From an uncultured Clostridium sp. (lineage in GTDB: Bacteria > Bacillota > Clostridia > Lachnospirales > Lachnospiraceae): 58,579 bases of DNA. The notes below the pieces were generated by a model, which did not search any database, was not told the origin of the DNA, and saw only the letters and a list, made by a program, of their open reading frames with translations. Of this stretch, positions 1-58,579 are shown in pieces. The DNA lies in the NCBI GenBank assembly GCA_946553025.1, contig CAMNRM010000031.1, positions 1-58,579 of the forward strand, in the 5' to 3' direction. The translations under genes and the position numbers were made by a program. How positions within the stretch are numbered: position 1 is the stretch's first letter; each line of letters starts with the position of its first letter.

Positions 1-235
1 GAGCTGCCTTTGTTGCAGTTTCTGCCGCCATCTGAGCCGCATATGGAGTAGATTTTCTTGAACCTCTAAATCCCAGACCACCAGCACTTGCCCAAGATAA
101 TGCATTACCCTGTGCATCCGTCAATGTTACGATGGTATTATTAAAAGATGACTGGATATGTGCTTGTCCGCGTTCAACGTTTTTCTTTACACGCTTTTTT
201 GTCACTTTCTTAGCAGTGGACACTTTCTTAGCCAT
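1..235 (-). CDS. rpsK: 30S ribosomal protein S11 (3' part outside window)
   Basis: The N-terminal 78 codons are readable on the minus strand, starting at an ATG at 235-233. The translation begins with the basic tail [20 protein letters not shown] and continues through the conserved S11 stretch [15 protein letters not shown] and [20 protein letters not shown]11 sits on the platform of the small subunit and helps shape the mRNA exit region. It follows rpsM as in the usual alpha operon. The C-terminus runs off the left edge of the window, so this is a cut by the window and not a truncated gene. Confidence 0.95.
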
Positions 236-349
236 TTTAAACTAACCTACTTTCTCATTTTTCTGAATCGTTTTTCCTGTTTTTAAAACATATAAATCCG
301 ATTCGTGTTCTTAGTTACCTTACTTACTCTTTACTTCTTTTGTCAATGC

Positions 350-718
350 TTATTTCTTCTTATTGGCAACGGTCTTTCTCGGGCCTTTGCGGGTTCTTGC
401 ATTCGTCTTGGTTTTCTGACCGCGAACGGGCAGACTCTTCCTGTGACGGATACCGCGGTAGCAGCCGATTTCCTGTAATCTCTTGATGTTTAACGCGATC
501 TCTCTGCGCAAATCACCTTCAACCATCTGGGTATCGGCAATCACTGCTGCTAACTTTCTTACTTCATCATCGGTTAAATCCTTAACGCGGGTATCGGGAT
601 TTACACCAGCTTCCTTGAGAATACGGTTGGAACTTGATCTACCGATTCCGTAGATGTAAGTTAATCCGATCTCGACACGTTTTTCTCTCGGCAAATCAAC
701 GCCTGCAATACGAGCCAT
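350..718 (-). CDS. rpsM: 30S ribosomal protein S13
   Basis: A 122-residue S13 of normal length. It opens with [20 protein letters not shown], has the helix-two-turn-helix region, and ends in the basic tail [11 protein letters not shown] that reaches toward the tRNAs. S13 lies in the head of the 30S subunit and makes bridges to the 50S. It lies between rpmJ upstream and rpsK downstream, as in the standard alpha operon. An AGGAGG-type site precedes the ATG at 718. Confidence 0.98.
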
Positions 719-741
719 CGTTATACTCCTCCTAAAATTTT

Positions 742-855
742 TTAACCTTGTCTTTGTTTATGCTTCGGATTTTCGCAAATTACTCTGATACTGCCTTTTC
801 TCTTTATGATTTTGCACTTTTCGCAAATCGGCTTTACAGAACTTCTAACCTTCAC
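742..855 (-). CDS. rpmJ: 50S ribosomal protein L36 (GTG start)
   Basis: A 37-residue protein read from a GTG at 855-853 to a TAA at 744-742, preceded by GGAGAATTACT. The reading is [20 protein letters not shown] followed by [17 protein letters not shown]. The C-x2-C-x12-C-x4-H zinc ribbon is complete, so this is the zinc-binding (C+) form of L36. It lies between infA and rpsM, its normal place. It is easily missed because it is short and uses GTG. Confidence 0.96.
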
Positions 856-950
856 AGTAATTCTCCTTTCTACTGACCAACAAAGTTGCTATAACATTTT
901 ACCAGAAACTTTCAGAAAATGCAAGCATTTTTTTCGGTCAGGTTTACTGT

Positions 951-1169
951 TTATTTATCTCTCCAGATAATTCTGCCCTTGGATAAGTCATAGGGGGACA
1001 TTTCTAATGTTACCTTATCTCCCGGCAGGATACGGATATAGTTCATGCGGAGTTTTCCGCTGATGTGGGCCAGTACCTGATGACCGTTTTCCAACTCTAC
1101 CTGAAACATTGCATTCGGCAGTTTTTCCACTACCGTTCCTTCAATTTCAATTACATCTGCCTTCGACAT
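951..1169 (-). CDS. infA: Translation initiation factor IF-1
   Basis: A 72-residue single OB-fold protein: [20 protein letters not shown], then the hallmark [20 protein letters not shown] and the end [12 protein letters not shown]-1 occupies the A site of the 30S subunit during initiation. Length and sequence are typical. It follows the KOW-domain gene with a 16-bp spacer and precedes rpmJ, an arrangement common in Clostridia. Confidence 0.97.
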
Positions 1170-1185
1170 TCCTTCTTCTTCCTCC

Positions 1186-1458
1186 TTACCGCAATACGGT
1201 GTCTGCTTCCTTCAGGATTTTTCGGATTTCCTCATCCCTTAACGTTTCGTTTCGGGAAAGCTTTCCTTTCAGCTTCGGATTCCGAAAATCCTGCAGCTGC
1301 ACATGTTTTTTCTTTTTCCGCTTGGGATTTTCGGCGGTTCTGTATTTTCCGTCCGCCAGACTAACATATTCGCCTTCGGCCTCCAATATGATATAAAGAC
1401 GGCCTTTATCCCGGCCTGCCAGACTTCTGGCCAGCTGCCCCGGCTCAACATTTACCAT
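1186..1458 (-). CDS. KOW-domain RNA-binding protein (L14e-like)
   Basis: A 90-residue basic protein whose start overlaps the end of map by 7 bp, implying translational coupling. The N-terminal half (about residues 5-45) reads [20 protein letters not shown], a KOW-like motif also found in ribosomal proteins L14e/L24. The second half is lysine- and arginine-rich. Genes of this type sit between map and infA in many Clostridia and are annotated as KOW-domain RNA-binding proteins. The exact role is not established. From its position a ribosome-associated function is likely, but this is inference. Confidence 0.8.
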
Positions 1459-2231
1459 GGCTGTCCGTCCTTTCCCGTTTCATCCCACACGGACAGTATC
1501 TCCGGTTCCCCTTCCGTGATTAAAATGGTGTTTTCATAATGGGCCGAAAGAGATCCGTCCTCGGTTACAACCGTCCAGTCATCGTCCAGCCAGACAACAT
1601 CACAGCGCCCTTCATTAATCATAGGCTCAATCGCCAGCGTCATCCCGGGTCGAAGCAAAATTCCCCTTCGCTTCTGCTTATAATTGGGTATTTCCGGGTC
1701 TTCATGGAGATGGGAGCCAATCCCGTGTCCGACCAGATCCCGGACTACGCCGTAGCCAAAATGCTCTGCATAAGCCTGTATTGCGGAAGAGATGTCATTA
1801 AGATGATTGCCAGCTTTTGCAAACTTAATCCCTTCAAAAAAACTTTGCCTTGTCACTTCCATTAATTTTTTTGCTTCTTTAGAAACTTCACCTACCGCAT
1901 GGGTTCGGGCGGCGTCCGAGTGATAGCCTTTATAAATCAGGCCGGCATCCAGGCTGACGATATCGCCGTCCTGAAGAATGTGCCTGCGGTTGGGAATCCC
2001 GTGCACCACCTCGTCATTGACCGACACGCAGATGGCCGCCGGATAACCGTTATAATTTTTAAAGGAAGGAATACACCCGTAACTGCGGATAAGCTTTTCT
2101 CCCAGACGATCCACATCGTAGGTGGATATCCCGGGCTTTATTGCTTCTCTCAGTGCTTTGTGGACGCGGGCAAGTATCTTGCCCGCCTCCCGCATTAATG
2201 CAATTTCTCTTTCCGATTTAATGGATACCAT
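1452..2231 (-). CDS. map: Methionine aminopeptidase, type I
   Basis: A 259-residue type I methionine aminopeptidase, which removes the N-terminal Met from nascent proteins in the cytoplasm. The five metal ligands are all present at the expected spacing: Asp95 (SLDAG), Asp106 (HSDAART), His169 (GHGIG), Glu202 (IEPM) and Glu233 (HYENT). His77 (VVHGIPN) is the conserved active-site histidine. It follows adk with only a few bases between them and overlaps the KOW gene by 7 bp, so the three are probably cotranslated. Confidence 0.97.
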   Translation of the reverse strand: MVSIKSEREIALMREAGKILARVHKALREAIKPGISTYDVDRLGEKLIRSYGCIPSFKNYNGYPAAICVSVNDEVVHGIPNRRHILQDGDIVSLDAGLIYKGYHSDAARTHAVGEVSKEAKKLMEVTRQSFFEGIKFAKAGNHLNDISSAIQAYAEHFGYGVVRDLVGHGIGSHLHEDPEIPNYKQKRRGILLRPGMTLAIEPMINEGRCDVVWLDDDWTVVTEDGSLSAHYENTILITEGEPEILSVWDETGKDGQPW

Positions 2232-2235
2232 AAGC

Positions 2236-2880
2236 TTATGCTCCTAAAACTGCCACAATATCCTGGAATACTTTTTCCAAATTCTGGGTTCCGTCTACTT
2301 CAACCAGAACGCCTTCTTTTTTATAATAATCAATCAGAGGCTGGGTCTGGTCATGGTAAACCAAAAGACGGTTCTTTACGGTTTCCGGCTTATCGTCATC
2401 CCGAAGAATCAGCTTCTCGCCGCAGGTATCACAGATATCCTCGGTCTTTGGTGCATTGTACACAACATGGTACGTAGCGCCGCAGCCCACGCAGGCTCTT
2501 CTTCCGGACATCCGGTTAATAATGTTATCATCCGGAACATCCACATTTACCGCGTAGTCGATCTTCTCGCCTCTCTCCTTTAATGCAGCCGTCAGGCTCT
2601 CTGCCTGGGGAATCGTCCTTGGAAAGCCGTCCAGCACATAGCCGTTCTTGCTATCGTCCTGGGAAATACGGTCTAACAGCATACCGATGGTTACTTCGTC
2701 CGGAACAAGCTGCCCCTGATCCATAAAGGATTTGGCTTTCATTCCCAGTTCTGTCCCGGCCTTAATATTTGCCCGGAAGATATCTCCCGTGGAAATATGG
2801 GGAATCTGATACTTCTCGGCAATCTTTTTTGCCTGTGTACCCTTGCCTGCACCCGGTGCGCCTAACATGATAAGCTTCAT
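2236..2880 (-). CDS. adk: Adenylate kinase (zinc-lid type)
   Basis: A 214-residue adenylate kinase interconverting ATP + AMP and 2 ADP. The P-loop [10 protein letters not shown] is at about residues 7-16, and the AMP-binding segment [11 protein letters not shown] follows. The mobile lid carries four cysteines (CVGCG and CDTCGEK), the zinc-binding long form typical of Gram-positive bacteria. It lies directly after secY, separated by a hairpin (2915-2942), and immediately before map. Confidence 0.97.
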
Positions 2881-2914
2881 TTCTTCTTCCTCCTTTATAC
2901 TCCTTTATACTCTA

Positions 2915-2942
2915 AAAGCACTCTCCTTATAGAGAGTGCTTT
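2915..2942 (-). terminator. Hairpin between secY and adk, possible attenuator
   Basis: A perfect 11-bp stem, AAAGCACTCTC pairing with GAGAGTGCTTT around a 6-nt loop. On the minus strand the stem is followed by TTTTAGAG, a short T tract. It lies in the 82-bp secY-adk gap inside an operon that should stay transcribed, so partial termination or mRNA processing is more likely than a full stop. Function is inferred from structure only. Confidence 0.6.
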
Positions 2943-2962
2943 CCGCTCAGCCCAATTACAGA

Positions 2963-4276
2963 CTAATCGTTTAAAAATCCTCTGTAATTCCGTACAAGCA
3001 TCTTGGACTCAATGGATTTAATGGTTTCCAGAATTACACTGACAATAATAATCAGAGAAGTACCGGAAAAGGAAATTCTTGTGATACTGAAAATTCCGGA
3101 AAAGGCAATCGGCAGAATCGCTACGACGGTCAGGCCAACTGCACCAATAAATACAATGTAGTTCAAAATTTTATTCAGATAATCGGAAGTAGGCTTACCC
3201 GGACGGATACCCGGTATAAAACCGCCCTGCTTCTTCATATTATTGGCAATCTCCAGCGGATTAAAGGTAATCGAAGTATAAAAATAGGCGAATAAAATCA
3301 ACAGCACAATATAGATTACCAAACCAATGGAATACACCGGTCTTTCCGGTACAAGCCAGTTGGAAGAACTGAGCACCATTAAAATCTTTCCGCCGATGGT
3401 ACTGTAGTCAACATTAAGAAACTGTCCGATAATTACAGGGAAGGACATAATGGAGGAGGCAAAAATAACAGGCATAACGCCGGAGGTATTTACCTTTAAC
3501 GGAATATGCGAAGACTGTCCGCCAACCATCTTGCGCCCCTGCATCTTCTTTGAATACTGTACCGGGATTCTCCGCTCTGCATCATTTAAGATAATTACAT
3601 AGACAACCATTGCAAAGATGATTGCTGCAATGATAATCACAGAAACAGCAGCCACCGGAACCTTCTTCCCGCGGATAAAGCGGGTAAACAAGGTAACACC
3701 GTCATTCGGAACGCTGGAAATGATGTTAAACAGAAGAACGATGGAAATTCCATTTCCTACGCCGTGCTCGGTGATCTGCTCACCGCACCACATAAGAAAT
3801 GCGCTTCCTGCGGTCATCGAACAGATTGCCACGATAATGCTCCAGGCATTATAATCAATTAAGAATCCCTGGCGACCAAAGCCGATAGCCATCGCCGAGG
3901 ACTGCAAAAGGGCCAGGGCTACGGTAACGTAACGGGTGTACTCTAAAATCTTCCGTCTTCCGTCCTCTCCGTCTTTCTGCATCTCTTCCAGCTTAGGAAT
4001 TGCAATCGTCAATAACTGCATAATAATGGAAGACGTGATATACGGCGTAATGCTCAGCGCCAATACCGACATATTCTCGAAAGAACTTCCGGTAACCGCG
4101 TTTAAGAATCCCAGGGCGTCCCCCGCCTGGTCAAAGAACCGCTTTAAATAGGTCGGGTCTACACCGGGCGTGGGAAGCTGGGAACCAAACCGAATCACGA
4201 CTAACATCATGAAAGTGTAAAGGATACCCTTGCGGATTTCCTTTACCTTAAATGCGTTACGAATCGTTTGAAACAT
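2963..4276 (-). CDS. secY: Preprotein translocase subunit SecY
   Basis: A 437-residue SecY, the channel-forming membrane subunit of the Sec translocon. About ten hydrophobic segments are visible. Family signatures include the plug region after TPGVDPTYL, GIGNGIS-like GVGNGISIVLL, the cytoplasmic loop PVQYSKKMQGRKM and the C-terminal RNYRGFLND. It follows rplO with a 1-bp gap, the standard spc-operon position, so the translocon is made together with ribosomal proteins. Confidence 0.98.
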   Translation of the reverse strand: MFQTIRNAFKVKEIRKGILYTFMMLVVIRFGSQLPTPGVDPTYLKRFFDQAGDALGFLNAVTGSSFENMSVLALSITPYITSSIIMQLLTIAIPKLEEMQKDGEDGRRKILEYTRYVTVALALLQSSAMAIGFGRQGFLIDYNAWSIIVAICSMTAGSAFLMWCGEQITEHGVGNGISIVLLFNIISSVPNDGVTLFTRFIRGKKVPVAAVSVIIIAAIIFAMVVYVIILNDAERRIPVQYSKKMQGRKMVGGQSSHIPLKVNTSGVMPVIFASSIMSFPVIIGQFLNVDYSTIGGKILMVLSSSNWLVPERPVYSIGLVIYIVLLILFAYFYTSITFNPLEIANNMKKQGGFIPGIRPGKPTSDYLNKILNYIVFIGAVGLTVVAILPIAFSGIFSITRISFSGTSLIIIVSVILETIKSIESKMLVRNYRGFLND

Positions 4277-4277
4277 A

Positions 4278-4718
4278 TTAGATCACCTCGCAGGTTCCAC
4301 CTAAAGCCTCAATCTTAGTCTTTGCGCCCTCGCTGAAGGCATGAACTTTAACTGTCAGCTTTTTGGTTAATTCTCCATTACCCAAAATCTTAACACCATC
4401 ATAGACGTTTTTAATGATTCCATTTTCCAGAAGGGTTTCCACCGTTACTACGGAATCATTATCAAATCTTTCCAGTACGCTGACATTAACACCAACAATG
4501 GTTTTGGAATTGCGATTGGTAAAGCCTCTTTTTGGCAGACGGCGGTATAATGGCATCTGTCCACCTTCAAAGCCTACTCTTGGTGCGCCGGAACGAGCCT
4601 TCTGGCCTTTATGTCCCTTGCCAGCCGTCTTTCCGTTTCCAGAAGCATGACCACGGCCTCTGCGGAAGTTTGCGCTGTGCTTAGAACCTTCTGCCGGTCT
4701 TAAATTCGATAATTCCAT
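4278..4718 (-). CDS. rplO: 50S ribosomal protein L15
   Basis: A 146-residue L15, normal in length. The glycine- and lysine-rich N-terminal extension ([20 protein letters not shown]) threads into 23S rRNA, and the globular C-terminal half carries [19 protein letters not shown]. It lies between rpmD and secY in the spc operon, with SD sequence GGAGGTGC before the ATG. Confidence 0.97.
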
Positions 4719-4735
4719 ATCTGCACCTCCTATCC

Positions 4736-4918
4736 TTAGATTTCTTCCACTTTTACTAAATGACGAACATTCTGAATCATCCCACGAACCGCTCCGTTAT
4801 CCGGTAATTCAACGGTCTTGTGAAGCTTTCTTAATCCCAATGCCTCTACAGTTGCTCTCTGCTTTGGAATCGCTCCGATAGGGGATTTTACTAATGTAAT
4901 TTTTAACTTTTCTGCCAT
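4736..4918 (-). CDS. rpmD: 50S ribosomal protein L30
   Basis: A 60-residue L30 with the usual [20 protein letters not shown] start and the [15 protein letters not shown] core. L30 is a small ferredoxin-like 50S protein. It follows rpsE with a 15-bp spacer containing a clear AGGAGG. Length and order are typical of the spc operon. Confidence 0.97.
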
Positions 4919-4933
4919 TGTTTCATCCTCCTA

Positions 4934-5443
4934 TTAGTTTAAGATTTCTTCTACCGCTTTACCGCGCAGTCTTGCAACCTCATCCGGGGTCTTTAAGGAA
5001 GTAAGGCCCTGAATCGTAGCCAATACTACATTCGTCTTATTATTGGAACCTAAGGACTTTGTACGGATATTTTTAATTCCAGCAAGTTCAACTACGGCAC
5101 GAACCGGGCCGCCGGCGATGATACCGGTACCTTCCGGTGCTCTCTTCAGCAGAACGTTAGCGCTGCCGAACTTTCCGAAGAAATCATGAGGAATACTGTT
5201 GTTGTCATCCATAGGAATCGTTACCAGGTTCTTGGTCGCTGCCTCTTTTCCTTTACGAATTGCCTCAGGAACCTCGCCTGCCTTACCTAAACCTGCGCCA
5301 ACGTGACCATTACCGTCACCAACTACTACCAGAGCGGAAAATCTCATGGTACGTCCACCTTTTACGGTCTTGCTGACTCTTTTGATTGCCACAACTCTGT
5401 CAGTAAGCTCTAACTGACTGGCATCAATAATTGTACGCTTCAT
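4934..5443 (-). CDS. rpsE: 30S ribosomal protein S5
   Basis: A 169-residue S5. The N-terminal double-stranded-RNA-binding-like domain contains [20 protein letters not shown], and [20 protein letters not shown] is the conserved loop. S5 contributes to mRNA entry and decoding fidelity on the 30S. It lies between rplR and rpmD as expected. Confidence 0.98.
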
Positions 5444-5460
5444 GCTTGTTCTCCTCTCTT

Positions 5461-5829
5461 TTAGAATTTCAGACCAGCCTCGCGGGCTGCATCTGCTAAC
5501 GCCTGAACTTTTCCATGGTAAAGGAAGCCGCCTCTGTCGAATACCACTTCCTCAATTCCCTTTTCTAATGCTCTCTTGGCAATTACCGTGCCTACATGTG
5601 CTGCTGCTGCCACATCGTTGGTTTTCTCCAACTCGCCGCTTACGGCCTTTTCTACTGTAGATGCAGCCACTAAAGTATGTCCAACGGAATCGTCAATAAT
5701 TTGAGCATACATATGATTATTGCTTCTAAACACTGCCAGACGCGGTCTTTGTGCAGTACCTGCAAAACGATTGCGCTGTCTTATGTGCTTTTTAACACGA
5801 ACTTCGCTTCTTGACTGTTTGCTAATCAT
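5461..5829 (-). CDS. rplR: 50S ribosomal protein L18
   Basis: A 122-residue L18, the 5S rRNA-binding protein of the central protuberance. The conserved features are the basic N-terminus, [20 protein letters not shown], and the end [20 protein letters not shown]. It sits between rplF and rpsE with short spacers on both sides. Confidence 0.98.
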
Positions 5830-5846
5830 CTTTACACTCTCCTTAA

Positions 5847-6389
5847 TTATTTCTTACCAGTCTTACCAACCTTGCGGCGGATAACTTCATCAGCATACTT
5901 GATACCCTTGCCCTTATATGGCTCAGGACGTCTTTTATCTCTGATTTCCGCAGCATACTGGCCTACTTTTTCCTTGCTTATGCCCTTTACGATAATCTTG
6001 TTCTGCCCCTCTAATACGGTTTCAATCCCTTCCGGGTCAACCATATCAACCTGGTGAGAGTAACCCAGGTTTAAGGTCAGGGTCTTACCCTGCTTTGCCG
6101 CACGATAACCAACACCGTTTACCTCTAACACCTTCTGGAAACCATCGGTAACGCCGATAACCATGTTGTGGATCAGGGTTCTGGTCAGGCCGTGTAAAGA
6201 TTTCATTCTCTTTAAATCATTTGGTCTGGTAACGATAATATGACCGTCCTTCTGCTCGATGGTCATCTCCGTCGGGAGTTCTCTTTCTAACGTTCCCTTC
6301 GGGCCTTTTACCGTCACTTTATTATTCTCTGCAATCGTAACCGTAACTCCGGCCGGAACTGCAACTGGCATCTTTCCAATACGTGACAT
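5847..6389 (-). CDS. rplF: 50S ribosomal protein L6
   Basis: A 180-residue L6 with two related alpha/beta domains. The first opens with [19 protein letters not shown]. The C-terminal domain has the hallmark [20 protein letters not shown], then KGKGIKY. L6 lies near the sarcin-ricin loop and the factor-binding site. The 93-bp gap before it (toward rpsH) holds a perfect hairpin at 6417-6438. Confidence 0.98.
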
Positions 6390-6416
6390 GCCTATTTCCT
6401 CCTACTTAAATTTTCG

Positions 6417-6438
6417 GAAAACCCGTGTGCGGGTTTTC
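6417..6438 (-). other. Perfect hairpin in the rpsH-rplF spacer
   Basis: A 9-bp perfect stem, GAAAACCCG with CGGGTTTTC, around a 4-nt loop, located 28 bp upstream of the rplF start in the mRNA. There is only a weak T-rich stretch after it on the minus strand (CCGAAAATTT). It may act as a processing site or partial attenuator. The structure is directly visible; the role is inferred. Confidence 0.55.
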
Positions 6439-6482
6439 TGTTTTCAGTTTTTCTCTATTATACGGGTAGGTTCACTCAATGC

Positions 6483-6884
6483 CTACCAAACAAAAGCCAA
6501 TACCTCGCCGCCAACACCTAACTGACGTGCTTCCTTATCGGTAATTACGCCCTGGTTGGTAGAGATGATGGCAACGCCCAGGCCGCCCAATACCTTCGGC
6601 AGCTCTTCCTTGTTTGCATATACACGCAGGCCGGGCTTAGAAATTCTCTTAATGCCGGAGATAATCTTCTCATTTTTATCTTTACCGTATTTCAGAGTGA
6701 TGCGGATAATATTAAATCCACCGTCCTCTACGATATCATATTTCTTAATGTAACCTTCCTTAACCAGGATGTCGGCAATCGCCAGCTTCATCTTGGAAGA
6801 AGGTACGTCTACTGTATCATGCTTTGCAGTATTGGCATTACGGATTCTTGTAAGCATATCTGCAATCGGATCACTCATAGTCAT
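6483..6884 (-). CDS. rpsH: 30S ribosomal protein S8
   Basis: A 133-residue S8, a primary 16S rRNA-binding protein. It begins [20 protein letters not shown] and ends with [20 protein letters not shown] then EVLAFVW, both family signatures. In many bacteria S8 also represses the spc operon by binding near rplE. Unusually for this operon, rpsH is separated from rpsN by about 190 bp of hairpin-rich sequence. Confidence 0.98.
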
Positions 6885-6933
6885 AGTGGGTGTGTCCTCC
6901 TTTTCTTTGTTCTCTCCAAAACTCTATTTACTG

Positions 6934-7060
6934 CCGGGCAACGTTTTTAGTTACCGGCGGTTCAACATGTTCGCTCAACTAAGTTCAGCTTTCGCCTGCG
7001 GCTCGGCTTCACTAAGGTTCGCGAACGACCTCGCACTAGGCTCGAAAAGACCTCGCCAAG
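6934..7060. repeat. Palindromic insertion-like spacer between rpsN and rpsH
   Basis: The rpsN-rpsH gap is about 186 bp, where this operon normally has a few tens of bases. It holds a GCCGG/CCGGC stem (6934-6957), the perfect palindrome GTTCGCGAAC (near 7017-7026), and CTCGAAAAGACCTCG (7041-7055). That 15-mer recurs exactly at 44884-44898 inside another palindromic element, which suggests a dispersed repeat family. No coding potential was seen. Transcription must cross it to reach rpsH. Confidence 0.6.
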
Positions 7061-7070
7061 TTGCTTTCGG

Positions 7071-7256
7071 TCACCAGCTAGCTTTCTTCACCCCAGGAAT
7101 CTGACCCTTATATGCCAGTTCACGGAAGCAGATACGGCATACGCCATACTTTCTTAAATAAGCGTGCGGACGGCCGCAGATTCTGCAACGGTTATACTGT
7201 CTGGTAGAGAACTTAGCAGGACGCTGCTGCTTAATCTTCATTGAAGTCTTAGCCAT
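7071..7256 (-). CDS. rpsN: 30S ribosomal protein S14, zinc type
   Basis: A 61-residue S14 of the short zinc-binding (type Z) class. The two CxxC knuckles are in [20 protein letters not shown] then CFREL. It ends [13 protein letters not shown]14 sits in the head of the small subunit. It lies between rplE and rpsH as expected. No zinc-independent paralog is visible in this window. Confidence 0.97.
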
Positions 7257-7273
7257 GGAATCAATCCTCCTAA

Positions 7274-7813
7274 TTATTTAGCAAATGGCATATTAAATAA
7301 TGTCAAAAGTTCACGGGCTTCTTCATCGGTCTTTGCGGTAGTTACGAATACAACGTCCATACCTCTTACCTTATCGATCTTATCGTACTCGATTTCCGGG
7401 AAGATCAGCTGCTCTTTAATACCAAGTGCGTAGTTTCCTCTTCCGTCAAATGCGTTCGGGTTTACACCGCGGAAGTCACGTACACGAGGCAGAGCCAGGT
7501 TGATTAAACGATCCGCAAACTCGTACATTCTCTCGCCGCGAAGCGTTACCTTGCAGCCGATAGCCATGCCTTCACGAATCTTAAAGTTTGCCACAGACTT
7601 CTTTGCCTTGGTCGTTACTGCCTTCTGACCGGAGATAATTTCCAAATCTCTTACCGCAGAATCCAGAACCTTGGCATTTTCCTTTGCTTCACCAACGCCC
7701 ATGTTGATGACAATTTTATCAAGCTTCGGCACTTCCATAATATTCTTATATCCGAACTTCTTCATCATTGCACTGACGATTTCGTTCTGATAGGTTTCTT
7801 TTAATCTAGCCAA
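7274..7813 (-). CDS. rplE: 50S ribosomal protein L5
   Basis: A 179-residue L5, which binds 5S rRNA and contacts the P-site tRNA. It has [20 protein letters not shown], the loop [20 protein letters not shown] and the C-terminal [20 protein letters not shown] then PF. It is preceded by rplX and followed by rpsN at a 17-bp distance. Confidence 0.98.
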
Positions 7814-7836
7814 TTTAACGTTCCTCCTCTCTGCAA

Positions 7837-8142
7837 TTAGTCAATTACCTTGCCGGTTGCCTTGGCAACGCGGACCTTCTTGCCGTCCTTTACTTCAAAG
7901 CCCACGCGGGTTGCTTTTCCGTCAACGACCAGCATTACATTAGAAATGTCAATCGGAGCTTCCTTCGAGATAATTCCGCCCTGAGGATTGCCTGCGCTTG
8001 GCTTCGCGTGTTTCGTCACCATATTGCAGCCTTCCACTAAAATCTTCCCGGTCTTAGAATCTACATGAAGGACTTTTCCCTGCTTATCTTTATCTTTTCC
8101 TGCGATTACTTTTACTAAATCGTCTTTTTTGATCTTATGCAC
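7837..8142 (-). CDS. rplX: 50S ribosomal protein L24 (GTG start)
   Basis: A 101-residue L24 with an N-terminal KOW motif ([20 protein letters not shown]). The start is placed at the GTG at 8142-8140. It has AAGGGGGT seven bases upstream, and the protein then opens with the family-typical HKIKKDD. A longer reading from 8184 would add 14 atypical residues and run into the end of rplN. L24 initiates assembly of the large subunit. Confidence 0.95.
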
Positions 8143-8155
8143 AGTGGATACCCCC

Positions 8156-8524
8156 TTATAATACTTCTGGAGCCAGGGAAACAATCTTCATAAACTGCTT
8201 CTCTCTCAGCTCTCTTGCTACCGGCCCAAAGATACGAGTTCCTCTTGGGGTCTTATCGTCTTTGATGATAACGGCTGCGTTCTCATCGAAGCGGATATAA
8301 GAACCATCTTTTCTGTGGGCACCTTTTACGGTACGAACGACAACCGCTTTTACTACATCGCCCTTCTTTACAACGCCGCCTGGTGTTGCATCTTTAACGG
8401 AAGCAACGATGATGTCGCCGATATTGGCATATCTTCTGGTTGAACCGCCCATAACACGGATGCACAGGAGTTCCTTTGCACCGGTATTGTCGGCAACCTT
8501 TAATCTGGTTTCCTGCTGGATCAT
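8156..8524 (-). CDS. rplN: 50S ribosomal protein L14
   Basis: A 122-residue L14 of standard length. Signatures are [40 protein letters not shown] and the end [19 protein letters not shown]14 forms an intersubunit bridge and is the docking site of silencing factors such as RsfS. It lies between rpsQ and rplX. Confidence 0.98.
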
Positions 8525-8548
8525 ACCTGATACTCCTTCCTGAATTAA

Positions 8549-8803
8549 TTATCTGGCTTTCTCGATAATCTCAACCAATCTCCATCTCTTGTCTTTGGAA
8601 AGAGGTCTGGTTTCCATTACTTTTACGGTATCGCCAATGCCACATTCATTCTTCTCGTCATGGGCCTTTAATTTATAGGTTTTCTTTACGATTTTACCAA
8701 TTAAGGGATGCTTTACATGGTCCTCGATAGCAACGACAATGGTTTTATCCATCTTGTCGCTGACCACTTTACCGGTACGCACTTTTCTTAAATTTCTTTC
8801 CAC
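8549..8803 (-). CDS. rpsQ: 30S ribosomal protein S17
   Basis: An 84-residue OB-fold S17, a primary 16S rRNA-binding protein. It has [20 protein letters not shown], and the conserved [19 protein letters not shown] near the C-terminus. Order rpmC-rpsQ-rplN is the standard S10/spc arrangement. Confidence 0.98.
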
Positions 8804-8826
8804 GGTAAATGTTCTCCTTTCCCAAT

Positions 8827-9033
8827 TTAAGCCAGCTTCGTTTTCTCAGCGATAACAGTCTGAATCCTGGCAATGTTCTTGCGAACTTCTTTGATTCTGC
8901 TGGTGTTATCTAACTGGTTGGTTGCATTCTGGAATCTTAAATTAAACAGTTCCTTCTTTGCTGCTACTAATTCTTCATTTAACTCCACCGGAGATTTTGC
9001 CTTTAAATTCTCAACATATTTATTCGTTTTCAC
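8827..9033 (-). CDS. rpmC: 50S ribosomal protein L29 (GTG start)
   Basis: A 68-residue two-helix L29 near the peptide exit tunnel, where SRP and trigger factor dock. The core is [20 protein letters not shown]. The start is taken as GTG at 9033-9031, because AGGCGG lies eight bases upstream. A GTG three codons earlier would overlap that site. The gene start overlaps the end of rplP by 14 bp, implying coupled translation. Confidence 0.93.
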
Positions 9034-9460
9034 TGTTATCACCGCCTTCTAAATCTGCTTTAGAAGCAATCTTGCACTTGCAGGGCAACTTGTGCATAGC
9101 AAGACGCAACGCTTCACGAGCTGTTTCTTCTGGTACGCCAGCGATCTCAAACATAACACGGCCTGGCTTAACAACTGCTACCCAGTACTCTAAGGAACCT
9201 TTACCGGAACCCATACGGGTTTCTGCGGGCTTTGCTGTTACCGGCTTATCCGGGAAAATCTTAATCCAAACTTTACCGCCACGCTTAATAAAACGAGTCA
9301 TCGCCACACGGGCTGCTTCAATCTGGTTGGACTTAATCCAACACGGCTCCATAGCGACTAAACCATATTCACCGTTGGAAATCTTGTTTCCACGAAGGGC
9401 CTTGCCAGCCATGCTTCCACGGAACTGTTTACGACGCTTAACTCTCTTAGGCATTAACAT
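9020..9460 (-). CDS. rplP: 50S ribosomal protein L16
   Basis: A 146-residue L16 that helps position the A-site tRNA. It opens [20 protein letters not shown] and has [20 protein letters not shown], then [20 protein letters not shown]. Its ATG shares its last base position with the end of rpsC at 9460, and its 3' end overlaps rpmC. The C-terminus ends in an acidic tail ([11 protein letters not shown]). Confidence 0.98.
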
Positions 9461-10116
9461 TATTTATCGCTCCCTTCCTTATTTCCTTTAGTAGGAAGTA
9501 CTTCGCCCTTGTAAACCCATACCTTAACGCCAACCTTGCCGTAGGTGGTATCGGCCTCGGCGAATCCATAGTCAATATCTGCTCTTAAGGTCTGCAGCGG
9601 AATAGTACCCTCGCTGTAGAACTCGGTACGCGCCATATCGGCACCGCCAAGACGTCCGGCAACTGCGGTCTTAATACCCTTAACGCCGGCCTTCATGGAA
9701 CGGCTCATAGTGGACTTCATCGCACGGCGGAAGGACACACGGTTCTCTAACTGCTGTGCAATGGACTCGGCAACAAGCTGTGCGTCGCGATCCGGTCTTT
9801 TGATTTCTTTGATGTCAATGAAAACCTTCTTTGCGGTCAGCTTCTGCACTTCAACCTTTAACTTCTCAATCTCTGCGCCGCCCTTGCCGATAACCTGGCC
9901 TGGCTTTGCGGTGTAAATAATAATCTTAACTCTATCTGATGCACGTTCGATTTCAATTTTGGAAACGCCCGCATTTGATAATCTCTTCTTCAGAAACTTT
10001 CTGATGTCATGATCTTCGATCAGGCAGTCAGCAAAATCAGCTTCTGCATACCATTTGGAATCCCAGTCTTTAATAATACCGACTCTTAAACCGTGCGGAT
10101 TAACTTTCTGTCCCAT
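9460..10116 (-). CDS. rpsC: 30S ribosomal protein S3
   Basis: A 218-residue S3 at the mRNA entry channel. It has [20 protein letters not shown], the KH domain with [20 protein letters not shown], and the C-terminal domain with [20 protein letters not shown]. It is followed by rplP with a 1-bp overlap and preceded by rplV with a 14-bp gap. Confidence 0.98.
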
Positions 10117-10130
10117 GCTCTGCCTCCTCC

Positions 10131-10517
10131 TTATCTCTCATTCAGCACAATGGTAATATGGCTCATTCTCTTTTCGATGCGATAAGCGCGTCCCTGTGCT
10201 CTTGGGTGAATCCTCTTCATGGTCGGTCCCTTATTTGCGTAGCACTCCTCAACAAATAAGTTCTCTCTGCTCATGTTGTTATTATTCTCTGCATTGGCAA
10301 TCGCAGATTCCAATAACTTCTTGATTAAGCTGGATGCATACCTTGGGTTGTAAGTTACGATAGCAAGTGCGGTATTTACGTCCTTGCCTCTGATGGCATC
10401 TAAAACGAAACATGCTTTCTGAACCGAAACCCGTGCGTAAGATAACTTCGCGCTTGGCCGGGTGTCCTTATTCGCATTTCTTTCTCTCTTAATTTGGGAT
10501 CTATGTCCTTTAGCCAT
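10131..10517 (-). CDS. rplV: 50S ribosomal protein L22
   Basis: A 128-residue L22, whose long beta hairpin lines the peptide exit tunnel. Present are [20 protein letters not shown] and the tunnel hairpin [20 protein letters not shown]. The N-terminus carries a basic extension ([17 protein letters not shown]) seen in clostridial versions. Order rpsS-rplV-rpsC is standard. Confidence 0.98.
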
Positions 10518-10546
10518 GGATAAAAACCTCCTTTCAAAACGACTAA

Positions 10547-10822
10547 TTATCTGGATTTCTTCTCGTCTTTACCGTGTCCGCGGAATGTTCTGGTGGCAAC
10601 GAACTCGCCCAGCTTATGACCTACCATATCTTCGGTAATATAAACCGGAACGTGCTTTCTTCCATCATGAACAGCGATTGTATGACCAACCATCTGCGGG
10701 AAGATCGTGGAACGGCGGGACCAGGTCTTAATTACCTGCTTACTCCCGGAAGCGTTCATTGCATCGATCTTTTTCAGTAAATGAGCGTCAGCAAATGGTC
10801 CTTTTTTTAATGAACGACTCAT
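10547..10822 (-). CDS. rpsS: 30S ribosomal protein S19
   Basis: A 91-residue S19 that pairs with S13 in the 30S head. It has [40 protein letters not shown] and [20 protein letters not shown]. Spacing to rplB upstream is 18 bp and includes an AGGAGG site. Confidence 0.98.
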
Positions 10823-10840
10823 AAGTTCAAACCTCCTTAA

Positions 10841-11686
10841 TTACTTTAATGTTCTACCGTCGCGTCTTCTTACAATTAACTTGTTCGACTGCTTGTTTTT
10901 CTTTCTGGTCTTTAAGCCGAGTGCCGGTTTGCCCCAAGGTGTGCTTGGACCTGGACGGCCGATACCCGTCTTACCTTCACCACCACCGTGCGGATGGTCG
11001 TTGGGGTTCATAACAGAACCGCGGACGGTAGGTCTGATACCCATGTGACGTTTTCTGCCGGCCTTACCGATATTAATCAGTGCATGATCGCCGTTTCCAA
11101 CTACGCCGATGGTCGCACGGCAGATAATCGGAACCATTCTCATTTCGCCGGAAGGAAGTCTTAACGTGGCATACTTGCCTTCTTTTGCCATTAACTGAGC
11201 AGAGTTGCCAGCGGAACGAACCAGCTGACCGCCCTTGCCCGGATATAACTCAATATTGTGAATTTCTGTACCTACAGGAATCTGTGCCAGCGGCAGGCAG
11301 TTTCCAATCTTAGCCTCTGCGGTTTCGCCGTTCATTACCTTCATGCCTACGGTTAAACCTGCCGGAGCCAGAATATAAGACTTCTCGCCGTCTGCATAGC
11401 AGATTAAAGCGATGTTTGCGGTACGGTTCGGATCGTACTCGATAGCCTTAACGACTGCCGGAACACCATCCTTGTGATTTCTCTTAAAATCAACCAATCT
11501 GTATTTTCTTCTGCTGCCGCCTCCATGATGTCTGACGGTAATCTTACCCTGATTGTTACGACCTGCATTCTTATTTAAGGAAACTACCAGAGATTTCTCT
11601 GGAGTAGACTTGGTAATTTCTGCAAAATCAGAACTGGTCATGTGTCTTCTTGAAGGTGTATATGGATTATACTTCTTAATTCCCAT
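10841..11686 (-). CDS. rplB: 50S ribosomal protein L2
   Basis: A 281-residue L2, needed for subunit association and peptidyl-transferase centre assembly. It begins [20 protein letters not shown]. It includes the highly conserved [20 protein letters not shown] with the histidine near the catalytic centre. A 199-bp hairpin-rich spacer separates it from rplW upstream, much longer than usual for this operon. Confidence 0.98.
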
Positions 11687-11740
11687 GACATTTACTCCTT
11701 TTCATTCTTTATCACGATTACTGGTTTTATTCATCGTATA

Positions 11741-11880
11741 TTCGCGCCCTGCTTTGAGTCGGGTTCAGGAAAATTTTAAAAACTGTGTTGTGCTTGCACA
11801 TAAGCAGGTTTTCAAATTTTCATGGATAGGGCGAATGCCCGCGAGTGAGAAAGGCGCAGCCTTTCGAACAACCCGACGGG
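11741..11880. repeat. Nested inverted repeat between rplW and rplB
   Basis: The rplW-rplB spacer holds nested arms. TTCGCGCCCT near 11741 faces AGGGCGAA near 11827. CAGGAAAATTTTAAAAACTG faces CAGGTTTTCAAATTTTCATG (about 11766-11785 with 11805-11824). AAAGGC-GCA-GCCTTT forms a tight hairpin at about 11850-11864. GTCGGGTT near 11759 faces AACCCGAC near 11870. No open frame was seen. It resembles an inserted palindromic element or a structured leader placed in front of rplB. Confidence 0.6.
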
Positions 11881-11885
11881 GTGGC

Positions 11886-12185
11886 CTACAGCCCTTCAAA
11901 GATTTCAATATCCTTGCTGTCCTCGGTCAGCTTCACAATCGCCTTCTTGGTCTTGGCGGTCTTTCCGAAGGTCATGCCTCTTCTCTTGGTCTTGCCTTCC
12001 AAGTTCATGGTGTTTACGGAGGCAACCTTGGTTCCCGGGAACATCTTTTCCACGGCTTCTTTAATCATGCACTTGTTGGCTTCGGGGTGTACCAGGAAGG
12101 TATACTTCTTATCAGCCATAGCGTTCATGCTCTTTTCGGTAATCACCGGCTTCTGGATTACGTCGTAGTACTTAATATCTGCCAT
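11886..12185 (-). CDS. rplW: 50S ribosomal protein L23
   Basis: A 99-residue L23 at the tunnel exit, a docking site for trigger factor and SRP. It opens [20 protein letters not shown] and has [20 protein letters not shown]. Its start shares base 12185 with the stop of rplD, consistent with coupling. The C-terminus ends DIEIFEGL. Confidence 0.98.
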
Positions 12186-12805
12186 TATGCGTACACCTCC
12201 TCGATGGTTGCAACGGCTGCCTTGGTGGTCACTACGGTGTTATACTTTAAGATATCGTATACATTAATGGTTCCTACCGAAGCAGTCTTTACATCAGCAA
12301 TGTTTCTTGCGGATAATACAACGTTCTGGTCATTATCGTTTAAGATAACCAGGGCCTTTCCAACCTTTAAGTTATCTAAAACGGCTTTAAACTTCTTGGT
12401 CTTAATCTCATCCATCTTCAGTTCGTCAACAACGATGAACTTGTTCTCCTGAACACGGCTGGAAAGTGCAGACTTTAATGCTGCTCTCTTTTCCTTCTTG
12501 TTCAGACGGATGGTGTAATCTCTTGGGGTAGGCGCGAACACTACGCCGCCGCCTGTCCACTGCGGAGCTCTGGTTGAACCCTGTCTTGCATGACCGGTTC
12601 CCTTCTGCCGCCATGGCTTTCTTCCGCCGCCGGATACTTCGGAGCGGGTCTTTGCCTTCTGCGTTCCCTGACGCTTATTTGCAAGCTGGGCAACAACTGC
12701 CAGATGCACGAGATGTTCATTCACCTCTACACCAAATACAGCATCGTTCAGTTCTAATGTGCCAACTTCTTTGCCTTCCATATTAAAAACAGATACGTTT
12801 GCCAT
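12185..12805 (-). CDS. rplD: 50S ribosomal protein L4
   Basis: A 206-residue L4. The extended tunnel loop is present as [20 protein letters not shown] followed by [13 protein letters not shown]. In proteobacteria L4 also represses the S10 operon by binding its leader. Whether that holds here is unknown, although the leader in this window is structured (13964-14191). The 1-bp overlap with rplW suggests tight coupling. Confidence 0.98.
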
Positions 12806-12834
12806 CTGTGTGATCCTCCTTTCCGATAAAAAGC

Positions 12835-13470
12835 TTACTTAGAAACTTTCACGGTTTCTTTAATGGTTACTAAAGACTTCTTCGGCCCTGGTACAGCGCC
12901 CTTAACCAGAATCAGGTTATTCTCGGCATCAACCTTAACCACCTCAAGATTCTGAATCGTCACCTGTACGTTACCCATGTGTCCGGGCATTCCCTTACCC
13001 TTGAATACGCGGCCTGGGGTAGTAGCCGAACCGTTGGAACCCTGATGGCGGTGGAACTTGGAACCATGGGTCATCGGTCCTCTGGACTGGCCTAATCTCT
13101 TGATTGCGCCCTGGAAACCTTTACCTTTGGAGATTGCAGTTGCATCAATCTTATCGCCTGCTGCGAAAACATCAGCCTTGATTTCATCCTTTACCGAATA
13201 CTCTTCCGCATTCTCAAAGCGGAATTCCCGGATATATCTCTTATAGGAAACACCGGCCTTGTCAAAATGGCCTTTCACCGGCTTATTCACCAGTTTCTCT
13301 CTCTTATCTACAAAGCCGACCTGAACAGCCTTGTAGCCGTCGTTCTCTACCGTCTTTACCTGCGTTACCACACAGGGACCGGCCTGAAGAACGGTTACGG
13401 GAGTTAATACGCCTTCATCGGAGAAGATCTGAGTCATACCGACCTTCGTCGCTAAAATCGCTTTCTTCAT
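12835..13470 (-). CDS. rplC: 50S ribosomal protein L3
   Basis: A 211-residue L3, one of the first proteins to bind 23S rRNA. It has [20 protein letters not shown]. The long loop with [20 protein letters not shown] and [20 protein letters not shown] reaches toward the peptidyl-transferase centre. It is separated from rpsJ by 175 bp containing two small hairpins. Confidence 0.98.
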
Positions 13471-13502
13471 TCAATTTACCTCCTGTTCTCTCGATGCTTA
13501 AA

Positions 13503-13559
13503 CTGCAAAAGCAGCCTCAACACCGCATAGCTTCTACAGCGGAACGCTGATTTGCGTTC
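13503..13559. other. Two small hairpins in the rpsJ-rplC spacer
   Basis: The 175-bp spacer between rpsJ and rplC contains the hairpin CTGC-AAAA-GCAG (13503-13514) and GAACGC-tgattt-GCGTTC (13542-13559). No gene is visible. The rest is A+T-rich with an AGGAGG site before rplC. It is the third over-long spacer in this operon; a regulatory role is only a guess. Confidence 0.45.
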
Positions 13560-13645
13560 ATCCTAGAGCAGTCTAATACAGGTTGGTTGAAACACTATAT
13601 TAAAACCATTCTGGATTCTTACTTGTTGAACAATTTGAACAATGC

Positions 13646-13963
13646 TTATTTGTTCTTCATTTTAATGTCGATATACACACCAGCCGGCATCTCTAACTTG
13701 GACAGTGCATCTACTGTCTTCTGGCTCGGGGTGATGATATCAATCAGTCTTTTATGAGTTCTCTGCTCGAACTGCTCGCGGGAATCTTTGTACTTATGCA
13801 CTGCACGAAGAATCGTAACTACTTCCTTCTTTGTGGGCAGCGGCACCGGTCCGCTCACCTGCGATCCCGTCTTTTTTACTGTTTCGATGATTTTTCCGGC
13901 AGACTGGTCAACCAGCTGATGATCGTATGCCTTCAATGTGATTCTCATAACTTGACTTGCCAT
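13646..13963 (-). CDS. rpsJ: 30S ribosomal protein S10
   Basis: A 105-residue S10, also known as NusE for its role in antitermination. It has [40 protein letters not shown] and [20 protein letters not shown]. It is the first gene of the large ribosomal operon. The ATG at 13963 follows AAAAGGAGGCGAC, and a roughly 230-nt leader runs back to the promoter at 14198-14226. Confidence 0.98.
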
Positions 13964-14191
13964 AAAAAAAGTCGCCTCCTTTTCGCACTTTTACGAAGTA
14001 CGACAAGCGGTGACTGTACACGTTTCCGTGTGTGTCCTGCGGACTCACACTTGTTACTGCGGTCTTACCCTGCAGCTGTTTAATTGGTACAGTGACTTGT
14101 CGCCAGTTTCCTAACTTGACATTCGCTCCACGGAAAACCTGCCTAATCTTTAAGCAGCAACCTCTCGCTTCATCGCTATCATGCCACAGCA
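13964..14191 (-). promoter_or_regulatory. Structured 5' leader of the S10 operon
   Basis: Between the predicted start site and rpsJ the RNA can form a long closing stem: CGACAAG...TGACTGTAC (14001-14019) with GTACAGTGACTTGTCG (14087-14102). Inside it is a 10-bp arm with one mismatch, GTGTGTGTCC (14028-14037) with GGACTCACAC (14041-14050). Such leaders often bind a ribosomal protein to autoregulate the operon. The ligand is not evident. A reading frame across part of this region has no ribosome-binding site and looks spurious. Confidence 0.55.
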
Positions 14192-14197
14192 TTTTGA

Positions 14198-14226
14198 ATC
14201 ATAGCATAGATTTCCTGATTATGCAA
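14198..14226 (-). promoter_or_regulatory. S10 operon promoter
   Basis: On the minus strand TTGCAT (14226-14221), a 17-bp spacer and TATGAT (14203-14198) form a near-consensus housekeeping promoter. The predicted start is near 14191, giving the leader described at 13964-14191. A+T-rich direct repeats (TTTGCAAGTTT) lie just upstream and may act as an UP-like element. Confidence 0.75.
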
Positions 14227-14301
14227 GCATTTTTTTGAAGAAATTTGCAAGTTTTTTTTAAGAAAATTTTGCAAGTTTAAGAAAGCAGGCTGCAATTTGG
14301 C

Positions 14302-14331
14302 TTGTTTAAACCTCCTCGCCTATGCTATGAT
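14302..14331 (+). promoter_or_regulatory. Promoter of the HipA-like kinase pair
   Basis: On the plus strand TTGTTT (14302-14307), an 18-bp spacer and TATGAT (14326-14331) lie 46 bp ahead of the kinase ATG. They are divergent from the S10 promoter roughly 100 bp away. The -10 is good and the -35 is weak, so moderate confidence. Confidence 0.5.
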
Positions 14332-14377
14332 AGAGAAGAGGCAATGGATGCAGAAAATGCTTGAATGAGGTAGAGAA

Positions 14378-15295
14378 ATGATTCCTGTCATAGAAATAAG
14401 TACAATACCCCCTAACGGAAAAACATATAATGGCAATACTAGAAAGTTCGGCATAACCATCGATAACGTGGACTATATCGTAAAATTTCCTAAAGATAAT
14501 GATTTATCGGTTTACTGCGAATATACAGCAAGTAATTTTTTAAGAAATCTCGGCATATCCTGCCATGAAGTTTTTCTTGGACATTATAAGGGTGTGGCTG
14601 TGGATATTATAAAGGATTTTACCTCCAATACACAGCTTTCCTTACATTCTTATAAAGATACAAAACAAAGCAGCGAAGATACCGAAATAGGGGATAAAGA
14701 ATATACCTATGATGATGTTTTATATTTGATGGACAAACATTTAAAAATGACCGAAGAATCGAAACAGGAAGCAAAAGAAAAATTTTGGGAAATGTTTATC
14801 TGCGATGCAATAATAGGAAACAGGGACAGGCACTGGGGGAATTGGGGCTATTTAAGTAATGGAAAGACCTACCGGTTTGCACCATTGTATGATAATGGTG
14901 CTGGATTATATCCGGGAGTAAATCTTGTAATTCATCAGTACATGAATGTTATAACACGAAAGAACTTTTTATACGACAGAGTATTTGTATTTCCGGCATC
15001 CTTATTTAAGATACGAAAACCAGACCGAAGTTACAGAAGCAATTATGCAGAGATGTTTAAGGACTTGGAAATCAATAAAGTATTTCGCGGGCAGGTGGAA
15101 AAATTCAAAAAAAATATAAGTTACCAAACCGTTTTCCATGCGATGAAGGAAGTATGTGCTGCCCTTCCTTTAAACGTTGAATATCGAAGATTCTATATTG
15201 AAATCGTAACCCTGCGCTATATGTGTATCGTTCTTCGGCTGGATTTTGAACCGTCTTATCAATTCGTGGAAGGAGCATTAACGGATTATGCCTGA
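14378..15295 (+). CDS. HipA/CtkA-like protein kinase
   Basis: A 305-residue protein with the layout of HipA-fold serine/threonine kinases. An N-terminal lobe has the nucleotide-binding lysine in DNVDYIVKFPK and CEYTASNFLRNLGI. The catalytic loop is IIGNRDRHWGNWG (Asn-x-Asp-x-His-x2-Asn-like) near residue 146. The metal-binding motif is APLYDNGAGL near 170. HipA-type kinases phosphorylate tRNA synthetases or other targets and often act as toxins. There is no HipB-like DNA-binding gene next to it. Instead it overlaps by 8 bp a 136-residue unknown protein. The gene is more A+T-rich than the ribosomal genes beside it, which hints at transfer. Assignment rests on motifs only. Confidence 0.7.
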   Translation: MIPVIEISTIPPNGKTYNGNTRKFGITIDNVDYIVKFPKDNDLSVYCEYTASNFLRNLGISCHEVFLGHYKGVAVDIIKDFTSNTQLSLHSYKDTKQSSEDTEIGDKEYTYDDVLYLMDKHLKMTEESKQEAKEKFWEMFICDAIIGNRDRHWGNWGYLSNGKTYRFAPLYDNGAGLYPGVNLVIHQYMNVITRKNFLYDRVFVFPASLFKIRKPDRSYRSNYAEMFKDLEINKVFRGQVEKFKKNISYQTVFHAMKEVCAALPLNVEYRRFYIEIVTLRYMCIVLRLDFEPSYQFVEGALTDYA

Positions 15296-15698
15296 AAAGA
15301 AAAAAATAGTAAAACATGCCCGAAACACAAGAATACCATGTATTTGTTCCGTAAGGACAGCGAACATGATCTATAACGGCTATATCATAGGAACAATCGC
15401 AGAAGAAAAAAATGACGCAGGAGAATTTGACTGGGTCATAAAGATGGACTGGGAGAATTGGGAAAAGTCAGGACATCCGCAAGTAGCTGGTATCGATATG
15501 GATTTAAGGCTTGATGAATATATTCGGACTTATATACCAGCTTTTGTAGAGGAGAGAACATTGCCGGATACAAGAGATGGTCTATACGAAGAATTGGAAA
15601 AATTAGGTTTAACCTGGAATGACCGATTTGAGTATATGTGCAAAACACACGGTTTATGCGGCCCCAGCAGAATTACGGTAGAAAGAAAGACCGAATAA
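15288..15698 (+). CDS. Unknown protein coupled to HipA-like kinase
   Basis: A 136-residue protein not recognised as a known family. It begins with a basic stretch (MPEKKKIVKHARNTRIP) and then SVRTANMIYNGYIIGTIAEE. The middle is acidic and aromatic (FDWVIKMDWENWEK). The end has GLTWNDRFEYMCKTHGLCGP. No membrane segment or helix-turn-helix is evident. Its start lies inside the kinase gene (8-bp overlap), so the two are likely translated together. It could be the kinase's neutralising partner, substrate or adaptor; this is inference from position. Confidence 0.6.
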   Translation: MPEKKKIVKHARNTRIPCICSVRTANMIYNGYIIGTIAEEKNDAGEFDWVIKMDWENWEKSGHPQVAGIDMDLRLDEYIRTYIPAFVEERTLPDTRDGLYEELEKLGLTWNDRFEYMCKTHGLCGPSRITVERKTE

Positions 15699-15709
15699 TG
15701 ATTTCCTTT

Positions 15710-15774
15710 GACCAAAAAACCCAAGAAAAACAAGCGGCAGCATGTCACACCTTCCCCGTGCAACATCTGCCGCT
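15710..15774 (-). terminator. Terminator of the hydrolase operon
   Basis: AGCGGCAG-ATGT (minus strand, from 15774) pairs with ACAT-g-CTGCCGCT (ending 15733) around a purine-rich loop. On the minus strand it is followed by TGTTTTTCTTGGGTTTTTT. It sits about 65 bp beyond the hydrolase stop. It may also serve the convergent kinase pair on the plus strand, where the T tract is poor. Confidence 0.7.
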
Positions 15775-15839
15775 TATTCTAAAGCCTGACAATCCCCTGC
15801 TGTCAGCAAATCTATATGGATAGTATTATGGCAGTACCA

Positions 15840-17825
15840 TCAGAACCACCAGTTTGTCACATTCAGCGTCATCGTATGCCCCACGCTGATCATCGTAAAC
15901 ACCAATGCATTGATCGTCGCACCCAGATAAATCTTCCCGGTTTGGAGATACATCTTCCTTGCAAATACTGTACAGACGCTCTGTACAATAAAGAAACTCC
16001 AGGTCTGCATCACGCGGGCGCTGTTCAGCGGAACCTTTCCAACCACAGAGAAGGTATAATACTGGTAAATCCACAAAAGCAAAAGCCCAAGTCCGTTAAT
16101 AAAGCACATCAGCGCTACATTCTTCCATTCCTTGCGTGTAGAAATCATACGCCCGATATTCTGTGTAAACGCATTGGTCAGATAGAATAATAAGAAAATG
16201 GGCACATAGCGGATGGCTATCAGCACGGTTCTGCTGTTGGGCCAGCGGATCACCCAGTTTAAAGCGCCAAAGTAAGAGCCGAAGAAATAGGAAGCAATAA
16301 AGGTCACTGCATAGCCCATTCCCACTGACAGGAAGGCAAGAAGCAGGGTTCTCCCCGTTTCGCCAAGCGACATCTTTAAGTGCCAGTCGGAGGGCTTTAC
16401 CTCACCGCTCTTGCGGATGGAAACCCAGTAGCGAACCGTAAACAATAAAACGGTCCACACACCTGCCGTTGCCACCCAAAGCGCCTGCTCTAACTGATTG
16501 CCCTGCGGCCAGAGCACGGTTCCGAACAAACTCCTTGCCGCAAAGGTTTCCCCCTTGTGCCCGCCGACCCACATCGCCAGCGGAATCATCCATGTTATGG
16601 GAATAATCGAGCCGATAACCATAAATCCCCAGTAATACATCTTATCCTTCAGGCTTTTCGGTGCTGCCGGGCGGTAGATATCGTTCTCCGACCTTGCAAG
16701 CAGCGCCGCAAAATAATCATAGGTCAGAAGCAGCCGGCAGAACGAATAAATAATCAGGAAAAAGCACACGGCACCAATGGCATTGAACAGCATTTCCATG
16801 GGATAAATCAGGTTGTCGGCCGAAATTTCATTCGGAGCGGCAAGCGAGGTCTGAAAGAAATCAATAGCACCCGAATTTGACCCGATTCCGTAAGGTCCCA
16901 GCATATGAATTTCCGACGGCTGGTTTAAGATTCTTAGATATTCTTCCTCCGATCCGTCCACATGGCCCCGATAATACCGGCCCACTTCTACCTGTTCCCC
17001 TTCTTCAAGCTGAAATTCATCCAGCTCATTAATAAACGTCCTTGCATTCTTTGATTTTGAGAAATTCCATGGGCCTCCGGCCTCAGTTGTCCCGTTATTT
17101 TCATCCGCCTTGCACAGGCTCACGCCAAAATCCACATCGTAGGGGAGTTCGATGATCTCCCTGCCCTCTTTATCTGCGCCCGGATGATACAAAAGATGGC
17201 TTGACCAGCTTCCGTTAATACTAAGCTGCTGATTGTCCACAAGGTACACGGAACGGATCTTATTCACTCCGCCGTTGACCTCCTGAATTTTATAATAGGC
17301 ATATACGGCAACCGTCGTCTTGCCGCCCAGAGAGTGACCCGTAATGCCAATCCGGTCTTTATCTACAAAGCTTAAATCATAAAGATAATCGATAATCGGT
17401 GCCATCCCGGATGTCGGCGCAGTGTCAACGGACTCAAAATCAGCCCCCGGCTCTGCCGTTACCAGGAAAAAGGCATCCATGGGATTATCCTTATAGTAAT
17501 CTGAATCTCCGTGCCCGTCACAGTCAAAAGTCACGGTCACATACCCTCTTCTTGCCAGTTCATAGCATAAATAGCTTTCGCTCTCCCGCGAATTAAAGCT
17601 TCCGTGCAGGGCAGCCACCGCAGGCGCAGGATTCTCTTTTGTCGCAGTTTTGGGGATGAACATCGTCGCCGCAATTTTATTTCCATTGCCGTCAACAATG
17701 CTGATTTCCTTAATTTTTACCTTTCCAAAATCCGTCCGAATTACATAAGCTAATGCCATGCAAAGCAGGCAAATCACCATCGAAACCGCTAAAAATCTCT
17801 GATAAAATCTCCTTTGTCTATTCAT
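15840..17825 (-). CDS. Membrane protein with extracytoplasmic alpha/beta-hydrolase domain
   Basis: A 661-residue protein. Residues about 11-29 form a membrane anchor. Residues about 35-260 look like an alpha/beta hydrolase: an oxyanion-type LHGSF at about 73, the strand end TFDCDGHGDSD, and the nucleophile elbow GITGHSLGGK with Ser165. The second half (from about residue 345) has around eight hydrophobic segments. This hydrolase plus polytopic domain was not matched to a named family. The topology suggests the hydrolase faces outside. It is the last gene of a dehydrogenase-kinase operon, so its substrate may be an ester or lactone feeding that pathway, which is inference. The ATG at 17825 follows AAGGGGTAAGGA. 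Confidence 0.75.
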   Translation of the reverse strand: MNRQRRFYQRFLAVSMVICLLCMALAYVIRTDFGKVKIKEISIVDGNGNKIAATMFIPKTATKENPAPAVAALHGSFNSRESESYLCYELARRGYVTVTFDCDGHGDSDYYKDNPMDAFFLVTAEPGADFESVDTAPTSGMAPIIDYLYDLSFVDKDRIGITGHSLGGKTTVAVYAYYKIQEVNGGVNKIRSVYLVDNQQLSINGSWSSHLLYHPGADKEGREIIELPYDVDFGVSLCKADENNGTTEAGGPWNFSKSKNARTFINELDEFQLEEGEQVEVGRYYRGHVDGSEEEYLRILNQPSEIHMLGPYGIGSNSGAIDFFQTSLAAPNEISADNLIYPMEMLFNAIGAVCFFLIIYSFCRLLLTYDYFAALLARSENDIYRPAAPKSLKDKMYYWGFMVIGSIIPITWMIPLAMWVGGHKGETFAARSLFGTVLWPQGNQLEQALWVATAGVWTVLLFTVRYWVSIRKSGEVKPSDWHLKMSLGETGRTLLLAFLSVGMGYAVTFIASYFFGSYFGALNWVIRWPNSRTVLIAIRYVPIFLLFYLTNAFTQNIGRMISTRKEWKNVALMCFINGLGLLLLWIYQYYTFSVVGKVPLNSARVMQTWSFFIVQSVCTVFARKMYLQTGKIYLGATINALVFTMISVGHTMTLNVTNWWF

Positions 17826-17854
17826 TCCTTACCCCTTCTCCCATTTTGTTCATC

Positions 17855-17957
17855 TTAACCGACAGTCCTTCTTCTCCCGCCAATATTCATTTTAACGGAC
17901 ATTCTCTCCCGGTAATATTCTTCTTAACCGACTGCCCCTTCCTCTCCCAATAATATC
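17855..17957 (-). repeat. Triplicated 3' end of the four-carbon-acid kinase gene
   Basis: Three imperfect tandem copies of about 32-37 bp. Each reads on the minus strand like AATATT...GGGAGA...GTCGGTTAA or GTCCGTTAA. The first transcribed copy encodes the kinase C-terminus (ILLGEEGAVG and stop). The next two fill most of the gap before the hydrolase gene. It looks like a tandem duplication of the gene end including its stop codon. Confidence 0.6.
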
Positions 17958-19363
17958 TCCACCGCCCGCTTTAATGTTTCATCATTTCCCGTATTTCCCG
18001 GAAAAATCACATAGGGCGTCATCGGGAACCTGCTTTCCTCCCCGGTCTGCCACACAGGAATCCCCGGCTGAATCTGACCAAGCACATTGGCCCTTTTCAC
18101 GGCAAGCGCTTTCGTCCCGATATCGCTTGAGGTAATTCCCCCTTTGGCAATAACAAAGGCCGGTGTAATCTTTAACTTTCCCACAAATGACTGCACGGCG
18201 TCGGAAATTTTAAGCGACAGCCTTAGTTCGTCCTCCTTGTCCCCGGTATCGGCGGTAATCAGCTTGCGCGTCGTATAACAGCACACCGTTTTTCCATTGC
18301 CCAGACATTCCTCTTCCCGTGCAAGGCAGCGCTTTACCTCCTTTGCAAACGCCCTGGCATCCTTCACCAGCGCCGCATCCAGGGAAATAAACTCTATCGA
18401 GGATAACTCCATTAATTTTTTCAGCTGTCTTGTCGTCTTATCGGTGTGGGAGCCAATCACGATGATTCCCCCATTGGCCGTTTCCTTCACCATCATCTGC
18501 TTTCGGGTAAGCAGCGGCTGGTCCGAGATTCCTCCCATCACCTTGACCATCGCAGCAGCAGTGCGGAACAAAAAGACCTTCCCCCTTGCCATGGCGCGGT
18601 ACAGGGCCACACAGAACACCTTGATATCCGCGTAATCCACCGCATTGACCACCACCTTTTGAAAATGCTTTACTTCCATTAACTGTGCTTCGATCCGGTC
18701 AATCGCCATCGCATGAATATCTTCCAGGGAAATGCAGATAACCTCCGAAGCCGGATAAGCACCCCCGGTTTTTTCTTCCACATACTCCGGCATCGTCCGT
18801 GCGGTATAGCCAAAGGTTTTATCCTTTGCAAATTCGGTCGCATTGGCAGGGACGAGTTCATCACCGTATTTGACATAATGAATATTGTCTATCGTAAATC
18901 TTCCGCCCTCCTTAAAGAATGGACAGAGAATCTCCCCGTCAACGGACTTTCCGGTATTTTTCTCATAACTGCATTTTAAAAGTTCCGTTTCCAGCGGATA
19001 ATGCCCGCGCAGTGTACTGTCACTGCGGCTGATAAAAATATAGTTTCTGCAGCACTCCTTTGCCACTTCGTCCACTACGGCGGCAATCTCCTGGTGCGCC
19101 TTCATGGTCTGTGCTTTGGTAAATCCCCGGGAATTGGTCAAAATATAGAAGAGCTTGTTTTCCTCGTCAAACCCCTGCCGTATACTGGATTTTTCCCAGT
19201 TCGTAAAAACCGAAATATCGTGAACGGTCTGCACACCCGTCGGATCATCATCCAAAACAACAATTTTCTGATGATTTGCACGAATTTCTTCCTTTAATAA
19301 AGTATCCATATAAGCCTCGTCAATTTCCTGATATGACGACAGCACCCCGGCCTCAATCGCCAT
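17924..19363 (-). CDS. Four-carbon acid sugar kinase family (DUF1537)
   Basis: A 479-residue kinase of the DUF1537/OtnK-DtnK family, which phosphorylates four-carbon acid sugars such as D-threonate or D-erythronate. The N-terminal domain has VVLDDDPTGVQTVHDISVFT and the conserved RSDSTLRGHYPLE. The C-terminal domain has FVIAKGGITSSDIGTKAL and VIFPGNTGN. The start is placed at ATG 19363-19361 with GAGGAGAAAATC ahead, overlapping the dehydrogenase end by 11 bp. With the upstream dehydrogenase it makes the usual first two steps of a four-carbon acid pathway. The epimerase, isomerase and decarboxylase partners are absent from the window, so the exact substrate is open. Confidence 0.88.
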   Translation of the reverse strand: MAIEAGVLSSYQEIDEAYMDTLLKEEIRANHQKIVVLDDDPTGVQTVHDISVFTNWEKSSIRQGFDEENKLFYILTNSRGFTKAQTMKAHQEIAAVVDEVAKECCRNYIFISRSDSTLRGHYPLETELLKCSYEKNTGKSVDGEILCPFFKEGGRFTIDNIHYVKYGDELVPANATEFAKDKTFGYTARTMPEYVEEKTGGAYPASEVICISLEDIHAMAIDRIEAQLMEVKHFQKVVVNAVDYADIKVFCVALYRAMARGKVFLFRTAAAMVKVMGGISDQPLLTRKQMMVKETANGGIIVIGSHTDKTTRQLKKLMELSSIEFISLDAALVKDARAFAKEVKRCLAREEECLGNGKTVCCYTTRKLITADTGDKEDELRLSLKISDAVQSFVGKLKITPAFVIAKGGITSSDIGTKALAVKRANVLGQIQPGIPVWQTGEESRFPMTPYVIFPGNTGNDETLKRAVEILLGEEGAVG

Positions 19364-20261
19364 GATTTTCTCCTCTCTGTACACGCTTTACTTCCACATC
19401 CGCAAGCCCCTCAAAATACTGCACGATTCCGCCGTGATCCTCTTCTCCGTGTCCATGGATTTTTAACGCCTGAAGAATCTCAAAAAGCTGGGCTGTATAG
19501 GGAATAGGAACATCGATGGCATGGGCCGTATGTATGACATTTTTAATATCTTTATGATTAATCCGAATCGGTCCGCCCGGCTGAAAATTGCGTTCCAGAA
19601 TCATGGGAAGCTTCGCGTCCAATACCGCGCTTTTTGCAAGCCCTCCGCGAATTGCCTGATAGACCTTTTGGGGATCGGCACCCGCCTTCACCGCCAGGAC
19701 AAATGCCTCGGATACCACCGCAATCGTATTATTCACAATGATCTGGTTGGCAAGCTTTGTGACGCTTCCGCTTCCGCTTGCTCCAATCCGTAAGGCAGAA
19801 GAGCCTAAAATGTCAAAATATTCCTTCATGGCAAGAAAATCTTCCTCGTCGCCTCCGGCCATAATCGCAAGCGTCCCCGCAATCGCTCCCGGTTCCCCGC
19901 CGGATACCGGGGCATCGACAAAGCCCACCCCGATCTCCCTCAGCCGCCGATAACACTCCTGAGATTCGGTCGGCATCACGGAACTCATATCGCAGATCAC
20001 CGTTCCCACCTTTACCCGGGAAGCCACGCTGTCCTCACCAAACAGGATGGATTTTGTAATTTCCCCGTTAGGAACCATAAGGATGATCCGCCTGCACTTC
20101 TCCCCTATTTCTGCATATCCGGCCTCTTTAGCCCCTGCGGCAACCACATCTTCAACCGCCTCTTTGTTTAAGTCCGTAACCAGCAAATCCATACCAGCAC
20201 GCAGAAGATTCTTTGCCATTGCCCTTCCCATAATGCCCAGTCCGATAAATCCTGTTTTCAT
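19353..20261 (-). CDS. NAD(P)-dependent beta-hydroxyacid dehydrogenase (GarR/LtnD family)
   Basis: A 302-residue dehydrogenase of the 3-hydroxyisobutyrate/tartronate-semialdehyde reductase family. The Rossmann motif is FIGLGIMGRAMAKNLL, the substrate loop is VDAPVSGGEPGAIAGTLAIM, and the catalytic lysine region is SVTKLANQIIVNN. Followed by a DUF1537 kinase, it fits LtnD (threonate 2-dehydrogenase) better than GarR, but the sequence alone does not separate them. It is first in an operon driven from 20455-20483. Its leader includes an unusual purine-rich repeat. Confidence 0.85.
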   Translation of the reverse strand: MKTGFIGLGIMGRAMAKNLLRAGMDLLVTDLNKEAVEDVVAAGAKEAGYAEIGEKCRRIILMVPNGEITKSILFGEDSVASRVKVGTVICDMSSVMPTESQECYRRLREIGVGFVDAPVSGGEPGAIAGTLAIMAGGDEEDFLAMKEYFDILGSSALRIGASGSGSVTKLANQIIVNNTIAVVSEAFVLAVKAGADPQKVYQAIRGGLAKSAVLDAKLPMILERNFQPGGPIRINHKDIKNVIHTAHAIDVPIPYTAQLFEILQALKIHGHGEEDHGGIVQYFEGLADVEVKRVQRGENHGD

Positions 20262-20280
20262 TTCTTCTCCTTTTCCATTT

Positions 20281-20333
20281 GTATTTGCCTTTGTCTTGGT
20301 CTTTGTCTTTGTTTTTGTTTTTGTCTTTTCAGC
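20281..20333 (-). repeat. ACAAAR-type low-complexity mRNA leader
   Basis: Just ahead of the dehydrogenase ribosome-binding site the transcript carries about eight imperfect hexamers of the form ACAAAA/ACAAAG (plus strand: CTTTGT/TTTTGT). It is A-rich, free of G-C pairs for long stretches and so probably unstructured. It could be a translational enhancer or a length-variable tract. No coding sense was found in it. Confidence 0.5.
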
Positions 20334-20454
20334 TTAATTTTTTCTTTTGTACCTCTCCATCTCTTTCCTCTTTTGTATACCATTGTGCATCCATGTTTAT
20401 TTTTGTCGGTATCCGCAGCTGCAAGTATTGGATGCACAGTTTATGGCTACCCTT

Positions 20455-20483
20455 ACTATACAGTATACCGGTATACCGGTCAA
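20455..20483 (-). promoter_or_regulatory. Dehydrogenase-operon promoter with palindromic operator in spacer
   Basis: On the minus strand TTGACC (20483-20478), exactly 17 bp and TATAGT (20460-20455) make a strong promoter. The spacer contains the perfect palindrome GTATACCGGTATAC (20463-20476). GTATAC is a half-site style typical of GntR-family operators, and the divergent gene is a GntR/FCD regulator. Further GTATAC copies occur at 20375-20380 and 20702-20707. Binding here would block RNA polymerase directly. Site and spacing are seen; the regulator assignment is inferred. Confidence 0.75.
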
Positions 20484-20678
20484 GATAAAATAACAATAAA
20501 CTTATCTTCCACGCCACTTTCTCCATTTTATACAGTTTTTTCATCCTATTTTTATGCAATATTACCATAAATAAATTTTTGTTCCTTTTTTATGCCAATT
20601 TACGCTTATTTGGTGCGCAGACTTACAGAAAAATTAACATTGTACGAAAAAGAATACGCCGACACCCTTAATCAGCTA

Positions 20679-20708
20679 TTGGCAATTCCACAAACCTTGA
20701 TGTATACT
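20679..20708 (+). promoter_or_regulatory. Promoter of the GntR regulator with GTATAC in the -10
   Basis: TTGGCA (20679-20684), 18 bp and TATACT (20703-20708) lie ahead of the regulator ATG at 20741. The -10 overlaps GTATAC at 20702-20707, the same sequence as in the divergent operator, which suggests autorepression. Confidence 0.6.
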
Positions 20709-20740
20709 AAAGTTATCATGTTATTAAGGAGTACTCTGCC

Positions 20741-21385
20741 ATGATCCCACTGAATGAACAAGCCTATCAGCATTTACAAAAACTTATTATGCAGGGCCAG
20801 TTAAATTACAATGAAATTTATTCCGAAACCAAACTCTCCAAAGAACTAAAGATTTCCCGAACCCCATTTCGCGACGCAATCCATCGGCTCGCGCAGGAAG
20901 GCTACATTGATATCATCCCAAGCAAGGGCTTTATGCTCCATCAGCTTACACGGCAGGATATTGACGAAACCTTTCAAATACGCTCTGCTCTGGAATGTTA
21001 CTGTGCCCTGCAGATTACCAGAGCCTATGAAACGGCTCCGGTAAAGCTGCTGCTCAAAGAACTTCGCCATCTCACCGACATGCTGAAAGAAATCTTAGAC
21101 ACAACCTCCTCCATCAAAGACTTTTGCGAATATGATTTCCAGTTTCATACCAAAATCATCAGCTATGTACAAAACCGGCAGTTTTCTGCGCTTTTTGATA
21201 CCTTTAAATATCGAATGAGAAAACTCGCCGAACTCTCCCTGGCACACGAAGGCCGGATGCTTGACACCTATAATGAACACCTGGCGATTCTTGAGGCAAT
21301 GGAAAAGGGCGACTTTGAACATATCTATAAAATCACGGTAGCCCATATGATTACGGCGAGGGAAATTAATCTGGATGATTTATAA
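20741..21385 (+). CDS. GntR-family transcriptional regulator (FCD domain)
   Basis: A 214-residue regulator. The N-terminal winged helix (about 1-70) has YSETKLSKELKISRTPFRDA and LAQEGYIDIIPSKGFML. The C-terminal all-helical FCD domain (about 75-205) has the metal and effector residues in EYDFQFHTKI, YNEHLAILEA and VAHM. Such proteins usually sense a carboxylate or sugar acid. Divergent from the dehydrogenase-kinase operon, it is the likely repressor of that operon and of itself through GTATAC sites. A terminator follows at 21391-21437. Confidence 0.88.
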   Translation: MIPLNEQAYQHLQKLIMQGQLNYNEIYSETKLSKELKISRTPFRDAIHRLAQEGYIDIIPSKGFMLHQLTRQDIDETFQIRSALECYCALQITRAYETAPVKLLLKELRHLTDMLKEILDTTSSIKDFCEYDFQFHTKIISYVQNRQFSALFDTFKYRMRKLAELSLAHEGRMLDTYNEHLAILEAMEKGDFEHIYKITVAHMITAREINLDDL

Positions 21386-21390
21386 TGGCA

Positions 21391-21437
21391 AAGCAGCTAT
21401 CCCTGCAGAAGCTTTATCTGCGGCATAGCTGCTTTTT
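21391..21437 (+). terminator. Terminator of the GntR gene
   Basis: AAGCAGCTAT (21391-21400) pairs with ATAGCTGCTT (from 21425) around a loop of about 24 nt that can fold further (CTGCAG/CTGCGG), followed by TTTTTATT. It is about 5 bp after the stop codon. Confidence 0.8.
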
Positions 21438-21492
21438 ATTCAGCACTTATTTACATTCAACGCATATTTTTATTCAGCACTTATCTCTATTC

Positions 21493-22266
21493 TCAATCAT
21501 CTTCTAAAATATCCGTAAGCGCATCCTTCAATTTATCCGTTCCCAGCAACTGCGAAAGAACGTCACTGGCTTTATCTCTTTTCTCCCTGCGCTCCTCGTT
21601 CTCCTCGTTATCCCCATCGTCTTCGTTCACCAGTTCCTCTTCGCTGTCTTCATCTTCCTGGTCTTTATCCTTTTCCAGGCTCTTCTTAAACCCCTCAAAA
21701 ATACTGTCCTTTTCCTCTTTGGACAATTTACTCCTTCCGCCCTTTTCCTCTTCCCCGGCGATAATCGTGCGGTCAGCCGTTTCCTTTGTGATCGTTATGG
21801 TACTCAGCGTCATATACCATTTGCCGTCATTTTTAACCATATTGATCACCATATTTTCACCGCTGTTTGCTTCCGTAAAATATACCGTGGCCCTGTCCCC
21901 TTTAATATAGGTTTCCTGCACCTGAAAATCTACCTGTGGAATTTCTCCCATCTGTGCAGCAAAAGAATCTCCCATCATGGCCTGCATAAGCGGTGCCAAA
22001 TCAATCAAATCCGAAGCGCTGATTCCCAAATCCACCCCGGTTACTGCCCCGGCCAGCCCCATCACCGCATCCATCCCGGCAGTCAGCGACTTTACGGTCT
22101 TTTCATCCAGGCAGTCTAACATTGCCTGAATATCCATGGCATTATAGGCGTCCTCATAAGCTTCTATCGTATCTTCCGGCAGAGATTCCTTTACCGGGAC
22201 GCAGGCCGCACTGTTTAAAATCATCCCTGATGCCAAAACAGCTGCAACTATCTTTTTCATCTTCAT
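21493..22266 (-). CDS. Predicted lipoprotein with acidic C-terminal region
   Basis: A 257-residue exported protein. The start is set at ATG 22266-22264, preceded by AAGGGGGAAG. This gives MKMKKIVAAVLASGMILNSA followed by AC, a signal peptide with a plausible lipobox (SAAC). The middle resembles small NTF2-like or DUF4878-type lipoprotein domains (TIEAYEDAYNAMDIQAMLDC, GDRATVYFTEANSGENMVIN, KNDGKWYMT), but this is not certain. The end is highly charged (DQEDEDSEEELVNEDDGDNE). No catalytic residues are evident and the function is unknown. Confidence 0.7.
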   Translation of the reverse strand: MKMKKIVAAVLASGMILNSAACVPVKESLPEDTIEAYEDAYNAMDIQAMLDCLDEKTVKSLTAGMDAVMGLAGAVTGVDLGISASDLIDLAPLMQAMMGDSFAAQMGEIPQVDFQVQETYIKGDRATVYFTEANSGENMVINMVKNDGKWYMTLSTITITKETADRTIIAGEEEKGGRSKLSKEEKDSIFEGFKKSLEKDKDQEDEDSEEELVNEDDGDNEENEERREKRDKASDVLSQLLGTDKLKDALTDILEDD

Positions 22267-22483
22267 TGTACTTCCCCCTTGTTCATTTCCTATTTTTGAA
22301 AAATTAAGATAAAGGTCAAAAACATTTTCCCCGGCTATCCTATCATAAAGTATATCATAATGTCCCCCGGCAATCCAAGGCAGTTTTGTAAGAAAAACAG
22401 CCATTTTTGGCCTTTCATGCACCAAAAACGGCTGCACCTGCAAAATCCATATCTGCAGGGCAGCCGCTGTTTGCAAGAAAATT

Positions 22484-22609
22484 GTTACTGTTCATACGTT
22501 CACAGCAATGGACAAAAATCCATGAAAATCGCCTTCGTCGATGGGATTTTTGCTCACTGGCCCATTTTAAGTCAGCGCAGCAAGTGCGCAGACCTACGTG
22601 AACAATAAC
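22484..22609. repeat. Palindromic dispersed repeat, copy A
   Basis: A 126-bp element with inverted ends: GTTACTGTTCATACG at the left and TACGTGAACAATAAC at the right. Inside, CAAAAATCCAT faces ATGGGATTTTTG, so the whole unit can fold as a long hairpin. Its left 45 bp match copy B at 37082 with few mismatches. It abuts the 3' end of the DUF4160 gene and fills the gap before the lipoprotein gene. Confidence 0.75.
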
Positions 22610-22615
22610 AGAAAA

Positions 22616-22894
22616 TTAACAATAATAGCGAATTTCTTTAAAATAATTTAGCCATTTCCTTTCAATATCCATATGCCTTGCCTCAATAATGTCCATAATA
22701 TCACGTAATTTCCTTTTAGGAATACGAGAATTATTATGACACAGAAGACAACGTCCTGTTCTGCTAATCCAAACCTTAGTTGCATTCTCTGACGGGAAAC
22801 TCTCAGATATATGAACATGTACAGGTTCTAATGGTTTACTTTCATTTGACCAGAAATAAATCAAGTAAGAACCAACCTTAAAAATTTGCGGCAT
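22616..22894 (-). CDS. DUF4160-family protein
   Basis: A 92-residue protein resembling DUF4160: MPQIFKVGSYLIYFWSNESK, then the family-like EPVHVHISE and the C-terminal helix KWLNYFKEIR. The start at 22894 follows AAGGAGGG with an 8-bp spacing, and it lies inside the end of the upstream gene (17-bp overlap). It has an extra CLLCHNN segment. DUF4160 genes often pair with a small partner in toxin-antitoxin-like modules; activity here is unproven. Confidence 0.75.
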   Translation of the reverse strand: MPQIFKVGSYLIYFWSNESKPLEPVHVHISESFPSENATKVWISRTGRCLLCHNNSRIPKRKLRDIMDIIEARHMDIERKWLNYFKEIRYYC

Positions 22895-23156
22895 TATCAA
22901 ACCCTCCTTCTCTTGCAAGGCGGATGATAATATGAGCGACAGACTCTAAAAATTCGTTAAAATATTCAATTTCTTTTTGTGAAAAACCATCGATATTTTC
23001 CCAGCGATAAGAAGGCAGATAACATTCAGCCGAATGAAAGCCACCATATACCGGTTTTTCAAAATACACTTTTACCGTTTCTACATTATCTTCTATATAA
23101 GTATCCGAATGGACAATTTCTGTATGATCATCTAAGGTCATGAATTTATACATCAT
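22878..23156 (-). CDS. Small unknown protein upstream of DUF4160
   Basis: A 92-residue protein without a recognised family: MMYKFMTLDDHTEIVHSDTY, then VYFEKPVYGGFHSAECYLPS and a helical C-terminus EIEYFNEFLESVAHIIIRLA. It starts 17 bp after the response-regulator stop and overlaps the DUF4160 gene, so all may be cotranscribed. It is the likely partner of the DUF4160 protein. Confidence 0.6.
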   Translation of the reverse strand: MMYKFMTLDDHTEIVHSDTYIEDNVETVKVYFEKPVYGGFHSAECYLPSYRWENIDGFSQKEIEYFNEFLESVAHIIIRLAREGGFDNAANF

Positions 23157-23173
23157 AATAAAAATCTCCTTCT

Positions 23174-23863
23174 CTACACCTTAAACCGATAACCCACACC
23201 CCAGATCGTTTCGATATACTGCGGCTTTGCCGTATTAAACTCAATCTTCTCCCGAATCTTCTTAATATGCACCGTCACTGTAGCAATATCTCCAATCGAT
23301 TCCATATCCCAGATTTTAGAAAACAATTCTTCTTTTGTAAACACATGGTTCGGATTCTGTGCCAGAAAGGTTAAAAGGTCAAATTCCTTCGTCGTAAAGT
23401 TCTTCTCCTCCCCGTTGATCCAAACCCGACGTGCCGTCTTATCGATTTTCAGTCCGCGGATCTCAATGACATCATTCACCGGCTGCCCGCTGCCAATCAA
23501 TCGCTCATACCTTGCCAGATGAGCCTTCACCCGTGCCACCAGTTCACTTGGGCTGAACGGCTTGGTAATGTAGTCGTCTGCACCCAGTCCCAGCCCGCGG
23601 ATCTTATCGATATCTTCCTTCTTTGCCGAAACCATCAAAACCGGTGCATTCTTCACCTCGCGGATACGGCGGCAGATTTCAAACCCGTCCGTCCCCGGAA
23701 GCATTAAATCCAGGATAAACAGGTCAAAATCTTCCTTTAACGACCGCTCCAGCCCCACAGCCCCGTCATTTTCAATCTCAACCTCAAAGCCGCTTAATTC
23801 CAGATAATCCTTTTCCAGTTCGGCAATCGTTTCTTCATCTTCAATAATCAGTATTCTGCTCAT
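23174..23863 (-). CDS. OmpR-family response regulator
   Basis: A 229-residue regulator. The receiver domain has acidic residues Glu8-Asp9, phosphoacceptor Asp52 (FILDLMLPG), a conserved serine in VLMVSAKKE and lysine in DDYITKPFSP. The C-terminal winged helix (about 130-229) has FTTKEFDLLTFLAQNPNHVF and VTVHIKKIREKIE, ending IETIWGVGYRFKV. It overlaps the kinase gene by 4 bp and follows it, the reverse of the more common regulator-first order. Confidence 0.95.
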   Translation of the reverse strand: MSRILIIEDEETIAELEKDYLELSGFEVEIENDGAVGLERSLKEDFDLFILDLMLPGTDGFEICRRIREVKNAPVLMVSAKKEDIDKIRGLGLGADDYITKPFSPSELVARVKAHLARYERLIGSGQPVNDVIEIRGLKIDKTARRVWINGEEKNFTTKEFDLLTFLAQNPNHVFTKEELFSKIWDMESIGDIATVTVHIKKIREKIEFNTAKPQYIETIWGVGYRFKV

Positions 23864-25356
23864 TCCTGCACTACCTCCTGATATTTTCTGAGGACAAAAT
23901 GAATTTCCGTGCCGATCCCTTCCTTGCTGGTCGCCCAGATTTTTCCTCCGTGGTCCTCAATAATTTTTTTAACAATCGAAAGACCTATGCCGCTTCCGCC
24001 CTTCGCCGAATTTCTTGAAGAATCCGCCCGGAAAAAGCGTTCAAAAATATTCGGAAGGTCTTTGGGCGCGATGCCCTTTCCATTGTCTTCAATCTCTACC
24101 TCAATAAAATCGCCCACATCTTTAATGCGGATATTGATAATGCCCTTTTTCTTATCCAGATATTTCACGGAATTGCCGATAATATTATTCACCACCCGTT
24201 TCATCTGCTCTGCGTCGGCAATCACTACAACAGAATCATCGACATAGTTAAAATACCCCAGTTCAATTCCCTTCGACTCCATCTCCAGCCCGACTTCCTC
24301 AACACAGTCCCGGAAATACTGCGAAACATTAATCTTGGAATACGTATAGGGAATCTTATTCGTATCAATCTTGGAATAAAAGGTCAGTTCATCAATCAGG
24401 CGATCCATATCATTAGCTTTATTATAGATGGTTCGGATATATTTGTCCAGCCGCTCCGGAGAAGAAGCCACACCGTCCATAATCCCCTCGGCATAGCCCT
24501 TGATTGCCGTAATCGGGGTTTTTAAATCATGGGCAATATTGCTGATCAACTCTTTATTTTCCCGGTCATACTGCACCTTTTCTTCCTGCGATTCTTTAAG
24601 GCGAATCCTCATCTCCTCAAAATCCTGGCAGAGTTTTCCGATCTCGTCTTCATTCTCCACTTCCAGGGTAAAATCCAGATTTCCGTCGCGGATTTTCATG
24701 GTTGCTTCCTGAAGCTTCCCTAACGGTTTTAAAATCGAACGGTAAATCCACATTGTCATAAAAACACCGGTAATCACCAAAATCGAAACGCCCGCCACAA
24801 ACATTTCGATAAACATAAACTTAACTTCCGGCACAAGGCCATCCACGCGGGAGATAATAAAAACACTTCCCTGACTCTGATCGGAGAATAAAAAATCAAT
24901 CTGCTTAATCAGATGCTGGCGATCCCCGTCAAGATAAATCCCGCCCTGCATATCATCATCTAAAGCAGAATAATCCGGGAGCATCTCATAGAGCCAGGTA
25001 TTATCCACCTCATTCTGATCACCTACAAAAATCAGTTCCTCGCCCTTGCGCACAACCAAAAAGGCATAATGTTTTAAGAGCAGTTCATTCACCTGTTCCA
25101 AAAATGTCACATCTTCAAATTTTTCCGGATTTGTCTGTAACTTCTCCCGAATCTTTTGCTGGCTTTCCTTAGTCAGCTGGTTAAAAATCTGCATGGAATT
25201 TCCGGAAAGCAGTTCAATCTGCTCGCTAAGACCATAAGCCTTCCGAAACGAACGGGCCTGATAATCCGACAGCCCATACACAGCGATAAAGATAAGCACC
25301 AGAGGCGCAATCGTAATGGTCAGAAATGCAGTTGCCAAACGTGTCCTTAATTTCAT
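23860..25356 (-). CDS. Sensor histidine kinase
   Basis: A 498-residue sensor kinase with two membrane segments (about 7-28 and 182-204) flanking an extracytoplasmic sensor domain of about 150 residues. A HAMP segment (about 205-258) follows, then the dimerisation/phosphoacceptor helix with His276 in SNIAHDLKTPITAIKGYAEG. The ATP-binding domain has NNIIGNSVKY (N box), EDNGKGIAP (G1) and GGSGIGLSIVKKI (G2). It pairs with the overlapping OmpR-type regulator. The sensor domain gives no clear clue to the signal. AGGAGG precedes the start. Confidence 0.95.
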   Translation of the reverse strand: MKLRTRLATAFLTITIAPLVLIFIAVYGLSDYQARSFRKAYGLSEQIELLSGNSMQIFNQLTKESQQKIREKLQTNPEKFEDVTFLEQVNELLLKHYAFLVVRKGEELIFVGDQNEVDNTWLYEMLPDYSALDDDMQGGIYLDGDRQHLIKQIDFLFSDQSQGSVFIISRVDGLVPEVKFMFIEMFVAGVSILVITGVFMTMWIYRSILKPLGKLQEATMKIRDGNLDFTLEVENEDEIGKLCQDFEEMRIRLKESQEEKVQYDRENKELISNIAHDLKTPITAIKGYAEGIMDGVASSPERLDKYIRTIYNKANDMDRLIDELTFYSKIDTNKIPYTYSKINVSQYFRDCVEEVGLEMESKGIELGYFNYVDDSVVVIADAEQMKRVVNNIIGNSVKYLDKKKGIINIRIKDVGDFIEVEIEDNGKGIAPKDLPNIFERFFRADSSRNSAKGGSGIGLSIVKKIIEDHGGKIWATSKEGIGTEIHFVLRKYQEVVQE

Positions 25357-25520
25357 CCCTTCAGCCTCCTGTCTGTAAAAACAAACACCATAATCAGCCC
25401 GGCAGCAGGCATATTACCTTAAACTAAGACAATTATAGCACAAATGCTGGGGGGAATTTCTAAAACTATTCTAAATTTTCATCGGTTTGGGAAGGTTGCG
25501 AAGGTATTTTCCGTATACAG

Positions 25521-25554
25521 AAAAAAGAAACAGCACTGACTGCTGTTCCTTTTT
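25521..25554 (-). terminator. Bidirectional terminator after relE-like gene
   Basis: AACAGCA (25529-25535) and TGCTGTT (25541-25547) form a tight stem with a 5-nt loop. The minus-strand side continues TTCTTTTTT and the plus-strand side CCTTTTTC, so it can end transcripts from both directions. It lies 4-38 bp beyond the toxin stop. Confidence 0.8.
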
Positions 25555-25558
25555 CATG

Positions 25559-25894
25559 CTATTCATTTTCAGAATCTGCTACAATATTTGCGATGTCCCG
25601 TCCGCTGTAAACCACACGAATAACGGTAACAACAAAGCAGTTATCATCTACAGTGTAGAAAACAACAAAATTATCCACCGGGACTTTGTGCATTCTCATG
25701 CTCTTCCAGGGTTCCCAATCTACAACAGGATTTCGTGATGGCAGGAATTCAAGGGAACGAATCTCATGTCTGATTCTGTCCACCTGACCTTTTGCAACAC
25801 TTGGAATCAAAAGGGTAAAAGCAATATAAGAATAAATTTCTTTTAAATCATCTTTAGCCTTTGATGAGTAAATAACGGAATACGAATCACTCAT
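25559..25894 (-). CDS. RelE/ParE-family toxin
   Basis: A 111-residue RelE/ParE superfamily protein: YSVIYSSKAKDDLKEIYSYI at the start, LEFLPSRNP in the middle, MRMHKVPVDNFVVFYTVDDN and VVTVIRVVYSGRDIANIV at the end. RelE-like members cut mRNA on the ribosome and ParE-like members hit gyrase; the two are not separable here. The start overlaps the antitoxin stop by 4 bp (ATGA), the typical antitoxin-first layout. Confidence 0.88.
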   Translation of the reverse strand: MSDSYSVIYSSKAKDDLKEIYSYIAFTLLIPSVAKGQVDRIRHEIRSLEFLPSRNPVVDWEPWKSMRMHKVPVDNFVVFYTVDDNCFVVTVIRVVYSGRDIANIVADSENE

Positions 25895-26196
25895 ATACCA
25901 AACTCCCTCGCAAATTCAGCATCAACCTGATCTATTGTGTAGGTTTTTCCGGTTTTTAAAGATTCTACACCCTTCATTAGTTCAGCATCCAATCCCGCAC
26001 GGCTCATACCGCCAATCGTTGTCGGTTTCACAGGCGGAAGTTTCAAATTTAATGGAAGACCTCTGGTCAACACAATCTGGCTGTAAAGCATCTGAATTGC
26101 GCTGGATGGAGAAATGCCAAGCTGAGAAAGAATCTTTTCCGCATTTTCTTTTAACCCGGTATCTATACGAGCATAAACTGCTGATGTATTTGCCAT
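25891..26196 (-). CDS. RelB/DinJ-family antitoxin
   Basis: A 101-residue antitoxin. The N-terminal ribbon-helix-helix is TSAVYARIDTGLKENAEKIL then SQLGISPSSAIQMLYSQIV, typical of RelB/DinJ. The C-terminus, which would wrap the toxin, ends YTIDQVDAEFAREFGI. The start is set at ATG 26196 with GGAGG nine bases ahead, because the upstream extension is atypical. It is transcribed from 26220-26248 and followed by the toxin with a 4-bp overlap. Confidence 0.88.
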   Translation of the reverse strand: MANTSAVYARIDTGLKENAEKILSQLGISPSSAIQMLYSQIVLTRGLPLNLKLPPVKPTTIGGMSRAGLDAELMKGVESLKTGKTYTIDQVDAEFAREFGI

Positions 26197-26219
26197 ATAC
26201 TTTATCCTCCTTTTCCTAT

Positions 26220-26248
26220 AGTATATCCGATATTGACAGCAAATGCAA
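26220..26248 (-). promoter_or_regulatory. Promoter of the RelBE-like operon
   Basis: TTGCAT (26248-26243), 17 bp and TATACT (26225-26220) on the minus strand, ending 24 bp before the antitoxin ATG. The spacer and -10 contain ATATC-GGATAT inverted half-sites that could bind the ribbon-helix-helix antitoxin. Confidence 0.65.
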
Positions 26249-26302
26249 GCAATTGAAAGTAAAAACCAACTCAAAAAAACGCAATTTATCCCACCACTTT
26301 AA

Positions 26303-26443
26303 ATGGAGGACTTCTTGCTGAATGTGGTTAAACGTTCCCATTCCAAAAAAGTCACGGCATCCGGCGATTATATCACCTTTGTTGATGCGGCATCCGACTT
26401 TGATAATTATACCGTTATTGAAAGCAGATGTAAACCTGCTTGA
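26303..26443 (+). other. Short open frame, probable gene remnant
   Basis: A 46-codon frame (ATG 26303 to TGA 26443) reads MEDFLLNVVKRSHSKKVTAS and then GDYITFVDAASDFDNY. It has protein-like composition but no ribosome-binding site. It sits in a gap with other broken genes. No family was recognised. Probably a relic. Confidence 0.3.
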
Positions 26444-26609
26444 TTGCTATGCAATAAAATATATGCACAGCTTATCTGCAGCCTTCATTGTTACGATTTC
26501 TACTTTAAATCCACTCATATTTCTTCATGTCTTATTTTTTTACCGACCTCCTTCTATTTTCACATTTAACTAAATGACATTGGTTCACTTACATTCACTG
26601 TAACAGCAA

Positions 26610-26651
26610 AGTCCCCTGTACATCCGCTATTTTCAGAATATACAGGGGACT
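26610..26651. terminator. Perfect 11-bp hairpin (terminator-like)
   Basis: AGTCCCCTGTA (26610-26620) pairs perfectly with TACAGGGGACT (26641-26651). It lies 47 bp beyond the stop of the wall-binding remnant on the minus strand and is probably its former terminator. T tracts are short on both sides. Confidence 0.6.
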
Positions 26652-26697
26652 ATTAATTATAATGGTAAAATGCAGGGCAATTTACATCTGAACTAAA

Positions 26698-26763
26698 CTA
26701 ATTTGCAGGAACCCATGCTCCGTCAGCACCCACATAATAGCCGTCAATGTATGTACCTGACAA
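26698..26763 (-). pseudogene. C-terminal stub of a cell-wall-binding repeat protein
   Basis: The minus strand reads LSGTYIDGYYVGADGAWVPA then N and a TAG at 26700-26698. This is the end of a choline-binding/CW-binding repeat and resembles the end of the intact protein at 38519-41707 (GYFVNADGSWNGVPKN). The frame is lost just upstream, where the HicB-like gene begins. Only the tail of the gene survives. Confidence 0.7.
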
Positions 26764-26772
26764 TAATAACAG

Positions 26773-27207
26773 GTGTATCCTACTTTTATCTTAAATACAG
26801 ATGATAGTTCTCCACATCCCTTTTTAGTTTATGTTCCTGATATGGAAATTTTTACAGAAGGTGATAGTTTTGCAGATGCTATTGAAATGGCAAGGGACGC
26901 CATTGGATTAGCAGGGATTTCCATGGAAGATAATAATGAAAATCTACCTGTACCATCAAATCAAACAACCGCCATTGAAAAAGTAAAACAACAGGACACA
27001 GAAATTATTGATTTTTTAAATGGTATCTTAACTTACGTGGATGTTGATTTTTCTGATTATCGAAAAAAAGTTGATAGCAAAACGGTTAGAAGAAACGTAG
27101 CCCTTCCTAGCTGGCTAAACTATGAAGCAGAACATGCTGGAATTAATGTATCAAGGGTATTACAGGAAGCATTGATGAATGTTCTGAATGTAAGCAGAAA
27201 TATTTAA
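26773..27207 (+). CDS. HicB-like antitoxin, orphan and possibly 5'-truncated
   Basis: A 144-residue HicB-family protein. The degenerate RNase-H-like part has YVPDMEIFTEGDSFADAIEM and ARDAIGLAG. The C-terminal DNA-binding part resembles a ribbon-helix-helix (RNVALPSWLNYEAEHAGINV). The only start is GTG at 26773, with no ribosome-binding site and in-frame TAA-TAA just upstream. No HicA toxin lies on either side. The first codons coincide with the break in the wall-binding remnant, so the gene probably lost its promoter and HicA during a rearrangement. It may not be expressed. Confidence 0.7.
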   Translation: MYPTFILNTDDSSPHPFLVYVPDMEIFTEGDSFADAIEMARDAIGLAGISMEDNNENLPVPSNQTTAIEKVKQQDTEIIDFLNGILTYVDVDFSDYRKKVDSKTVRRNVALPSWLNYEAEHAGINVSRVLQEALMNVLNVSRNI

Positions 27208-27222
27208 AACAATAACCCATCA

Positions 27223-27258
27223 AAAAAAGCGATCATCTCACTCCCTGACCGCTTTTTT
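27223..27258. terminator. Bidirectional terminator between hicB-like gene and membrane gene
   Basis: AAAAAAGCG (27223-27231) pairs with CGCTTTTTT (27250-27258), extended by TCA/TGA across the loop. Runs of A and T on both sides make it usable by the plus-strand hicB-like gene and by the minus-strand PBP operon ending at 27290. Confidence 0.85.
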
Positions 27259-27289
27259 CCTGTTTTCCGTTTTTAAACCATTCCCGTCC

Positions 27290-27787
27290 CTACAGCATAT
27301 TCATATACCGCAGCAACCGATCCACAATTTCCATCCCGCCGTACATCAGCACAATTAATATCCCCAGTGCCACCAAAAAGAACACCAGCTTATACACCAG
27401 GTAGGCCCGGGCGAAGTCTTTTCTCTGGTCGGAGTTTTTCCTCAATGCAAGAATCAAAAGGTAAATCCACCCGATAATCGGAATATTCATAATCATAAAG
27501 GTGTTAAACCAACTCTGGATGGAGGAACGGCGGATGTAGCCGTCATTTTCCATCTCCACATCCTTCTCGCTCCTGTTTTTCTTCCGCTTTTTTTCCTTCT
27601 TCTCCTTTTTCGGCTTCTCTTCCCGCTTATACCCGGATTCTTTCTTCAGCTTTTCTTTCTTTAATTCCAGTTCTTCTTTTTTGCTCTCCTCCCCGTTCCT
27701 AAGTTCCTCTTCAATCGGCTTGGGATAGGGGAGTCCGCTGTCTAATACCGTTGGCTGACGGCCATAATTTCCGCTTAAATCACTCAT
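27290..27787 (-). CDS. Basic-linker membrane protein coupled to PBP
   Basis: A 165-residue protein of unknown family. The first half is a highly charged, lysine/glutamate-rich linker (EKPKKEKKEKKRKKNRSEKD). The second half has two membrane segments (FNTFMIMNIPIIGWIYLLIL and LVYKLVFFLVALGILIVLMY). The start shares one base with the PBP stop (TAATG), so translation is coupled. It may anchor or regulate the penicillin-binding protein; this is inferred from position. Confidence 0.7.
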   Translation of the reverse strand: MSDLSGNYGRQPTVLDSGLPYPKPIEEELRNGEESKKEELELKKEKLKKESGYKREEKPKKEKKEKKRKKNRSEKDVEMENDGYIRRSSIQSWFNTFMIMNIPIIGWIYLLILALRKNSDQRKDFARAYLVYKLVFFLVALGILIVLMYGGMEIVDRLLRYMNML

Positions 27788-30450
27788 TAGTTTGCACCTC
27801 CCGGGCCTTGTGGAATTACTCTGACGTTTGGAGATGGCCCTGATAAATTAGGGAATGCCCCCGGCCCTGCGGAATAATCCGGCTTGGTTTCGGGCTGTGT
27901 TTCCGGCTGAACTGCGGCGGCTGCCTGCGCGGCTGCTTCCTGGGCCGCTGCCTGTGCCGCTGCTTCTGCCTGGGCTGCCGCCGCTGCCTGCGCTGCTGCT
28001 GCCGCCTGGGCTGCCTGCTGCTGCTGTAGGGCCGCTGCCTGCGCCGCCTGCTGCTGTCTTGCTGCCGCCTGGGCTGCCAGGCGGTTTTCGTAAGCCTTGA
28101 TTTCATCGCTCATTTCCGAAAGCTTTGTCTGGAAGGTTTCATACTTTGCCTCAATCCTCTCCAGCAATTCGCTGCGCTCTTCATTTTCATCCAGAAGGCT
28201 GAGCTGGCCAATCATCGTGCGGTAGGTTTCCTGAACCCAGTAGCCGTCCTGCGCATTGGCAATGGTCTTTCGTTCAAACTCCCCAAGGGAGGATTTTACA
28301 TTTTCCAGATACTGCTTCTGCTGCTGGTCGTGCTCTGCCTGGGCCGCCCGCAGTTCTCCTGTCGTGCTGAAATAGTCAACAATGCCGTTCTTCGGGTCTG
28401 CCCGCTTTACCACCGTCACCGGAACTTCCCAGTCCCAGGGTTCCAGTCCGGTGTGAATCTGATCCATAACCTTCTTCCATATCCTTCCGGCATAAGTCGC
28501 GCCAAAGACACCTGGCATGGCTCTTGGAATATCGTAGCCCACCCAAATCGCCGCGCTGTAATAGCGGGTGTAGCCGCAGAACCAGGTATCCTTGCTGCTG
28601 TTGGTGGTTCCTGTCTTTCCTGCGCAGGGCATACCGCCAGCAAGGCCCAGACCGCGCCCGGTTCCGTAGGGTGAATTCATCGTTCCTTTTAAAACGTCCG
28701 TTACCATAAATGCAGAGTCTTCCAGATAGACCTGTTTGGTCGCCGGTTTGCTGTTCTTGGTCAGATCCCCGCCTTTTTCGTGGACAATCCTGACGATGCA
28801 GGTGCGGTCATTGTACACGCCGTAATTGGCCAGGGTGCTGAAGCCCTTGGCCATGTCCACCACGCGGACGCCGTTGGTAAATCCGCCGATACTCAGCGAC
28901 GGGATATTATTATCCACATAGCTCAGCTTGTGGAACTGCATCTCTCCCAGGTAACTGATTCCGTTGCTGACACCGATATCCTCAAGCACCTGCCATGCTA
29001 CGGTATTTAAACTTCGGTTCAATGCCTCCCGAATCGTCACCGGGCCGTGATAACCGCCGCCGCTGTTGGACGGGCCGTCCTCCCACTTATAGTCATTGAC
29101 AATGCGGCTGGGATAATATTCTCCGGTATCAAAGGCAGGCGTGTAGTCGAGCAATGGCTTAATGCAGCTTCCCGGCTGTCGCGCACTTAAATAAGCCCGG
29201 TTAAACTGATCCTCCGTTCCCCGTCCGCCCACGATAGCCACGACATAGTTGGTCTGATTATCAACGATGGCTCCGGCTCCCTGGAGGGCAAATTTACCGT
29301 TTTCCTGAAGTTCCTTGAAATAGCCAAGACCCAGATCAATCGATTCCTGAAGCTGTGCCTGTAAATTTTCGTCCAGCGAGGTATAAATTTGATAACCCCC
29401 TGCGCGGATACTGTCGGTTTTCAGGCTGTAAGCGTCCGTATAGCGCTCGGAATAAGAATCCAAATCCGCCTTGTCCTGGAAAAGATACTGAAACTCAAAA
29501 CCGTCCAGCTTCATCAGTTCCAGCGCCGCACAGTGAATGGCATAGGTCGTCTGGTAGCTTTCATCGGTTCCCTCCGAGGTCGCCTGGACAATGGTCAGCG
29601 GCTCGTCGGAATACTCCTGATATTCTTTTAAGTCCAAAAATCCCACTTCATACATGCTTTTAAGCACATCGTTACGCTTTTCCTTCGAGGTTTCTGGATG
29701 GCGAACCGGGTCATAGGCGGACGGACTGTTGCTGATGCCCACTAAAACCGCAGCCTCATGCGGCTCCAATTCATCGGCGGTTTTCCCGAAATAATAGCGG
29801 CTTGCCGCCTGCACCCCGTAGCACTGATGGCCGTAAAAGTTGGTATTACAGTAAAATTCCATAATATCCGCCTTGGAAAACTTCTTTTCCACCTCCGGTG
29901 CCAGCAAAATTTCCACAACCTTACGGGTAAAGGTCTGTTCCTGGGTCAGATACGTATTCTTAATCACCTGCTGGGTAATCGTAGAACCGCCCTGGGTAAT
30001 CTCCCCGCTGTGCTTTACCAGCGCAAGTCCTGCCCGAAATGTGGCAATCCAGTCCACGCCGGTATGAGTCTTAAACCGCCGGTCTTCCTGGGCTATGTAG
30101 GCATTTTGAATATTCATGCTGATATGGTTGATATCCACATATTCATAATGTCCGGCATTGATAATCCCGATCTTATTGCCGTCCTTATCGTAAATAATCG
30201 TATCGGACAGCATACTGAAATCGGAACGCTCCATCGTCGCCAGCTTATCGTAAGCAACTTCACGGCAGTGATCCAGTTCTGGCTTAACCTTGATAAATAT
30301 TCCCACGGCAATGCATATGCCTGCCAGTACGGAAACCGTGATAACGGCCAGAAAAGCCTTCAGCAGCCAGCTTACAATCCCCAGTGCGGAAAACAGCAGG
30401 GTACACAGTCCCTTCCATATACTGAGTAAGACGGAACCTAACTTTTTCAT
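27787..30450 (-). CDS. Class A penicillin-binding protein (PBP1A type)
   Basis: An 887-residue bifunctional peptidoglycan synthase. The start is set at ATG 30450 after AGAAAGGAAT. After the membrane anchor (about 30-54) comes the glycosyltransferase domain with QEDRRFKTHTGVDW (catalytic Glu122) and GGSTITQQVIKNTYL. The transpeptidase domain has Ser428-x-x-Lys431 (PGSCIKP), SLN at 480-482 and KTG at 612-614. The C-terminus (about 765 on) is a coiled-coil-like region, then a long Ala/Gln tract and a Pro-rich end, presumably in the wall. It is followed by a coupled membrane protein. Confidence 0.95.
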   Translation of the reverse strand: MKKLGSVLLSIWKGLCTLLFSALGIVSWLLKAFLAVITVSVLAGICIAVGIFIKVKPELDHCREVAYDKLATMERSDFSMLSDTIIYDKDGNKIGIINAGHYEYVDINHISMNIQNAYIAQEDRRFKTHTGVDWIATFRAGLALVKHSGEITQGGSTITQQVIKNTYLTQEQTFTRKVVEILLAPEVEKKFSKADIMEFYCNTNFYGHQCYGVQAASRYYFGKTADELEPHEAAVLVGISNSPSAYDPVRHPETSKEKRNDVLKSMYEVGFLDLKEYQEYSDEPLTIVQATSEGTDESYQTTYAIHCAALELMKLDGFEFQYLFQDKADLDSYSERYTDAYSLKTDSIRAGGYQIYTSLDENLQAQLQESIDLGLGYFKELQENGKFALQGAGAIVDNQTNYVVAIVGGRGTEDQFNRAYLSARQPGSCIKPLLDYTPAFDTGEYYPSRIVNDYKWEDGPSNSGGGYHGPVTIREALNRSLNTVAWQVLEDIGVSNGISYLGEMQFHKLSYVDNNIPSLSIGGFTNGVRVVDMAKGFSTLANYGVYNDRTCIVRIVHEKGGDLTKNSKPATKQVYLEDSAFMVTDVLKGTMNSPYGTGRGLGLAGGMPCAGKTGTTNSSKDTWFCGYTRYYSAAIWVGYDIPRAMPGVFGATYAGRIWKKVMDQIHTGLEPWDWEVPVTVVKRADPKNGIVDYFSTTGELRAAQAEHDQQQKQYLENVKSSLGEFERKTIANAQDGYWVQETYRTMIGQLSLLDENEERSELLERIEAKYETFQTKLSEMSDEIKAYENRLAAQAAARQQQAAQAAALQQQQAAQAAAAAQAAAAAQAEAAAQAAAQEAAAQAAAAVQPETQPETKPDYSAGPGAFPNLSGPSPNVRVIPQGPGGAN

Positions 30451-30716
30451 GGTGTTATTCCTTTCTCCCGGAGCGTGCGCAAATTTGCATCTGCTCCGGC
30501 TTAAGTTCTTTCTGTCGGTCAATTTTTCCCCTCTTAATAAGGATTATCCCTATTATAAAACATATTTAAGGAATTTGGTATAGGAAAAGTGGGGGAATTT
30601 CATAAAAAATCTTGGAAAAATTGCATTAAAGGGGGGAGGAGAACAAAAGAAGCTTCGGAAATGCAATTATAATGGAAATTTTTGGGAAGCACCGATAAAC
30701 AACTTAAAAAAGTACA

Positions 30717-30766
30717 TGATTTTTCATAAAATCAACATGGAAAAATTTCCTTTTTCCGGTTATACT
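30717..30766 (+). promoter_or_regulatory. Promoter region with inverted repeat, uronate pair
   Basis: TGATTTT (30717-30723) and AAAATCA (30728-30734) form a perfect inverted repeat. Next comes GGAAA-AA-TTTCC (30739-30750), then TATACT (30761-30766) as the -10, with a weak TGGAAA 17 bp upstream. The ATG is at 30814 after AAGGAGGC. The inverted repeats are candidate operator sites; no regulator gene is adjacent. Confidence 0.5.
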
Positions 30767-30813
30767 TGCAGTAACAAAGCAAATCACTACACCAAAGCAA
30801 GGAGGCTTAGAGG

Positions 30814-31605
30814 ATGATAAACTTTCGCTTAGACGGAAAAAATGCCCTGATCACAGGGGCATCTTACGGCATTGGCTTTGCCATCGCCCAGGCCATGGCA
30901 GATGCCGGGGCAACCATTATCTTTAACGATATCAATCAGGAGCTGGTGGATAAGGGACTGGCTGCCTACAAAGAGGCCGGGATTAAAGCCCACGGCTATG
31001 TCTGTGATGTAACCGATGAAACGGCCGTAGGAGAAATGATACATAAAATCAATCAGGAAGTGGGACACATCCACATCCTGGTCAACAACGCCGGAATTAT
31101 CAAGCGTATCCCCATGGTAGAGATGACCGCGGACCAGTTCCGACAGGTTATCGATATCGACTTAAACGGACCCTTTATTATGGCAAAAGCGGTAATTCCT
31201 GCAATGATTCAGCAGGGCGGCGGGAAAATCATCAATATCTGTTCCATGATGAGTGAACTGGGACGGGAAACCGTTTCTGCCTACGCCGCAGCCAAAGGCG
31301 GGCTGAAAATGCTCACCAAAAACATTGCCAGCGAATACGGACAGTATAATATCCAGTGCAACGGCATAGGGCCCGGATACATTGCCACCCCGCAGACTGC
31401 ACCTCTGCGCGAAAAGCAGCCGGACGGCAGCCGTCATCCCTTTGATCAGTTTATTATCGCCAAGACACCCGCCAATCGTTGGGGAAATGCCGAAGATCTG
31501 GGCGGCCCGGCAGTATTTTTGGCCTCTCCCGCATCGGATTTTGTCAACGGCCACATCCTCTATGTTGACGGAGGAATCTTAGCTTATATCGGCAAGCAGC
31601 CATAA
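30814..31605 (+). CDS. SDR-family dehydrogenase, DhuD/gluconate 5-dehydrogenase-like
   Basis: A 263-residue short-chain dehydrogenase. The cofactor motif is ALITGASYGIGFAIA, followed by LVNNAGI. The catalytic Ser is in NICSMMSELG and Tyr-x3-Lys in SAYAAAKGG. By similarity it would be called gluconate 5-dehydrogenase. The next gene is an RpiB/LacAB-type isomerase. This pairing is the one known from streptococci and lactobacilli for DhuD and DhuI, which turn unsaturated uronates from glycosaminoglycans or pectin into 2-keto-3-deoxygluconate. That assignment is inferred from pairing. Confidence 0.8.
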   Translation: MINFRLDGKNALITGASYGIGFAIAQAMADAGATIIFNDINQELVDKGLAAYKEAGIKAHGYVCDVTDETAVGEMIHKINQEVGHIHILVNNAGIIKRIPMVEMTADQFRQVIDIDLNGPFIMAKAVIPAMIQQGGGKIINICSMMSELGRETVSAYAAAKGGLKMLTKNIASEYGQYNIQCNGIGPGYIATPQTAPLREKQPDGSRHPFDQFIIAKTPANRWGNAEDLGGPAVFLASPASDFVNGHILYVDGGILAYIGKQP

Positions 31606-31622
31606 GGAGGAAAAAGGAAATC

Positions 31623-32258
31623 ATGAGAATTGCATTAATTAATGAAAACAGTCAGGCAGCAAAAAACGAAGTCATCCTCACTGCCCTGAAAAAAATTGTA
31701 GAACCCATGGGACACACCGTAGATAATTACGGAATGTACAAGGCGGACGATGCCGCACAGCTTACCTATGTACAGTGCGGAATCCTGGGTGCCATCCTGT
31801 TAAACAGCGGCGCAGCGGACTTTGTGATTACCGGCTGCGGCACGGGAGAAGGTGCCATGCTGGCGATGAACAGCTTCCCCGGAGTAATCTGCGGTCATGT
31901 GGAAGATCCGGTCGATGCCTATACCTTTGCCCATGTCAATGACGGCAACGCCGTAGCTATCCCCTTTGCCAAAGGTTTTGGATGGGGAGGAGAACTGAAT
32001 TTAGAGTATATCTTTGAAAAGCTGTTTGGCTTCGGCCATGGTCAGGGTTATCCCAAAGAGCGCGTGGAACCGGAGATGCGCAATAAAAAAATCTTAGACG
32101 AAGTGCGTGCGCAAACCTTCCTTCCCCTCTTAGAGTGTCTGCCCAAGTTAGATCCCGCCCTCGTTAAAGGGGCTGTTTCCGGTGAAAAATTCAGTGAACT
32201 CTTCTTTGACAACTGTAAAGATGAAAAAATTGCAGCTTATGTAAAGACACTTCTCTGA
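31623..32258 (+). CDS. RpiB/LacA/LacB-family isomerase, DhuI-like
   Basis: A 211-residue sugar isomerase of the RpiB/LacAB family. It opens with MRIALINENSQAAKNEVILT and has the family GxGxG-like segment VITGCGTGEGAMLAMNSFPG, then VICGHVEDPVDAYTF. It is longer than ordinary RpiB (about 145 residues) and matches the DhuI length class. It lies 17 bp after the dehydrogenase with AAGGAGGAAAAAGG between. It probably isomerises 4-deoxy-5-ketouronate before the dehydrogenase step. No KDG kinase or aldolase is in the window. Confidence 0.75.
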   Translation: MRIALINENSQAAKNEVILTALKKIVEPMGHTVDNYGMYKADDAAQLTYVQCGILGAILLNSGAADFVITGCGTGEGAMLAMNSFPGVICGHVEDPVDAYTFAHVNDGNAVAIPFAKGFGWGGELNLEYIFEKLFGFGHGQGYPKERVEPEMRNKKILDEVRAQTFLPLLECLPKLDPALVKGAVSGEKFSELFFDNCKDEKIAAYVKTLL

Positions 32259-32331
32259 AAAACGGTCTGTACCCGGCAAATGCTTTATTGTGTACAAATA
32301 CCTGATTTTGCTCATAAATTTACTTTTGCCT

Positions 32332-32383
32332 AATACAACATCCAAACAAATACAACATCCACACCAATACCACATCCACATAA
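32332..32383. repeat. Three-copy 17-18-bp tandem repeat
   Basis: Three imperfect copies of about 17-18 bp with the core ATACAACATCCACACCA lie between the convergent isomerase and HAD genes. They just precede a terminator hairpin. No coding sense was seen. Confidence 0.6.
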
Positions 32384-32426
32384 AACGGGACTAACGCATA
32401 AAACCATGTGTCAGCCCCGTTCTTTC
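32383..32426. terminator. Bidirectional terminator between convergent genes
   Basis: AACGGGACT (from 32384) pairs with AGCCCCGTT (to 32421) with one mismatch. The plus side ends TTCTTTC and the minus side TTTTATG. It separates the plus-strand uronate pair from the minus-strand HAD gene. Confidence 0.65.
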
Positions 32427-32432
32427 TAAAAC

Positions 32433-33233
32433 TTAATCAATAATTCCCAATTCTTTCATCGCATAGGCGATCCCGTCTTCCTCAACGGTTTTTGTCACAA
32501 AGGTCGCATACTCTTCCAGTTCCCGATCATGTTTTCCCATCAGCACGGCATTCTCTGCAAAGGCAAACATCGCCAGGTCATTCGTACTGTCCCCGAATAC
32601 ATAGGCATTTTCCGGTTCGATGCCGCAGACATCCAGCACCATCTTGATAGCCGTTGCCTTGGAGTGACCCTTAGGCACACATTCCCAGAAATCGTTTCCC
32701 CGGTCAATCACCTCAAAATCCGTAAGTTCCCGGATAAATCCCCTGACGTCGCTTAATGCATCGGAAACACAGCAGAACTTATCAAAATCATAGTTATCCT
32801 CTTCTATCGGATAGGGCGATACACATCCTGCCTTCTGAATGGAACTGCGGATTTGTTCCAGGCGGGGTATACGGGAGGTTTCTCTGCGAAAATGGCATCC
32901 GCCCTTGCCTTCTAAAATTCCTTCTATCTTATATTTTTCCAGAAGTTTTTTAATCTCCAGGCCTCGTTCATGAGGAATCTTTCTTGCATACAGTTCCTTA
33001 TCGCCCAGAAGAATATAAGTTCCGCAGCCGCAGAGATAACCGTCCATGGCGATTAACTTTCGCACCGGGTCGAGCAGGCAGGACACTCTGCCGGAATTAA
33101 TAAAGGCAAGATGTCCTTTTTCCCTTGCTTTTTGTACCGCCTTTAAGGCACTCTCCGGAATCTGCCCGGTTATCTCGCTCAGCAGTGTTCCATCAACATC
33201 AAAAAACAGCGCTTTTCGTCCTTTCATGCTCAT
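32433..33233 (-). CDS. HAD-superfamily phosphatase, Cof type
   Basis: A 266-residue HAD hydrolase. The nucleophile motif is ALFFDVDGTLL, motif II is INSGR, and the distal motif is VFGDSTNDLAMFAFAENAV. A cap domain of the Cof (IIB) type lies between. These enzymes dephosphorylate small phosphorylated sugars or nucleotides. The start overlaps the xpt stop by 4 bp, so a role in purine or phosphoribosyl metabolism is possible but unproven. Confidence 0.88.
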   Translation of the reverse strand: MSMKGRKALFFDVDGTLLSEITGQIPESALKAVQKAREKGHLAFINSGRVSCLLDPVRKLIAMDGYLCGCGTYILLGDKELYARKIPHERGLEIKKLLEKYKIEGILEGKGGCHFRRETSRIPRLEQIRSSIQKAGCVSPYPIEEDNYDFDKFCCVSDALSDVRGFIRELTDFEVIDRGNDFWECVPKGHSKATAIKMVLDVCGIEPENAYVFGDSTNDLAMFAFAENAVLMGKHDRELEEYATFVTKTVEEDGIAYAMKELGIID

Positions 33234-33814
33234 GCCTCTCCCCGGAAAACAATCGTTCCCGTCACCTCATCCATGCGGTCGATAACCGCAAGCGATTCTA
33301 CGCGGATACCCCTGGCCCGCAGCATGTCGCCGCCTGGCTGAAAGCCTTTTTCGATAACAATTCCTGCGCCCACCAGTTCGGCTCCGGAGTCCCTTACCAG
33401 ACAGGCAAGCCCTTCCAGGGCTTTTCCATTTGCTAAAAAATCATCAATCAGCAGAACCTTATCGCCCTTTCCCAGAAACTCCTTAGACACAATAATATCG
33501 TACACCCTTCCGTGAGTAAAGGATTCTACCTGCGTGGTGTAGACTTCCCCGGCAATATTCTTTGTCTGTGTTTTCTTGGCAAATACCACCGGTACGCCGA
33601 AACTCTGGGCGGTAATGCAGGCAATCCCGATTCCCGAAGCCTCAATCGTCAATATTTTATTAATCTCTTCCCCGGCAAAACGCCGCTTAAACTCCTGTCC
33701 GATTTCTGTAAATAAATTCACATCCATCTGGTGGTTTAAAAAGCTGTCTACCTTCAGTACATTTCCTGACTTAATCTTTCCATCTCTGCGGATTCGTGCC
33801 TTCAGTTCTTCCAT
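33230..33814 (-). CDS. xpt: Xanthine phosphoribosyltransferase
   Basis: A 194-residue Xpt converting xanthine and PRPP to XMP. The PRPP-binding loop is VLLIDDFLANGKALEGL, and the N-terminus is MEELKARIRRDGKIKSGNVL with KVDSFLNHQMDVN, typical of Gram-positive Xpt. In Bacillus the gene sits behind a purine riboswitch. Here only 26 bp separate it from the upstream lipoprotein gene and no aptamer is visible, so control must come from further upstream. Confidence 0.93.
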   Translation of the reverse strand: MEELKARIRRDGKIKSGNVLKVDSFLNHQMDVNLFTEIGQEFKRRFAGEEINKILTIEASGIGIACITAQSFGVPVVFAKKTQTKNIAGEVYTTQVESFTHGRVYDIIVSKEFLGKGDKVLLIDDFLANGKALEGLACLVRDSGAELVGAGIVIEKGFQPGGDMLRARGIRVESLAVIDRMDEVTGTIVFRGEA

Positions 33815-33840
33815 CTTATCCCTCCGTTTTTGCGGTAGCT

Positions 33841-34926
33841 TTACTCTACCTTTGCATTTTCCACCAGAAAATCCATAACCAGGATTCTCTTTGCCGCATT
33901 GTCCACGGCTTCCTGGCCGTACTGTGTTACCAGATCAATCACACTTTCCACGCCGTTTAATTCCGCCAGCCTCTGGCGCGATGCATCGTCTGCTTTCAGC
34001 CCTTCTGCCTCGGCAACGGCATCGGCAATCAGATTAATTTCATTTACACCCTGCACCTGGGCACGAAGCTGTTCCTTCATCATGTCCTCATCCATACCAT
34101 ACATCTGGGCATACTCGGCCAGGGTTGTTCCCTGCTCGCTTAATGCACTTTCCATGGAAGCAAGTTCTTGGGTAAACTCTGCTTCTACGCGCTCTTCCAG
34201 ACCGGTAAAGCTTGCATTTTCCACGACTTTATCCACAACGGCGTTCTGGATCTGCATATCAGCCTCAGCCCTGGCCTGCTCTTCCATCATCTTCCTTAAC
34301 TCGGCACGGTACTCTTCTACCGTTTCGCTTTCCTCAGAAACCCTCTTCACGAACTCGTCGTTTAACTCGGCCTCACTCTGTTCCTTTACCGCATTGACCG
34401 TGACATCAAAAACCACGTCCTGGCCCGCCAGTTCGGCATTTTTGTAATCTTCAGGAAAGGTCAGGTTTAAACTCAGCTCATCCCCGGTTTTTGCCCCAAC
34501 CAGCCCGTCTTCAAAGCCGTCGATAAAGCGATGGGAACCCAGGACTAAATCAAAGTTATCATCCGCTCCGTGGTCAAAGGGCACGCCGTCCTTCATTCCC
34601 ACATAGTCGATATTCACTACGTCGCCGTTTTCTGCCGGACGATCTACTTCGGTCTGCTTCGGATTCGCTGCCAATGCCTGTGTAATCCTGGCTTCAACGT
34701 CTTCATCGGTGATTTCCACATAAGGGTCTTCTACAACAATCCCTTTATACTCGCCCAGAGTCACCGATGCCTCCGGAAGTTCTGCCATGGTCGGCGCTTC
34801 GGTTTCTTCCGGTACCGAGGTTTCTGTAGGTGCCTCTGTACTCTCCTGAATTTCCTCTTTCTTACAGCCTGATGCTGCCAACACAACAATAGCCGCACAC
34901 AGGAATACTCTTGTCCATTTCTTCAT
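33841..34926 (-). CDS. Lipoprotein with FKBP and trigger-factor-like domains
   Basis: A 361-residue exported protein. The N-terminus MKKWTRVFLCAAIVVLAASG with Cys next is a lipoprotein signal (LAASGC), followed by a Thr/Glu/Pro-rich linker. Residues about 60-200 hold a trigger-factor-type FKBP isomerase (VNIDYVGMKDGVPFDHG, LVLGSHRFIDGFEDGLVGAK). The rest is the helical trigger-factor C-terminal arm. The ribosome-binding motif of true trigger factor is absent. It probably acts as an extracytoplasmic chaperone/prolyl isomerase. It heads the xpt-HAD gene row. Confidence 0.88.
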   Translation of the reverse strand: MKKWTRVFLCAAIVVLAASGCKKEEIQESTEAPTETSVPEETEAPTMAELPEASVTLGEYKGIVVEDPYVEITDEDVEARITQALAANPKQTEVDRPAENGDVVNIDYVGMKDGVPFDHGADDNFDLVLGSHRFIDGFEDGLVGAKTGDELSLNLTFPEDYKNAELAGQDVVFDVTVNAVKEQSEAELNDEFVKRVSEESETVEEYRAELRKMMEEQARAEADMQIQNAVVDKVVENASFTGLEERVEAEFTQELASMESALSEQGTTLAEYAQMYGMDEDMMKEQLRAQVQGVNEINLIADAVAEAEGLKADDASRQRLAELNGVESVIDLVTQYGQEAVDNAAKRILVMDFLVENAKVE

Positions 34927-35051
34927 TCTGTTTCCTTTCCTTTTCTTTCATTATTCACTGCTCACATGTCTGCAAATGTTTTGTTTTTACATTTTTTTCT
35001 TTTCCAGTTCATGCCGTCTGCTTTCTGTTCCATAGCATCTGCATGTTTTTG

Positions 35052-36449
35052 TCAATTCTGGTAAAATGCCTTAAACGCCTTATACGTATTATAGACATCC
35101 AGCTTAGAAGCCAGCTCAAAGGGCGCGTGCATGGAAAGGATCGGCACCCCTAAATCCACCGTATCCACATCCATGTGTGCGACAAATTTGGCAATCGTTC
35201 CGCCGCCGCCCTCGTCAACCTTACCCATCTCACCGGTCTGCCAGTACACACCGCTCTTTTCCATCATCCCGATAACCCGGGCCATCAGTTCCGCTCCGGC
35301 ATCATTAGAGGAAGATTTTCCCCGTGAACCGGTGTACTTGGTCAGCACACAGCCCCGATTGATAAAGCAGGCATTGGTCTTGTCATAAACATCTGGGTAA
35401 TTCGGGTCATAGGCCGCATTGACGTCGGAAGAAAGACAGATGGAACTGCGCAGTACCTTGCGCACAGAAACCCCTGCCATATCCGCCAAATCCTCAAGAT
35501 AATGAAGGACATAATCCGAATTCAGCCCGGTATTCCCTTCCGAACCGATTTCTTCCTTATCGGTCAAAATCGTAACCGTGGTATATGCCGGAAGTTCAGC
35601 TTCCATCTCTGCCATTAATGCCGTATAAGCACAGACACGATCGTCCTGCCCGTATGCGCCGATCATGCTTCGATCCAGCCCTACATCCGAAGCCTTAAAT
35701 GCCGGAACCATCTCAATCTCTGCCCGGCAGAAATCTGCTTCGGTGATTCCGTACTTTTCATGCAAGACCTCAAGCGCTAAAAGCTTCACCGGCTCTTTCA
35801 CCGCGTCGTCCTGATAGGGAAGCGATGCAACCAGAATATTCAGTTCCTCTCCCCGGATTCCCTCGCCTAAATGACGCTCATTCTGCCGTCTGCCCAGGTG
35901 CGGAAGGAGATCGGTAACACAAAATACCGGCTCACCGGGCTTTTCTCCAAGAGAAATCTCAATCGTCGTCCCGTCCGCCTTGGCCACAACACCGTGCATC
36001 GCCAGGGGCGTGGTTCCCCACTGATACTTGCGGATTCCCCCGTAATAATGCGTTTTCAGGTAGGCAAATTCATCCTTTTCCATCAATGGCGTAGGCTTTA
36101 AATCCAGACGCGGGGAATCGATGTGCGCCCCGTTAATCCGCACGCCCTTCTCTAACGGCTCGCTTCCAAACGTTGTGGCAATCAGGGATTTTCCCCGGTT
36201 CACATAATACACCTTATCCCCGGGAACATAGACGCTTTCACTGTCAAAGCGGCGATAGCCCCGCTCCTCCAGAAGCTTTACCGCATAGCGCACACATTCC
36301 CTCTCGGTTTTTCCCTCATCCAGGAACTTCTTATAGCCTTCGCAGAACTTATTCGCTTTATTCACCTGCTTGGGAGCCGCCTTGGCAATATTGGGAGCGC
36401 TCCAGGTCAGCTTATCCGCCAGTTCCTGTCCTTTTGTTTTCTTTGGCAT
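35052..36449 (-). CDS. M18-family aminopeptidase
   Basis: A 465-residue metallo-aminopeptidase of family M18. Zinc ligands are seen in GAHIDSPRLDLKP (His and Asp), in TILTDKEEIGSEGNTG (Glu-Glu) and near the C-terminus in MHAPFELASKLDVYN (His). The family marker GAYGQDDRVCAY is present. It cleaves N-terminal acidic or neutral residues from peptides in the cytoplasm. It stands alone between dtd and the lipoprotein gene. Confidence 0.95.
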   Translation of the reverse strand: MPKKTKGQELADKLTWSAPNIAKAAPKQVNKANKFCEGYKKFLDEGKTERECVRYAVKLLEERGYRRFDSESVYVPGDKVYYVNRGKSLIATTFGSEPLEKGVRINGAHIDSPRLDLKPTPLMEKDEFAYLKTHYYGGIRKYQWGTTPLAMHGVVAKADGTTIEISLGEKPGEPVFCVTDLLPHLGRRQNERHLGEGIRGEELNILVASLPYQDDAVKEPVKLLALEVLHEKYGITEADFCRAEIEMVPAFKASDVGLDRSMIGAYGQDDRVCAYTALMAEMEAELPAYTTVTILTDKEEIGSEGNTGLNSDYVLHYLEDLADMAGVSVRKVLRSSICLSSDVNAAYDPNYPDVYDKTNACFINRGCVLTKYTGSRGKSSSNDAGAELMARVIGMMEKSGVYWQTGEMGKVDEGGGGTIAKFVAHMDVDTVDLGVPILSMHAPFELASKLDVYNTYKAFKAFYQN

Positions 36450-36498
36450 CGTTTTTCCTCTCCTCTTTTCTGCTGTTTTTTATGCAAAATTTTTTCTT

Positions 36499-36954
36499 TT
36501 ATGCAAACCCTAATTCCTGACTGTCAAGAACCAGGGTGAATGGGCCGTCATTGATCAGTTCTACTTCCATCTTTGCCCCAAAGCTTCCCTGCTCCACTAC
36601 CGGAAGCCTTTCTTTAAAGCCCTTAACCATGTATTCATAAAGCTGCTTTGCCCGCTCCGGCGAACCTGCGTTGGTAAAACCGGGACGGTTTCCCTTGCGG
36701 CAGTCTGCATACAGGGTGAACTGGCTGATAACCAGCATCTGACCGCCCACATCCGAAAGCGAAAGGTTTGTCTTACCCTGATCGTCTTCAAAAATCCGAA
36801 GACGGCAGATTTTGTCCATCATCTTATCGGCGATTTTTTCATCATCTGTGTGGGAGATTCCCGTCAGCAGAAGAAATCCCTTATCAATTTTTCCAATCAC
36901 CTGCCCGTCCACGGAAACCGAAGCCCTCCGCACCCGCTGCAACACAATTTTCAT
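36499..36954 (-). CDS. dtd: D-aminoacyl-tRNA deacylase
   Basis: A 151-residue Dtd that hydrolyses D-amino acids and misplaced glycine from tRNA. It begins [20 protein letters not shown] and has the catalytic [19 protein letters not shown] and [11 protein letters not shown] with the cross-subunit Gly-cisPro. It lies 49 bp upstream of the M18 peptidase and may share its transcript. Confidence 0.95.
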
Positions 36955-37081
36955 TTAATTTTGTTCCTTTCCTGAAATTTATATATTTCCTTCTGTTTTG
37001 CTTTCCTCTCTTCTGCTTTCCTGTTCTTATTCCTTCTATAAAAAATACATCGTATTATGCAATCTGTCAACTACAACATTC

Positions 37082-37127
37082 GTTACTGTTCACACGTTCA
37101 CAGAAACGGGCAAAAATCCATGAAAAT
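37082..37127. repeat. Dispersed repeat, copy B (left end only)
   Basis: GTTACTGTTCACACGTTCAC followed by AGAAACGGGCAAAAATCCAT and GAAAAT matches the left 45 bp of copy A (22484) with about five differences. No matching right end follows; instead there is GGAATCCCTTTCGAGAGGGA, a separate small hairpin, at about 37151-37170. The surrounding 300-bp gap (36955-37258) holds nothing else recognisable. Confidence 0.7.
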
Positions 37128-37258
37128 GCCGATTATACACAAATACCCCCGGAATCCCTTTCGAGAGGGACTCCGAGAGTTTTCTGACAGAATTTATCCG
37201 TTGACATTTCAAAAGTTTACAAAAATATACAAAAAAGATGTTCAAAAATTTATTCAGC

Positions 37259-38413
37259 TTAATTCAGCTTAAATCCCTTTAATAATGCGCCAAGACCCGT
37301 GGTCGCCTCGCCGTCTTCTTTGTAGTCAAATACTTCCTCCGGTTCTTCATCCGGCTCGATAGCTTTCATGGAAAGGCTGATTTTTCCGTTTTCCGCCGAT
37401 AAAATCTTTACCTGGATCGTCTGTCCTTCTTTTAACACTACACCGGGATGCTTAATTCTCTGGTTGCTGATCTGAGAAATATGAAGAAGTCCGGTAAGCC
37501 CGTTTTCTAAGGTTACAAATGCGCCATAATCCTTTAAGGTTTCCACGGTTCCTTCAACTACGGCACCTACCTGGCATTTGGACACCTTCTTTTTATTCTC
37601 CTCGGCCAGCTTTTCCCTTGCCACCTCTCTTCCGGAAAGCACCAGGCGTTTATTCTCCTCCTCAGCCGTAATAACCGTAACCTCCAGGGATTTTCCTGCC
37701 CACTCTTCCAAATCTTCCACATATTCTGCGGCAAGCTTGGAAGCCGGAATAAAGCCGCGGATACCTTCTAAAAAGGCAACTGCCCCGCCTTTTACAATCT
37801 CGGCAATCTTTACCTTAACCACGGTGCGATCTTCCATCATCTGCTTTAACTTATCCCATGCAAGGATATCATTGGCTTCCTTTTTGGAGAGAACGATATT
37901 TCCTTCACCGTCGTCCGTTTTGATCACGGTAGCCGTAATCTCGTCGCCGGGATGAATTTCTTCCTTTAACTGGAAATCCGGGTCATTCGATAAATCATCC
38001 TTGGCAATAATACCCTCGGCATAGTATTTTAAATCCAGAATAACCTGCTCATCATCTACGCTGATTACCGTTCCGGTGAGAATATCGCCTTCCTTTACCC
38101 GCTTAAACGAAGCCTCGATTTCCGCTTCATAATCCGCCATGGTTTCTACGGGTTCCGGGGGTGCAGCAGGTTCGCTGGTTTCTTCGGATTCGGAAGATGC
38201 TGCAGAGTCAGGAGTTGCTGTAGGTTCGCTGGTTTCTGTGGGTTCGGGTGATGCTACAGAGTCGGGAGTTGCTGCAGAGCCGCTGGTTTCTGCAGATTCA
38301 GAGGTTTCTGTAACTTCAGAAGCTGCAATTTCGGGTTTTTCTGCGGCTTTAACCGCTTCCTCTGCCTGCGCCTGTCCGTTTACTTCTTCGGTCGTCTTTA
38401 ATTCTTCACTCAT
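37259..38413 (-). CDS. S1 RNA-binding domain protein (RpsA-like)
   Basis: A 384-residue protein with three S1 domains: GDILTGTVISVDDEQVILDL (about residue 107), VVKVKIAEIVKGGAVAFLEG (about 195) and VGAVVEGTVETLKDYGAFVT (about 282), the last being the best match to the consensus. The N-terminal 90 residues are acidic and contain 18-residue repeats of the type ETSEPTATPDSAASSESE. It resembles the short S1-like proteins of Firmicutes and probably binds mRNA or ribosomes. The repeat-rich leader is unusual. Confidence 0.85.
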   Translation of the reverse strand: MSEELKTTEEVNGQAQAEEAVKAAEKPEIAASEVTETSESAETSGSAATPDSVASPEPTETSEPTATPDSAASSESEETSEPAAPPEPVETMADYEAEIEASFKRVKEGDILTGTVISVDDEQVILDLKYYAEGIIAKDDLSNDPDFQLKEEIHPGDEITATVIKTDDGEGNIVLSKKEANDILAWDKLKQMMEDRTVVKVKIAEIVKGGAVAFLEGIRGFIPASKLAAEYVEDLEEWAGKSLEVTVITAEEENKRLVLSGREVAREKLAEENKKKVSKCQVGAVVEGTVETLKDYGAFVTLENGLTGLLHISQISNQRIKHPGVVLKEGQTIQVKILSAENGKISLSMKAIEPDEEPEEVFDYKEDGEATTGLGALLKGFKLN

Positions 38414-38518
38414 GTCAAATACATTCCTTTCTCGAAAACCTGCCTTCTATAACTCTGACAGGACTTTGGGATTTCCATACCTTATTTGCAGGAAATTTAT
38501 GAAAATACCTTCTGCATA

Positions 38519-41500
38519 TCAATTTTTCGGCACGCCGTTCCAGCTTCCGTCCGCATTGACAAAATAGCCGTCGGGAGTCATTTCATTCTGATACATTGCA
38601 CCAAAAGGCTTCTGCAATGCGCCGGTCGTATCTGAATTCAGGTAATACCAGAGTCCGTTAAGAGCAATCCAGCCGGTTTTCATTCCGCTGTTGATATCTA
38701 CATAATACCATCTTCCCGCACCTACATCAAGCACCCAGGAATTTTTTGCAACGGCATCTGCACCAAAAGCATACCATGAACCATTAATCATCTCCCAGGC
38801 AACCTGCTCATACGTATTGCCTGCGGCATCCGTAACCATCGCACCTGCCGCATAGCTTCCGTCGGCATACTGCAGTTTCCAGCTGGAATTATCCCAGAGA
38901 TTTCCCTGCTGCCAATGGCTGTAGCCATCTCCGGCTGCCCCGTTTGTCGCCCCTGCAACAACACCGGTCACGGAATTTACCTGCCCTTTTCTGCTGTCAA
39001 AGGACACTGTACCCTGTGAGGAACCTGGGCCGGATGTGGAATTTGTTCTGGAAGAGGTTGTTCCGCGGGAACCGCCGCCTCCACCGCCGCCGGAACTTCC
39101 GCCGGAGCTGCTTTTATACGTACCTGTCTGAATCGCGTTGGTAAAGGTTTCCGTTGCCTTCGCCAGCTCTGCGGCCAATGCCTCTGCCTGTTCTGCTGTA
39201 ACCGGACCTGCTATGGCTGTCTTTGCGTTTTCGATGGCGTCATTCATTGCTTTAAGCTGCGCAGTAGAAACAAACCGGGTTCCCTGCGTCACTGAAGACG
39301 CCTGCTTATCAATTCCCTGAATACCTTCCTTTGCCGCTTCTGCTTTTTCAATTGCTTCTTCGACTTCCTTGGGTTCGTATGCGTGGATGGCTGCCTTAAC
39401 CGTCGTCGGCTTTACCTCATAATTGCCCGCATCTTTTCCGATAAGAGAAGCCGTTACCGTTACATCCTTATCCGTTCCTGGAGTGATGTCTGTGAATAGG
39501 GCGGTGACTTTATCTAGCTTTACTTCATCACCCTCGATAATTGGTGCCCCTTCGGTTTCCACAGTTACTGCGGTTTCCGGCTTTCCGTCATAGATCTTAT
39601 CTTCTGCCTTTGCAGTTAAGGTAATGGGCCTTCTGGCAATCGTAAATGTCTTAGATGCCGTTCCTGTACAGAATTCAGTATTTTTTGCAGCAATAGTAAC
39701 CTGTGCACTGTCCCCGGCCTGAATATTCTGTGTATAAGAAACCTCATACCACGAAGAATCAAGAGTAACTCCGCCAATTACAGCCGTAACCGAAGGTGTT
39801 TTTTCTGTCTTATCATAAACATATCCGGATTCAGGAATAGCTAACTTCAACTCAGCATTAGAAAGATTTGCTTTTGCAATGGTAAACTCTTTAGAAGCAG
39901 GTTCCAACAAATAGTAATTTCCCCCATCTTTGTTCTGCACTCTAACCCTCGCCGTACCTATATCCGTATTGTTTTCATAAGACACTATGTATTCGGATTC
40001 AGGAATAATAACCGTTGTTTCATTATCCCTTAATGTTACCTTTGGTGTAATTGGCTGCCCTGTGTAATCATAAGAATTCTTGTCAAGTACAATGATTGCA
40101 TTTTTAACTTCCTTCCGGGAAACTGTAACCGTAATATCCCTACCTTTTACTGCCCTGTAAGTATCTTGATCGCTTGGAGTAAAATCGGCCTTAAAGCTTT
40201 TTGAACCTGCATTGCCGACTTCCTCCTCCGGATTCTGCCATGTCCATGTTCCCGCCGTATTACCAGAAGGATTATTTATCTTAACTTCATTTAATTTCTG
40301 ACCATAAACGGCGGTCGGACTTGGAAGTGTCTTAATTTCAGGATCTATCTTCGGCATATAACTGGATGGTGCTAAAGTTAAAATATCACCGTACATATCC
40401 TGCATGTTATTGTCATACTGATAAAGCATATCTTTACTTACAGAAAAAATATACCCACTTCCTACACTGCCGGAACTTGAACCTGCCAAAAATAATTGTT
40501 CTGGCGCACCAACCGAACTATCATCACAGTTTGTTACATCAACTAAATAATTTTTGCCATTCTCCATAGTAACTATATTCCACATATGCGGCCCTGGCTT
40601 GCTGCTACCCTTTTCCCGCATATCTCCCGTTACTGTATAGCAGGTAATTCTGTCATCCTCAAATGTTGATAAATCACAAAGATATTGGAACGCTTTCGCA
40701 TAGCCTTCACAAACAACCTTGGTATTCTCATCATTATCAAAAACATAAATCAGCTGCCATGGATCACCAAAAGAAGTACCTCCTGCCGCAGCATTATGAT
40801 TATAAGAGGTCAGGTTCTTAATTGCAACTAAGTACGCATGTAATTTCTCATAATCATCTTTATTCTTATAAAGATTTACTATTTTCTGTGCATTACTTAC
40901 TGCGTTTTGAGCAGATTGTATCTTAGAGCTATTTGTACTATATAAATTATTGCCTTGATAGCCTGCGGCAACAGGCATATTAATACTTATTTCTTTATCA
41001 TTAATCCATATATTTTTACCATCAGAATATACCGTTATAAGAGCCAAACTTGTTCCATTTGTTTTATCATACCAATATAGCTCATATGGACAATCTACTA
41101 ACAAATATTTTAACACAATGTCTAAATTGGGAAAAATTTTTTCGTAAACCTTTTCCTTTCCATCACCTAACGATGTAACACCTAATTCACTGAATGTCCA
41201 TTTTGTCTGTGTAATTCCAAGATCAGATAGTGCAATTTTAATCTGTGTAGCATTTTCCTTGCCTGATGCAATTTTTTCCACTGCCTTTTTCAATTCTCGA
41301 TAAAAATTTCTATCTAATCCCTCCAGTCGCTCTTCTCCAACATTACCATACGTTTCTATCCCATCATCACCATAGAACAACTTTTCCACATACCCGGCAA
41401 AGAGTTCATCATTATCCGGCAAATCGGAAGAAATATCCTCGGCAGAAACAACAATTGCCTCTGCTTCAATCGTCTGGATGGTTTCTTCATCCTTTTCTTC

Positions 41501-41707
41501 CTCTTCAACCATCTTCTTTAATACTTCTTTTTCTTCACCTTTTTCTTCCTCCTGAACCTGTGCATCGGAAGATGTGGCGGTTTTTACCGTATTATCTTTT
41601 GTTGATGCCGTTTCTTTCTGTTCTGCCCATGTAGAAACTGCGGTTACATTCAGCAGCATACATAGGGCGAGAAATAAACTTATTCGTTTCCTTTTCCCTG
41701 CTTTCAT
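38519..41707 (-). CDS. Secreted transglutaminase-like protein with wall-binding repeats
   Basis: A 1062-residue surface protein. The start is ATG 41707 with GGAGG ahead. A signal peptide (about 1-28) is followed by an acidic stretch and a transglutaminase-like domain with the triad Cys333 (VVCEGYAKAF), His374 (PHMWNIV) and Asp390 (YLVDVTNCD). Then come Ig-like/MBG-type repeats (about 465-800, with YDYTGQPITPKVTL and KIYDGKPETAV), a helical FIVAR-like segment, a Ser/Gly linker, and C-terminal choline-binding-type wall repeats (GSWYAFGADAVAKNSW, GLWYYLNSDTTGAL). It probably cross-links or cleaves proteins at the cell wall. Confidence 0.85.
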   Translation of the reverse strand: MKAGKRKRISLFLALCMLLNVTAVSTWAEQKETASTKDNTVKTATSSDAQVQEEEKGEEKEVLKKMVEEEEKDEETIQTIEAEAIVVSAEDISSDLPDNDELFAGYVEKLFYGDDGIETYGNVGEERLEGLDRNFYRELKKAVEKIASGKENATQIKIALSDLGITQTKWTFSELGVTSLGDGKEKVYEKIFPNLDIVLKYLLVDCPYELYWYDKTNGTSLALITVYSDGKNIWINDKEISINMPVAAGYQGNNLYSTNSSKIQSAQNAVSNAQKIVNLYKNKDDYEKLHAYLVAIKNLTSYNHNAAAGGTSFGDPWQLIYVFDNDENTKVVCEGYAKAFQYLCDLSTFEDDRITCYTVTGDMREKGSSKPGPHMWNIVTMENGKNYLVDVTNCDDSSVGAPEQLFLAGSSSGSVGSGYIFSVSKDMLYQYDNNMQDMYGDILTLAPSSYMPKIDPEIKTLPSPTAVYGQKLNEVKINNPSGNTAGTWTWQNPEEEVGNAGSKSFKADFTPSDQDTYRAVKGRDITVTVSRKEVKNAIIVLDKNSYDYTGQPITPKVTLRDNETTVIIPESEYIVSYENNTDIGTARVRVQNKDGGNYYLLEPASKEFTIAKANLSNAELKLAIPESGYVYDKTEKTPSVTAVIGGVTLDSSWYEVSYTQNIQAGDSAQVTIAAKNTEFCTGTASKTFTIARRPITLTAKAEDKIYDGKPETAVTVETEGAPIIEGDEVKLDKVTALFTDITPGTDKDVTVTASLIGKDAGNYEVKPTTVKAAIHAYEPKEVEEAIEKAEAAKEGIQGIDKQASSVTQGTRFVSTAQLKAMNDAIENAKTAIAGPVTAEQAEALAAELAKATETFTNAIQTGTYKSSSGGSSGGGGGGGSRGTTSSRTNSTSGPGSSQGTVSFDSRKGQVNSVTGVVAGATNGAAGDGYSHWQQGNLWDNSSWKLQYADGSYAAGAMVTDAAGNTYEQVAWEMINGSWYAFGADAVAKNSWVLDVGAGRWYYVDINSGMKTGWIALNGLWYYLNSDTTGALQKPFGAMYQNEMTPDGYFVNADGSWNGVPKN

Positions 41708-42024
41708 CTCATTCCTCCACAAAATAATATATTTCTTCTGCCATTCTCTTAAAGATGCCTACAAACTATAGAATAGCATACTTGTTATAAAAATGGAACA
41801 AAATTTGCTGATAAAAAGTTACATATTTTTATATCAGATCGTTTACAATGGGGATAATATCCAAATCATGTTAAGATAATTGTGCTTTGCAGACATTTCC
41901 ACCCGGTTTTTACAGATATTAACCATGACAGCTAACACGAGCACTCCTGAAAAATAAAGAGGTTACCTGCCTTTTCAGCCTGCAACCACCTTTTTAGCCA
42001 TTCATATTATTTTTTGTCTATTCC
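41708..42024. other. Intergenic stretch without a recognised gene
   Basis: About 315 bp of A+T-rich sequence between the MqsA-like gene and the surface protein gene. AGGTTACCTGCC...CTGCAACCACCTTTTT near 41960-41995 could form a weak terminator for the MqsA-like gene or nearby transcripts. No convincing promoter or coding frame was found. Confidence 0.4.
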
Positions 42025-42252
42025 TTATGCGGCTTTTGAATAATCAATAACCGCAATTTCCTGCATAAGCTGTTTTGCCGCATTTACCAGAGATTCAATT
42101 TGCTTTGCAACTTCATTAGAGTAATATTTTTCACCGCATTGTTCACATTCTTCGCAAGGAACATTTTTAATGATAATAATACAGTTTTTATAGTTTACTA
42201 CATGTGTAGTCAAAGATGGAAGCATTGTTTTACCTTTACAATACATACACAT
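42025..42252 (-). CDS. MqsA/YgiT-type zinc-finger antitoxin
   Basis: A 75-residue protein with two CxxC pairs (MCMYCKGK and CEECEQCGEKYY), the YgiT-type zinc finger of MqsA-like antitoxins. The DNA-binding C-terminal helix-turn-helix of full MqsA is missing, as in the short family members. It follows the DUF4258 gene with a 1-bp overlap. Confidence 0.82.
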   Translation of the reverse strand: MCMYCKGKTMLPSLTTHVVNYKNCIIIIKNVPCEECEQCGEKYYSNEVAKQIESLVNAAKQLMQEIAVIDYSKAA

Positions 42253-42572
42253 TATGCATGATCCTTTCTAGTCTTTAAATCTTTTTCAAATTTATCCGTG
42301 CTGGGATAATAGGCAGTGATAAAAAATAAAACAGTACCATCTGTTCCAACAACAATATGCAATACGTTATTTTTCTTTGTATATCCAAAAATCAAACAAC
42401 TGGGATGTGGAAAATCATCGGGATAGTCTTCTATAATTTCTCCCGTTTGCAGACAGGATTCTACATCCATTATACTTATATCCCTCTCCTGCATTCGTTC
42501 CAGACAATGCTTTGCCCATTTTATATTAGAATCAGAAGTGTTGTATAATTCTTGAAGCTGTTTTATTTCCAT
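42252..42572 (-). CDS. DUF4258-family putative toxin
   Basis: A 106-residue protein of the DUF4258 type: KWAKHCLERMQERDISIMDV near the start, then EIIEDYPDDFPHPSCLIFGY and VLHIVVGTDGTVLFFITAYY. DUF4258 genes are commonly paired with YgiT-type antitoxins and are predicted RNases of the RelE/BrnT-like fold. The ribosome-binding site is weak. Confidence 0.8.
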   Translation of the reverse strand: MEIKQLQELYNTSDSNIKWAKHCLERMQERDISIMDVESCLQTGEIIEDYPDDFPHPSCLIFGYTKKNNVLHIVVGTDGTVLFFITAYYPSTDKFEKDLKTRKDHA

Positions 42573-42667
42573 CTCTTCACTTCTTTCTTTACTGTCTACG
42601 GAAAATTAATTGAAAGAAGGACAGACAACAACCTGCCCGTCCTCCTCAGAAGAAAATCTCTTAAATT

Positions 42668-43216
42668 TTAGCCAAAATATCTCTTTAACAGACCCTGGAA
42701 AGCGCAGCCGTGTCTTGCCTCGTCCTTAGCCATCTCATGAACGGTGTCATGGATTGCATCCAGGTTTGCTTTCTTTGCGCGGCCGGCTAAATCCAGCTTG
42801 CCGGCGGTAGCGCCGTTCTCAGCAGCAACTCTTAATTCCAGATTCTTCTTGGTGCTGGTGGTAACTACTTCGCCTAACAGCTCAGCAAACTTAGCAGCGT
42901 GCTCTGCCTCTTCAAAAGCAGCGGTCTTATAATATTCGCCAACCTCAGGATAGCCCTCGCGGAATGCCTGACGGGACATCGCCAGATACATACCAACTTC
43001 TGCGCACTCACCCTCAAAGTTTGCGCGTAAATCATTAATAATATCCTCAGAAACACCCTCTGCCTTGCCAACGCCAATCACATGCTCGCAGGCCCAGGTC
43101 AGTCCTTCTTCCTGAAGTTTAAACTTATCTGCGCCTACCTTACATACCGGACATGCTTCTGGAGGATTCTCTCCCTCATAAATATAGCCGCATACTGTAC
43201 ATACCCATTTTTTCAT
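42668..43216 (-). CDS. Rubredoxin-rubrerythrin fusion (reverse rubrerythrin)
   Basis: A 182-residue peroxide-reducing iron protein. The rubredoxin domain comes first ([10 protein letters not shown] and [11 protein letters not shown]), then the diiron four-helix domain with [32 protein letters not shown] and [10 protein letters not shown]. This is the reversed order compared with classical rubrerythrin. It detoxifies hydrogen peroxide in anaerobes. The promoter carries a perfect Per box (43265-43277), so PerR control is very likely. Confidence 0.93.
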
Positions 43217-43264
43217 GTTTGTTCTCCTTTTCTTTTATTGTTCATTAAATTGTAGTTCCAAAAT

Positions 43265-43312
43265 AGTAATCATTACTGAAATTAATTTATCACAAGCTTG
43301 TCCGTTTGTCAA
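43265..43312 (-). promoter_or_regulatory. Rubrerythrin promoter with Per box
   Basis: TTGACA (43312-43307), 17 bp and TAAATT (43289-43284) form the promoter on the minus strand. Right after it lies AGTAATCATTACT (43265-43277), a perfect 6-1-6 palindrome close to the PerR consensus. Bound repressor would block initiation. The same site in near-identical form precedes the perR-like gene. Confidence 0.8.
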
Positions 43313-43354
43313 GCGCTTCTGTAAATTTCTTCGGAAATTTCTCTGGTAATTTTT

Positions 43355-43381
43355 CGTTACGGTGAACGTGTGCACAGTAAC
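43355..43381. repeat. Dispersed repeat, copy C (end fragment)
   Basis: CGTTACGGTGAACGTGTGCA followed by CAGTAAC. On the minus strand this reads GTTACTGTGCACACGTTCAC, one base different from the left end of copy B over 20 bases. It is nearly palindromic by itself. It lies between the perR-like gene and rubrerythrin. Confidence 0.6.
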
Positions 43382-43447
43382 CATTTTTCACCCTGCTGTC
43401 ATTTTGGGAATTCCTTGCCGCCGCAGGCACGCCTCCGGCTTTCCTTC

Positions 43448-43855
43448 CTAAAGTACCTGTTCGGCCTTATCGGACTGCACACACGACTCACATATCCCAT
43501 AAAAGGTCGTGCTGTGCCCGTCAATCTTCCCGCCATAGTAACGCTGGGCCAATGTGGTGATTTCCCCAAGAGGTGCCATGGGAAGGTCGCTGACCTGATG
43601 GCAGCATTTGCAGATAAAATGATAGTGCGGAACGGTCCTTGCGTCAAAATGGTCAGCCCCGCTGCCGAAATTCAGCTTTTGTATCTCCCCGATTTCTGCC
43701 AGAAGGTTTAAATTGCGGTACACGGTTCCCAGACTGATATTGGGAAATTCCTTCCGTATACTGGTATACAGCATATCGGCCGTAGGATGATCATAGCGCT
43801 TGGCAAGACTGTTTTTAATAAATTCCCGTTGTCGGCTGTATTTTAACGTTCTCAT
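43448..43855 (-). CDS. perR: Fur-family peroxide regulator (PerR-like)
   Basis: A 135-residue Fur-family repressor. The winged helix has YDHPTADMLYTSIRKEFPNI and SLGTVYRNLNLLAEIG. Regulatory metal ligands are in HFDARTVPHYHFIC. Structural zinc cysteines are in CKCC and CESC. Position beside rubrerythrin and the Per boxes at both promoters point to PerR rather than Fur or Zur. Its own promoter (43912-43940) carries a Per box, so it is probably autoregulated. Confidence 0.87.
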   Translation of the reverse strand: MRTLKYSRQREFIKNSLAKRYDHPTADMLYTSIRKEFPNISLGTVYRNLNLLAEIGEIQKLNFGSGADHFDARTVPHYHFICKCCHQVSDLPMAPLGEITTLAQRYYGGKIDGHSTTFYGICESCVQSDKAEQVL

Positions 43856-43890
43856 ATCTTCATCTCCCCGAATATCAGGTTTACAATAAT

Positions 43891-43940
43891 AGTAATCATT
43901 GTTACTTTTACAGTATAATTGAAGAATCCATAATTGTCAA
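43891..43940 (-). promoter_or_regulatory. perR promoter with Per box
   Basis: TTGACA (43940-43935), 17 bp and TATACT (43917-43912) on the minus strand, then AGTAATCATTGTT (43891-43903), matching the rubrerythrin Per box at 11 of 13 positions. Confidence 0.78.
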
Positions 43941-43943
43941 TGC

Positions 43944-44669
43944 CTACAGCACTTCTTTTACCCTGGGAATATAAGGAAGGAGTTTTTCTAAAGAAGTGTT
44001 CACCACCAGTTCTTCCGGGAAGGAGATTTCCTCTAAAAGCTCGTGCACATAGCGGTGATTGGCTACATCAGCCTCGACATGGGCGTCGCTGTTGATAATA
44101 ATCGAAACTTCGTATTCTTTACAAAGTTCCAGCATCGTCCGGTAGTTCTCCCGGGCATTGAGCCGGGCGGCATTCGGACGAAGGGATGAATTATTCACTT
44201 CCAGCAGCTTATGGTGTTTTTTTGCCGCAGCTACAAGGGCTTTGTAGTCCACCGGGTAACGCCCGTCGTCGGGATGGCCGATAATCTGAACCCAGGGATT
44301 TTCCATAACATGCAGATAAGCCGAGGTATTTTCCTCCATCGTCCCCGGCCTTGTGCAGGGAAGGTGAAGGCTTGCAATGGCGTAGTCCAGCTTTTCCAGC
44401 ATCTTTTCCTTCAAATCCACCGAACCGTCCGGTTTTAAGAGGTTTAACTCCGCGCCCATAAGCACCTTCACCCCGTAGATTTCCCTGGGAATCACCTTAA
44501 AATTAACAAAATGCATAGCATCCGGCCCGCCGGGCATCGCCGGGGTGTGATCCGAACATCCGTACAGTGTCAGCCCCTTATCCGCCGCCGACCGAACCAT
44601 CTCATATAAACTGTTGTACGCATGACCGCTGACAATCGTATGTGTGTGTAAGTCTAAAATATCCTTCAT
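43944..44669 (-). CDS. PHP-domain phosphatase (YcdX-like)
   Basis: A 241-residue PHP-domain metal phosphatase. Metal-binding motifs are LDLHTHTIVSGH at the N-terminus, GCSDHTPAMPGGP, the Glu in GAELNL, SLHLP, IGHPDDGRYP and NSDAHVEADV. YcdX-type proteins bind a trinuclear zinc or manganese cluster and act on phosphorylated small molecules; the substrate is not known. Its stop lies 4 bp from the perR -35, so perR is transcribed downstream of it from its own promoter. Confidence 0.9.
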   Translation of the reverse strand: MKDILDLHTHTIVSGHAYNSLYEMVRSAADKGLTLYGCSDHTPAMPGGPDAMHFVNFKVIPREIYGVKVLMGAELNLLKPDGSVDLKEKMLEKLDYAIASLHLPCTRPGTMEENTSAYLHVMENPWVQIIGHPDDGRYPVDYKALVAAAKKHHKLLEVNNSSLRPNAARLNARENYRTMLELCKEYEVSIIINSDAHVEADVANHRYVHELLEEISFPEELVVNTSLEKLLPYIPRVKEVL

Positions 44670-44797
44670 TTGCGCAGCTTCCTTCCTGTTTTTGCAATTT
44701 TATGTTTCATTTTCTGCATGAAACTAAATACAATCATAGCGGCTTTCCGAAAAAGAATCAAGAGAAATCAGGGAAGAATCTTTTCCCCTCTCTTCCC

Positions 44798-44971
44798 CCG
44801 TTACTATTCACGGGGCTGCTATGGTGGGGACACGTTCCGTCGTCACCGCGCTCTCGCTCCGCAAAAGAACACAGCGGACGCTAAACTCGAAAAGACCTCG
44901 TTAAGCGCCGGTGTTTTTTGAGGGGATTCCTCACGGAACATGCCCCCGCCTACGCACCCCCATGAACAGTA
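44798..44971. repeat. Palindromic dispersed repeat, copy D (MITE-like)
   Basis: A 174-bp unit with inverted ends of about 40 bp: GTTACTATTCACGGGG at the left and CCCCATGAACAGTAAC at the right, extended inward by GGGGACACGTTCCGT and ACGGAACATGCCCCC. The middle carries CTCGAAAAGACCTCG, also found at 7041-7055. Its right end supplies the last codons of the antiporter fragment, so it lies at the breakpoint of that gene. No protein is encoded. Confidence 0.75.
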
Positions 44972-45949
44972 ACCTTCCCCCACACCATCATTACGGCCAA
45001 AAGAACCCCTGCTGCCAGAACAACCGCCAAAGGGCTTCCGGTAAATCCGGCAAAGATAAAGATTGCCGCAGGGACCAGAGCGGCAGAGAAATTCAGATTC
45101 TTTAATCCGTTGACAATAAAATCTGCCGTACCTAAAGCACTAATCATACTTCCCAAAAACCACGATAATCGGCACCATCACCGGTCTTGCATTCGATGTC
45201 CTGTAAACCTTCCCGTCTTTTCCCGAACTCTTCTGCGAATCGTCTTCAAAAGAATAGTCCCGCAGGGCAGCTTTCTGTTCTGCTTTTTTCATCTGGGAAA
45301 AGTCCTTGTTCGTCAAAGCCACCAGGGGAATCATAATAATCGCTAATATTGCATAAATCTGAAACGGGAGCGCCGCCACAAAAGTGCTGTAATCCGACTG
45401 AGCGATATGCAAATGCTCAAACTCTGCCTGAATCAATCCCATAATATATACGCCCCAGCCAATAAACGGAATCAGAATAGCTACCGGAGAGGACGTCGAA
45501 TCGAGAATCCATGCCAGTTTTTCCCTGGAAATTTTCAGCTTATCAAACAACGGACGGAAAACCGGGCCAACCAAAAGAGGGGTTCCCAAATCCGAGAAAA
45601 AAATTAAAATTCCTCCCAGCCAGGCACAGAACTGCGCTTTTAGCTTTGTATTTACATATTTATACACACTCTTGCTAAATGCCTGTGCGCCGCCGGACTT
45701 TTCCATCAGCTTAATAAATCCCCCGATAAAAATAATCAGCACAATTACACCGGCATTATACGAATCCGTAAGCTGAACAAAAAAATAATCCCCAATCATC
45801 GCCTTTGTCACCAGAAAAGGATTCCCGCCGGCAAAAATCAAAGTTCCTACAAAACCTCCGCAAAACAGGGACAAAATCACATTCTTGCTCGTAATTGCCA
45901 TAACTACAGCCACAATCGGCGGAAGCAGACTTAAAAAACCATAATCCAT
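44950..45949 (-). pseudogene. Na+/H+ antiporter NhaC-family pseudogene
   Basis: The first 269 codons (from ATG 45949) encode an NhaC-like transporter start with about six membrane segments (MDYGFLSLLPPIVAVVMAIT; GILIFFSDLGTPLLVGPVFR; LDSTSSPVAILIPFIGWGVY). The frame breaks at about 45150 in GTGGTTTTTGGG. One extra base, probably in the T run, is enough to explain it, and the next frame continues with ISALGTADFIVNGLKN. After FAGFTG the usual conserved GTSWGT helix is missing and the sequence soon runs into repeat copy D. The gene has both a frameshift and a lost C-terminal half. Confidence 0.85.
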
Positions 45950-45981
45950 AATCTCATCTCCTAGTAAATTTTTCTTTAATT

Positions 45982-46010
45982 ATCATACAAATGATCGGAG
46001 AATTCGTCAA
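45982..46010 (-). promoter_or_regulatory. Promoter of the antiporter pseudogene
   Basis: TTGACG (46010-46005), 17 bp and TATGAT (45987-45982) on the minus strand, 33 bp before the ATG at 45949. The signal is still intact, so a truncated protein could be made. Confidence 0.65.
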
Positions 46011-46423
46011 TGGTTTTTGAATAATTATGCATAGAGATGTGTTTTTTGCGAATATATGCTTTTTTATCCCTGATATTAGTTTGTTGTTTCCATTTTTTAT
46101 GACAATACTGCACAGTTTGAAAATATACACAAATCATTTACATCATAGGCAAGCAATCCACAGACTAAACATTCAAACAAATATCCTCATTAAACGACCA
46201 AAGTATTTTAACTCCTTGTGCTAAAAGAAATCTTTCAAATTGAATTGCTTTAACCATTTGTATATATTGGGGATTTTTTCCAAGTTTTGGGGTGGTAAAT
46301 TATCTTTTGGATGAAAAATGTGAAATTTCCAGCAATTCCGCATAACCATTTTCCACTCACTAATAAATAAAAATCTCCAGCAGCAAAAAGTGTACCGCAT
46401 AGCTTCGTCACGATACACCTTTT
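46011..46423. other. Gap with decayed end of the recombinase gene
   Basis: About 410 bp without an intact gene. Just beyond the recombinase stop, in another frame, the minus strand reads YAVHFLLLEIFIY, weakly like the HxLRHTHASLLL box of tyrosine recombinases. This suggests the missing catalytic end was lost by frameshifts. A 68-codon frame here has no ribosome-binding site or family match. Confidence 0.4.
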
Positions 46424-47026
46424 TCATACATCAGTCTGTATCTTCCTCACAGAAGACTTGTTTTTCGTGGGCAGGAAACCGCCCTCGCCTTTGTAATCCC
46501 ATGTCTTGCTGATGGATAAGGTCTGCCTTGCAAAATCAAAATCCCCCAGAGTTATCGCAAGCGCCTCCGAAAACCTCATGCCCGTTTTTGCAACAAGCAG
46601 GATAAACCAGTCCCAATTTGTTTCTTCTTTAATATCAAGATGGGCTATCAATGTATGAAGTTCAAACTGGTTTAAATATTTTATCTTCTTGGTTCTCGGC
46701 GTTTTTCCCTTAATGATCGCCTTTCTTGTCGGATCACGTTCGAGCAGTCCCTCGTCAACAGCGTCAAGGATTGCCCCCTTAAGCTGATGGTGAAAATCAA
46801 GCGTTGTCTGCCTTTCATGCTCTTTCGCATAATCGTTTAAGAGTTGTTGGTAGGCGCTTCTTGAAAGTTCGCACAGTTTCAGTTCCGGCACAAGTTTTTC
46901 AACCCACTTCTGCGTCATCAGGTACTTTGACATCGTGGCTTCCCTTATTGCTCCCTTCTTGTACACGTCTACCCATTGTCTGTAATACTCGCAAAAAGTT
47001 GTTTCACTGTTCATATCTTTTAGCAT
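46424..47026 (-). pseudogene. Tyrosine recombinase, C-terminally truncated
   Basis: A 200-codon frame from ATG 47026 (GGAGGCAGCTT ahead). It contains the N-terminal core-binding domain (FCEYYRQWVDVYKKGAIREA, TMSKYLMTQKWVEKLVPELK) and the start of the catalytic domain with the first arginine in AKTGMRFSEALAITLGDFDF. It ends at RKIQTDV before the HxxR box and catalytic tyrosine, so it should be inactive. Recombinases of this type beside hsdS genes often shuffle specificity domains. Here it follows hsdR by 70 bp. Confidence 0.8.
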
Positions 47027-47096
47027 AAGCTGCCTCCATTTCCTGAAATTACTTACGCTGATATAAACAGCCGGAAAGAATAAAATCACACCACAT

Positions 47097-50072
47097 TTAC
47101 TGGCTGGTAAGCGGTTTGATCTCCTCATCCAGCGTTTTCTTAAGTTTCGCCATCATCTGTGCATAATATTTGAACTTAGGAAGAGCCTTTTCCTTTGCCG
47201 CCTTATAACTGGTAAAATCTATGGTTGCTTTTATCTGGCTTTCATTCGGTATTTCCCCATTTTTATAATGATTTGCCGCATACATGACATCATCTTTTGA
47301 TGCATACCATAGCAGACAGAAATCCGTAATCACCCTATCTATGCAGTCCTGCTTCATATTTTCCACAATATTTAAGATAGACTTTCCTTTATATTTTTCT
47401 GCATCCATTTCAATTTCATCAATCAGCCCAGACATGATATCCGCAATCTTCGGGTTATCCCTGCGGAGTTCCTCCACATACTGTCTTACCTCACCAATCT
47501 TCTTCTGCCGTTCTTCAGGTGTGATATCTCTTTCGCCATCTTCCGGCGTGACAATATTTTGGATCAGATTAATGATATACTCATAATCTATTTTTGTGCT
47601 GCTGTACGCCATCAACTCATAATCAGAATCTATCTGCATAGATTCCGTATCATCCGATTCTTTATCCGGCTTACTCTCCTTGATTTCCTCCAGCACATTA
47701 AAATAATGCCCCGCGTAAGTTTCATATTCCTCTTGTGTGATACCATACCCTGCAAGCATTCCATCATCATAATTTGTAAAGGATTTCATCTGGGCAAATA
47801 ACCGGTCAAAATTCTGGAACATCTTAGCAAATACTTTTTTCTCTTTTATCGACATCCCAGAAACTTCCAAAGGAGTTTTCGCCGAAACACGCAGCGCTGA
47901 GAGTGCTTTCTTAAACGCAGGCTCTATTTCGTCCCATTCCGCTAACAACGCTTCTTTCGTTCCTCCTGCGGAGTACAGCTTTACTGCTTCATCCACACAT
48001 TTTTTAAATAGTACCGGAGCCTGAAAGGTCACAATCTGTCCATAGGTTTTGTTTTTGTCATAAATACGGTTCGTCCTTGAAAAAGCCTGTATCAAGTCAT
48101 GGGCTCCCATCGGCTGTCGGTCAATAAAAATCGTTGACATGCATGGGGCATCAAATCCCGTAAGAAGCCGGTCTACTACAATCACAATATCGAGCTGCTC
48201 GCTCCTGCTCTGGAATTTGGTTTCCTTCCTCGCAAGCCTCTTATTTAAGTTTCCATTGTATCCCTGAATCTGGGAAAGCTCATATTTTGTTCCGAACATC
48301 TCATTATAATCGTCAAGAGAAGCCTGCATTTTCTGCTGGTTCACCTGAGAGCCTTCCTCATTCTCGGAAACGGAATAGGTTATGGCAAATTTAGGAAAAT
48401 CCGGAAGCACCTGCTTTATTTTCTCGTCTATCCTAAGGGAAGTTTCCCCCTTCTTTACCTTTGCCAATAGTTCATAATATTTCTGCGCAAGCTGAATGGA
48501 ACTTGTTGTAAGAATTCCCTCATAGGTCATTCCCCTGCCATTTTGAAATCCTAATTTATGATAAGACCTGTTCAGGATAACATCCAGCACGTTCAGCATG
48601 TGTGCCTCATTGTCATATGCGTTTTTATCCGTTTCGTCGGCAATATCCTTGGGACCGTTGTGTTCCACCTGAAATCCGAGGACGGCATTGTCATGAATCG
48701 CATTCTGTATCGCATACTTATGCAGCCTTTCTCCATACAGCTCCTCTGTTGTCCTCGGCAGATCCCCCATCTGCGGATATGGATTCTCTGCAAATCTGGG
48801 CGTTCCGGTGAAGCCAAACCACAGGGAATTTCCAAAAAACCGTTCCAGTTCCCTTTTCATTCCCGGTGTAACCGCCCTGTGGCACTCATCCACGACAAAT
48901 GCGATTTTAAGATTCCGTATTTTCCGGTATTCCGGCGTATCTTCCTGAAGCCTTTTTGTTATCAGCCTTTGCAGTTTTTGTATCGTTGTCACAATCACTT
49001 GTCTGTCGCTCGATTTCAGTTTTTTCTTCAGATCGTTTACATTATCCGTTTCGTCAACATCCACCAAATCGTTATTTGCATAAGCCTGAAATGCCATTGT
49101 CGTCTGGGTGTCCAAATCTTTACGGTCAATCAGGAATACAGCTTTATCAATGGCGGGTATGTCCATCAGCAGATTCCTTGTCGCCTTGTATGAAGTCAGC
49201 GTTTTCCCGGAACCAGTCGTATGCCACACATAACCTGATCTTCCCGTTTTGGACGCTTCACGGATTGCCTCAATCGCATGAATCTGATACGGGCGCAGCA
49301 GGATCAGCTTTTTAGCATCTTCATCCAACACTGTATACCTCGCAATCATCTCGTGCGCCTCCGGGATGCAAAGAACACTTTTTGCAAAATCCATACAATC
49401 CGTTACCGGATTATTGTCCTTATCAAGCCAGCCGCTGATAAACTTGGGGTTCAGTTCCGTATCGCCAGCCGCGGAAAAATATTTTGTATTTACGCCGTTG
49501 CTGATAACAAACATCTGTACTGCCGAAAAAATGCCTGTAAATTTTCCTTCTCCAATATATTTCTTAATCTGCCAGAATCCGTCCATATAAGAGTGCTGCT
49601 TATTTTTCAATTCAATATGAATCATGGGAAGTCCGTTAATTAACAGCGTCACATCAAATCGCCTGTCCCTTGTGGGGGCTTTGTTATCCTCATCCGTCTT
49701 TAATGCGCTGTACTGATTAATAACCTCATAGACGCTGCTTCCGCCTGCAATATGCTCGTGGTTCATCACAACAAGGTGGAGGCGCTCCATATCCCTCTGC
49801 ACATGCACCTGGACTTTCCCGTTCTCTCCTACCAGCCACTCACCTGCCCTGTAAAACGATGAAAACTGAAGCTGGTTCTTTACCTGTTCAAACTCACTTT
49901 CCGACAAAGATTCCCCATTCAGCCTGTCTTTATTGTTCTGCTCAAGGATATACTTGAAATTCGCCCATAAATCATTTTCCGTTTTTAAATCTTCCCTGTA
50001 AACCCACTGTGAATCTCCGTAGACAAGCTGTTCTATCAGTTTCTTTTCAATCATTGACTCTAATTCCGGCAT
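47097..50072 (-). CDS. hsdR: Type I restriction enzyme R subunit
   Basis: A 991-residue HsdR, the ATP-driven translocase and nuclease of a type I system. The N-terminal nuclease domain has RRFDVTLLINGLPMIHIELK (Asp, and Glu-x-Lys). The helicase domains have WHTTGSGKTLTSYKA (Walker A), VDECHRAV (DECH box) and VVDRLLTGFDAPCMSTIFID then QAFSRTNRI. The start is set at ATG 50072 after AGGAG. An upstream in-frame extension would be encoded in an hsdS relic. It is separated from hsdM-hsdS by an AlbA-like gene. Confidence 0.95.
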   Translation of the reverse strand: MPELESMIEKKLIEQLVYGDSQWVYREDLKTENDLWANFKYILEQNNKDRLNGESLSESEFEQVKNQLQFSSFYRAGEWLVGENGKVQVHVQRDMERLHLVVMNHEHIAGGSSVYEVINQYSALKTDEDNKAPTRDRRFDVTLLINGLPMIHIELKNKQHSYMDGFWQIKKYIGEGKFTGIFSAVQMFVISNGVNTKYFSAAGDTELNPKFISGWLDKDNNPVTDCMDFAKSVLCIPEAHEMIARYTVLDEDAKKLILLRPYQIHAIEAIREASKTGRSGYVWHTTGSGKTLTSYKATRNLLMDIPAIDKAVFLIDRKDLDTQTTMAFQAYANNDLVDVDETDNVNDLKKKLKSSDRQVIVTTIQKLQRLITKRLQEDTPEYRKIRNLKIAFVVDECHRAVTPGMKRELERFFGNSLWFGFTGTPRFAENPYPQMGDLPRTTEELYGERLHKYAIQNAIHDNAVLGFQVEHNGPKDIADETDKNAYDNEAHMLNVLDVILNRSYHKLGFQNGRGMTYEGILTTSSIQLAQKYYELLAKVKKGETSLRIDEKIKQVLPDFPKFAITYSVSENEEGSQVNQQKMQASLDDYNEMFGTKYELSQIQGYNGNLNKRLARKETKFQSRSEQLDIVIVVDRLLTGFDAPCMSTIFIDRQPMGAHDLIQAFSRTNRIYDKNKTYGQIVTFQAPVLFKKCVDEAVKLYSAGGTKEALLAEWDEIEPAFKKALSALRVSAKTPLEVSGMSIKEKKVFAKMFQNFDRLFAQMKSFTNYDDGMLAGYGITQEEYETYAGHYFNVLEEIKESKPDKESDDTESMQIDSDYELMAYSSTKIDYEYIINLIQNIVTPEDGERDITPEERQKKIGEVRQYVEELRRDNPKIADIMSGLIDEIEMDAEKYKGKSILNIVENMKQDCIDRVITDFCLLWYASKDDVMYAANHYKNGEIPNESQIKATIDFTSYKAAKEKALPKFKYYAQMMAKLKKTLDEEIKPLTSQ

Positions 50073-50085
50073 TTTTATCATCTCC

Positions 50086-50202
50086 TTATAACCCCTTATT
50101 TCCGTTAAAACCATTTGAAAACGAAAGCATCTCCCCCAGCTTACGCTGTTCCCAAGCTAAAGTAATAATTTGTGTTGTATCAGAAACACTAATCAAGTGA
50201 TA
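50086..50202 (-). pseudogene. hsdS target-recognition domain remnant
   Basis: The minus strand reads LAWEQRKLGEMLSFSNGFNG and then NKGL and stop. AWEQRKLGE followed by LSFSNG is the typical start of an HsdS target-recognition domain. The DNA over AWEQRKLGE (50132-50157) is identical for 26 bp to 52453-52478 in the intact hsdS. No ribosome-binding site or start is visible. It is a leftover of a second specificity gene, in the same orientation as the intact one. Confidence 0.8.
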
Positions 50203-50319
50203 CTAAACTCTTCCATTTCCATCTTAATATAGTTTTTTACTTGTTTAAACATGCTTAGATGTTTCCCACATCTAAAACGGGGAATTCTTGTTTCTACCGC
50301 TACTGCATTGTCTGATGCT

Positions 50320-51873
50320 TTAGAGTTCTGTTTCGTTTTCAGGATTTACCACAATCCATCGTCCATTCCTATTTGAACCTTCTCTTACAAGGAACCCTTC
50401 TTTCTGCAATTCCTTTATTACCTTCTGAATCTGTTTTCGGGTCAAATCAAGTCTTTCCATAAGCTGTGTCTGAGTCGTTGCTGGTTTTTCTTTCAAAATT
50501 TCTAATACTGCTTTCTTTCTCTCAATCCCATTACTCAGTTCCTTTTCGGCTCCTTTTCGGCTCCTTTTCGGCTCCTTTTCGGCTCCTTTTCGGCTCCTTT
50601 TTGACTCCTCACTAAAAATATTTATAAATCCCTCATGCACAAACAATCTTGAGATAAAATAGCTTCTTGCTTCATCCGTTTCAAATTCAGGTTTAGGAGA
50701 GCCATTTGTCTTTAATGCATCTAAAATTTTTTTTAACCCGGTATTCCTGCCTTCTGTCAAATGCAGTTCTTTTAAAAAATCTCCAATCCTGCGGTTTCTA
50801 TATCTGCGATTTGAAACACGATAATTTTTCAGTCCCTCCTGCGTGACCGAACGATCAGGTCCCGGAAAGCTTACTATTTCAATTCTGTCGCTTTCTATAC
50901 GAACCTCAATTGGCTCACGTTCATCATATGCACGATGATAGACGGCATTGGACAATGCCTCCTCCACAGCTGCATATGGATAATTAAAAAAACGATCTGC
51001 TTCGGCTCTGTCAGGATATTTTACCACTTTTTCTGTAATAACTGTATTTTTAATATATTGCAAAGCATCTCTCAACTGCTGGTGGATCGGTCCCTTAAAC
51101 GTCTTCTCAATAATATCATTTCCGCCTAATCCACTCGGGAACTGAACAACATCTATTTGTGTATACGGAAAAAACTTATCTGGCTCTATGCTAAAAAACA
51201 TCAAACCCACATTTTTGGGCTTCACATATTCCGGCAAGACGCTGATAATGTTCATATCTCTGCACACACCAATGATATCATTTGTTTTAGATTTCTCATA
51301 CAGTGAACTGTCAATTTCTTTTAAATAGTTTTGAATGAGAATTATATTTAAATCCGACAATTCCGCCTGATGATTCACCCGATCATCAAACGGCACCCTA
51401 TTCGCTAAATTAAATAAATCCTTTTCGTCATCATCCGATGGCTCTACAGAATTCGAAGCCTTGCGGATATAATGAATCCGCTCTTTATTATCTCTTGCCA
51501 TAGTCTTTGGAGCCGAATATGGTCTGCTGTCACCACCCGGACACCAAAGGATAATAAATATCTTATCCTGATACCTCTCTATTCCTATAATTGGCGTATA
51601 TGACGGTCTGAGATACCTGCATTTTGCATAAATTTCTTTCTGATATGCATCAACTTTTTCCAAAGGTACTCCTTTTAATGGATATACAGGCCGTCCATTT
51701 TCCTCCTGAACGCCGATGACAATATATCCACCACCCCAATTATCCAAATCATTTGCGAAAGCGCAAACGGTCTTCAAAGATGCGGCCGGATCCCATGTCT
51801 CTTTAAACTCGATCCTCGCCCATTCGACTACATCGCCCGATAGTAATGTTTTTATATTTGTCGGTATTGCCAT
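50320..51873 (-). CDS. AlbA_2/Schlafen-like ATP-binding protein with repeat-switchable C-terminus
   Basis: A 517-residue protein embedded in the type I restriction locus. The start is ATG 51873 after GTGGAGGAAAGTA. The N-terminal AlbA_2 (Schlafen-like) domain (about 10-130) has VEWARIEFKETWDPAASLKT, AFANDLDNWGGGYIVIGV and GGDSRPYSAP. A GHKL-type HATPase_c_4 segment (about 305-350) has VEEALSNAVYHRAYDEREPI. After an 11-residue repeat (KRSRKGAEKEP, at about 422-444) comes a winged helix (about 446-517; TQTQLMERLDLTRKQIQKVI). An 11-bp DNA repeat underlies the linker and could switch the winged helix off by slippage. Such genes in restriction loci may regulate or add to defence; the role here is unknown. 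Confidence 0.85.
   Translation of the reverse strand: MAIPTNIKTLLSGDVVEWARIEFKETWDPAASLKTVCAFANDLDNWGGGYIVIGVQEENGRPVYPLKGVPLEKVDAYQKEIYAKCRYLRPSYTPIIGIERYQDKIFIILWCPGGDSRPYSAPKTMARDNKERIHYIRKASNSVEPSDDDEKDLFNLANRVPFDDRVNHQAELSDLNIILIQNYLKEIDSSLYEKSKTNDIIGVCRDMNIISVLPEYVKPKNVGLMFFSIEPDKFFPYTQIDVVQFPSGLGGNDIIEKTFKGPIHQQLRDALQYIKNTVITEKVVKYPDRAEADRFFNYPYAAVEEALSNAVYHRAYDEREPIEVRIESDRIEIVSFPGPDRSVTQEGLKNYRVSNRRYRNRRIGDFLKELHLTEGRNTGLKKILDALKTNGSPKPEFETDEARSYFISRLFVHEGFINIFSEESKRSRKGAEKEPKRSRKGAEKELSNGIERKKAVLEILKEKPATTQTQLMERLDLTRKQIQKVIKELQKEGFLVREGSNRNGRWIVVNPENETEL
50541..50606. repeat. 11-bp tandem repeat inside coding sequence (five perfect copies)
   Basis: CCTTTTCGGCT occurs five times without error (50541-50595), followed by the degenerate copy CCTTTTTGACT (50596-50606). 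On the coding strand the unit is AGCCGAAAAGG, which has no stop in any frame. As 11 is not a multiple of 3, gain or loss of one copy shifts the frame. After the repeat the sequence CTGAGTAA gives TGA or GAG-TAA in the two other frames, so translation ends at once. Confidence 0.9.
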
Positions 51874-51920
51874 TACTTTCCTCCACTTTTTCAATCCAGG
51901 TATACCTTTAAGTAATTTTT

Positions 51921-53138
51921 CTAAACAAACATCTTTTCCAGCATGAACTTTTTCAGGGTTCTCAGGCTTTCCAATTTACGCTGGTGAAGGGTGATGAGGT
52001 TATCAAGATTTCTAAAATACTCACCAATTTTCTTTTGTTCATCTTTACTTGGTAGTAAAACTTCAAAGTTTTCTACACTTCCTCTTGAAATATTCAACTG
52101 AGATGAACCAACACCTTGTAGTTTAAAATATCTCTGATGAGCATTAATATAAGAAAACAAATACCTAATATCAGCAAAACCATTATTTCTTAATAATGCT
52201 ACACGCTGATTTAACACAAACTTGTTATTTTCAGGGATTATTGCTACTCTTCCAAGCAAATCACCATGTCCTACATCACTAAGAACCATTACCAAATCAT
52301 CCTTGATAAGTGTTTCTGTTTCTTCATCAATAAACTTTCCAGAGGACTTTAATCCACCATCAATAGAAATAGAATTCAAGTTCACCAACTCATATTTTCC
52401 GACATCAGACTGTTTTTCTTCATGCCCTGTTCCATTGCGATATGTTGCTAATTCCCCCAGCTTACGCTGTTCCCAAGCATCAGTAAATCCATCAAATCTA
52501 ATCTTTGGAACATTGCTGCCATTTTGAGGGAACATATTTTGCAACATATATTTTTTTAACTTTTTTACCTCTTCACACTTACGCTGGTGAAGAGTGATGA
52601 GGTGGTCGAGGTGGCGGAAAACGGCAACAATTTGGTCTTGCTCAATTCTTGTCGGATACGAAATGACTACTCCTTGTATATCCGAATTATGGATGTGAAC
52701 TACCGATTTCCCTTGCGCCCTTTTTGCCAGTTCTTTTTGTGGTTCACCGTTTGAAATAGCAAGTGCCAAAAAAGATGAATTTATAAAGTCAAACGGACGG
52801 AGAATATTTAAGTCCCCACCCAGCAAAACCCCAGGTTTTTCAACGGCTGACGCTCTTGCTATATCTTCCGCCGTTTCTCCCGAAGCAGGAATTATTACTT
52901 CATTCCCCTGGCTATAAACAGCACCTGCTTTCGGAATAGCAAAAGTATCCACTTCATTGATCACAAATTGGTACTTTGTATAAAGCCTGCCATATAGAAT
53001 TATCGGTGTTCCGCTCTCTGTTAAATCGCTTTTAGAATAGCCGTTTCCTTTTGAGTATTCAGCGATATCCACAGCCTTACGCTGTTCCCAAGCTTCTATA
53101 TACCCTTTAAACCTAATCCTCGGTTTATTCATATCCAT
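51921..53138 (-). CDS. hsdS: Type I restriction specificity subunit
   Basis: A specificity subunit of about 405 residues with two target-recognition domains and the two conserved helical repeats. Both domains begin with the same motif, AWEQRKAVDIAEY and AWEQRKLGELATY. Both helical repeats have LITLHQRK (FRHLDHLITLHQRKCEEVKK and FRNLDNLITLHQRKLESLRT). The start overlaps the hsdM stop (TGATG). An ATG two codons later is an alternative start. The near-identical DNA at domain starts gives sites for recombination, and a third copy sits before hsdR. Confidence 0.94.
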   Translation of the reverse strand: MDMNKPRIRFKGYIEAWEQRKAVDIAEYSKGNGYSKSDLTESGTPIILYGRLYTKYQFVINEVDTFAIPKAGAVYSQGNEVIIPASGETAEDIARASAVEKPGVLLGGDLNILRPFDFINSSFLALAISNGEPQKELAKRAQGKSVVHIHNSDIQGVVISYPTRIEQDQIVAVFRHLDHLITLHQRKCEEVKKLKKYMLQNMFPQNGSNVPKIRFDGFTDAWEQRKLGELATYRNGTGHEEKQSDVGKYELVNLNSISIDGGLKSSGKFIDEETETLIKDDLVMVLSDVGHGDLLGRVAIIPENNKFVLNQRVALLRNNGFADIRYLFSYINAHQRYFKLQGVGSSQLNISRGSVENFEVLLPSKDEQKKIGEYFRNLDNLITLHQRKLESLRTLKKFMLEKMFV

Positions 53139-54736
53139 CACCTCTCAATCATCTTAATCAAATCATTTAACGTTTGATTGACACCTTCATCCGAAGAAGT
53201 CAGATCTTTCATCATGGATACAAATTCCCCCTGAATCCGGACAATTTCTTTCTCGGTCTGCTTCATATCATTCAGAAGGGCTTTCAGGTCTATTTCTTCC
53301 TCTTTCTCAAAATTGTCCACATATCTGGGAATATTCAGGTTGAAGTCATTCTTTTCAATACCTGCAAATTCCGCAAGGAAAGCCTCTTTTTCCACGGTTT
53401 CCCGCCTGTTGTACAATTCTATGACAGAATCAATATGCTCATCCGTCATTGCATTCTGCTTTTTCCCTTTTTCAAATTTCCGGGATGCGTCGATAAACAA
53501 TACATCACGTCCATCCCTGTGTTTTTTCAGCACAATAATGCAGGTGGGAATAGATGTGTTGTAAAATAAATTAGCCGGAAGCCCAATCACCGCATAGATG
53601 TTTCCGGCTCGGAGCAATTTTTCCCTTATCTTCCCTTCCGCCGCCCCTCGGAACAAAACCCCGTGTGGAAGTACAATTGCCATTGTTCCACTGCTTTTCA
53701 GGTGGTACAGGCCATGCAGCAGAAACGCATAATCAGCTTTTGACTTTGGTGCTAACACGCCATAATCGCTGAACCTTTCATCCTGGAGAAACCCGGCGGC
53801 TGCGCTCCAGTTTGCCGAGTATGGCGGATTCATGAGCACCATGTTAAAATCGGTTTCCTCATCCGTAGGCCAGTCCCCGTCAAGAGTATCGGCATTGCGG
53901 AGCTTTTGGTTCTCGGGCACGATACCATGCAAAAACATATTCATTCTTGCAAGGTTATATGTAGACGTCATCAGTTCCTGCCCATAATATTTAATGTAGT
54001 CTGGCTCTGCGGCATATTTCTTTGCATTCAGCAAAAGGGAACCGGAACCCATACAGGGATCATACACCGACAGTCCCCTCTTTCTCTCCTGACCTGCAAT
54101 CGCAATCCTTGTCAGGATTTTTGACACTGCCTGGGGCGTGTAAAATTCCCCCGCCTTCTTGCCCGTTTCGGAGGCAAATTGTCCGATTAAATATTCATAG
54201 GCATTTCCAAGAATATCCGAATCCGTATTCAGAAGGTCTGCCCTGTCTATTTCCCTGATCAAATTTGATATTGTATCGCTCTGTTTCTGATCTCCCGTCC
54301 CCAGTCGGTTAGAATACAGGTCAATATCAGTAAACAAATCCGCAAACAGCGGATCGCTTTGCTCAATGTTGTTAAAAGCTTTCTGAAGCTGCTCACGGTT
54401 AAACATATTATTCCTTGCCGCATCTGCAAAACAGGTATAGGTCAAATCCGGCTCAATAACATAATGACATTCCTCCCTGACCTGTTCTTTCAGTTCCTCC
54501 GCACTCTCATCCTCCAGCACCTCTCTGTATGCCTCCAGGGCTGTCTTTAAATTTTGCGGCTTTTCATCATAAATCAAATCATAGACTTTAATCAGAAAAG
54601 AGTCTGACAAATATTTGTAAAATACAATACCCAGCAGATAATCCTTATACTCATTTGCATCCATTTTCGAACGCAGGATATCTGCACCACTCCACAGTAC
54701 ACTGATCAAGTCCCTGCTGTTTTCCAGTTCCGCCAT
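53138..54736 (-). CDS. hsdM: Type I DNA methyltransferase M subunit
   Basis: A 532-residue adenine-N6 methyltransferase. The N-terminal helical domain starts at MAELENSRDLISVLWSGADI. SAM binding is at YDPCMGSGSLLLNAKKY and the catalytic motif is VLMNPPYSANW. The C-terminal coiled coil (LLNDMKQTEKEIVRIQGEFV) contacts HsdS. Start chosen at 54736 (GGAGGG six bases ahead); ATG 54766, with AGGAG, is equally possible. TTGACA at about 54893-54898 may be its -35, but no good -10 was found. Confidence 0.93.
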   Translation of the reverse strand: MAELENSRDLISVLWSGADILRSKMDANEYKDYLLGIVFYKYLSDSFLIKVYDLIYDEKPQNLKTALEAYREVLEDESAEELKEQVREECHYVIEPDLTYTCFADAARNNMFNREQLQKAFNNIEQSDPLFADLFTDIDLYSNRLGTGDQKQSDTISNLIREIDRADLLNTDSDILGNAYEYLIGQFASETGKKAGEFYTPQAVSKILTRIAIAGQERKRGLSVYDPCMGSGSLLLNAKKYAAEPDYIKYYGQELMTSTYNLARMNMFLHGIVPENQKLRNADTLDGDWPTDEETDFNMVLMNPPYSANWSAAAGFLQDERFSDYGVLAPKSKADYAFLLHGLYHLKSSGTMAIVLPHGVLFRGAAEGKIREKLLRAGNIYAVIGLPANLFYNTSIPTCIIVLKKHRDGRDVLFIDASRKFEKGKKQNAMTDEHIDSVIELYNRRETVEKEAFLAEFAGIEKNDFNLNIPRYVDNFEKEEEIDLKALLNDMKQTEKEIVRIQGEFVSMMKDLTSSDEGVNQTLNDLIKMIER

Positions 54737-54907
54737 CTTAATCCCTCCATCAGTCCCTTTCAACATATTGCTTTCTCCTTTTGCAATGCCAAAACATATT
54801 TGCAGTCCATTTCTCAACGATAAACGAAAAGACGAAACTAATCTATAGATAGAACATGAATATCCAGTAATAAAGTAAATCACAGCATATATCTGTCAAA
54901 ATTACAC

Positions 54908-56368
54908 TTACATCAACATCAGTTTCCGATTATATTCGTAATAGCGTTCACATGCATACTCACGAAGAAACTGCACACAGGAGGGATTTGTATTCAGTTC
55001 CGTAATCCATATAACCATCTCCTGGCTGTCGCCAAATGCGGCTTCCATAAAGTCAAACCCGCACTCGAGCATCCCCCCAGCCCAGGAAAATTCGTCCTCA
55101 AATGCATCGCTGTCTTTGCTAAATTCCTCCTGCAGCACTTCCCAGACGGCATTCGCCTCTTTCCCTTCCCGGCCATAGATAACCTGCTGATAGGCTTCTA
55201 GCTTTTCTAAAATTTTCCGATAAGTCAAATCTTCTTTTTTACTTAATATTTCCTGCTTCCTTAACCCTTCCCATTCCTTTTGTGTCTGCTCAATCAAATC
55301 ACTTACCCGCTTTTCGCCGTCTTCCCCTTCCATTTCCCGAAATCCCCGTAGAATCTTCATCAGCCTTTCCATAACCTCTTCCTGCATAAGCACTTCCCCA
55401 AACACTGTTCCCAGCCTGGAAAGAAGAAGCCCGGTAAGGCTTAAGCGCTCATCAAAGGCGGCTCTGGAAATCTTATCATAGACGGCTTCTTTTACCTGTC
55501 CGGAAAGAATCTCCTCCACCTGATAATCCTTCTGGTATTTTTCGTAAATCAGCAGATAATTGGCAAAGTCCTTGGCAATTTCCGGGTACTGCAGGTACTG
55601 GACAACCACTTCCCGGTCAACCTTTTTTCCGATTTTTTCATACACCAAAATCAGTCGGGATAAATCCTCCCACCCCCTTGGCGTGACAAACCGCCTTCCG
55701 TCCACGGTCGTTTCTATCTTGCAGAAATTCTGCGGCTTGATATTTAAATAGGCAAGTACCGCCGGATGCATATTTTCCTGATAGGCATATTCCTTCCACA
55801 CGGAAAAATCCGGTACAATATCCATTCTCCGGATGCGGTCAAGCGTTACCACATCGAACTCCCGCACGGATTTATTATACTCCGGCGGATTTCCCGCAGC
55901 GACAATCAGCCAGCCTTCCGGTATCCGATGTGTCCCGAATGTTTTTGCCTGAAGAAACTGAAGCATGGTCGGCGCAAGGGTTTCCGAAACACAGTTAATC
56001 TCATCGATAAATAAAATCCCTTCTTTAAGCCCTGTAGCCTCCATCTTATCATAAACGGCTCCTACAATCTCACTCATCGTATATTCGGTAACGGGATATT
56101 CCTTCCCATCGTAATTTCGCTTTTCAATCCTTGGAAGCCCCACGGCGCTCTGCCGGGTGTGATGGGTGATCGTATAGGCGACCAGCCCGATTTTGCACTC
56201 TTTAGCCACCTGCTCCATAATCTGCGTCTTCCCCACCCCCGGCGGCCCGATAAGCAGGATGGGACGCTGCCGGATGACCGGAATCTCATAATTCCCATAG
56301 GCATCCTTCCACAGATAGGCTTCAATTGCATTTTTTAATTCTTCCTTTGCCCGCTTAATATTAATCAT
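54908..56368 (-). CDS. MoxR-like AAA+ ATPase
   Basis: A 486-residue AAA+ protein of the MoxR group. Walker A is ILLIGPPGVGKTQIMEQ (about 37-53). Walker B is GILFIDEINCV. Sensor 1 is VAAGNPPEYN, the arginine-finger region is VTLDRIRRMDIV, and sensor 2 lies near RFVTPRGWEDLSRLI. The long helical C-terminus (about 290-486) is not recognised. MoxR ATPases work as chaperones with VWA-domain partners, and such a gene lies just upstream. It is next to hsdM, within a defence-like island. Confidence 0.9.
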   Translation of the reverse strand: MINIKRAKEELKNAIEAYLWKDAYGNYEIPVIRQRPILLIGPPGVGKTQIMEQVAKECKIGLVAYTITHHTRQSAVGLPRIEKRNYDGKEYPVTEYTMSEIVGAVYDKMEATGLKEGILFIDEINCVSETLAPTMLQFLQAKTFGTHRIPEGWLIVAAGNPPEYNKSVREFDVVTLDRIRRMDIVPDFSVWKEYAYQENMHPAVLAYLNIKPQNFCKIETTVDGRRFVTPRGWEDLSRLILVYEKIGKKVDREVVVQYLQYPEIAKDFANYLLIYEKYQKDYQVEEILSGQVKEAVYDKISRAAFDERLSLTGLLLSRLGTVFGEVLMQEEVMERLMKILRGFREMEGEDGEKRVSDLIEQTQKEWEGLRKQEILSKKEDLTYRKILEKLEAYQQVIYGREGKEANAVWEVLQEEFSKDSDAFEDEFSWAGGMLECGFDFMEAAFGDSQEMVIWITELNTNPSCVQFLREYACERYYEYNRKLMLM

Positions 56369-56482
56369 TTTCTTCTTCCTCTGCCTGCTTAATATTGATC
56401 ATTTTCTTCTTTCTCTATTCTGCTCTTTAAAACATAGACAAATCTATCCCTGTTGAAAAATTCATCTCCTGCTGATTTTTTC

Positions 56483-57811
56483 TTACCCTTCCACCTGCAG
56501 ATCCTCCGCCGATAAAACCACCTTCATTGCCCATCCCGGAACGGACAGGTCAGAAAAATGTTCATCCACAAACACAAACGCCGTATCATAGTTTGGTTTT
56601 TTCAGCGGATAAATTCCCTTCCCGTCGGTGAAATAAATCAGTCCCTTTAAATGCGAAAATTCCTTCCTCTCCTGCATCTGACAGACATAGGCAAAGGCAG
56701 GCCGAAAATCCGTCCCTCCGTGCCCGGCAATGGTAAAATTTTTCATATAATCTTCCATTTCCTCCCGATTCGTTATCTTCACATCCGACTGAACTTTCTC
56801 ATCGCACTGCAGAATATGGATATTCACCTGATGAAAAAAACTTTCCGAAGAGGACAGTACGGAACAGGTTTCCTCTAAAAAACGCAGCACCAGTTCCCCC
56901 GAACACGACATTGAAGTATCAATAACAATCACAAAATCCTCAATCCTGTGCACTTCCCGGGTTTCGAGCGGCTCAATCAGCGGCATATTTCCATACATTT
57001 CCAGTCCAAAGGTATAAAAAACCGGGTCGAATGCATCCGGATCTATGGAAACCTCTTCCTTCAGCACTGCAAACTTTCGCAGAAATCGCCGGTAATCCAC
57101 CCTCTCCCGGTTCTCTGCCTGTACCTGCTCCAGTAAATCCCGACTGTCCCCCGCCTCATCCTCCGTCCCAAAGCTTTCCAGTTCTGTCTGCATCCTCTCC
57201 CGGTTATCCTTCCACTGGTTCTGTCGGCGGATAATCTGGCTGTTTGTCTTATCTTCCTCCCAGAGATCATGCCCGTCCACAAAGAACTCTGCCTTAAGAC
57301 GTTCCAACTGCCTTTCGTTCAGTTTCATTTCCACAAGCTTTGAATACACCCGCTCCGCATTCATCACCTTCACTCCCTGATGCAAAAGCCGCTGATACCA
57401 CTCCCTGCGAAACATCGAAGGCGGACGGCGGATACAGGTTTTTAACAGCCCGTCAATAATGGACTCCACGGCCATATCACAGGCAAGATGCCAAAGCCCG
57501 GCATCCCTCCCCTTTCTCCCGTCCATGTGCCCGAACAGACAGTGCATAACCATGTGCAGATAGATCCGGTTGACCTCCTTTCGCCCCTCCGCAAAAAGTT
57601 TTATAAGATAATCCGGTCCATAATAAATCATAAAACCATCGGTTGCAACCCCGTTTCGGTTCCAGTCCGCTTCAAACCCCAGGCAGCTTAGAGAAATATC
57701 CAGATAGCGCATGTGAATATAAAGTTCGTTTCTGGACATGGTTAAAATATTCACACAGCGCTCAACCTCTTCCATCTCCCGAACTTGCTGATCTCTTATC
57801 GGATCAATCAT
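56483..57811 (-). CDS. VWA-domain protein with degenerate metallopeptidase motif
   Basis: A 442-residue protein of the DUF2201/VWA-like metallopeptidase group. The N-terminal half has VNRIYLHMVMHCLFGHMDG. The expected HExxH appears as HMVMH, so the catalytic Glu is absent. The C-terminal half is a VWA domain with a MIDAS-type DTSMSCSG, a Thr in GHGGTDFRPAF and FTDGKG. It is the natural partner of the MoxR ATPase 114 bp downstream. The pair could act as a chaperone or stress/defence device; substrate unknown. Confidence 0.82.
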   Translation of the reverse strand: MIDPIRDQQVREMEEVERCVNILTMSRNELYIHMRYLDISLSCLGFEADWNRNGVATDGFMIYYGPDYLIKLFAEGRKEVNRIYLHMVMHCLFGHMDGRKGRDAGLWHLACDMAVESIIDGLLKTCIRRPPSMFRREWYQRLLHQGVKVMNAERVYSKLVEMKLNERQLERLKAEFFVDGHDLWEEDKTNSQIIRRQNQWKDNRERMQTELESFGTEDEAGDSRDLLEQVQAENRERVDYRRFLRKFAVLKEEVSIDPDAFDPVFYTFGLEMYGNMPLIEPLETREVHRIEDFVIVIDTSMSCSGELVLRFLEETCSVLSSSESFFHQVNIHILQCDEKVQSDVKITNREEMEDYMKNFTIAGHGGTDFRPAFAYVCQMQERKEFSHLKGLIYFTDGKGIYPLKKPNYDTAFVFVDEHFSDLSVPGWAMKVVLSAEDLQVEG

Positions 57812-57842
57812 TCACCCCATCTCCTTTCTTCAAAATCCTGCC
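57801..57842. repeat. 42-bp direct repeat, left copy
   Basis: GGATCAATCATTCACCCCAT and the next 22 bp are identical to 58418-58459. The repeat covers the start codon and ribosome-binding site of the VWA gene and the tail of the gene before it. The 617-bp segment between the two copies contains the small toxin module. Confidence 0.85.
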
Positions 57843-57977
57843 CCACAGAATAAACTCACTTCATCGTCATTTCCACAATATCATGAATCTTTCTATTACC
57901 CCATCATAGCACAGTCAGCCTAAAAATAAAAGGACTCTTGGAAAGCAGGTCATAGAACAAAACATTGCTGTCACATC

Positions 57978-58005
57978 TTGCAAAATTCTGTCACTATGAT
58001 AGAAT
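57978..58005 (+). promoter_or_regulatory. Promoter of the small toxin transcript
   Basis: TTGCAA (57978-57983), 16 bp and TAGAAT (58000-58005) lie just before the left inverted repeat (58013). The predicted mRNA, from about 58012 to the terminator at 58271, would be about 260 nt. Confidence 0.55.
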
Positions 58006-58096
58006 ATATATGGGTGTTACCAAAACGGGTAGCGGTTCGCCTTTTGCCAAAATGAATACATTTTGAAAACTTCCTGTATCAAAGGAGGGGATACAT

Positions 58097-58129
58097 ATGG
58101 AAAATAAAGCGAAAGGTAAGTACTATTGA
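58097..58129 (+). CDS. 10-codon leader ORF coupled to toxin
   Basis: ATG 58097 to TGA 58129 reads MENKAKGKYY. It has the strongest ribosome-binding site of the region (AAAGGAGGGG, seven bases ahead). Its stop overlaps the toxin start as TGATG, while the toxin has no Shine-Dalgarno of its own. Toxin translation therefore probably depends on translation of this leader, as in mok-hok type modules. Confidence 0.65.
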   Translation: MENKAKGKYY

Positions 58130-58260
58130 TGTTCGAAATGATTTTGGAACTTGTCGGTATTGTAGTAACGGTCATCAGTATCATCGTCACAATCATCAGT
58201 ATCCGGCAGACCGGAAGAAATAAAAAACATCAAAAAAGCAACCGCCCCGACCAAAGTTAG
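58129..58260 (+). CDS. Putative type I toxin, small hydrophobic peptide
   Basis: A 43-residue peptide beginning MFEMILELVGIVVTVISIIV, then TIISIRQTGRNKKHQKSNRP and DQS. A single membrane helix (about 4-25) followed by a basic tail is the form of Fst/holin-like type I toxins. The last codons are encoded in the stem of the transcription terminator. It starts from a coupled TGATG junction and faces an antisense promoter. No family name is claimed. Confidence 0.75.
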   Translation: MFEMILELVGIVVTVISIIVTIISIRQTGRNKKHQKSNRPDQS

Positions 58261-58323
58261 GTTGCTTTTTTGATAACCATATAACCGAGGCGAACCGTTG
58301 CTTTACAGTAACACCTTTTTCTA
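58228..58323 (-). ncRNA. Predicted antisense RNA to the toxin mRNA
   Basis: A promoter at 58330-58358 would start a minus-strand RNA near 58323. The perfect terminator stem at 58232-58271 works in this direction too, giving an RNA of about 95 nt. It is complementary to the 3' part of the toxin coding region and terminator. This convergent layout with a shared terminator is that of the par (Fst) type I modules. Not proven by the sequence alone. Confidence 0.6.
58232..58271. terminator. Bidirectional terminator of the toxin module
   Basis: AAAAAAGCAACC (58232-58243) pairs perfectly over 12 bp with GGTTGCTTTTTT (58260-58271). Runs of A and T flank the G+C part on both strands. The stem overlaps the end of the toxin gene, whose TAG is at 58258-58260. 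Confidence 0.9.
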
Positions 58324-58329
58324 TAAAAT

Positions 58330-58358
58330 ATGTTAGCACTTATCCATGCTCCCGTCAA
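58330..58358 (-). promoter_or_regulatory. Antisense promoter of the toxin module
   Basis: TTGACG (58358-58353), 17 bp and TAACAT (58335-58330) on the minus strand, pointing into the toxin gene. It is better than the toxin promoter, as expected for an antitoxin RNA. Confidence 0.6.
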
Positions 58359-58428
58359 CTACTTTTGTAAAATTCTTCATATAGGCTTCGTTCTCCCGAA
58401 CCTGCTGATCCCTTACCGGATCAATCAT
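58333..58428 (-). pseudogene. Remnant of a second VWA gene copy
   Basis: A 31-codon frame reads MIDPVRDQQVRENEAYMKNF then TKVVDGSMDKC. The first 12 residues match the start of the VWA protein (MIDPIRDQQVRE). The piece around EAYMKNFT resembles its internal EDYMKNFT, and the DNA is also similar there. It is therefore the start of a paralogous copy with a large internal deletion. Its promoter-proximal position marks the former beginning of the VWA gene row. Confidence 0.7.
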
Positions 58429-58459
58429 TCACCCCATCTCCTTTCTTCAAAATCCTGCC
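58418..58459. repeat. 42-bp direct repeat, right copy
   Basis: Identical to 57801-57842. Here the repeat joins the tail of an upstream gene to the start of the VWA remnant. Confidence 0.85.
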
Positions 58460-58579
58460 GCAAACCACATTCACAGCACAAATTTTTTTCTCCGTTCTCC
58501 AGGCTCGGCATACTTTCGTCCAAGCCCCTGTTTTGCATTAACGTATTAAAGTATTTTAGAAAATGCTCCGAGTCTATGC
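58425..58579 (-). CDS. C-terminal end of an unknown gene (enters from right edge)
   Basis: The minus strand is open from the window edge to TGA at 58427-58425, reading IDSEHFLKYFNTLMQNRGLD, then a segment with CCECGLRQDFEERRWGE. The stop overlaps the ATG of the VWA remnant (ATGA), so it was coupled to a VWA gene. The last residues (QDFEERRWGE) are repeated in the same frame ahead of the intact VWA gene. Family not recognised from 50 residues. Confidence 0.55.
   Translation of the reverse strand, partial: IDSEHFLKYFNTLMQNRGLDESMPSLENGEKNLCCECGLRQDFEERRWGE

Follow-up and report, generated by a model that had tools for sequence, protein, structure and literature searches.

A coding 11-bp tandem array before the winged helix of an AlbA/ATPase protein, at a joint where different arrays recur across the gene family

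The window—the whole stretch of 58,579 nucleotides analysed here—contains a type I restriction locus with the gene order hsdM, hsdS, repeat gene, hsdR. The placement of the repeat-bearing gene between hsdS (51921-53141) and hsdR (47097-50114) given in the original prediction is thereby confirmed. The features of the locus are as follows.

47097..50114, minus strand: hsdR, type I restriction subunit of the EcoR124_C type (profile match).
50086..50160, minus strand: hsdS fragment (LAWEQRKLGEMLSFSNGFNGNKGL, then a stop) lying between hsdR and the repeat gene; it corresponds to the beginning of a target-recognition half, and 26 nt are identical to the central hsdS repeat.
50320..51894, minus strand: the repeat gene, encoding an AlbA_2-HATPase_c_4-winged-helix protein of 524 aa from TTG (open reading frame and Pfam).
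50359..50520, minus strand: C-terminal winged helix, residues ~459-512 (Pfam HTH_24 and MarR_2; structure model).
50530..50616, minus strand: disordered joint, mostly array-coded, residues ~427-455 (pLDDT below 50).
50541..50595, minus strand: five perfect 11-bp copies, CCTTTTCGGCT on the forward strand and AGCCGAAAAGG on the coding strand.
50596..50606, minus strand: sixth, imperfect copy with two mismatches, CCTTTTTGACT, at the array's upstream edge (unit count; TRF, 6.4 copies).
50671..50913, minus strand: HATPase_c_4, residues 328-408 (Pfam, E 4.8e-13).
51445..51825, minus strand: SLFN_AlbA_2, residues 24-150 (Pfam, E 3.7e-12).
51921..53141, minus strand: hsdS, type I specificity subunit (Methylase_S, E 7.3e-28).
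53138..54883, minus strand: hsdM, type I methylase (N6_Mtase, E 1.7e-104; TIGR00497).

Both Pfam domains of the window protein exceed the curated cut-off, and a C-terminal winged helix is also present—an architecture filed as COG2865. Judged from the relatives in alignment A1, translation likely starts at the ATG at codon 8; numbering in the open reading frame equals model or A1 first-row numbering plus 8. The AlphaFold model of the protein had a mean pLDDT of 82.1 and a pTM of 0.62. Model residues 419-447 fall below a pLDDT of 50 and are followed by the folded winged helix, indicating that the array encodes a disordered joint. Across the 21 sequences of A1 (window included), which reach down to 26% identity to the window protein, AlbA residues E16, E21 and K23 and ATPase residues E303, E304 and N308 are invariant (first-row numbering). 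The top structural match to the model identified by Foldseek was DIP2311 of Corynebacterium diphtheriae (PDB 3lmm; E 1.9e-19), a protein listed as uncharacterized, at 16-17% identity and an rmsd of 24 Å; a sequence search with the window protein matched the ATPase part of 3lmm as well as 2kyy. Foldseek matches to the winged helix (50359-50520) included MarR folds and also Z-alpha domains (1qgp, E 0.017, 29% over 69 columns). When compared with the Z-alpha contact residues, a lysine and a tryptophan fit whereas an asparagine and a tyrosine do not and, with the latter two contacts absent, Z-alpha membership is not claimed.

The five perfect in-frame copies described in the original prediction were recovered at 50541-50595 with 0 mismatches, and TRF assigned the array a period of 11, 6.4 copies and 96% matches. 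No tandem run in the window (periods 4-59) is longer than its exact period-11 run, with 51 matches, and the maximum among 30 first-order Markov versions of the same stretch was 15. Moreover, the exact doubled unit is unique to the array in the 4.87-Mb assembly (4 overlapping matches; reversed control, 0). The array is thus a perfect coding-region tandem repeat with a unit length that is not a multiple of three. The reading frame stays open with 2, 5 or 8 copies (513, 524 and 535 aa, respectively), and it ends at 450 aa with 4 copies and at 456 aa with 6 copies, at stops located 2-6 nt beyond the array. The frame break and the immediate stops expected from a one-copy change hold, as does the accompanying loss of the winged helix (524 aa reduced to 456 or 450 aa, with residues ~459-512 gone); according to the structural model, the winged helix would be almost the only folded part lost through such a gain or loss.

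These features could mark a contingency locus, in which slippage of the 11-bp unit would reversibly toggle the protein between forms with and without the winged helix, giving mixed populations. The non-triplet unit, the five perfect copies and the immediate stops in the other frames favour this reading, which we consider possible if doubtful in the light of the relatives described below. The available part of one account (PMC3711429) presents mod of Haemophilus influenzae, with its AGTC repeats, as a simple-sequence-repeat contingency gene; like such genes, the window gene carries a non-triplet coding repeat in which a unit change shifts the frame. Unlike them, the window gene has a unit of 11 bp in five copies only, would lose the C-terminal domain alone, and has 0 out-of-frame alleles among the 11 full-length genes sharing its unit.

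A role of the repeat gene in tuning the restriction system had also been suggested, and this link proved weak. Using tblastn with the window hsd proteins, we examined 48 stretches and found close hsd partners in two of the 39 that carry the gene or a remnant, namely L069 (decayed) and L133, a count that other type I families could escape. In Pfam analysis of 20 chosen neighbours from 17 loci, domains of restriction or defence type adjoined the gene in five (L046, L051, L054, L133 and L137). No constant hsd neighbourhood was found in either set, and specificity for restriction loci is rejected as a rule: the repeat gene adjoins restriction genes sometimes, not always.

Several additional features of these neighbourhoods were recorded. 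In the window, the hsdS fragment at 50086-50160 and the centre of hsdS (52453-52486) share a 34-bp direct repeat (91%), so that recombination there would delete half of hsdS together with the repeat gene; a tyrosine-recombinase gene fragment adjoins hsdR (46424-47128; 234 aa, matching the integrase profile to position 59 of 172 only). Locus L133 (genome G089, 5840-14389) is a type I locus comprising hsdR, hsdM, a relative of the repeat gene with a 12-bp joint repeat, and hsdS; by eye, it also includes a second hsdS part and an opposite-strand integrase, resembling a recombinase-shuffled hsdS locus. Two family genes lie in tandem in L069 (4405-7995), one bearing an 11-bp array of the AGCCGAAAAGG type and the other one of AGAAGCATCGG x 7.1, and the pair sits between hsdM and hsdR pieces carrying internal deletions. 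In L063, L123, L124, L129 and L139 the gene or remnant stands, by eye, directly before one common gene, apparently uvrB, and L067 and L058 share another pair of flanking genes, which enclose a whole copy in one case and an array-bearing stub in the other. These common flanks—the uvrB-like gene and the L067/L058 pair—point to shared insertion sites.

To place the array in a broader context, one genome per species was scanned for pairs of neighbouring units of 11 or 12 bp, which yielded 28 stretches; a homologue or remnant of the repeat gene was detected by tblastn in 20 of them. The other eight (L049, L052, L055, L062, L065, L066, L070 and L071) stand outside the frame counts given below, from which L045 and L068 (12-bp unit) and L056, L058 and G086 (fragments lacking a readable array plus winged helix) were also omitted. 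Protein searches of 145, 397 and 138 genomes supplied further relatives; other draws overlapped these, the one made again round G408 being almost identical to the previous family set. The sampled genes are non-independent, with one genome per species and many metagenome assemblies. The gene is patchily distributed, with matches at E 1e-40 or better in 39 of 397 family genomes, and plasmid matches comprised 16 records, every one below 60% identity. No match was found in the E. coli collection (5,426 genomes), genus searches round G045, G211 and G425 (3, 1 and 2 genomes, respectively) gave no new locus with the window's unit, and in the viral contigs the pattern scan returned 0 stretches and the protein scan 11 pattern hits, 0 of them confirmed. 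Finally, in a limited literature search at listing level, we recognised no description of repeats in the AlbA_2-HATPase_c_4 family.

Every one of the 11 distinct full-length genes sharing the window's unit is in frame: the window itself, L044, L046, L047, L048, L050, L051, L057, L067, L142 and L143, with L153 (close to L143), L144 (the same as L050) and L148 (the same as L051) set aside as duplicates. Among them, L044 and L057 are whole, with 519 and 513 aa open. Arithmetically, random and independent frames would give 11 in-frame genes with a chance of (1/3)^11, about 6e-6, and 0 of 11 out of frame corresponds to an upper 95% bound of about 24%. The copy in genome G408 (L060/L087/L121) is in frame and cut at residue 22 by a stop, and in-frame arrays outside the full-length count were also seen in L064 (cut by the contig end) and in the damaged L061 and L105. 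Out-of-frame arrays of the window's unit were found in L053/L059 (one allele), L054, L063, G045 (L022/L129) and, in L069, the first of the two genes. Each of these five is a remnant without the N-terminal part. We considered L053, L054, L059, L063, L069 and G045 as OFF alleles and rejected them, as they lack the first 186 to ~413 residues. Intactness and frame are associated, with 11 of 11 full-length genes and 3 of 8 damaged ones in frame (0.005 by Fisher arithmetic); an earlier count of full-length or cut copies gave 10/10 against 3/8 (Fisher p 0.0065), and with 7/7 against 3/8 the Fisher p at that stage was 0.026.

Both the absence of out-of-frame alleles among the 11 full-length genes and the confinement of out-of-frame window-type arrays to remnants speak against a contingency locus, as do the close out-of-frame stops, which are not evidently conserved. 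Measured in eight relatives from the end of the exact repeats, the distance to these stops ranges from 0 to 147 nt, a figure raised by degenerate copies, and a conserved clean OFF stop was not seen. Renewed translation of the winged helix beyond the OFF stop was also rejected from the sequence, where a TAATG opens a short frame only. Separately, the matches in L121 (G408, 8350-8666) and L109 (G281) both start at residue 23 with a stop in or just before the match, as if there were a common junction at this position.

The remnants invite a second explanation, whereby an accessory gene is being lost and its array and frame drift without function. The deletions in L053, L054, L063, G045 and L069 and the patchy occurrence in 39/397 family genomes fit such neutral decay, but the AlbA and ATPase residues kept invariant in 21 sequences down to 26% identity, together with a frame that remains open past the core in 56 of 57 genes, indicate constraint; this reading seems to us very unlikely.

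Changes in array length were followed in 24 close pairs by ungapped comparison, as an earlier gapped pair table overstates identity (the aligner opens gaps freely) and only its visibly clean pairs were used. In 20 of the 24 pairs the copies are in frame and differ by 0, 3, 9, 24, 33 or 186 bp, and the four frame-breaking pairs all involve remnants (one L069, three L054). Whole-unit changes between relatives thus include both frame-keeping and frame-breaking steps, of 33, 22 and 11 bp. The window gene (L005) differs from L087 by 33 bp and from L069, its nearest relative in the pair table (88% identity upstream and 84% in the winged helix), which is out of frame and longer by two units (22 bp). 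The window holds five identical copies and L069 eight varied ones, a comparison that suggests recent turnover in the window's lineage. Frame is retained through compensating units, e.g., between L046 and L105, which lie 24 bp apart, and in the A-runs that make 13-bp units in L046 and L060. In L063 and G045, the same remnant stands ahead of the uvrB-like gene with arrays about one unit apart, and L102 and L108, with near-identical flanks, have four and two 12-bp units, respectively. Arrays were unchanged in L053/L059 (98% flank identity), L143/L153 (two genomes) and L057/L064, the first two of these pairs counting against contingency. As a further observation, AATGTCCGAATC or a near form occurs about four times in the joints of L102, L103, L104 and L111 (L111 broken), from four genomes, whereas the broken but near-identical L108 has two units of this type; such a polymorphism in steps of 12 bp would suit a test of spacer length.

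One nearly whole distant relative, with another unit, is out of frame. Locus L110 (genome G340) has an open frame of 434 aa with a 20-residue internal gap relative to L150 (85% identity over 446 columns); its winged helix lies in the next frame and its joint is 11 bp shorter than that of L150, which by reading amounts to one unit. With both halves still open, L110 is the leading candidate OFF allele. It is the one nearly intact copy found out of frame, against 0 of 11 otherwise intact copies with the window's unit. Contingency also gains from L069, two units longer than the window gene and out of frame, and from the second 11-bp unit in its sister gene (AGAAGCATCGG, 7.1 copies). Taken together, the proposed phase variation of the DNA-binding arm stands in part: the position of a frame-breaking array in the joint that precedes the winged helix and its evolution by whole units (22 bp in L069, 11 bp in L110) are borne out, but all 11 full-length genes are in frame and the five out-of-frame window-type arrays lie in remnants. 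The pair differences lean towards the refuting condition set out in the original prediction, on a contrast between species rather than isolates.

We also examined the stretch after the ATPase core across the family. Among 57 genes with a one-piece match to the N-terminal part—a set that excludes L110, matched in two pieces—56 continue for at least 60 aa past the core, the exception being L101. Tandem arrays with a score of at least 20 occur after the core in 27 of these 56 genes and in the N-terminal part of 0 of 56. The post-core region taken here, covering joint and winged helix, is no longer than 400 nt, and the N-terminal part is ~1230 nt; the remaining 29 genes have no post-core array at this score. 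Sampling relied on homology to the window protein and on the unit itself and the genes are non-independent, making the proportion with arrays an unfair estimate for the family; the contrast between the two regions is less affected, because both come from the same genes. The post-core periods are 12 bp in 12 genes, 11 bp in 10, and 13, 21, 23, 24 and 30 bp in one each, and in the printed joints the arrays are located in the joint. About 11 different unit sequences could be told apart by eye (e.g., AATGTCCGAATC, TCAACCCCAAAT, AAAAGGTGACTG and AGAAGCATCGG), and the encoded peptides vary in chemistry among lineages (A1). The post-core stretch of this family is therefore shown to be a hot spot for tandem arrays of ~11-12 bp with lineage-specific sequences—and the recurrence of different units at one joint is a stronger result than the single array first noticed.

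The composition of the units raises one further alternative, i.e., recoding, in which ribosome or RNA polymerase slippage on A-rich, Shine-Dalgarno-like units would let out-of-frame alleles yield some full-length protein. The motif AAAAGGAG is present in each unit and several relatives have A-runs of six or more, but no common slippery heptamer or out-of-frame stop position was noticed by eye in the printed joints, and the window allele, being in frame, makes recoding unnecessary; we regard this possibility as extremely improbable.

On balance, we think that the array is probably a coding minisatellite in a disordered joint, serving as a spacer that is prone to slippage but in most cases held in frame by selection; such a frame-kept spacer is likelier than a switch. 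The array would act as a tether of the winged helix to the AlbA/ATPase core; replication slippage would create and resize it, and the encoded peptide would serve as a spacer whose sequence matters little, which suits the differing peptide chemistry between lineages. Selection would usually purge frame-breaking length changes, presumably owing to a requirement for the winged helix. As the unit is 11 bp long, gain or loss of any one copy would remove the winged helix; the locus is thus liable to lose its function, and a later slip could restore it. The absence of arrays at a score of at least 20 from 29 of 56 genes implies that the array is not required. The nearly whole L110, out of frame by one 11-bp unit, counts against the frame-kept spacer, and the identical copies of the window set beside the varied ones of L069 point to recent activity that pure purifying selection would leave unexplained.

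The closest mechanism for a ruler of this kind, by analogy, would be the HsdS subunits of EcoR124I and EcoR124II, in which, according to the portion of the source available (PMC3874165), two or three copies of a 12-bp TAEL spacer repeat alter the spacing read on DNA. The likeness lies in a tandem repeat joining two DNA-contacting parts, and 12-bp arrays follow the core in twelve relatives of the window gene. In contrast to the EcoR124 spacer, the window unit is 11 bp long and breaks the frame, and the joint is disordered in the model rather than helical; an in-frame spacer repeat of the EcoR124 kind is thus not present in the window, while the 12-bp relatives match it in length.

A functional parallel is offered by TrlG of Photorhabdus laumondii, described in the available part of PMC7554251 as an AlbA_2 and a HATPase_c_4 domain joined by a loop and encoded in a putative three-gene operon. 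TrlG shares the two Pfam domains of the window protein, and its description there includes neither a winged helix nor a repeat array (PMC7554251). The protein limits growth at 36 °C, and stops, substitutions and insertions in TrlG lift this limit (PMC7554251). On that account, an AlbA_2-HATPase_c_4 protein can act as a conditional growth restrictor, and loss-of-function alleles are selectable in at least one relative—a circumstance that suits a switch and simple loss alike.

A bolder scenario, which we judge unlikely, is that the joint minisatellite of one lineage began as a ruler of 12-bp units, which preserve the frame, and became a switch of 11-bp units, which break it, toggling between a restrained protein tethered to its winged helix and a free AlbA/ATPase effector; gut Lachnospiraceae would then possess a contingency locus whose product is an effector of defence or growth restriction. 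If the arrays are switches, they would represent a slippage-driven contingency gene in gut Firmicutes, sometimes beside defence genes. If, instead, the joint arrays are rulers, they would provide a natural series of spacer lengths within one protein family, with which the control of a Schlafen-like core by a tethered DNA-binding domain could be tested directly.
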